In this document: positions 1 to 23,006 of the stretch, piece by piece | Layout of the letters: every line of letters begins with the position of its first letter | How positions within the stretch are numbered: position 1 is the stretch's first letter | Virus record (IMG/VR): IMGVR_UViG_3300025626_000141 | Span: 1 to 23,006 of that record | Strand: one strand, 5' to 3' | DNA: 23,006 nucleotides | DNA from: a virus | Notes under the pieces: model-generated | The model's database searches: none | What the model was told of the DNA's origin: nothing | Seen by the model: only the letters and a program-made list of their open reading frames with translations | Position numbers and translations under genes: made by a program

Positions 1-754
1 TAGTCGTGACTTTCTGTACATCTGCAAATCCTGCCAAATCGACAGCAATGTAATAATTACCATCAGTAGGTTCTTCCTCACTAAATCTAACATCTTCTTC
101 TTTAAAGAGTTCACTGCCGTGCGCCTCGAAGGATGCCATAAACTCCTGACGGAAAGAGAAGGCTGACATAGAGCCTTTAGCTGCTTCAATCTCTTCAGGA
201 TCAAGTAACGGGTTATCGTAGCTAGTGAAGTGGTAGCCCTTGAACGTAGGGTCTTCAGAGATACTAGCGTACTGGTATAGATCGTAGAAGTGGTTACGAC
301 CCATAGGTGTACCAATAAAGAGCGCATCACCCTTCTGATCCGCCAATGCAGGACGTAGGATTTGCTCCCACACCTCTGGCTTCATGTCTGCGTACTCATC
401 CATACACAGGAACTTTAGACTAACACCACGCATGGTCTCTGGTCTATCAGCACCCTTTAGAGAGATGGTGCAGCCATTGATCAGCTTAATCTGTAGGTTG
501 TTAACGTGGGCTGTAGAGATAACATTGTGTGCTAGCTCCAGCAACAACTGCCACATAATGTCTCTAGCCTGACCCTGTGTAGGGGCAACGTAGAACACCT
601 GACCTTTCTTATCAGACAACGCGCTGATGATTAACCGCCAAGCAGCTAGTCTACTTTTCCCTGTACGTCTACCCGCAGCCACTACTTTAAAGCGTGTGTC
701 GTCTTCCCAGACTTCTTGCTGCCAAGGTAATAGCGAGACATTAAGATCAGTCAA
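1..754 (-). CDS. terL: Terminase large subunit (TerL), partial, C-terminus beyond left edge
   Basis: This is the ATPase-nuclease motor that packages DNA into the prohead. I translated the minus strand from a TTG at 752-754. It gives 251 uninterrupted residues and then leaves the window. Visible motifs are a Walker A (GRRTGKS, residues 28-34), a Walker B (LKFLCMDE, D119/E120), the ATPase coupling motif (IGTP, 147-150) and the first acidic residue of the RNase H-like nuclease (YIAVDLAG, D239). The upstream in-frame stop leaves no ATG before the Walker A, so TTG (overlapping the endolysin stop) is the best start; no strong Shine-Dalgarno precedes it. It is the third gene of the late minus-strand operon. 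Function is near certain; the exact start is less so. Confidence 0.95.
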   Translation of the reverse strand, partial: MTDLNVSLLPWQQEVWEDDTRFKVVAAGRRTGKSRLAAWRLIISALSDKKGQVFYVAPTQGQARDIMWQLLLELAHNVISTAHVNNLQIKLINGCTISLKGADRPETMRGVSLKFLCMDEYADMKPEVWEQILRPALADQKGDALFIGTPMGRNHFYDLYQYASISEDPTFKGYHFTSYDNPLLDPEEIEAAKGSMSAFSFRQEFMASFEAHGSELFKEEDVRFSEEEPTDGNYYIAVDLAGFADVQKVTT

Positions 755-755
755 G

Positions 756-1130
756 CTAGTACGTCCACATTACAGGAGGCTCATTACCGTCAAGGTCGCG
801 GATGTCAACATGCACAAAGCTACTAGCAACTCCAATTCCTGAAAAGCCCATCGAGATAGCCTCTTGAACAATCCTAAACCGTTGTGTACCGTCATTGACT
901 TTAATATCTGCTGCGATGCCTTGGGCATGAGTTCCGGGTGTCTCCTTCTTTGCTTCTATGGGGTGGTCTACTGATCTGTAGCCACTTGTAATAACGAAGG
1001 GGAAACCACATCTAGCACGTAACAAATCTAACTTCAGCAACAGCCTGTCACTAATCTCATTCTCGCCAGTGTACTGACAAGCAAACTCTTCCTTAGTAAA
1101 ATAGTCTAAGTCTTGATTTATATCATACAT
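756..1130 (-). CDS. Endolysin, peptidase M15 family (D-Ala-D-Ala carboxypeptidase-like)
   Basis: A 124-residue protein predicted to cleave the peptide part of peptidoglycan at lysis. The fold signature is SGYRS (49-53), then H68 and D75 in THAQGIAAD, and H107 in FVHVDI. These are the expected zinc ligands of the M15/VanY-like fold. I chose the ATG at 1128-1130 because AAGGGG sits 9 nt upstream and the start overlaps the preceding stop (ATGtaTGA). A longer reading to 1316 would only add sequence that shadows the upstream gene. There is no signal peptide or transmembrane segment, so export would need a holin, and none is recognised here. The position between TerS-like and TerL genes is unusual for a lysis gene. 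It could have another cell-wall role, for example in entry. Confidence 0.88.
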   Translation of the reverse strand: MYDINQDLDYFTKEEFACQYTGENEISDRLLLKLDLLRARCGFPFVITSGYRSVDHPIEAKKETPGTHAQGIAADIKVNDGTQRFRIVQEAISMGFSGIGVASSFVHVDIRDLDGNEPPVMWTY

Positions 1131-1527
1131 CTGTATAGTCCCCTTCAATGGGTTCTTCTTGGCCGCCGGATATGACTGTAGTCTCACCGCCAACACCTGT
1201 AATAGAGATGTTGATGGCACTCTTGCCTCCGCTGGCTTTATCCTTTTCAAAATAACTGACAGGTAGTAACCTATCCATGCAGAGCTTCCATGCTGCTGCT
1301 TGATTCTTGTGGTCATCGTCCAAGGCTGCTGACAATATACTATCTAGCACCTTCCTACTCTTAGGAGATGCCAGCATTCTAGCCTTGTATTCGTTAATGA
1401 CCGCAGCATCACCCTTGGGCCGCCCTACTGAGTTACGTTTGCCCTTAGTTTTTGACACAACTGCTGTTTTCTTTGGTCGGCCCACCCGCTTTGCGGGCTG
1501 ACTACCCTTAGGTTCTTTAGTATTCAT
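1123..1527 (-). CDS. Putative terminase small subunit / AT-hook-like DNA-binding protein
   Basis: A 134-residue protein, first gene of the late operon. The basic N-terminus carries two GRP cores flanked by basic residues (RVGRPKK at 15-21 and SVGRPKG at 33-39), like AT-hooks that bind the minor groove of AT-rich DNA. The middle (about 56-92) looks helical, and the tail is acidic. Its position just before the endolysin and TerL suggests DNA recognition for packaging. The AT-hooks could equally mean it binds the AT-rich leader directly upstream of its own gene. The start has AAGGGA about 7 nt upstream. It overlaps the endolysin start by 8 bp. The DNA-binding character is visible; the TerS role is inferred from position. 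Confidence 0.62.
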   Translation of the reverse strand: MNTKEPKGSQPAKRVGRPKKTAVVSKTKGKRNSVGRPKGDAAVINEYKARMLASPKSRKVLDSILSAALDDDHKNQAAAWKLCMDRLLPVSYFEKDKASGGKSAINISITGVGGETTVISGGQEEPIEGDYTDV

Positions 1528-1543
1528 TGTATTTCCCTTAGTA

Positions 1544-1559
1544 CTTAAGGATACTTAAG
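1544..1559 (+). repeat. 16-bp direct repeat CTTAAGGATACTTAAG, copy 1
   Basis: Perfect copy of the unit at 1612-1627. Each unit is two CTTAAG palindromes separated by GATA. This copy lies 17 bp upstream of the late operon's first codon and runs into a second dyad, AAGTATACTT (1557-1566). It is transcribed as part of the 5' leader. Likely an operator or part of an unwinding region. Confidence 0.75.
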
Positions 1560-1611
1560 TATACTTTAGTTAGTTTCTTTAATTATTATTAAAAGATCAA
1601 TCCTAACGATG

Positions 1612-1627
1612 CTTAAGGATACTTAAG
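1612..1627 (+). repeat. 16-bp direct repeat CTTAAGGATACTTAAG, copy 2
   Basis: Identical to 1544-1559, spaced 68 bp start to start. It lies between the late promoter's start point and the first late gene. A related palindrome, TAGTATACTA (1653-1662), sits at the expected transcription start of the minus-strand promoter. Confidence 0.75.
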
Positions 1628-1665
1628 GGCGCGGGGTAATCTTTATCTTCTTTAGTATACTATAA

Positions 1666-1694
1666 ATTATACCATATTTCTAACCAAAAGTCAA
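1666..1694 (-). promoter_or_regulatory. Sigma70-type promoter for the late (minus-strand) operon
   Basis: Read on the minus strand, TTGACT (1689-1694) and a perfect TATAAT (1666-1671) are separated by 17 bp. Transcription would start near 1659 and give a leader of about 130 nt containing both 16-bp repeats. A strong host-type promoter at a late operon implies that timing is set by an added regulator, probably through the adjacent dyads. Confidence 0.8.
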
Positions 1695-1911
1695 GTCTTT
1701 TCTTTACTAATGTTAACATATTTATACATAAGGGCCGTCCCTTTAATAGCTTTTGGCTATACAGGTGTCATCTTAGGAATACACAGGTATTACAAGGAGT
1801 TATGGCATGCACAGGTAGTCATAAGTAAATGTAATTATACACTCTTTTTTCCAAATTGCTACTATTTTGTATACAGGCGGGTACTAAGACAAGCTGCTGG
1901 CCACGTCAGGC

Positions 1912-1921
1912 CCCCCGGGGG
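1912..1921. repeat. GC-only palindrome CCCCCGGGGG
   Basis: A perfect 10-bp G/C palindrome (C6G5 run at 1911-1921) in an otherwise AT-rich region, ending 5 bp before the first DnaA box. It may be a protein site, a structural boundary of the origin, or chance. Confidence 0.5.
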
Positions 1922-1926
1922 TCTAT

Positions 1927-1967
1927 TTATCCACAGGTTATACACAAGCATCCACAAGTTATCCACA
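1927..1967 (+). promoter_or_regulatory. Cluster of three DnaA boxes
   Basis: TTATCCACA (1927-1935), TTATACACA (1938-1946) and TTATCCACA (1959-1967) are three exact matches to TTATNCACA in 41 bp, all on the same strand. They match the E. coli oriC R1/R4 (TTATCCACA) and R2 (TTATACACA) sequences. A further partial match, ATCCACAAG, lies between them. Such clustering is very unlikely by chance and suggests that the host DnaA protein is recruited, for replication initiation or for control of the flanking promoters. Confidence 0.75.
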
Positions 1968-1987
1968 GGCTGCCATGTTGGCACGGG

Positions 1988-2029
1988 TATTGCATGGGAT
2001 TCCACAGGGTTAAGTGTGGGTATGCAATA
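1988..2029. repeat. Nested inverted repeats
   Basis: TATTGCAT (1988-1995) pairs with ATGCAATA (2022-2029). Inside them CCACA (2002-2006) pairs with TGTGG (2015-2019). A perfect 12-bp palindrome, TGTATGCATACA, follows at 2054-2065. These dyads lie between the DnaA boxes and the early promoter and are plausible binding sites for a dimeric regulator. Confidence 0.5.
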
Positions 2030-2189
2030 GGATACCTATGGAGCCACCACCACTGTATGCATACACAGGTTGACACAGGTCTTTCACTATGATATCTACA
2101 CGCGCACACATAGTATAAAAGGTAGGCTTATCAGATAGCGACATGATTTATCTATATGCGACAAAGGGTAAATTAATTGCAAATAGTTG

Positions 2190-2217
2190 TTGACAGGGTT
2201 GCACAGGTTGATACAAT
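2190..2217 (+). promoter_or_regulatory. Sigma70-type promoter for the early (plus-strand) genes
   Basis: TTGACA (2190-2195) and TACAAT (2212-2217) are separated by 16 bp, and TG one base before the -10 gives an extended -10. Two ACAGG motifs (2193, 2203) lie between the elements. The first small gene begins 35 bp downstream. This is the only good promoter before the early operon and should be active as soon as DNA enters the cell. Confidence 0.8.
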
Positions 2218-2252
2218 GGCCCCATCAAGACAACAACACAGAGGTACACAAG

Positions 2253-2339
2253 ATGACATACGGCGACAGCATAGCGTTTGCAATACTAGGAATCACCGTG
2301 TTAATATGGGTCAACCTACAAATGATGGGAGTAATTTAA
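2253..2339 (+). CDS. 28-residue membrane peptide (hypothetical)
   Basis: The first gene after the early promoter. ATG is preceded by GAGG about 8 nt upstream, and the frame ends 1 nt before the next start. After seven residues the rest is mostly hydrophobic (roughly 8-27) and would make one transmembrane helix. No family recognised. It resembles the small early membrane peptides that phages use to disturb host membrane functions, but no function can be assigned. The tight spacing and ribosome site support a real gene. Confidence 0.6.
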   Translation: MTYGDSIAFAILGITVLIWVNLQMMGVI

Positions 2340-2340
2340 A

Positions 2341-2535
2341 ATGAAACATTGGGAACTGGAACACAACGGCGAACATATCCGCATAGAGTGGAACGAGTCA
2401 GCAACCTTTAACCTACAAACGCCCATTGGTGGCGAATGGGTAGATTATCATTGCTTCACATGTTACGGTATTGATACAGAACAAGAAGCACTAGAGCATG
2501 CCTATGAGATGCTGGAAACATTGGAGGAAGTGTAG
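2341..2535 (+). CDS. Hypothetical small acidic protein
   Basis: 64 residues, rich in Glu, His and Trp, with no membrane segment or recognised domain. The first half looks like beta strands (alternating polar and hydrophobic residues up to about residue 35). The C-terminus (about 46-64) looks like an acidic helix. It has two Cys (38 and 41, CFTC), but a single CxxC without partners is weak evidence for metal binding. GGGAG lies upstream of the ATG, within the end of the preceding gene. Second gene of the early block. Confidence 0.7.
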   Translation: MKHWELEHNGEHIRIEWNESATFNLQTPIGGEWVDYHCFTCYGIDTEQEALEHAYEMLETLEEV

Positions 2536-2547
2536 TTGCTTTATCGT

Positions 2548-2568
2548 GTCCACTAGCCTATAGTGGGC
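2548..2568 (+). other. Intergenic RNA stem-loop
   Basis: GTCCACTA (2548-2555) pairs with TAGTGGGC (2561-2568) around a 5-nt loop, an 8-bp stem with one G-T pair. It sits in the only notable gap (2536-2605) of the micro-gene cluster. No T-run follows, so it is probably not a terminator. It may mark an mRNA processing or stability site. Confidence 0.4.
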
Positions 2569-2605
2569 ATTATTAAACCAACTAAACAACAATGAGGCAA
2601 TACAG

Positions 2606-2848
2606 ATGAAACTTAAGCAATTAGGTAGTAACATGACTGAATTAGCAACAAATAGCGGAGCAGTTATATTGTTTAGCTACTCAACACCAGTGGCGGCGAT
2701 GCTCCCGTCTGGTCAATATGTTAAAACTAGCGAATGGTACTCACAAACCACAACACGACATATTAACAAATGGTTGCAAGGTGTGTTTGCTGATGTTGAG
2801 ACACGTAGCCCAGAGTTTATTTCCAATCTAACAGAGAAGGTGGCATAA
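2606..2848 (+). CDS. Conserved phage hypothetical protein (DUF8033-like)
   Basis: 80 residues. The order 'GAVILFSYSTPVAA', 'G.YVKTSEWYS.TTTRHINKWL' resembles a small protein seen in many phage early regions, which I associate with DUF8033. That assignment is from memory. The first half alternates hydrophobic residues as in beta strands, and the conserved-looking TTTRHINKWL helix follows at 48-57. GAGG lies 8 nt before the ATG. Its stop overlaps the next start (TAATG), indicating coupling. Function unknown. Confidence 0.72.
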   Translation: MKLKQLGSNMTELATNSGAVILFSYSTPVAAMLPSGQYVKTSEWYSQTTTRHINKWLQGVFADVETRSPEFISNLTEKVA

Positions 2849-3000
2849 TGAAAACCAAAGGCGAAGTGATTAGATTTAAACTTGAGTTTATGGCGCTGAT
2901 GTTAGCATCAGGACGCACAGAACACGCAGAGGACGTATTGCAGGAGGCGCTGGCCTTATGTGATACTGTAACGGAACAAATGCCAGAGGAGGCAGCGTAA
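2848..3000 (+). CDS. Hypothetical 50-residue helical protein
   Basis: The frame opens at an ATG overlapping the previous stop (TAATG) and closes with another TAATG into the next gene, so it is embedded in a coupled series. The translation begins MKTKGEVIRF and ends TEQMPEEAA. It is predicted largely helical and amphipathic, with an acidic C-terminus. No domain recognised. Confidence 0.6.
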   Translation: MKTKGEVIRFKLEFMALMLASGRTEHAEDVLQEALALCDTVTEQMPEEAA

Positions 3001-3203
3001 TGGGATTAAGTTATGCAGGATATAGGGAAACACTGTCTAAACTCTCAAGAATGTATAGAAACTCATATAGACAGGACGGCCATAAAGCCGCACAACCGTG
3101 GCGCGATATGATGCGACAGGTACGCGTAGACTATCCAGAATACGGTGATAGATACACGCGAGAAGCTTTGGGTTTTCCACCAAAAAAGGAGGCAGCGTCA
3201 TGA
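3000..3203 (+). CDS. Hypothetical small basic protein
   Basis: 67 residues, rich in Arg, Lys and Tyr. No membrane segment or recognised domain. The basic, aromatic composition would suit nucleic acid binding, but nothing specific supports it. A strong Shine-Dalgarno (GAGGAGG) precedes the ATG. The stop overlaps the next gene (ATGA). Confidence 0.68.
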   Translation: MGLSYAGYRETLSKLSRMYRNSYRQDGHKAAQPWRDMMRQVRVDYPEYGDRYTREALGFPPKKEAAS

Positions 3204-3295
3204 ATGACTTGTACTGGTACGCCAAGTGGTGTACAATCGGTTTCACTGTGGGTTTCTTTATAGGCTACGGGGTGACATCATGGATAATATCATAG
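3200..3295 (+). CDS. 31-residue membrane peptide (hypothetical)
   Basis: The ATG overlaps the previous stop (ATGA) and is preceded by a near-ideal AAAGGAGG. The peptide begins MNDLYWYAKW and continues into a hydrophobic stretch (about 11-30) rich in Gly, Phe and Ile, one predicted transmembrane helix. The next gene starts inside it with a 16-bp overlap. No family recognised. Confidence 0.6.
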   Translation: MNDLYWYAKWCTIGFTVGFFIGYGVTSWIIS

Positions 3296-3396
3296 CGGAG
3301 GTGGTGGGCTGGTCTACACTGACAGCCATTGTAATAGCCGTACACAAAGGCGTGTTCTGGTTAATGACTAACAATATATTGGAGTATTTTATATGA
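3280..3396 (+). CDS. 38-residue membrane peptide (hypothetical)
   Basis: Starts inside the preceding micro-gene, with GGGG about 8 nt upstream, and ends in an ATGA overlap with the next. A hydrophobic stretch (about 8-23) could form one transmembrane helix, followed by His-Lys and a second hydrophobic stretch (about 26-37). No family recognised. Holin-like or early membrane roles are possible but unsupported. Confidence 0.55.
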   Translation: MDNIIAEVVGWSTLTAIVIAVHKGVFWLMTNNILEYFI

Positions 3397-3548
3397 AAAA
3401 TAATGAGTATCATGGCGACGAGCATCTATTGGATGATGATGAGTATCCACCCATGCAGCAATGGGAGATTGATGAGGCACTGGCGGATATAATAGGCGAT
3501 GACAAATGGCTGGAAAAACAACAGGCGAAAACCAATGATAATATTTAA
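3393..3548 (+). CDS. Hypothetical acidic 51-residue protein
   Basis: ATG overlaps the previous stop (ATGA), with GGAG 9 nt upstream. The protein is very acidic (runs of Asp/Glu at 9-17 and 25-37) with Trp24 and Trp39. It could mimic DNA or bind a basic partner, as some small phage anti-host proteins do; that is speculation from composition. It overlaps the next gene by 14 bp. Confidence 0.58.
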   Translation: MKNNEYHGDEHLLDDDEYPPMQQWEIDEALADIIGDDKWLEKQQAKTNDNI

Positions 3549-3735
3549 CAGAGTGTTAAGCGTAGAGTACAGGCTGGGTGTAGGTTTTGATCTTGAGTTC
3601 CCAGACAGTCGCCCGGTTTGGGTCTACAATACAAACACAGGCAAGACAGAGACCATGCCATTCCAAGGAGTCATTTTACATCTGCCCCTGTGTCTGGTAT
3701 CATACGGTCGGGTTTATGAGGAGGTTTACGAATGA
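3535..3735 (+). CDS. Hypothetical small beta-rich protein
   Basis: 66 residues from the ATG at 3535. I preferred this to an upstream ATG at 3499, because the 12 extra residues look like frame shadow and MIIFNRVLSVEY is a natural N-terminus. The pattern suggests a short beta barrel or sheet (alternating Val, Ile, Phe, Tyr). No domain recognised. The stop overlaps the next start (ATGA). Confidence 0.62.
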   Translation: MIIFNRVLSVEYRLGVGFDLEFPDSRPVWVYNTNTGKTETMPFQGVILHLPLCLVSYGRVYEEVYE

Positions 3736-3854
3736 TTTTATTCACAATAGCAAGTGCTTTATTTGTTTCCTTTGTGGCTTGGCTGGTGTATACTTCCCTG
3801 ACGCTGGAAGACCCGGCACTAGACAACACAATTGAGGATGACTACTATGAGTAG
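3732..3854 (+). CDS. 40-residue membrane peptide (hypothetical)
   Basis: ATG overlaps the previous stop and has GAGGAGG 8 nt upstream, a strong ribosome site. A hydrophobic N-terminal stretch (about 2-20) is followed by an acidic tail ending DDYYE. This would place a short acidic domain on one side of the inner membrane, or it could be a signal anchor. No family recognised. It overlaps the next gene by 8 bp. Confidence 0.6.
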   Translation: MILFTIASALFVSFVAWLVYTSLTLEDPALDNTIEDDYYE

Positions 3855-4071
3855 AATCAAAGAGGAGATGATGGGCTATGAGTACACCCAGAACGATTGG
3901 ATTGAGCCACAGGCGCACGTTATGGTCGACGAGCTAGTCGAGTATCAGGTATACTGCATGACGCTCTCAGAGCTAACCCAGAGGGTCACAAAACAGATGC
4001 GTGATGAGTACTATAGCAATCCCTATGACAATATGACTAGACAATACAGAGAGGCATTCCCAGATGAGTAG
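3847..4071 (+). CDS. Hypothetical 74-residue helical protein
   Basis: Start chosen at the ATG at 3847 (ATGAGTAG overlap with the previous stop). ATG 3838 and TTG 3832 are alternatives in the same frame that add a few residues. The protein is mostly helical and rich in Glu, Met and Tyr, with no membrane segment. It is followed with overlap by the zinc-ribbon gene. No family recognised. Confidence 0.62.
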   Translation: MSRIKEEMMGYEYTQNDWIEPQAHVMVDELVEYQVYCMTLSELTQRVTKQMRDEYYSNPYDNMTRQYREAFPDE

Positions 4072-4243
4072 ATGCAAAGCGTGTGACGTTATCCTGAACG
4101 AATATGAACTAAAGAAGGTAGACAAAGAGACCGGGATACACTTAGACCTGTGTAATATCTGCCTGTCTCATAGCGATGAGGCCATGCATGACAGCTTTGG
4201 GCAATTAAGCGAGAAAGAGTTTGACGTTCTCTTAAATACTTGA
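4064..4243 (+). CDS. Small zinc-ribbon protein
   Basis: 59 residues beginning MSRCKAC, with Cys4-x2-Cys7 and Cys30-x2-Cys33, a compact four-cysteine zinc ribbon. The C-terminal half is a helical acidic segment. Such proteins occur in many phage early regions and may contact nucleic acid or a host protein; the role is not known. It overlaps the preceding gene by 8 bp. The promoter for the replication genes lies across its last codons and stop. Confidence 0.7.
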   Translation: MSRCKACDVILNEYELKKVDKETGIHLDLCNICLSHSDEAMHDSFGQLSEKEFDVLLNT

Positions 4244-4249
4244 TATAAT
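4221..4249 (+). promoter_or_regulatory. Sigma70-type promoter for the replication gene block
   Basis: TTGACG (4221-4226) and a perfect TATAAT (4244-4249) are spaced 17 bp, with TG at 4241-4242 giving an extended -10. The -35 is inside the zinc-ribbon gene and the -10 just after its stop. About 85 nt of AT-rich leader follow before the SSB gene. It would allow the replication genes to be expressed separately from the micro-gene cluster. Confidence 0.78.
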
Positions 4250-4336
4250 ACTCAGGTAGTAAGGGATAAATTAATTATTAATCATTAAAGTATTAACCAA
4301 ACGATCCTTAGGGGTCATAACATAGAGGTAGTAACC

Positions 4337-4702
4337 ATGGCAGTATTAGAAGGATTAGTAGCATTTGAAAACCTAGACGAACATGAGATGTATCAGGGTC
4401 AGTCAACCGGAAAGTTCTCTCTGGTTCTCAGCTTGGATGAACCAACAGCAGATACCTTGGCTGGTTCAGGTGTCAAGCTCCGCGAGTACGAGGGAGTCAA
4501 GCAGCGCAAGTTCAGCACCAAGTACGATGTCCCGGTGATGGATGCAGAGGGCAACCCGTTCAAGGGTCGCATTGGTCGAGGCTCTAAGGTGCGTATCATG
4601 TACGCAGAAGGCCAGCCACACCCTGTACACGGCACCAGCACGTACCTGAACAAGATCAAGGTGCTTGAGGTAGCTGAACAGGAAGGCGGAGAGGACTTCT
4701 AG
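4337..4702 (+). CDS. Single-stranded DNA-binding protein (T7 gp2.5-like)
   Basis: 121 residues, predicted OB-fold protein that coats ssDNA at the fork and contacts polymerase and helicase. It has alternating strand-like segments through about residue 110. The acidic tail ends GGEDF; an acidic tail with terminal Phe is the hallmark of the gp2.5 partner-binding end. It is shorter than T7 gp2.5 (232 residues). GAGG lies 8 nt before the ATG, behind its own promoter. The stop overlaps the primase-helicase start (TAGTG). Position immediately before primase-helicase and polymerase strongly supports the call. Confidence 0.82.
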   Translation: MAVLEGLVAFENLDEHEMYQGQSTGKFSLVLSLDEPTADTLAGSGVKLREYEGVKQRKFSTKYDVPVMDAEGNPFKGRIGRGSKVRIMYAEGQPHPVHGTSTYLNKIKVLEVAEQEGGEDF

Positions 4703-6336
4703 TGGCGGTTGAGTCAACATTCGTCCAACATGAGCCATGCCCTTCGTGTGGCTCATCGGACAATCTGGCTCGCTATAGTGATGGTCATGCAGTCTGCTTC
4801 TCTGGGGGCTGCAACTATTACGAACATGGCAACGGTCAGATAGGACAAGTAACACAACGCAAACCAACGAGGTCATTAGAGATGACAGGTGTAACAGCGG
4901 CAATCCCTGATAGACGTATCTCACAGTCAACGTGCCAGCGGTACGGTGTGACAGTTGAGTACGGCACTGACGGACAAATTGTCAAGCATCACTACCCGTA
5001 CCACAACAAGGACACAGGCGCGGTGACAGGAACCAAGGTGCGGATCACCGAAACTAAATCATTCTATGCAACAGGAGAGTTCAATGAGGCAGGGCTGTTC
5101 GGCCAGCAGGCTTTCAAGACGGGCGGTAAGTACATCACGATCACAGAAGGCGAGGCGGACGCACTTGCTGTCAACGAAATGTTCGACGGAAAGTGGCCAG
5201 TCGTCTCCATCAGATCAGGTGCAGCCGGAGCAGCCAAAGACATCAAAGCGAACCTAGAGTGGCTTGAGACCTTTGACAATGTGGTGATCTGCTTTGACAA
5301 CGACAAGGCAGGACAGGAAGCAGCCAAGTCGGTGCTTAATCTGTTCACCCCCAACAAGGCCAAGAATGTCACACTGCCAGCCAAGGATGCAGGCGATATG
5401 CTTAAGAGCAATCAGGTGCAGGCGTTTGTTAAGGAGTGGTGGAACGCTAAGACATTTAGACCGGACGGTATTGTCTCAGGTTTAGATACTTGGGATTTAC
5501 TTCAAGAGAAGAGGGATGTCAAGTCCATACCCTATCCTTGGGACTGCTTGAATGCTTTTACCTACGGCTTTAGACCGCAGGAGTTAGTGACCATCACATC
5601 AGGGTCAGGAATGGGTAAGAGCCAGATCATGCGAGAGCTTGAGTATTATCTACTGAAGAACACGGAAGACAACATCGGCATCCTAGCTCTGGAGGAAGAC
5701 ATACCTAAGACTACGTTAGGTATTATGTCTATGGAGGCTAACAAATTACTTCACGTACCAGAGGTACGAGCAGGGGTATCAATAGAGGAAGAGCGTGGTT
5801 ACTGGGAAAGGACGTTTGGTTTAGATAAGTTACAGTTGTTAGATCATTGGGGTAGCACAAGCGAGGACGATCTGTTAGGCCGTATACGATACATGGCTAA
5901 AGGTCTGGACTGCAAGTGGATTATCCTTGATCACCTGAGCATCGTGGTCAGCGATCAGGACAACGGTGACGAGCGTAAGGCTATCGACAGTATTATGACT
6001 AACCTCCGCAAGCTGGTTCAGGAGACAGGTGTAGGGCTATTCCTAGTATCACACCTTCGCAGACCCAGCGGTGCCAAGGCACACGAGGACGGTGGGAAGA
6101 TTAGCTTGGGTGAGCTACGTGGTTCTGCGGCCATCGCACAGCTCAGTGATATTGTGATTGGCTTGGAGCGTGACCAACAACACGTTGACCCTGAGATACG
6201 CAACACCACCACGGTACGTGTATTGAAGAATAGGTTTGTAGGTCTGACTGGCCCCGCGTGTTACCTGTACTACGATAAGGAGTCAGGCCGCATGATTGAG
6301 ACAGCCTGTCCTACAGGAGATAACGCGGAGTTCTAA
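4702..6336 (+). CDS. Bifunctional DNA primase-helicase (T7 gp4-like)
   Basis: 544 residues. It unwinds the fork and makes RNA primers. The zinc-binding domain has Cys13, Cys16, Cys32 and Cys37. The TOPRIM primase core has TEGEADAL (E149, E151, D153) and CFDNDKAG (D199, D201). The RecA-like helicase has Walker A SGSGMGKS (300-307), the catalytic glutamate in LALEED (E331/E332), Walker B WIILDH (D410), VSHLRRP (H451) and GELRGSAAIAQ before the last helicase segment. The start is GTG, overlapping the SSB stop. Length and domain order match the T7 family. The stop overlaps the polymerase ATG. Confidence 0.96.
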   Translation: MAVESTFVQHEPCPSCGSSDNLARYSDGHAVCFSGGCNYYEHGNGQIGQVTQRKPTRSLEMTGVTAAIPDRRISQSTCQRYGVTVEYGTDGQIVKHHYPYHNKDTGAVTGTKVRITETKSFYATGEFNEAGLFGQQAFKTGGKYITITEGEADALAVNEMFDGKWPVVSIRSGAAGAAKDIKANLEWLETFDNVVICFDNDKAGQEAAKSVLNLFTPNKAKNVTLPAKDAGDMLKSNQVQAFVKEWWNAKTFRPDGIVSGLDTWDLLQEKRDVKSIPYPWDCLNAFTYGFRPQELVTITSGSGMGKSQIMRELEYYLLKNTEDNIGILALEEDIPKTTLGIMSMEANKLLHVPEVRAGVSIEEERGYWERTFGLDKLQLLDHWGSTSEDDLLGRIRYMAKGLDCKWIILDHLSIVVSDQDNGDERKAIDSIMTNLRKLVQETGVGLFLVSHLRRPSGAKAHEDGGKISLGELRGSAAIAQLSDIVIGLERDQQHVDPEIRNTTTVRVLKNRFVGLTGPACYLYYDKESGRMIETACPTGDNAEF

Positions 6337-8063
6337 TGCAAATCGTATTCGACATAGAAGCTAACGGCCTTAAGCCTACAAAGGTCTGGGTAATTGTAGC
6401 TACGGAACTGGACACCGGTGAGACGCATACGTTCTCAGGTGATTCGTTACTAGCGTTCAACGATTACATTGCAGGTCTTGGAGAGTGTGAGATCATAGGT
6501 CACAACATCATTGACTATGACATCCCTGTCCTTGAGGAGCTGCTGGGTACAGACTTTAGTAAGTGCAAGGTTACCGACACATTAGTCATGTCGAGACTGG
6601 CCAACCCTTCACGAGAGGGCGGTCACTCTCTCCGTAACTGGGGTGATAGACTTAATCAATCTAAAGGAGACCATGATGACTGGGATAATTATTCGCAGGA
6701 TATGGTGGACTATTGCAAGCAAGACGTTAATGTTAATGTGCTGGTGTACAAGAGATTACTTCTTGACCTTGCAGATTTTGGAGCTGAAAGCATTGTCCTT
6801 GAACACCAAGTACAAAGCATTGTATCACAGCAAATTAAAACAGGCTGGCTCTTAGATCAAGAGAAAGCATTTGGATTACTAGCAGAACTAAAGGAGAAGA
6901 AGAATGACCTTGAAGACGAAGTGCATAAAACTTTCAAACCGTTACCAACATTTGTCAAAGAGATTACCCCTAAGATTAAGAAAGATGGTGCGTATTCGGT
7001 TGTTGGGCTTAAATTTCTAGGCGAACAGTGGACTACCGCAGTAGCTCCCTTCAGCCGTCTTGACTACCCAGAGTTTAACTTGGGTTCACGACAGCAGATA
7101 GGACGATACCTCCAGTACTTTGGCTGGAAGCCTAAGCAATTTACTGAGACAGGACAAGCCATCGTAGACGAGGCGGTGCTGAGTACAGTGAAAGGAATAC
7201 CACAGGCTTCCCTGATAGCTGAGTACCTGATGATACAGAAGCGTGTCGCACAGGTGCAAAGCTGGCTAGACGCAGTCGAGGATGACGGTAGAGTACACGG
7301 GTATGTGAACACCAACGGAGCAGTGACAGGACGCATGACGCACTCCAGTCCCAATATGGGGCAGGTACCAGCGGTCTACTCACCCTACGGCAAGCAGTGT
7401 CGTGATGTGTGGACGGTACAGGAAGGATACAAGTTAGTTGGTATGGATGCCAGCGGTCTTGAGCTACGTATGTTGGCACACTACATGAACGATGAAGGAT
7501 ACACAAATGAAATACTCAACGGAGATATACACACGGCAAATCAGTTGGCTGCGGGCCTTGACACTAGAGATCAAGCTAAGACTTTCATCTACGCTTTCCT
7601 GTATGGGGCCGGAGATGCCAAAATCGGAAGCATCGTTGGTGGAACTAGAAAGGACGGTCAGAGACTTAAGGAAAAGTTCCTCGCAAATACGCCAGCTCTT
7701 GGAGAGTTACGAACACGAGTTGGAATGGCGGCTACAAGAGGCTATGTTTATGGCTTGGATAAAAGAAGGATCGCCATACGATCAGAACACGCTGCATTGA
7801 ATAGCTTACTTCAGTCAGCCGGGGCTATCGTTATGAAGAAAGCCTTGTGTTTACTGCATGAATATGCTATACTATGGGGTATAGACTTTAACTTTTTAGG
7901 GAACATCCACGATGAAATCCAGACAGAAGTCAGACAGGAGAAGTCAGAGGTTTTCGGAAGACTGGCAGCAAGCTGTGTTGAAGCTGCGGGCCTCCACTAC
8001 GAACTCAACTGCCCTCTCGCCGGAGATTACAAAGTCGGAACCAGTTGGGCAGATACCCACTGA
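6336..8063 (+). CDS. DNA polymerase, family A (T7 gp5-like) with 3'-5' exonuclease
   Basis: 575 residues, replicative polymerase. The exonuclease domain has FDIEANG (D6, E8), GHNIIDYD (about 55-62) and DYCKQD (Y126, D130). The polymerase domain has motif A DASGLELR (D371, R378), motif B RDQAKTFIYAFLYGAG (R411, K415, Y419, Y423) and motif C GNIHDEIQ (H525, D526, E527). It is shorter than T7 gp5 (704 residues), so parts of the thumb, including any thioredoxin-binding loop, may be reduced. Residue 419, at the E. coli Phe762 position, is Tyr as in T7. The ATG overlaps the preceding stop. Confidence 0.97.
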   Translation: MQIVFDIEANGLKPTKVWVIVATELDTGETHTFSGDSLLAFNDYIAGLGECEIIGHNIIDYDIPVLEELLGTDFSKCKVTDTLVMSRLANPSREGGHSLRNWGDRLNQSKGDHDDWDNYSQDMVDYCKQDVNVNVLVYKRLLLDLADFGAESIVLEHQVQSIVSQQIKTGWLLDQEKAFGLLAELKEKKNDLEDEVHKTFKPLPTFVKEITPKIKKDGAYSVVGLKFLGEQWTTAVAPFSRLDYPEFNLGSRQQIGRYLQYFGWKPKQFTETGQAIVDEAVLSTVKGIPQASLIAEYLMIQKRVAQVQSWLDAVEDDGRVHGYVNTNGAVTGRMTHSSPNMGQVPAVYSPYGKQCRDVWTVQEGYKLVGMDASGLELRMLAHYMNDEGYTNEILNGDIHTANQLAAGLDTRDQAKTFIYAFLYGAGDAKIGSIVGGTRKDGQRLKEKFLANTPALGELRTRVGMAATRGYVYGLDKRRIAIRSEHAALNSLLQSAGAIVMKKALCLLHEYAILWGIDFNFLGNIHDEIQTEVRQEKSEVFGRLAASCVEAAGLHYELNCPLAGDYKVGTSWADTH

Positions 8064-8538
8064 TAAGGAGTGTATCAGCTGCTCAGTACCTTTAACGCAA
8101 GACAACTGGTATGAGTCCTTTGTAGCTAAGAAGCATTACAAATGTAAGACATGTTATGACATACGCAGAGTAGAGAATAGGATTAAGAGAGGGGAAAGGT
8201 CTCCCAGCCTGTTGGCTAAACTGTTCGGCTGGAAGACACAGGAAGTGTACAATCAAGTCAAGGAAGGGTATGTATATGTAATGACTAACCCGGCGTGGCC
8301 TGAGTGGGTCAAGGTAGGGATGGCGGTAGACTCAGAGGATAGGCTTAAGAGTTATCAAACATCCTCACCGTTCAGAGATTACATCTTGGTTTATTCCTAC
8401 GAGGTAGATGACAGGAGAGCGGCGGAGGCAGCAGCACACGTAAGACTAGCAAAGGAATGTGACAACATCAACGAGTGGTTCAGGTTGCCACCTCCGATAG
8501 CAAACGAACTAATACTGGAAGTGATACATGAGTACTAA
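7912..8538 (+). CDS. Zinc-finger GIY-YIG / T5orf172-type protein, start overlapping polymerase gene
   Basis: Up to 208 residues. A Cys4 zinc motif (C54, C57, C78, C81) is followed by a basic stretch. A GIY-YIG-superfamily segment of the T5orf172 type follows at about 119-182 (GYVYVMTN, VKVGMA, DRLKSYQTSSP, AEAAAHVRL). This family includes DNA-binding proteins and nucleases, some of them free-standing homing endonucleases. The start is unsettled. In-frame ATG 7912 (AGGGA upstream) lies inside polymerase motif C. GTG 7975 and TTG 7978 follow, and no canonical start exists between 7981 and the zinc finger. So at least 86 bp overlap the polymerase in another frame. The stop overlaps the next gene by 11 bp. 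Confidence 0.72.
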   Translation: MKSRQKSDRRSQRFSEDWQQAVLKLRASTTNSTALSPEITKSEPVGQIPTDKECISCSVPLTQDNWYESFVAKKHYKCKTCYDIRRVENRIKRGERSPSLLAKLFGWKTQEVYNQVKEGYVYVMTNPAWPEWVKVGMAVDSEDRLKSYQTSSPFRDYILVYSYEVDDRRAAEAAAHVRLAKECDNINEWFRLPPPIANELILEVIHEY

Positions 8539-9415
8539 TAAAACAACGAACAATGTAGTAGCGGACATTTACGCACTGATGGAAAGCAAGGATGCTGACC
8601 CCTCTGTAGATGTAGAAGCAGAGATAGAGAAGTTCGGAGAAGGTGTCAAGGCACTGATGCGTACTGAGTTTGGTCGGAAGAAGCGAGAGGATAACCGGAG
8701 GCTTCGCCTCAGTAATATCGGCCGCACCGACAAGTATCTCTGGAATCACTTTAACGGTACAGAAGGTGAAGAGCTGCAGCCACACACCTACATCAAGTTT
8801 ATGTACGGTCATTTGATTGAAGAGATGTTGCTGTTCCTGACCCGCATGGCTGGACACACAGTAACTGACGAACAGAAGGTATGTAATGTTGAAGGAATTG
8901 TGGGTCACATGGACTGCAAGATTGACGGTGTTGTTACTGATGTCAAGTCAGCAAGCAGCTTTGGGTTCAAGAAGTTTAAGGATGGTACACTGGCATACGA
9001 CGATCCCTTTGGTTATATTGATCAGATCAAAGCCTACGCACACTCAGAGGGACAGACAGAGTTTGGATGGCTTGCAATGGACAAGGCCAACGGACACCTG
9101 ACCTACCTCAAGTATGACTTGAATGACACAGAGGCTCCTGTTTACGAGGTATTGAAGGGCGACATAGTTGACAGGGTGAAGCATGTAAAAAAGCTAGTAG
9201 AGCAGCCAGAGCCAGCGGAGTGGTGTTACCCACCCGTACCGGACGGCAAATCAGGAAACTCAAAGCTATCTATTGGCTGCTCTTACTGTCAATTCAAAGA
9301 CCACTGCTATCCAAACTTACGGGTCTTCGCTTACTCCTACGGGCCAAAGTATTTAGTAGACGTAGTAAAGGAACCCAAGGTACAGGAGGTAATGCCAGAT
9401 GAAGAGGGCTTTTAG
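8528..9415 (+). CDS. PD-(D/E)XK exonuclease, Cas4/RecB-like with probable Fe-S cluster
   Basis: 295 residues. Nuclease motifs are H95 with E98/E99 (YGHLIEE), D129 (GHMD), D138-x-K140 (TDVKSAS) and Q166 in YIDQIKAYA, the usual order of a RecB-type PD-(D/E)XK core. A C-terminal set of cysteines (C233, C251, C254, C260) resembles the Fe-S site of Cas4/AddB nucleases, although in Cas4 one ligand normally lies N-terminal to the core. Likely an exonuclease for recombination or for degrading host DNA into nucleotides. It sits directly before endonuclease I and overlaps it by 17 bp. Not a CRISPR locus: no array or other cas gene is present. Confidence 0.82.
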   Translation: MSTNKTTNNVVADIYALMESKDADPSVDVEAEIEKFGEGVKALMRTEFGRKKREDNRRLRLSNIGRTDKYLWNHFNGTEGEELQPHTYIKFMYGHLIEEMLLFLTRMAGHTVTDEQKVCNVEGIVGHMDCKIDGVVTDVKSASSFGFKKFKDGTLAYDDPFGYIDQIKAYAHSEGQTEFGWLAMDKANGHLTYLKYDLNDTEAPVYEVLKGDIVDRVKHVKKLVEQPEPAEWCYPPVPDGKSGNSKLSIGCSYCQFKDHCYPNLRVFAYSYGPKYLVDVVKEPKVQEVMPDEEGF

Positions 9416-9770
9416 GTCAGGACTTGAGAAGGATTTATCAGAGAAGCTAGATGGACATTACAAGTTTGAACCGTATGGCATACCGTACACAGTACACAAG
9501 AAGTATCTACCGGACTTCGTACACGAGGACAAGGCAATACTGATAGAGTGTAAAGGGTTCTTCAGGGTAGGTGACACACAGAAGTACACAGCCATTAGAG
9601 ATTCAATGCCTGAGTGGGAGTTAATCTTTGTGTTGTCAAACCCTAACAAGAAGGTACGTAAAGGTGGCAAGATAACTATGGGAGAGTGGTGTGAGAAGGA
9701 AGGGTTCCAGCACTACACTGTAGAGACAGCCAAGGAGATGACACGGTACATCAAAAGGAAGAAAGTCTAA
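9399..9770 (+). CDS. Endonuclease I, Holliday-junction resolvase (T7 gp3-like)
   Basis: 123 residues. It resolves branched DNA before packaging and helps degrade host DNA. Catalytic residues line up with T7 gp3 (E20, D55, E65, K67): E10 in FRSGLEKDL, D39 in YLPDF, E50 and K52 in LIECKG. The later segment (GEWCEKEGF, 96-104) also matches the T7 protein's GEFCEKHG. Length is slightly below T7 gp3 (149). AGGAGGT lies 8 nt before the ATG, inside the upstream nuclease gene. The stop overlaps the next start (TAATG). Confidence 0.94.
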   Translation: MKRAFRSGLEKDLSEKLDGHYKFEPYGIPYTVHKKYLPDFVHEDKAILIECKGFFRVGDTQKYTAIRDSMPEWELIFVLSNPNKKVRKGGKITMGEWCEKEGFQHYTVETAKEMTRYIKRKKV

Positions 9771-9940
9771 TGGCCTTGACATTGGAGGAACTTAAAGAAA
9801 AGATTGTAATGTTCTGTGACGAAGAGATGATATGTGAGTTGTTAAACATTACCACGACAGACTTAGTAGAAGCATTTGAACATAGACTAATTAGAAACTT
9901 TGACAGAATAACAGAGGACTTTGATGATGAGACTCAATGA
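9770..9940 (+). CDS. Small conserved phage hypothetical protein
   Basis: 56 residues, beginning MALTLEELKE. The ATG overlaps the endonuclease stop, with AAGGA upstream. The protein is acidic and helical. The pattern LEELKEKI, ICELLNIT.TDLVEAFE is reminiscent of small proteins next to replication genes in other marine podoviruses (from memory). Function unknown. It overlaps the DUF3310 gene start. Confidence 0.68.
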   Translation: MALTLEELKEKIVMFCDEEMICELLNITTTDLVEAFEHRLIRNFDRITEDFDDETQ

Positions 9941-10292
9941 CGCAACACCAGCACAGTGGGATGCCCTGAGAAAGCAAGCACCTGCTATTGAGAAAAAGAC
10001 AGGACTAGAGGCATGGATGAAGGCAGCACACGATGAAGATGCAGACCTCTGGGAAGACGAGGAAGAAGAAGACATGGTAGGTGCGCCTAAGCACTACAAC
10101 TCAGGGAATATAGAGTGTATTGATGCAATAGAGGAATCCATGTCCAGTGTTGCATTCAAAGGCTACCTCAAGGGTAACTGCCTGAAGTATCTGTGGCGCT
10201 ATGACTACAAAGGCAAGCAGGTAGAAGACTTACAGAAAGCTGGTTGGTACTTACGAAAGCTAACAGCAATGGTAACAGAGGAGAATAGCTGA
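9924..10292 (+). CDS. DUF3310 family protein
   Basis: 122 residues from ATG 9924 (ATG 9927 is equally possible; GAGG is 6 and 9 nt upstream respectively). After an acidic linker (about 38-51), the segment from APKHYNSG through LKGNCLKYLWRY to LQKAGWYLRKL is the DUF3310 domain. Databases sometimes call it a nucleotide kinase, without good support. It lies beside the RNR gene, consistent with a role around nucleotide metabolism, but the activity is unproven. Confidence 0.82.
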   Translation: MMRLNDATPAQWDALRKQAPAIEKKTGLEAWMKAAHDEDADLWEDEEEEDMVGAPKHYNSGNIECIDAIEESMSSVAFKGYLKGNCLKYLWRYDYKGKQVEDLQKAGWYLRKLTAMVTEENS

Positions 10293-10477
10293 TGGACAGA
10301 CAACCTAGATTTGAGCTGATACACTATCCAGAGTTCGGAGAAGTAGAGAGGATATGTCCAGCAGTCAAGATAGTCTATACGATATATAACGATGGGTTAA
10401 CATTATCTGACATGAGAGAGCAGTTTGATTACTTCTTAAGAGCATGCTCCTACCACATACCACCAAATGAGGAATAA
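10292..10477 (+). CDS. Hypothetical small protein
   Basis: 61 residues, no membrane segment or known domain. The ATG overlaps the previous stop and has GAGGAG upstream. It is followed 2 nt later by the RNR gene, so it is part of the same transcript. The first half looks beta-rich, with aromatic residues; the segment around 36-52 looks helical. No function assigned. Confidence 0.66.
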   Translation: MDRQPRFELIHYPEFGEVERICPAVKIVYTIYNDGLTLSDMREQFDYFLRACSYHIPPNEE

Positions 10478-10479
10478 TA

Positions 10480-12360
10480 ATGGATCAGTACCAACAGTTT
10501 ATACACAAGAGCCGCTACGCACGATGGCTACCTGAGCAGAAGCGCAGAGAGCGTTGGGACGAGACAGTCAACCGTTACGTAGACTTCTGGAAAGACCGTG
10601 GACAGATAGACGAGACAGTAGCTTTAAAAATGTTTAACGCCATTCACAGCATGGAAGTCATGCCTAGCATGCGCTGTATGATGACAGCAGGTGAAGCTCT
10701 AGACAAAGACAACGTAGCTGGATTTAATTGTAGTTACTTAGCCATTGACTCACCACGTAGCTTTGACGAGTTGATGTACGTGTTGATGTGCGGTACAGGC
10801 GTAGGCTTCAGCGTAGAGCGTAACTTCATTACCAAGCTGCCAGTAGTTGCGGAGACCTTCCATAAGACTGACAGTGTTATTGTTGTTAGTGATAGCAAGA
10901 TAGGCTGGGCCTCTGCATTCCGTGAGCTGATAGCTATGCTGTATGCTGGTAAGATACCTGAGTGGGACATGAGCAGGGTACGACCAGCAGGGGCTAGACT
11001 GAAGACCTTTGGCGGACGTGCAAGCGGACATGAACCACTGCTAGACCTGTTCAACTTCTGTGTAGAGATATTCCAGAAGGCCGCAGGACGTAAGCTCACG
11101 AGCATTGAGTGCCACGATGTAGTGTGTAAGATAGCGGACATTGTAGTGGTCGGTGGTGTGCGTAGATCAGCCCTAATCAGCCTCTCTAACCTGTCTGACC
11201 CACGTATGGCGAAGGCTAAGTCAGGAGACTGGTGGAGGCATGAGGGCCACCGTAGGCTTGCTAACAACAGCGTAGCGTACACTGAGAAGCCAGACTTTGA
11301 ATCCTTCTTAGGCGAGATGCAGAACATGTACGAGAGTAAGGCAGGAGAGCGTGGTATCTTTAGCCGTGTAGCAGCTCAGAAGATTGCAGCACGTAACGGT
11401 AGGCGTGACCCTGATCAGGACTTTGGTACTAACCCATGCTCTGAGATTATCCTGCGTAGCAACCAGTTCTGTAACCTGTCAGAGATTGTAGTACGTCCTG
11501 ATGACACACTGGCTAGTCTCAAGAAGAAGGCAGAGATGGCTGCTATCATTGGCACACTACAGGCTACCTTGACAGACTTTCGTTACCTGCGTAACTGCTG
11601 GAAGAAGAACACTGAGGAAGAAGCACTACTGGGTGTCAGCATGACAGGCATTATGGATCACTACCTGTTGAGTAAGGGAGAGTCTAAGGACTTAGGCAAG
11701 TGGTTGGAGGAAGTACGAGATGTTGCTTTGGATACGAATAAGGAGTGGGCTGCGAAGCTTGGCATTAACCAGTCTGCGGCTATTACATGCGTCAAGCCTA
11801 GCGGTACTGTATCTCAGCTTGTCGATAGTGCTAGTGGTATCCATCCTCGCTTCTCTAAGCATTACATTCGCAGAGTACGTAGCGACCACAAAGACCCGCT
11901 TGCAGTCTTCATGGCACAGTCAGGATTCCCTGTAGAGCAGGATGTGATGTCACCTACGTCCTCAGTCTTTAGCTTCCCTGTGAAGGCTCCAGAGTCCTCT
12001 GTGACGGTTAAGCAAGTAGGAGCTATGCAGCAGCTAGAGCTTTGGAAGGCTTACCAGAATCACTGGTGCGAACATAAGCCAAGCATCACTGTGTACTATA
12101 CGGATAGTGAGTTCCTGCAAGTAGCACAGTGGATATGGGAGAACTTTGATCTGTGTAGTGGGATTAGTTTGTTGCCATATAGCGATCATGTATATCAACA
12201 AGCTCCTTATGAGGACATTGACGCTGAGAAGTATGATGCGCTAGTAGCGGCAATGCCAGTGGGTGTGAACTGGGAAGACTTAGGTGACTTTGAACAGGAA
12301 GATAACACGACAGGAAGTCAAGAGTTAGCGTGTGTAGGTGGTGCGTGTGAGATAGTTTAG
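10480..12360 (+). CDS. nrdJ: Class II (adenosylcobalamin-dependent) ribonucleotide reductase, monomeric NrdJ
   Basis: 626 residues. It reduces ribonucleoside triphosphates to deoxyribonucleotides using a B12-derived radical, needs no oxygen and has a single chain. Visible residues are the active-site cysteine C84 (GFNCSYL), the radical motif NPCSEI (N318, C320, E322) followed by C331 (QFCNLSE), and the C-terminal redox pair C618 and C623 (ACVGGAC) that re-reduces the active site. The organisation matches the Lactobacillus leichmannii-type monomeric RTPR, somewhat shortened. There is no NrdB-like partner in the window. GAGG precedes the ATG. It is the last early gene, directly before a terminator. 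Confidence 0.94.
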   Translation: MDQYQQFIHKSRYARWLPEQKRRERWDETVNRYVDFWKDRGQIDETVALKMFNAIHSMEVMPSMRCMMTAGEALDKDNVAGFNCSYLAIDSPRSFDELMYVLMCGTGVGFSVERNFITKLPVVAETFHKTDSVIVVSDSKIGWASAFRELIAMLYAGKIPEWDMSRVRPAGARLKTFGGRASGHEPLLDLFNFCVEIFQKAAGRKLTSIECHDVVCKIADIVVVGGVRRSALISLSNLSDPRMAKAKSGDWWRHEGHRRLANNSVAYTEKPDFESFLGEMQNMYESKAGERGIFSRVAAQKIAARNGRRDPDQDFGTNPCSEIILRSNQFCNLSEIVVRPDDTLASLKKKAEMAAIIGTLQATLTDFRYLRNCWKKNTEEEALLGVSMTGIMDHYLLSKGESKDLGKWLEEVRDVALDTNKEWAAKLGINQSAAITCVKPSGTVSQLVDSASGIHPRFSKHYIRRVRSDHKDPLAVFMAQSGFPVEQDVMSPTSSVFSFPVKAPESSVTVKQVGAMQQLELWKAYQNHWCEHKPSITVYYTDSEFLQVAQWIWENFDLCSGISLLPYSDHVYQQAPYEDIDAEKYDALVAAMPVGVNWEDLGDFEQEDNTTGSQELACVGGACEIV

Positions 12361-12370
12361 ATAAAACTTA

Positions 12371-12394
12371 GGGGCCGCAATGGCCCCTTTTTTT
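12371..12394 (+). terminator. Rho-independent terminator closing the early operon
   Basis: GGGGCC (12371-12376), a 5-nt loop and GGCCCC (12382-12387) are followed by seven T. It ends early transcription between the convergent early and late operons. The T-run touches the stop codon of the last late gene. Read leftward, the same stem is followed by CTAAGTTTTAT, a weaker tract, so it may act in both directions. Confidence 0.92.
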
Positions 12395-14123
12395 ATTCTT
12401 CTGAATCAGCAGTAGCTGCTAAGAGACCAGCCCCTGTTAAAGGATCAGCCCCACGTAACATGCCACCGACTGTAGGTCTAGCGGCTACGTAGTCTTGCAA
12501 CACTTGTTCCATCTCAGGACGGTCTTCTCTTTTAACAGGCTTGTTTTTACTACGAGGAACAACAGGCTTACCTGCTTTTTCTAAGGCTTGTTCTGCCCAC
12601 TTTGTACCCATAAGGTCTAAATGCATTGGGCCTGATATAGCCATAAGCTCACGAGGTAAAGCCTTCTCAAGTATCTTACCGACTATTGGTAGTTTCTCTA
12701 AAAAGTCATGCTTGTCAGACATAAAGCCTATTGCTCTGCCGTTAGGCAACACCTTCATCAGCCCGTTGACACCACCTTCAACAACCGCTGAACCTTTCAG
12801 TCCAGCCTGTACCCAAAGACCGTTTTTCTTGACATCTTCTAAAGAAGAATTTACCTTGAATCCTCCTTCCTTCTCTGAGATGTCTTTGAGTTTACGCCAC
12901 ATCTCTTCAGTTGAAAGTTTACCTTTTTGTTCTGCAATTATTTTTCTTATGTGTTTGTTAGCTGGGTGTTTAAAAGCTAAGTCTTTTAGGTGGTCTCCTG
13001 ACCTGCCTCCGCTTGGCTCTTTGAACACAACTTTCCGCTTAGGGTCGACTGTATTTCCCCATGCTTCATTAATCTTATCATAAGCAGTTGTCAACACAGC
13101 TTTAGGTGTAGATATCTTTTTACCTTCTGGAGTGGTAAACTTAGTAGCCTTTGCTCCCTTTACAAAATTATCTAAAGTGTCAGCAGCGTACCCTTGAACA
13201 TTAGCAAAATCTTCTATCTCTAACAGAGGATTACCTAGCTCCCCTTTTCTGTCAGACTGTTCAATGATGTGTCTGTTATAGACAACCTGTGCAACTGCTT
13301 TGTCCAAGTCTCTATCTGAAGGATTACCCTTGTTCTTAAAGAGTAAATCGTCAACAGCTTTTTGACCTTTACGGCTGATCCCTGTTTCCCTATAGAGCGC
13401 CCTTGAGAAGGGATTAAGGAGACTATCAATAGCAGCAGCAGCGCCTCCCATCCCCCACTTCATAAGTCCTGTAATTTTTTTACCAGCCAGTGCTACATTT
13501 TTATCTGTAGTTTTTTCTCCTTTAAACTTTAAAGCTACTTCGCCTAGAGTTTTTTCTAGTTCCGTAGGGTCAACATCGGGTTTATCATTACCATAGAAGT
13601 TATCAATGTAATTTTTAACACCAGCAGCCCAAGCACCTTTGTTAGCCGCCGCACCTGCTTTAACCAGACCACCACCTACACCTGCTGTTGCTACGTTGAA
13701 CACGTTGGCTAAGTTCTCAGCAGTACGTGGGTTAGCCTCAGAGAAGTCAAGCACTAGCTCTGTCGCTGCTTGAGCAGGAGCTGTTGACATTACTGCTTCA
13801 GTTGCTTTAGCTGCAGCTTCTCCAATACCTAAAGCATCAGGAGTTAAGGCTGCCGCTGCGCCTCCTACTATATCACCTAGCGCGCCAGCTGCTTGACCTA
13901 TACCAGACAACGCTACTTCCCCTATATTAGCGTCAATGATTCTATCTTCTGGAGGTAGCGTAGCATTAAGACGAGCTAATGCTTCGGGAGTTCTAAACTT
14001 TTTAGGTAATTTGTTTACTACATCTCTTCTGTTGGAAACATCTTGCACTGCTTGTTGTCGATCTGATAACCCGCCTAAGAATTGTACAAAGGCATTGCTT
14101 CTTGCTTTCCCATCAACAGCCAT
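12393..14123 (-). CDS. Putative internal virion / ejection protein (last late gene)
   Basis: 576 residues. Ala/Gly-rich stretches (about 68-160 and 215-232) alternate with Lys-rich helical regions. Several stretches are hydrophobic enough to interact with membranes, as expected for proteins ejected into the cell envelope. No catalytic motif seen. The start overlaps the stop of the 1084-residue protein (TAATG), so the two are translationally coupled and probably work together. The call rests on position and composition; the alternative is a lineage-specific structural protein. Confidence 0.55.
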   Translation of the reverse strand: MAVDGKARSNAFVQFLGGLSDRQQAVQDVSNRRDVVNKLPKKFRTPEALARLNATLPPEDRIIDANIGEVALSGIGQAAGALGDIVGGAAAALTPDALGIGEAAAKATEAVMSTAPAQAATELVLDFSEANPRTAENLANVFNVATAGVGGGLVKAGAAANKGAWAAGVKNYIDNFYGNDKPDVDPTELEKTLGEVALKFKGEKTTDKNVALAGKKITGLMKWGMGGAAAAIDSLLNPFSRALYRETGISRKGQKAVDDLLFKNKGNPSDRDLDKAVAQVVYNRHIIEQSDRKGELGNPLLEIEDFANVQGYAADTLDNFVKGAKATKFTTPEGKKISTPKAVLTTAYDKINEAWGNTVDPKRKVVFKEPSGGRSGDHLKDLAFKHPANKHIRKIIAEQKGKLSTEEMWRKLKDISEKEGGFKVNSSLEDVKKNGLWVQAGLKGSAVVEGGVNGLMKVLPNGRAIGFMSDKHDFLEKLPIVGKILEKALPRELMAISGPMHLDLMGTKWAEQALEKAGKPVVPRSKNKPVKREDRPEMEQVLQDYVAARPTVGGMLRGADPLTGAGLLAATADSEE

Positions 14124-17100
14124 TAGTCTTCTCTCCTACGATCACTACGTCTTTTCTCTTGACGCTCGTTGTAGTTTTCAGCACCACCACCAACCCAGCT
14201 ATACAGTAAAGAACCAACTAACGGCACACCTTTAAGTACGGGGGCAAAGTCAGGTTCATCTTCACCTATCTCTAATGCACCAGTAAGGGCCGCTTCAATG
14301 ACAGGGGTAGCAGGAGTTAAGTAGTCAACAGTACCTTCTATAATTTTACCTTGAGACAGGTATCTATCCCAAGTATACTCTGACATACCGAAGCCTCCAA
14401 TCAAAGCCCATAATGCTTTGTCAGGTATATCGTCAGCATATACTTCCCTACCTAGCATAAGGTCTTTAACTGCCTGAGTACCCATGTTAGCAGTGCTTAA
14501 GTATCCTGCTAAAAGACCTGCCTGTTTAACAGCGTCTAACTTGTTACCTTTCTTCCACTCACCTATGACTCTGTTACGTACCAGATCAAGCTGCTTAAGA
14601 GTAAAAGATTTAAGCATGTACAGTAGTCTACCATTTTTGCTGTTTAAGTATTTCTCAGGTAGCTCACTAAGGGATATAGGCTGTACGTCTGACAGTTCAT
14701 TAAAAGCAAAGAACTTTACGTTTTCTGTTATTTCTCCTGCTTTTAAGTCAGCAATCAAAGACTCTGTTTCATCTCCGTATAACTTACCTATCTTCTGTCT
14801 AAACTTAGCTTCACCTTTAGGACTCTTAACCATCTGCTGCGCCTTCTTAAATGCAGAGTTAATCAGGGTTTCTTTACCTAGTTTATCTGTGAACTTAAAG
14901 AGAGCCACGCCCATAATTTTATTCAAGGCTTTAGCTGTTGCTCTTGGAGAACCCTGAGAAAGCTCTTGAGTAATTACATCGTCAAGACCTAAGTCAATAA
15001 TCTTTAAGTTTTTAGTTCCAAACATAGAACCAATAGCATGTCTAAATCCATTTAAAGAAGCAGCAATACCTGCATCAGCTAACTGAGTAACAGCAGATAC
15101 AGGGTTAGCAATAGTACCCATGTACCCTAAGTCTCTAATAGTAGACGCAACACCTGAAGGGCTTTGCTCACCGCCTACAAAACGTGCTGACAATAACTCA
15201 AGCATCTCTTCTTCACGGGCAGGGTCTAAGTCTCCTTCATCCATAGCTCGTTTAACTATTGCGCCAATAGACTGGTCAGTATCAAAGCGTCCTTGATCAT
15301 CTAGTTTAGCAGACTTTGCTCTGCCAAAAAACTTCCGCTTCTCAATGTCACCTACTGAATTACGCAAGTACATAGCAAGTGCTTGTTCAGGATCAGCGTA
15401 CTCATCCATTAAGTCATCTGTTAGTTCAGAAATCTTACGTTGTTTGGCGTAGCTAGGTTTACCACCATCTGTAGTCTGACGGTAACCACGCATTGCCAAA
15501 TCAATGATCTCTGACTTTTCTTGAGTGCTTAAGTTATTTACATTTGTTTTCTTTTTAGCAGCATAAGCCTGTAATTGTTTGGTGATATAACCTTGTTCTT
15601 CCTTACCTAACCTTGCACGTAGCTTGTCATAATCCTTAACTAAACGAGGAAAGTAATTCTCTACTTCTGTAAAGGTATGACCTGCTTGTTTTAAGTCAGC
15701 AGCCGTTTGCTTCAACAACGGTTGAATAACATCTGTAAATTCTCTGTACATAGCAGGAGAAACACCACGCATAATGCTGGTTGCAGCGTCTATATTACCG
15801 TTAGCTAAATGTTTATTCAAGGTACGCTTAACCTGAGAAGGTAAGGCTTTAAGCTCCAACAAAAAAGGTTCTGCTTTCTTAGAGATAGCTGCTGTGTTTA
15901 CATGAGTATCAAACTCAAACTTACGCATTCTAGCTTTAATAGCTTCAGACATGTTACCCATACGAGTAGCGATAGAGCCTAAGTATTTGTCTAAAGTTTT
16001 GCTATAGATACGAGAGGTAGCATGGTCACGAGTAACTGCTGCCTTAATAGCTTCTTGTGCTTTATCAGCAGAGTTAGGCACAGAGATTTTTGCACCAGTA
16101 CGTTGTGACGCAGCGGCAAGAGCATTCGGATTAATACCCGCAGCCACTAAAGCGTCATTAAGACCACCCGTAGTACCACCTCCAGCAACGTGTTGATCTA
16201 CAACAGCCTGTGCTTTTGTTTGTAACTTGCGCGCACCCTTGTCTGCTGATCTATTGCTTAAGACACTGACAGATTTACCAACAGTAGGCGCTATGATAGC
16301 TCCACCTGCTGTCATTAGCCCTGCCTTTTCCCAATCTATTTCTCCTGTAGTAGCTAAGTCTTTAGCTATGCTAGAACCACCACCATAAGCAGCGCCAATA
16401 GCAGCCATTCCTTTTAAAGACTGACCAGCAGGGGCAAGAGTAGTAGGGTCAGCCAACATTGCACCAATGTTTCCTGTTGTTCTAGCTAGAGAGTCTTCAC
16501 TAGGCTCAAAGAATTGACCATAGTCATGCATTAATTCTCTTTCTTTTTTAGCTATAATCATGTCTCTACGTTGATCTGGTGTAGCAGCCATATAGCCTTC
16601 ACCATAAAGCTGATCAGGAGAGGAGTAGCTAGCCATGTTTAACGGTAGTGCCACTATATCAGCAAAACTATTAACATTAAAGTCAAAAGAAAGTTCGCCA
16701 ATAGGAATGTTAGCTTCAAGGAAATCACCTACGTCAGCTAAGAAACCTTGTTCTTCAGAGAAGCCATACTTAAACTGCCGCCAAGCGTTGTCTACATTAG
16801 AAGGTATAAGTTCTTTACCTATAACCCTATCGCCAGCTACTGCGCCTAGTTCTTGTAAAGTAGCTGAAGCGTTAATGTCGCTCTGTTTAAGACGTATGCC
16901 AGTATCTATGTTGTCTTTAGGATCAGAAAAAACTCTTATAATCTCGTCACCCACATAGCGGTCTCCAGCTACCACGCCTAAACTTTTAAGAGTGTCTGAG
17001 TTTTGAATATCTTCTAGTGTAAATCTAGTTCCTTCAGGAGCCGAAGGTTCTTCTGTCTTCTCAGCTACAGCATTTCGTTGAGCTTGCGCTTTACTCCTAT

Positions 17101-17377
17101 CTTGTGTAGTAACAGGAACATTCATTTCAACACCTAACAGACCAGCACGTTGTGCCTGTGCTTTTGCTCTCCGCCCTGTAGGTTCAAACTCTAAAGTTAT
17201 AGGGTTGACATCAACATCTCTTTTGGCTTCTACATTATCAATCTGCATAAGCCCTTCAAGATATTCTTTAACTTCAGGGTTATCGCGGCTCGCTGTTATA
17301 GCCGCATGATAATCTTCAGGCCATAAGACGCCATTACCTATAGCATTCTTTACTTTTTCTACAAGAATATTAGCCAA
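14123..17377 (-). CDS. Large internal virion (ejection) protein
   Basis: 1084 residues, the largest protein in the window, in the place of T7 gp15/gp16 after the tail tube genes. It is long and helical, with Gly/Ala-rich stretches near 310-370 and a hydrophobic C-terminal third ending in a very basic tail (RRSDRRRED). No lysozyme or transglycosylase signature recognised. The start is TTG at 17375-17377, with AGGA about 9 nt upstream and no ATG nearby. It may form part of the channel through which DNA crosses the envelope. Inferred from size, position and composition. Confidence 0.65.
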   Translation of the reverse strand: MANILVEKVKNAIGNGVLWPEDYHAAITASRDNPEVKEYLEGLMQIDNVEAKRDVDVNPITLEFEPTGRRAKAQAQRAGLLGVEMNVPVTTQDRSKAQAQRNAVAEKTEEPSAPEGTRFTLEDIQNSDTLKSLGVVAGDRYVGDEIIRVFSDPKDNIDTGIRLKQSDINASATLQELGAVAGDRVIGKELIPSNVDNAWRQFKYGFSEEQGFLADVGDFLEANIPIGELSFDFNVNSFADIVALPLNMASYSSPDQLYGEGYMAATPDQRRDMIIAKKERELMHDYGQFFEPSEDSLARTTGNIGAMLADPTTLAPAGQSLKGMAAIGAAYGGGSSIAKDLATTGEIDWEKAGLMTAGGAIIAPTVGKSVSVLSNRSADKGARKLQTKAQAVVDQHVAGGGTTGGLNDALVAAGINPNALAAASQRTGAKISVPNSADKAQEAIKAAVTRDHATSRIYSKTLDKYLGSIATRMGNMSEAIKARMRKFEFDTHVNTAAISKKAEPFLLELKALPSQVKRTLNKHLANGNIDAATSIMRGVSPAMYREFTDVIQPLLKQTAADLKQAGHTFTEVENYFPRLVKDYDKLRARLGKEEQGYITKQLQAYAAKKKTNVNNLSTQEKSEIIDLAMRGYRQTTDGGKPSYAKQRKISELTDDLMDEYADPEQALAMYLRNSVGDIEKRKFFGRAKSAKLDDQGRFDTDQSIGAIVKRAMDEGDLDPAREEEMLELLSARFVGGEQSPSGVASTIRDLGYMGTIANPVSAVTQLADAGIAASLNGFRHAIGSMFGTKNLKIIDLGLDDVITQELSQGSPRATAKALNKIMGVALFKFTDKLGKETLINSAFKKAQQMVKSPKGEAKFRQKIGKLYGDETESLIADLKAGEITENVKFFAFNELSDVQPISLSELPEKYLNSKNGRLLYMLKSFTLKQLDLVRNRVIGEWKKGNKLDAVKQAGLLAGYLSTANMGTQAVKDLMLGREVYADDIPDKALWALIGGFGMSEYTWDRYLSQGKIIEGTVDYLTPATPVIEAALTGALEIGEDEPDFAPVLKGVPLVGSLLYSWVGGGAENYNERQEKRRSDRRRED

Positions 17378-17382
17378 AGTTA

Positions 17383-18141
17383 TTAATCCTTTTTATCCTT
17401 CATGTATGAAAAACTATCCCCCTGTGGGACATCAGGAATTTCTTGTGCTTGCGGTGTGCCACCTACGGGCGCTAAACCCATTGCTTGTCTTAATGCAGCT
17501 TCTCTTCCTATTGCTGGATTGTTATCATAGATACGTTCAGCAATAATATACAGTTTATCTTTAGCATCTTGATCAATATTAGTACCCCACCACTTTCCTT
17601 CAACACGACCGCCAGATGTCATCTGCTCTTTTTCTGAAAAACCTTTCCAATACAAATCGTAGTCTTCTCTGTCTTGCTTAGTAACAGTAGAAGACTTAGC
17701 AACAGGCTGTCGGCCTAACAACACAGAACTTCCAGTAGCTAAAGAACCTCCAGATAGCAAAAAGTCTACCATTTCGTCATTACCTTGTGACCTAGCAATA
17801 CGTATTAAAGAATCTCTTGTGTCTTTTTCTTGACCTAACTGTTGTAAAGCAGCAGCAGTCTTAGCAGCACCAGCCAAGTCACCAGTAGCCTGTTGTATAC
17901 CCGCTAGTTTACGTAAGTCCTCTGGCTTGCTTAAGTCTAAACTAGCCATAGCCATCTGTAGTTTCTCAGAAGTAGTACGAGGGTCTTGACCCATTAGCCC
18001 ACGAACACCACGCTGAAGACCTTGTGCGCGTTCTGCGCCAAAAGCTAACCGTTGTTGTGATGCGTTACCGCCCATTCCCATAGGATCAGGACGACTGCTG
18101 GGCATACCCGTAAGGAGTCCTGCAATATCTGTTCTAGCCAT
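17383..18141 (-). CDS. Putative internal virion / structural protein
   Basis: 252 residues. The N-terminus is rich in Gly, Met and Arg. A helical Ala/Gln/Leu-rich middle (about 55-110) and an acidic C-terminus follow. No known domain. GAGG lies 9 nt before the ATG. It stands between two larger presumptive internal virion proteins with gaps of only 3-5 nt, so a virion role is likely. Position is similar to the small core protein T7 gp14, but I see no sequence support for homology. Confidence 0.55.
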   Translation of the reverse strand: MARTDIAGLLTGMPSSRPDPMGMGGNASQQRLAFGAERAQGLQRGVRGLMGQDPRTTSEKLQMAMASLDLSKPEDLRKLAGIQQATGDLAGAAKTAAALQQLGQEKDTRDSLIRIARSQGNDEMVDFLLSGGSLATGSSVLLGRQPVAKSSTVTKQDREDYDLYWKGFSEKEQMTSGGRVEGKWWGTNIDQDAKDKLYIIAERIYDNNPAIGREAALRQAMGLAPVGGTPQAQEIPDVPQGDSFSYMKDKKD

Positions 18142-18144
18142 AAT

Positions 18145-19152
18145 TTAAAACCTCAACCAAGATGGTAAATTTCCTTCTAACCACTCAAGACCGCCGCTTA
18201 ACAGACCGCCTTCGTTTGTTAAAAGACCGCCGTCAGGATTAAGTATTTTATTAAGTATTTGTTCCTGTATTGTAGCTTGTTGACCAAACAAAGAACCGAG
18301 GATTGCTTCGCCCTGCTGTAGCTGTAAACGATTAGCTAAGTCTTCAGCTTGCAGTCTTGCTTCCAAACCACCTAGTCCCATCTGTGTAGATAACTCAGTA
18401 CCAGTCCTACGCCCAACATCAGCAAAGCCAGCAGGTACTTGACTAGCTGTTAACATAGACAAGGCTTGTTGCTGTGGTTGATAGCCTGCTGCCTGTAACA
18501 TGCCACCCAACTGACCAGCCTGAAGCATCTCTGCTTGTGATTGCTGACGCGCACCTAAGTTAGCGCGAGCCATAGCTTCCTGACGAGCAGTCTCTTGTGC
18601 CAGTAGCTCAGGAGAAGAACCGCCATAAGCAGCAGAACCTAACCCTAAGCGCCCTTGTGACAGCATACGCTCTTCTAGTGCTAGTCGTTGACGTTCCTCT
18701 TCAGGACGCTGTATGGCTCTCATTTGTTCGTATAGCTGCGCTTGTGCTGCGGCAGGGTCTGCACCTACTTGACCAAACAAACCACCTGCTTGCTGCTGTA
18801 GCTGCGCCTGTAGGGCTTGTTGCTCTGGTGACAGGTCTATAGCAAACCCACCAGTAGGGTCTGTAGCAATGTTAGCTAGGCCACTAGTAACAGTATAAGG
18901 CTTAAACTCTGCACCTGCTCTGGCTTCTTGAGCTAACGCTTGTGCGCCTGCTTGAGCCTCACGACCTAGCTGTTGTGCGCCTCTAATGTTTTCTTGACCT
19001 AAGTAATACTGACCGCCTGTACGCAGTAAGCCACCTAAGTCAAAACCAGAACCACCTGCTGTTGCTGTGGGCGTGATAGAAAGATTCCCGCTAGGGTCTA
19101 TAGTAGGAGTAGCTGTATCAGCTACATAGTTTCCTTGTGCATCGTAAGGCAT
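18145..19152 (-). CDS. Gln/Ala-rich putative internal virion protein
   Basis: 335 residues with strong Gln, Ala, Gly and Leu bias. The N-terminal 30 residues are Thr/Pro-rich. The middle (about 55-240) is predicted long helix or coiled coil (for example EERQRLALEERML). The C-terminus is hydrophobic and ends LPSWLRF. Composition and position are typical of podovirus core/ejection proteins. The start overlaps the fibre-like gene's stop (TAATG). No enzymatic motif. Confidence 0.58.
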   Translation of the reverse strand: MPYDAQGNYVADTATPTIDPSGNLSITPTATAGGSGFDLGGLLRTGGQYYLGQENIRGAQQLGREAQAGAQALAQEARAGAEFKPYTVTSGLANIATDPTGGFAIDLSPEQQALQAQLQQQAGGLFGQVGADPAAAQAQLYEQMRAIQRPEEERQRLALEERMLSQGRLGLGSAAYGGSSPELLAQETARQEAMARANLGARQQSQAEMLQAGQLGGMLQAAGYQPQQQALSMLTASQVPAGFADVGRRTGTELSTQMGLGGLEARLQAEDLANRLQLQQGEAILGSLFGQQATIQEQILNKILNPDGGLLTNEGGLLSGGLEWLEGNLPSWLRF

Positions 19153-19385
19153 TAGTAAGACCCTCCAGTAATTGTGTCAGCCGTCAGTGTGCCTGTGACG
19201 TTTACGGTAGCGGCTGTAACAGTACCAGTAAATGTAGGACTAGCTGTGTCTGCTTTAGTAGCACTCGCTATCTGTATGTTGTTAAACTCAGTGTCGATCT
19301 CTGTACCTTTAACAATCTTAGCTGGATTGCCCGAAGGGAGAGAGTCCTTGGTTGCAAAGTTGGTTGTCTTAGTATAATTAGACAT
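19152..19385 (-). CDS. Short fibre-like structural protein
   Basis: 77 residues. The N-terminal part (NFATKDSLPSGNP, KIVKGTEIDTEFNNI) and the segment TKADTASPTFTGTVTAATV are recurring elements in phage fibre and spike proteins, where they form an attachment segment followed by a beta repeat. Here the protein stops right after the repeat without a receptor-binding domain. It may be a minor decoration, a virion anchor for another fibre, or the remnant of a longer fibre. GGGAGA precedes the ATG; it is adjacent to the tail tubular B gene. Confidence 0.68.
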   Translation of the reverse strand: MSNYTKTTNFATKDSLPSGNPAKIVKGTEIDTEFNNIQIASATKADTASPTFTGTVTAATVNVTGTLTADTITGGSY

Positions 19386-20918
19386 TTAGATAAGTCTCCC
19401 TAATAGAGCGTGTATGTCGATTTTTTGAATAGAAAAAGCAGCATCGTTAATCTCGGCTTCAAGGCCAATAGTCACTACCTCACCACTGCCGCTGGTGTTA
19501 ACCCTTGGTGTGTTGATAAGAATAGAAGAGGTGTACTCGCCTGTAGTGTTATACTCAGTAACACCATACTCAGCAATACTGCTAGAGCCGAAGGTAAAGA
19601 CCTGCTTAGTGTATGAAGATGTGTAGTCATAACCCCAGTTAAGTGTAGTAGGTGTGTTCTGACCACCAATGATAGTCAAGTTAAACTTCTTCAGGAACTT
19701 TAGATTAGATGTGTTGCCAAAGTCCATAGGATTACTAAAGTAACGCATCTCGTACTTTACAGTTCCGTCTAAGTAACCTTCGTACTTAACAATGCCTGAA
19801 GAGATGCCTATGTATATATCACCACCTTCTAGTACAGCAAAGGATAGAGGGTACAAACCAGACCATGTAGTAGCTCTGTGTGACCCATCCTCTAGCTGCC
19901 TACGCATGTCAAAGCAGTAGACAATATTGCTGTCAGGTAGTGTTAACAGGTAGAAGGCTTCTTCAGAGCTGTACAGTGACTTGATAGCATTAGTCTGTAA
20001 AGGGATCAAAGACACCAAATCAGTGCGTACATTCTTGCTGATGTCACGCATAGGCATGGACTTCTCTTGCACAGTCCTGCCAAAGCTACGTACACCTGTC
20101 TCGGACAAGAACAATATATCAGTACCTGTATGTTGTACTGAGTCACGAGCTATGCAACCAACGCCTTCTATGGTGTCTGTAAGCGTCATAGAGGCAGGAG
20201 AGGAGGCTCCTGAGTACACGAGTATAGACTTCTTACCAAAGATGATTAGGAAGCCATTGTGGGCCGCTAGAGCCGTTATCTCGTCAAAGCCTGTAGGCCA
20301 TACAGTAGTAACGTCTAACGAGCCTGACGTACCGCCTGTCCAATGATGACCATTTAGTAGATCAGACCAGTAGACAGTGTGCTTGTTACCTGTAATGTCT
20401 GCTGCCCAGAGACGACCGTATGCTGCTAAGACTTCATTAGCCTCTGGTGGTGTGCCTGTTGCGTGAGTATGTGCTGAATGTTCTTCCAGTACAAACGAAC
20501 CACCATGGTCTGTACCTAGCACGTACTCGTGGTCTCTTTGGAATAAGTAGACATGGTCGTTTAAAGTAACAGCTTTCCAGTTATTAGCTGTAGGCGTGTA
20601 CCCAGCAGGAGTAGCGTCTGTTAACGTGGTAGTGCCTGTAAAGATTTTATTGTTACCTGCTGACAGTATAACCTTATCACCAGAGTTATCAATAAACTCG
20701 TACACAGTCTCTATACCACGGCTACTGCCTAATACAGCAGCGCCATTAGTAGAAACCTCTACCCAGCCCTTACGCGCACCAATACGGCCTAGCTGATCAA
20801 TAACACAGTTGTCTGCAACAGAAGCAAACGAAGGATCAATCCCTATGGGGGAGTCCTGTGTGTTTAGACCAGCAAAGCCGGGGGCGGCTACTGTTATGTT
20901 CTGTAGTTGTTGTGCCAT
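19386..20918 (-). CDS. Tail tubular protein B / tail nozzle (T7 gp12-like or P22 gp10-like)
   Basis: 510 residues, strongly beta-rich with repeated aromatic-glycine strands, suggesting a propeller-like fold. The N-terminus contains PGFAGLNTQDSPIGIDPS and GRIGARKGW, a signature I associate with podovirus tail nozzle/stabilisation proteins. It directly follows the tail tubular A gene (TAATG overlap), the usual T7 order gp11-gp12. It is shorter than T7 gp12 (794) and close to P22 gp10 (472). It would close the tail tube below the adaptor. Family assignment is moderately firm. Confidence 0.72.
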   Translation of the reverse strand: MAQQLQNITVAAPGFAGLNTQDSPIGIDPSFASVADNCVIDQLGRIGARKGWVEVSTNGAAVLGSSRGIETVYEFIDNSGDKVILSAGNNKIFTGTTTLTDATPAGYTPTANNWKAVTLNDHVYLFQRDHEYVLGTDHGGSFVLEEHSAHTHATGTPPEANEVLAAYGRLWAADITGNKHTVYWSDLLNGHHWTGGTSGSLDVTTVWPTGFDEITALAAHNGFLIIFGKKSILVYSGASSPASMTLTDTIEGVGCIARDSVQHTGTDILFLSETGVRSFGRTVQEKSMPMRDISKNVRTDLVSLIPLQTNAIKSLYSSEEAFYLLTLPDSNIVYCFDMRRQLEDGSHRATTWSGLYPLSFAVLEGGDIYIGISSGIVKYEGYLDGTVKYEMRYFSNPMDFGNTSNLKFLKKFNLTIIGGQNTPTTLNWGYDYTSSYTKQVFTFGSSSIAEYGVTEYNTTGEYTSSILINTPRVNTSGSGEVVTIGLEAEINDAAFSIQKIDIHALLGRLI

Positions 20919-21562
20919 TAAGAATACCAGATAGTTTCTTCAGGATGTTGTGACGCATCAATAGCAATAGCATCAGACAATGTTCTGTCAGCCAGAGCAA
21001 ACAACTCTGCTGCGCTTGTGCCACCAGTCTCTCCACGCTCTCTAGCACCCAGTGCTGTAGCTACCTGAACAACAGGTGATGAAGGTACTGCTAGAGTCTC
21101 TGTATCTTCTGTGAAGTCTGCTGTACGTAGCACCACGTTAAATCGTAGCTGATACACACCGTCAGGCTTAGGATACACATCGACAGCATTGTCACCAGCA
21201 GCATTAACACCGTTGAAGCTGTAGAACTGTGGAGAGCCTAGAGGCGGTGTCTCAATCAAGAAAGCGTTGTCCATCCAGCGAGAAGGACGGTACTGCATGA
21301 AGAAGTCTGAAGTGTCGTTAATAACGTCCAACAGCTTCATCCTGTTCTGTGAACCAGTCAACACATAGTTAAAGGTTGTATCGTCTGTGGTTACAGTTAG
21401 TGTAGTACGCAGAGCAGTCCAGTCGTAGGAGTCTTCTACGGTACGTTTAGCATCGTTGACAAACTCTCCAATAAGTTTGGAGTAGCTGTTTTGAGAAACT
21501 GTAGATACTTCGTCCTCTCTAAGTCTACGCAATACGCTGTTGACTAATTGTAAGTATGTCAT
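20918..21562 (-). CDS. Tail tubular protein A / head-tail adaptor (T7 gp11-like)
   Basis: 214 residues, close to T7 gp11 (196). The N-terminal helices (LVNSVLRRLRED, GEFVNDAKRTVEDSYDW) and later beta segments match the gp11/P22 gp4 type that binds below the portal and forms the upper tail ring. The C-terminal helix carries ALGARERG. Immediate coupling to the nozzle gene supports the call. The start is 2 nt after the stop of the mosaic protein. Confidence 0.8.
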   Translation of the reverse strand: MTYLQLVNSVLRRLREDEVSTVSQNSYSKLIGEFVNDAKRTVEDSYDWTALRTTLTVTTDDTTFNYVLTGSQNRMKLLDVINDTSDFFMQYRPSRWMDNAFLIETPPLGSPQFYSFNGVNAAGDNAVDVYPKPDGVYQLRFNVVLRTADFTEDTETLAVPSSPVVQVATALGARERGETGGTSAAELFALADRTLSDAIAIDASQHPEETIWYS

Positions 21563-21564
21563 TA

Positions 21565-23006
21565 TTATCTATACCCTTGTAGTAAAGTGCTATTAGTCAG
21601 CATGCCCGGAGGTCTAGTGCGTAACTGTGGTACTTGTTGTAAAGTTTGTTGTATTGAAGGCACAGGAACAAAAGTAAAAGGATTAAGAAGTTCTTGTGTA
21701 GCTCCTATTTGTGTTTCTAGTTGTAACAAATCACCAAAGAGAGAGTCCGTAGTGCGTGTAGCTGCTTGTCCTCTAATACCCTGAACACCTTGTTGACCTT
21801 GTTGACCTTGCTCTCCTTGCTCTCCTTGCTCTCCTTGCTCTCCTTGCTCTCCTTGCTCTCCTTGCTCTCCATCAGTGCCATCAGTTCCATCAGTGCCGTC
21901 AATACCGTCTACACCGTCTATGCCATCTATGCCATCAATACCGTCTACACCAGCTACACCGTCTATGCCGTCTATGCCGTCTATGCCATCAATACCATCA
22001 ATACCATTTATGCCGTCTACCGGAGTAGGCGTCGGCTCTACCGGAGTAGGCGTAGGTTCTACCGGAGGCTGTACCGGAGGCTGTACCGGAGGCTGTACCG
22101 GAGGCTGTACCGGAGGCTGTACCGGAGGCTGTACCGGAGGCTGTACCGGAGGCTGTACCGGAGGCTCTACTGGTGGCTCTACAAGAGTAGGCGTAGGCTC
22201 TACAGGAGGCTCTACTGGAGGTTGAGGCTCGAAAGGAGGAATATAAATAGGAGGTGTTTCTTCTTCTTCTAAAGATTTTTTTTCGTATTCATCCATCTCT
22301 TCAGCAGTAACAATGCCATCATTATTAACGTCTAAAGTATTAAAATCAGCGTCTAACCATGTATCACCAAAAACATCTTCAAAAGAAGTAGGATCGTATT
22401 CAAAACTTTCTCCTTCTGCTGGTATTACTGGAGGAGCTACAGGCTCTGGAGCAGGTGCTGGCGTAGGTGCTGGAGCAGGCTCAGGAGCAGGTGCTGGAGT
22501 AGTGTCTGTAGTAGTGTCTGTAGTAGTGTCTGTAGTAGTGTCTGTAGTATCTACAGTACCAGCAACTGTTTCTACAGGTCTTGTATCAACTGTATTGGCT
22601 GCGGCAGCGGCGGCATCTGCTGCAGCTCTAGCGGCATCATCAGAGTCAGTGTCTTCTGATGTGATTTCTTCAGTAGGTAGTTTTACGTCTACTTCTATAG
22701 GGTCAGCAGTAATATCTACGTCTTCAAACTCAGCATCTACGTCTTCCTCTACTGTACTAGTGTCTGGGGTAACGCCTGTAACATCTACTACTTCACCTGT
22801 AACGCGGTCAGTAACGTTTGTTTCAAAGTCTCTTTCTGCTTCTATAGCTGCTATGACTGCTGCTAAATCATCGTCATCGTCTTCTTCTTCAGCTATACCT
22901 CCAAGACCTGCACCAGCTCCAACAATATCTACAGGAACACCACCAAAACTTAAACCAGCTTCTGTTACTCCGCCAGTAATAGGGGAACCACTTGACGCTG
23001 TGAAAC
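21565..23006 (-). CDS. Mosaic virion protein: EF-hand, Pro-rich repeats and collagen-like domain; 5' end beyond right edge
   Basis: The minus-strand frame is open from the window edge to a TAA at 21565-21567, giving 479 residues with no stop, so the Met at 22294-22296 is internal. Order: Gly/Val-rich start, acidic segment, Ala-rich stretch, four TDTT repeats, Pro-Ala/Glu linker, an EF-hand loop DVNNDGIVTAEE with flanking helices, PPVE then eight PPVQ repeats, a collagen-like Gly-X-Y tract (GID/GVD/GTD, then seven GEQ) and a C-terminal domain of about 65 residues. No transmembrane segment. The gene lies between missing upstream late genes and tail tubular A, so a virion fibre or appendage is likely. 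Function inferred only. Confidence 0.85.
   Translation of the reverse strand, partial: FTASSGSPITGGVTEAGLSFGGVPVDIVGAGAGLGGIAEEEDDDDDLAAVIAAIEAERDFETNVTDRVTGEVVDVTGVTPDTSTVEEDVDAEFEDVDITADPIEVDVKLPTEEITSEDTDSDDAARAAADAAAAAANTVDTRPVETVAGTVDTTDTTTDTTTDTTTDTTPAPAPEPAPAPTPAPAPEPVAPPVIPAEGESFEYDPTSFEDVFGDTWLDADFNTLDVNNDGIVTAEEMDEYEKKSLEEEETPPIYIPPFEPQPPVEPPVEPTPTLVEPPVEPPVQPPVQPPVQPPVQPPVQPPVQPPVQPPVQPPVEPTPTPVEPTPTPVDGINGIDGIDGIDGIDGIDGVAGVDGIDGIDGIDGVDGIDGTDGTDGTDGEQGEQGEQGEQGEQGEQGEQGQQGQQGVQGIRGQAATRTTDSLFGDLLQLETQIGATQELLNPFTFVPVPSIQQTLQQVPQLRTRPPGMLTNSTLLQGYR
21808..21870 (-). repeat. 9-bp tandem repeat x7 (Gly-Glu-Gln)
   Basis: Seven perfect copies of TTGCTCTCC (plus strand), encoding GEQ triplets of the collagen-like domain. 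Variant copies flank it (GQQ on one side, GTD on the other). Perfect identity points to recent expansion or active slippage. Confidence 0.9.
21871..22020 (-). repeat. Imperfect 9-bp repeats encoding Gly-(Ile/Val/Thr)-Asp
   Basis: About sixteen degenerate 9-bp units encode GID, GVD, GTD, and one each GIN and GVA. Together with the GEQ tract they make a Gly-X-Y run of over 25 triplets, typical of phage collagen-like stalks. Degeneracy suggests this part is older than the GEQ tract. Confidence 0.82.
22061..22156 (-). repeat. 12-bp tandem repeat x8 (Pro-Pro-Val-Gln)
   Basis: Eight perfect copies of ACCGGAGGCTGT (plus strand), with a ninth variant at 22157-22168. They encode PPVQ units, probably a stiff polyproline-type rod. 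Perfect copies are expected to vary in number between isolates, always in frame. Confidence 0.92.
22297..22332 (-). other. EF-hand calcium-binding loop within the mosaic protein
   Basis: The 12-residue loop DVNNDGIVTAEE has D1, N3, D5, G6 and E12 at the canonical calcium-ligand positions and a hydrophobic residue (V) at position 8. It is flanked by WLDADFNTL before and MDEYEKK after, as for the E and F helices. Only one loop is visible; dockerin-like or paired EF-hands normally have two. Confidence 0.75.
22499..22546 (-). repeat. 12-bp tandem repeat x4 (Thr-Asp-Thr-Thr)
   Basis: Four perfect copies of GTAGTGTCTGTA (plus strand) in the upstream part of the mosaic gene, adjoining a Pro-Ala/Glu linker. 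A third independent in-frame minisatellite in the same gene. Confidence 0.85.

Follow-up and report, generated by a model that had tools for sequence, protein, structure and literature searches.

What does a tandem array of DnaA boxes do in the control region of a phage that has T7-type replication genes and no RNA polymerase of its own? T7 assigns the start of replication to its own RNA polymerase. In uncultured marine groups, little is known about how the lytic phages without this enzyme first open their DNA for replication. We analyzed a stretch of 23,006 bp, a complete IMG/VR record (the window), which is a phage fragment with T7-type replication genes and whose relatives carry podovirus-type portal and terminase genes. 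The source is an uncultured marine phage. No DNA match to the window was found among 50,697 named phage records, and the nearest cultured primases, about 50% identical, were from Pelagibacter phages. HTVC103P, the closest cultured relative by primase and polymerase, contained no TTATCCACA within the 24.5 kb read. Of two scans of bacterial genomes for relatives, the first found none and the second nothing but a primase of 33% identity, from a Desulfuromonadaceae MAG. At 21565-23004 on the minus strand, the window also encodes a tail-fibre-like protein whose repeats are proline-rich and collagen-like (GIDGIDG, EQGEQG).

The phage single-subunit RNA polymerase (PF00940) was not found in G000-G004 by a search that detected it in the positive controls T7, phiEap-1, and P483. 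The original prediction of a phage without its own RNA polymerase thus also holds for these relatives, which speaks against a T7-type origin. A domain search also found no phage DnaA C-terminal domain. One of the relatives, G003 (36,907 bp), is complete, as its two contig ends abut at window position 19229/19230. The leftward genes of the window stop at 1527 and the first annotated rightward ORFs begin near 2180-2340. The features of this control region and of the genes on either side are as follows, in window coordinates.

2-754, minus strand: terminase large subunit, truncated by the window edge (phrog_2, E 4e-39)
756-1316, minus strand: endolysin, M15-type peptidase (phrog_894, E 7e-32)
1123-1527, minus strand: first leftward gene, an ORF that is small-terminase-like by position only (no PHROG match)
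1666-1694, minus strand: sigma70 promoter of the leftward genes, TTGACT-17-TATAAT (11/12 matches)
1869-1884, plus strand: left conserved element GTATACAGGCGGGTAC, preceded by the T-rich run TTTTTTCCAAATTGCTACTATTTTGTAT, retained by almost every control region in the clade, with or without boxes
1909-1921, no strand assigned: conserved C-run GGCCCCCCGGGGG, seen in boxed and boxless relatives
1927-1935, plus strand: DnaA box 1, TTATCCACA, exact match, invariant across 13 distinct sequences with the window's layout
1938-1946, plus strand: DnaA box 2, TTATACACA, exact match, with homologues differing at positions 3 and 5
1948-1956, plus strand: degenerate DnaA box GCATCCACA, in register between boxes 2 and 3, read from the sequence
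1959-1967, plus strand: DnaA box 3, TTATCCACA, exact match, invariant
1979-1994, plus strand: sigma54-type -24/-12 element TGGCACGGGTATTGCA, the sole match in the window, pointing to the early genes
2020-2035, no strand assigned: right conserved near-palindrome GTATGCAATAGGATAC, the right border of an exchangeable slot in boxed and boxless relatives
2190-2217, plus strand: sigma70 promoter of the early genes, TTGACA-16-TACAAT (11/12 matches)
4337-4702, plus strand: Gp2.5-like ssDNA-binding protein (phrog_112, E 1e-5)
4702-6336, plus strand: T7 gp4-type primase-helicase (phrog_239, E 4e-180)
6336-8063, plus strand: family A DNA polymerase (phrog_17, E 9e-147)

The three exact boxes predicted at 1927, 1938, and 1959 on one strand were confirmed in the sequence. 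With the degenerate box they form four tandem units of about 11 bp pitch, separated by gaps of 2, 1, and 2 bp (1927-1967, 41 bp). For pairs of like-oriented boxes, 2 bp was found to be the optimal gap with Thermotoga DnaA (PMC10316083). Two boxes of the relaxed form did not occur in any of 20,000 dinucleotide shuffles of the window's 147 bp interval. Across 37 non-redundant homologous control intervals we counted 42 copies of TTATCCACA, against a shuffle mean of 0.07 and a maximum of 2, which excludes a chance origin of the boxes. The remaining TTWTNCACA matches in the window (3738 and 10499) are both in coding sequence and at chance level, and the complete relative G003 has only two TTATCCACA genome-wide, both inside the control region. 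Distances from box to box had maxima at 11 and 21-22 bp, in agreement with a period of 10.5 bp (R = 0.77). The array therefore shows the properties expected of DnaA arrays, namely TTWTNCACA above chance, helical phasing, 2 bp gaps, and like orientation (reversed in a minority of the clade).

To place the array in its clade, 160 relatives were fetched via primase and endolysin. They yielded 75 control intervals, 37 of them non-redundant; 18 of these were boxed and 19 boxless. In the 13 distinct sequences with the window's layout, none of the 18 columns of the outer boxes varied, while 35 of 40 columns of the left flank did. Box 2 of the direct homologues, a set gathered by the right flank and not by the boxes, was TTATACACA, TTTTACACA, or TTTTGCACA. 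Its variation was confined to the degenerate positions of TTWTNCACA (two alignable rows were shifted), as expected under selection for DnaA recognition. The core ATCCACA of the degenerate box was retained in 13 of 14 homologues aligned without gaps. Judged from their sequences, the boxes are real, under selection, and phased as in DnaA arrays. The conserved outer boxes and the consensus-type variation of box 2 make binding by host DnaA the best reading, and host DnaA very probably binds the array.

Conservation in related phages, which the original prediction had proposed as a check, held only in part. The outer boxes are invariant as described above, but L011, a close relative with the same layout, is boxless although its terminase-small protein and primase are 97% and 98% identical to those of the window. 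With close relatives of the same layout lacking boxes, the lineage does not depend on them. DNA similarity between L011 and the window ends at 1922, five bases short of box 1, and returns near 2328. The array occupies a slot between the left conserved element, of which TTTTGTAT at 1865-1872 is part, and the right near-palindrome. On a tree of lysin and terS, the boxed state changed at least 11 times, with 10 changes forced by well supported branches. In L108, L125, L137, and L147 the boxes are flanked by duplicated GTGACC dyads, unlike their context in the window, and in one group of the clade the boxes are reversed in orientation. The switches on the tree, the differing contexts, and the reversed boxes together show that this one slot has repeatedly acquired, lost, or swapped boxes.

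Other contents of the control region also varied among relatives. In boxless relatives (for example L023, L113, L118, and L065), the slot was filled by GTGACC...GTCAC-type dyads 13-16 bp apart, which are perhaps the sites of another regulator. A conserved structured RNA was also observed in L011 (2903-3001), L061 (1266-1364), and 13 other loci, where the early transcript is predicted to begin. It has 30 pairs, 17 of them with compensatory changes, a level reached in 0 of 500 shuffles, and it had no match in Rfam or INPHARED. This RNA was mostly, not exclusively, in relatives without DnaA boxes and is absent from the window, in which Rfam gave no match at gathering thresholds. It is perhaps a put-like antiterminator. 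A repeated GCGACA/TTATCT element (GCGACATGATTTATCTATATGCGACA, 2136-2166 in the window) recurs, also inverted, near the early promoters of L043, L123, L150, and L161.

The array lies between two divergent sigma70 promoters. The idea that it times these promoters is not supported; the distance to either -35 element exceeds 220 bp (223-233 bp). The original prediction had missed the sigma54-type element, TGGCACGGGTATTGCA, which begins 11 bp past the last DnaA box. Sigma54 promoters are a rarely used bacterial promoter type. TGGCACGGGTATTGCA agrees with all fixed positions of the sigma54 -24/-12 consensus, and its transcription start is predicted near 2005. The element or a variant of it was found in 11 of 18 boxed control regions and in none of 19 boxless ones. 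On the early strand of the boxed regions, a spacer scan with TGGCA-N(n)-TTGC gave 18 matches at n=6 and 0-1 at every other n. Strict matches lay inside control regions in 60 of 62 cases (1.18 Mb of relatives' DNA). The combined pattern TTATCCACA-N6..16-TGGCACG-N4-TTGC was found in 62 contigs of IMG/VR, and in none when the inner spacer was one base longer. Flank columns that had been left out of the search pattern obeyed the mrNrY/W pattern of sigma54-type sites. With TGGCACG-N4-TTGCW at invariant spacing, the element has the sequence of a sigma54 promoter, and it is probably recognized by sigma54.

Outside the clade, non-coding box arrays with elements were identified in L354, L342, L351, L383/L385, L364, and others. 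In L354, an unrelated viral contig of 64 kb, eight DnaA-type boxes at 12 bp pitch are followed by three strict elements (around 3810-3877, minus strand). A few matches of a single box and an element were in coding sequence (L310/L325, L329) and are probably due to chance.

The best explanation is a module for docking two host factors, DnaA and sigma54, whose most likely use is to start replication. We put the probability of this reading at about 0.5. The module's place would be the control region from which late genes run leftward and early genes rightward. Host DnaA would bind the four-unit array cooperatively, head to tail, while the sigma54 (RpoN) element 11 bp downstream would direct polymerase into the early genes. 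Early in infection, bound DnaA and sigma54-RNA polymerase would open the stretch and supply an RNA start, from which the phage's own T7-type primase-helicase and polymerase could begin copying.

The same pairing might serve as a transcription switch only, with array-bound DnaA activating or repressing the sigma54 promoter, so that early transcription is tied to host DnaA-ATP and replication starts elsewhere. Of 55 clade matches in IMG/VR, 43 have a gap of 11 bp from the last box to the element, and array and element are exchanged as one unit; judging from this sequence behaviour, the two form a cassette. We nevertheless consider a pure switch unlikely. Box orientation is reversible, the gap varies in unrelated phages, and a separate sigma70 early promoter is present at 2190. 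No activation of sigma54 polymerase by DnaA is known.

Several observations bear on replication directly. The mid-position of the array between divergent promoters and the lack of a phage RNA polymerase in G003 and of a phage DnaA speak for an origin. However, no AT-rich unwinding element was found beside the array, as the 150 bp on the CACA side are about 50% GC; boxless relatives share the AT-rich stretch on the opposite side, and sisters that have these replication genes but no boxes thrive. In G001 and G003, GC skew reaches its minima at or close to the control region, where gene direction switches as well. GC skew was rejected as proof of an origin because it coincides with this switch and because skew at fourfold sites was without a leading-strand pattern. 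We give somewhat less than an even chance to a role of the module in starting replication that goes beyond a mere switch of transcription or a decoy.

We searched named phages by blastn with the array as query. Arrays of 4-6 like-oriented TTATCCACA, each far above shuffles, were found in Berlinvirus (P483, A7, nasanit), Eapunavirus (phiEap-1), and Klebsiella Molineuxvirinae (ZK1, Kp7, FBKp16), and the phiEap-1 type was common to 33 records. These early non-coding end arrays are unannotated (L289-L300). The left ends of T7 and SP6 had no DnaA boxes. In the T5-like phage SPC35, boxes lie in the first-step-transfer DNA, and the T5 injection stop signal has been described as containing DnaA boxes (PMC13250531). 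Together these cases make DnaA boxes in lytic phages a recurrent and partly known feature, and the original view that they would be unusual in a T7-like phage does not stand. Among the matches listed by a literature search that lay largely outside the subscription journals, there was no report of DnaA arrays in Autographiviridae or of sigma54-dependent early promoters in lytic phages, and no report of a DnaA array paired with a sigma54-type element was found in the literature searched.

The positions of these arrays raise another explanation, in which the array is a decoy that draws DnaA from oriC, or a signal that marks or pauses the genome end entering first, as proposed for T5. The arrays of phiEap-1, Kp7, ZK1, and Squash are within a few hundred bp of the record ends, and those of SPC35 are inside terminal repeats. 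With only 3-4 sites per genome here, this role is quite unlikely for the array studied here. At the left conserved element (the region of window 1865-1895), contig ends of six relatives piled up weakly over 22 bp, which hints faintly at a physical end of the genome; the other ends were scattered. A cohesive or terminal end at the C-run was rejected, since the contig ends showed only this weak excess at the left element.

We also considered whether the sigma54-like 16-mers are initiator iterons that, with the DnaA boxes, make up an origin of the kind known from plasmids P1, F, and RK2. Five clade members (L367, L368, L370, L371, and L376) have 11-12 of these 16-mers at direct spacings of 26-28 bp and in both orientations, flanking two inverted DnaA boxes. 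Such numbers count against ordinary promoters. Polymerases could not fill all 11-12 copies together, which makes a repeat-binding protein a serious alternative. Of 50 multi-copy clusters, 49 lay at most 200 bp from a DnaA-like box, a count biased by the many loci fetched with box-plus-element patterns. Yet the window has a single copy, the identical 16-mer recurs in unrelated viruses, which is unexpected for iterons, and its free columns match the sigma54 consensus. No early gene family (ORFs of at least 35 aa) was present in all element-bearing relatives and absent from element-free ones among 66 loci, a biased sample mostly fetched with the box/element pattern. A box-specific or element-specific early gene for a cognate binding protein was accordingly rejected, as none covers all members, and an iteron initiator was likewise not found. 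The readers of the sites are thus probably host proteins. An iteron-type origin is unlikely, though still to be reckoned with.

Docking of host DnaA and sigma54 therefore remains our preferred reading. A broader version is doubtful: a composite host-state module, a DnaA array at fixed distance from sigma54-RNA-polymerase sites, might jointly set off both replication and early transcription in lytic phages. It would have evolved several times and would trade places, as a cassette, with boxless alternatives, of which some start the early transcript with an undescribed structured RNA. The conserved, exchangeable boxes and sigma54-type element make it a testable idea that two regulators of the host are borrowed together by such phages. 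As culturable phages of the T7 group carry the same arrays, laboratory strains already allow a test of the DnaA half.

The locus shares features with several known systems. As at the T7 primary origin (phi1.1 promoters and an AT-rich stretch), the replication genes are T7-type (SSB, primase-helicase, and family A polymerase), whereas the window's clade is without phage RNA polymerase or its promoters. In iteron origins of plasmids and prophages (P1 oriR, F oriS, RK2 oriV), DnaA boxes also adjoin longer repeated elements, but a dedicated initiator gene is expected there and none was found in the clade. The T5 injection stop signal and first-step-transfer DNA (SPC35, L298) similarly have a TTATCCACA cluster in early non-coding DNA of a lytic phage; there, the boxes lie in a terminal repeat of 10 kb that has inverted repeats, and the spacer scan found no sigma54-type element in the SPC35 stretch. 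The arrays of Berlinvirus, Eapunavirus, and Klebsiella Molineuxvirinae are alike in their like-oriented TTATCCACA, often spaced by about 11, 21-23, 34, or 53-55 bp, and in their location from the terminase end to the first early genes. They differ in that these phages encode their own RNA polymerase and that the same scan found no sigma54-type element in them. In Studiervirinae, boxes are interleaved with CCTAAAG-type repeats, unlike in the window; such repeats also occur in T7. Unlike bacterial oriC, the window's array is on a phage genome, has no adjoining AT-rich unwinding element, and is paired with a sigma54-type element. With the left DnaA-oligomerization region of oriC (E. coli R1/R5/tau2/I1/I2; Thermotoga oriC), it shares like-oriented 9 bp boxes, gaps of 1-2 bp, and helical phase.

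Follow-up and report, generated by a model that had tools for sequence, protein, structure and literature searches.

EPclA and EPclB are collagen-like prophage proteins of E. coli O157:H7, and EPclA illustrates that a trimeric stalk joining globular ends can be built from collagen as well as from helical segments (PMC3368898). Collagen repeats have also been reported among the putative receptor-binding proteins of pelagimyophages, in a paper whose accessible text describes no slot of the kind analyzed below (PMC7029224).

The window analyzed in this study is the entire 23,006-nt IMG/VR virus record IMGVR_UViG_3300025626_000141, which comes from a marine, podovirus-like virus of bacteria. One end of it carries an incomplete gene for a protein with a collagen-like stalk. 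The name X is used for the protein family of this open reading frame, which represents the C-terminal part of its protein, and the other loci are identified by L numbers. Elsewhere the window encodes a terminase fragment, an M15 peptidase, a DnaB-type helicase with Toprim, a family A DNA polymerase, a phage endonuclease I, and a ribonucleotide reductase. The DNA polymerase shares 52% identity with its counterpart in Pelagibacter phage HTVC103P, and the ribonucleotide reductase (10480–12360) has a class II (B12-dependent) insertion domain. A short array at 1927–1967 holds two exact copies of the 9-mer TTATCCACA, the DnaA-box consensus, within 41 bp and could be an origin region; the total number of these 9-mers across the window is not above chance.

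The capsid of one relative is 34% identical to Saffermanviridae cyanophage capsids. In the Saffermanviridae A-4L and Pf-WMP3, there is no annotated gene between the capsid and the next tail protein. Only two of the loci fell in metagenome bins, labeled Sphingobacteriales and Euryarchaeota; these labels were not trusted as host assignments.

A modular reading frame beside the adaptor and nozzle genes

The frame of the window X is unbroken from position 23004 to the stop codon at 21565–21567 on the minus strand. The gene (21565–23004; 479 aa plus stop) is cut by the contig edge, so that the N terminus is missing and the protein is incomplete. From the N-terminal side, the chain runs through an acidic segment (residues 38–61; 22822–22893), an Ala/Asp-rich stretch that is a putative helix by its pattern (residues 122–136; 22597–22641), a TDTT tandem array (22494–22549) for which Tandem Repeats Finder (TRF) gave a 12-bp unit, 4.7 copies, and 97% matches, and a Pro/Ala linker (residues 169–190; 22435–22500, with a TRF array at 22446–22499). 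It continues with a canonical EF-hand loop, DVNNDGIVTAEE (residues 225–236; 22297–22332), and a rod of PPVE/PPVQ and PTP repeats delimited by sequence reading and TRF (22018–22233), within which lies a PPVQ array (22060–22182; 12-bp unit, 10.2 copies, 97% matches). The collagen-like Gly-X-Y stalk follows (residues 331–414; 21763–22014), underlain by 9-bp TRF arrays, and then a C-terminal segment of 65 residues (residues 415–479). This last segment contains, 3 residues past the collagen run, the C-terminal anchor motif TTDSLFGDLLQLETQIG (residues 418–434; 21703–21753). All of these features are on the minus strand.

The stalk consists of 28 uninterrupted Gly-X-Y triplets, compared with a maximum of 5 over 2000 residue shuffles, and scores 54.2 bits with the Pfam family Collagen (PF01391), twice the cut-off of 27.2. 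EF-hand loops have ligands at positions 1, 3, 5, 9, and 12 and a glycine at position 6, and DVNNDGIVTAEE fits this 12-residue pattern. Such a loop arises in 57 of 20,000 shuffles of the window protein; the EF-hand_5 score of 15.2 bits is below the Pfam gathering cut-off of 25.9. The segments that the first-pass annotation had read in one frame are all present in a single, unbroken chain, and shuffling puts the Gly-X-Y run and the EF-hand loop beyond chance. A mosaic of this kind could nevertheless be an assembly or sequencing artifact, given that repeats are hard to assemble and that the contig ends inside the gene. This is exceedingly improbable, as 479 codons are open, each of the modules is seen again in contigs assembled independently, and the frame is kept by all 197 repeat-array rows in X genes.

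Downstream on the same strand are a 214-aa adaptor of the tail tubular protein A type (20918–21562; PF24175 SU10_adaptor, 46.5 bits, cut-off 27) and a 510-aa nozzle/stabilization-type tail protein (19386–20918; phrog_3287, phrog_578 head closure, and phrog_5107). The adaptor matches Tail tubular protein A (9k09_d) weakly (E = 0.0033) and nothing among 50,697 phage records, and the nozzle has weak matches only, in three phage records. The gene had been described as lying next to the tail tube genes; tail genes do adjoin it, but they are those of an adaptor and a nozzle/stabilization-type protein. With real modules beside these two genes, X is very likely a structural protein, judging from sequence and gene position. 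The nozzle gene is followed by a 77-aa gene (MSNYTKTT...; 19152–19385), the first residues of which are the same in 12 close relatives listed; a 77-aa ORF is found directly past the nozzle in six distant-clade loci as well.

Sampling, slot, and constant ends of family X

IMG/VR was scanned with the adaptor and with the nozzle, and the best 80 of about 600 candidate stretches were kept for each. Among 135 loci with an adaptor match, 17 were dropped (reversed, adaptor start absent, or too little upstream sequence), leaving 118 with a readable upstream ORF; 82 of these ORFs were complete and 66 distinct. The 66 complete proteins (529–1072 aa) and the window X form the working set of 67, whose members are related, so that counts overstate independence. 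A family HMM built from the 66 complete proteins matched directly upstream of the adaptor in every locus that had 300 nt or more of upstream sequence (116/116). Both ends of the protein are constant. An N-domain HMM matched 64 of the 66 full-length proteins, L002 and L003 being without the domain, and an HMM of the C-terminal anchor matched 67 of 67, including four sequences not used in building it; the anchor HMM was derived from 41 distinct stretches of the family sequences themselves.

Residues 1–112 of the window X are 55–64% identical to L004, L005, L018, L033, and L038, and residues 1–110 align with residues 290–420 of L004 at 64% identity, so the missing N terminus probably resembles that of L004. 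The C-terminal part is 98% identical to L002, in which the N-domain is absent. The simplest reading of this chimeric relationship is recombination within the X gene. Several smaller modules were noted in the family: a motif of the form DDR...W...G.W.V.I....Y/Q.I.W between rods (L002, L003, L025, L033, and L135), an RMGG.FVDEL-type module in 17 of the 67 proteins, and a tandem module of about 38 residues (SDYIRML.DFQ.EGG.VGANATRLL) at the N termini of L025 and L094, ahead of the part common to other members. With the patterns used in the window and L140–L145, no motif of X was found in other proteins encoded by these phages.

The more complete gene order of L140 reads, along the strand, terminase, portal, scaffold-position gene, capsid (PF19821), S74 tail fiber, smaller genes, holin, X, adaptor, and nozzle; the terminase was called by similarity to that of the window, the portal by tblastn to annotated portals (21–27% identity), and the scaffold by position only. 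This order bears on whether X is the receptor-binding tail fiber itself. Collagen-like repeats are known in antireceptors with variable regions (PMC5601072), and adaptor and nozzle form the fiber dock in a T7-like phage (PMC10575957). However, L140 has a separate 1196-aa tail fiber with a Peptidase_S74 chaperone domain (8014–11604) and a smaller fiber-like gene before the holin, so receptor binding does not have to be the task of X. The ends of X are moreover conserved rather than variable, and domain searches recognized no receptor-binding domain in it. We regard this identity of X as improbable.

In the two relatives read for this feature, L096 and L140, the start of X overlaps the stop of a GTA_holin_3TM-type holin gene (PF11351 for L140). 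This overlap would suit a late non-virion protein, such as one that works with the neighboring holin, or a decoy that is released. Against such a role, no strongly hydrophobic segment was seen in nine members examined (best 19-residue mean 1.07–1.58), the modules are of the phage-fiber type, and the slot adjoins the adaptor and nozzle genes. A non-virion role is accordingly rated highly improbable.

Spacer classes and the EF-hand loop

The two ends of X are separated by a spacer that, by simple patterns, belongs to one of several classes: 11-residue helical repeats in 32 of the 67 proteins, Gly-X dipeptides in 22, collagen triplets in 10, and none of these in three. Two classes were never found in one protein (0/67), in a count where the 11-mer test skipped Gly/Pro-rich windows and so favored apparent exclusivity. 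Under random placement this exclusivity has a probability below 1e-8, a value to be taken as a guide only, the sequences being related and the 11-mer test biased. The collagen run ends 3–4 residues before the anchor in 7 of the 10 collagen-type proteins, the window included; the exceptions are L025, with a gap of 38 residues, and L029 and L034, with 157 each. In all 22 Gly-X members the run ends 9–27 residues before the anchor. The 11-residue repeats are amphipathic, with a hydrophobic period of 3.54–3.78 in 12 members and of 3.6–3.7 in eight of these, where 11/3 would give 3.67. Arrays with a period of 33 bp or a multiple of it underlie nine X genes, among them the collagen-type L033. A match to the Collagen family was obtained in 4 of 10 relative records searched, always inside X.

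The EF-hand loop occurs in 12 of the 67 proteins (the window and 11 others), as against a mean of 0.175 after shuffling. Collagen and EF-hand were found together in the window X only, which bears out the earlier impression of an unusual combination; each module recurs elsewhere in the family. On these sequence comparisons, the family reshuffles such modules, and the window's exact combination is one outcome of that reshuffling.

The protein had also been proposed to be a calcium-sensitive attachment appendage. Support for this does not go beyond the conserved loop: its presence in only 12 of 67 members means that calcium cannot be essential to the function of the family, and the S74 fiber of L140 weakens the attachment part of the proposal. 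Seawater contains about 10 mM calcium. An exposed EF-hand site would therefore be permanently loaded and would work as a clamp on the structure, not as a sensor. A sensor role is unlikely because most members are without the loop, and a calcium clamp formed by the putative EF-hand is possible.

Divergence of X between close relatives

A full holin gene lay upstream of X in 51 of the 66 loci, which gave 1275 pairs for comparison. In 286 of these pairs the adaptors were at least 95% and the holins at least 85% identical. The medians in this subset were 94.5% for the holin, 98.1% for the adaptor, and, for X, 28.4% counted over the longer protein (38.4% over aligned positions). TRF returned 197 array rows in 52 of the 66 X genes (overlapping rows counted), and all 197 periods were divisible by 3. 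Several nearly identical pairs differ by whole units: one 11-mer in L126/L136, 12 aa in L115/L117, 27 plus 54 aa of GID units in L041/L094, and a single PKTTVA in L075/L080. Over 28 X pairs, 30 of 120 gaps touched tandem arrays, which make up about 4% of the proteins; the other 90 did not, and unit slippage is therefore only one route by which X changes.

X was considered as a uniquely hypervariable gene, and this was ruled out. Between close relatives, the medians for nozzle, adaptor, and holin exceed 93%; the genes that follow the nozzle are as variable as X, with best-match medians of 29, 18, and 28%. In the window, the genes following the nozzle (12393–19152) encode proteins of 335, 252, 1084, and 576 aa and are replaced from one close relative to another about as readily as X. 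The variability of X alone thus does not point to a position on the outside of the particle. Corrected for the nozzle, X similarity correlates weakly with that of the third post-nozzle gene (partial Mantel r = 0.24, 0 of 2000 permutations, 34 loci).

The main rival explanation is that X is a virion protein of the internal or ejected kind, which would be stored in the head or in the lumen of the tail and leave together with the DNA. The amphipathic 11-residue helices would then contact the membrane, and the extended versions would thread the channel. In T7-like phages, the genes after the nozzle encode the ejection proteins, and X both varies like the genes in that position and weakly tracks the third of them. 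The 11-residue helices, with a period of 3.6–3.7 in 8 of 12 members, resemble lipid-binding repeats. On the other hand, an exterior setting that contains calcium is what collagen triple helices and EF-hands would suit, and X lies upstream of the adaptor, outside the post-nozzle block. In addition, the phage collagens treated in PMC3368898 and PMC6750898 are fiber-type or spike proteins. An ejected X is in our judgment unlikely, while deserving to be kept in view.

The slot in more distant clades

The distant set consisted of 30 loci, namely L151, 25 new loci (L154–L178), and four of the 80 loci obtained in a scan for a 50%-identical nozzle. Six gave no start for the adaptor; L168 showed nothing ahead of the adaptor but a short, unrelated ORF and so lacks X there; the other 23 each carried a slot gene. 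Collagen runs of at least 8 triplets were present in 6 of the 23 slot genes (L161, L162, L167, L176, L207, and L208). In L158, L159, and L174 the slot protein has tandem Cys-containing repeats of about 25 residues (C..GT.L.GQ...DGNCNP) and Asn/Gln runs that replace collagen. Homology of the anchor across these clades was suspected from a resemblance by eye but found no statistical support, the hhalign probability being 2–6%. With hmmsearch, no E value below 0.7 was obtained for the anchor in one direction, and the best in the other direction (0.17) was to other ORFs. From these sequences, the slot and the general plan of X would appear to be either old or convergent.

Homologue searches and structure prediction

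The X of L140 (2345–4012; 556 aa), a helical protein without any collagen, had no Pfam or PHROG match and no match in cultured phages, and the same negative result in cultured phages was obtained for the 1022-aa slot protein of L175. For the collagen-type proteins scanned, the Pfam and PHROG matches (best 25 PHROG rows per protein) rest almost wholly on the collagen stretch. No internal virion protein family was among the best 25 PHROG rows of each X protein scanned; the X of L126 gave weak tape-measure matches, which fall on its helical repeats. A profile search of the PDB with the 32 helical proteins found only designed or repeat helical proteins, the best being a circular tendon repeat protein (E = 8.6e-05).

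AlphaFold modeled a whole helical X poorly (pLDDT 54), and a fold search with this model gave no E value of 0.001 or below in BFVD and no Z score of 8 or above in the PDB. The N-domain alone was modeled better, with block pLDDT values mostly of 77–93 over residues 1–130 and a dip near 60 at residues 41–60, and is predicted to be an alpha+beta domain. Its fold searches gave no clear match (best E 2.9 in the PDB and 0.21 in BFVD; in VIA, best Z 3.5 with an rmsd of 3.9 over 79 residues). The modeled N-domain thus has no recognized fold, which does not prove that its fold is new.

A proposed C-anchored stalk with an exchangeable spacer

The reading we adopt, at about even confidence, is that X is a virion stalk anchored at its C terminus, with a spacer that is replaced as a whole and changes in length by repeat units. 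X would be attached to the particle near the adaptor-nozzle region through its conserved anchor peptide, and the conserved alpha+beta N-domain would sit at the far end, held off from the anchor by the exchangeable spacer. Because both ends are conserved, the choice of the C terminus as the attached end is a guess. In the window X the spacer would be a string of small parts, such as the EF-hand and the PPV rod, followed by a collagen triple helix, presumably of three chains, abutting the anchor; close relatives would have a helix of 11-residue repeats or a Gly-X chain there instead. The EF-hand would most likely act as a clamp on a local fold as soon as the particle enters calcium-rich seawater. 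Slippage or recombination would lengthen or shorten the repeats by whole units, and since these changes come in multiples of three bases, reach and stiffness could change without breakage of the gene. The selective reason for the exchange may be the host surface or spacing.

More broadly, and with more doubt than confidence, we propose that marine podovirus-like phages have a slot in which attachment peptide and head domain stay constant and the stalk is swapped between wholly different folding classes, namely collagen triple helix, 11-residue helical rod, and flexible Gly-X chain, and adjusted in length by repeat units, so that the spacer, and not a receptor-binding tip, evolves. If X is a virion stalk, the family is a natural experiment in which rod length, stiffness, and folding class vary with the ends unchanged, and it would allow one to ask whether phages adapt by reach rather than by binding specificity. 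For protein design, it also provides test material in the form of numerous natural rods, of both the collagen and the 11-residue-repeat kind, whose ends are matched. The reshuffling family is of more interest than the one-off module combination of the window.

Comparison with known systems

As far as the literature was searched, including work on phage collagen, hypervariable low-complexity virion proteins, and EF-hand tail fibers, no description of an X-like stalk exchange was found, nor any work combining EF-hand, phage, collagen-like, and virion; to that extent, the family and its spacer exchange are not in print. Nothing like X was found in the accessible text on Sulfitobacter phage PhiGT1 (PMC10386132). 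The phage lysin LysGH15 shares a calcium site of the EF-hand type, but it is an enzyme with an unrelated role (PMC4022735).

The spike P5 of tectivirus PR772 resembles the proposed form of X in having a trimeric collagen-like stalk on a virion protein. P5 belongs to another virus group, and its collagen motif is short (residues 124–140), with attachment at the N terminus and a host recognition knob at the C terminus (PMC6750898). The antireceptors of Streptococcus thermophilus phages, for which the data are those of Duplessis and Moineau (2001) as cited in PMC5601072, also have collagen-like repeats between domains, in a host-facing protein with variable regions; there, the variable region VR2 is the purported host range determinant, whereas in X it is the stalk that is exchanged between constant ends. 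In the T7-like phage P-SCSP1u, the fiber is docked between the adaptor and the nozzle, the neighbors of X. Those fibers attach by an N-terminal jelly roll and helix (PMC10575957), whereas the most widely conserved part of X is C-terminal.

A likeness in domain plan is seen with EPclA, which has an N-terminal domain, a helical coiled segment, a collagen stalk, and a C-terminal domain, with globular ends and a semi-flexible stalk (PMC3368898). No shared domain of the EPclA type (PfN or PfC) was detected among the best 25 PHROG rows of each X protein scanned, nearly all of which lie on collagen. The helix of EPclA is a loose heptad repeat, whereas that of X is built of 11-residue repeats, and EPclA joins helical and collagen stalks in one chain (PMC3368898), whereas in X the two are mutually exclusive among relatives.
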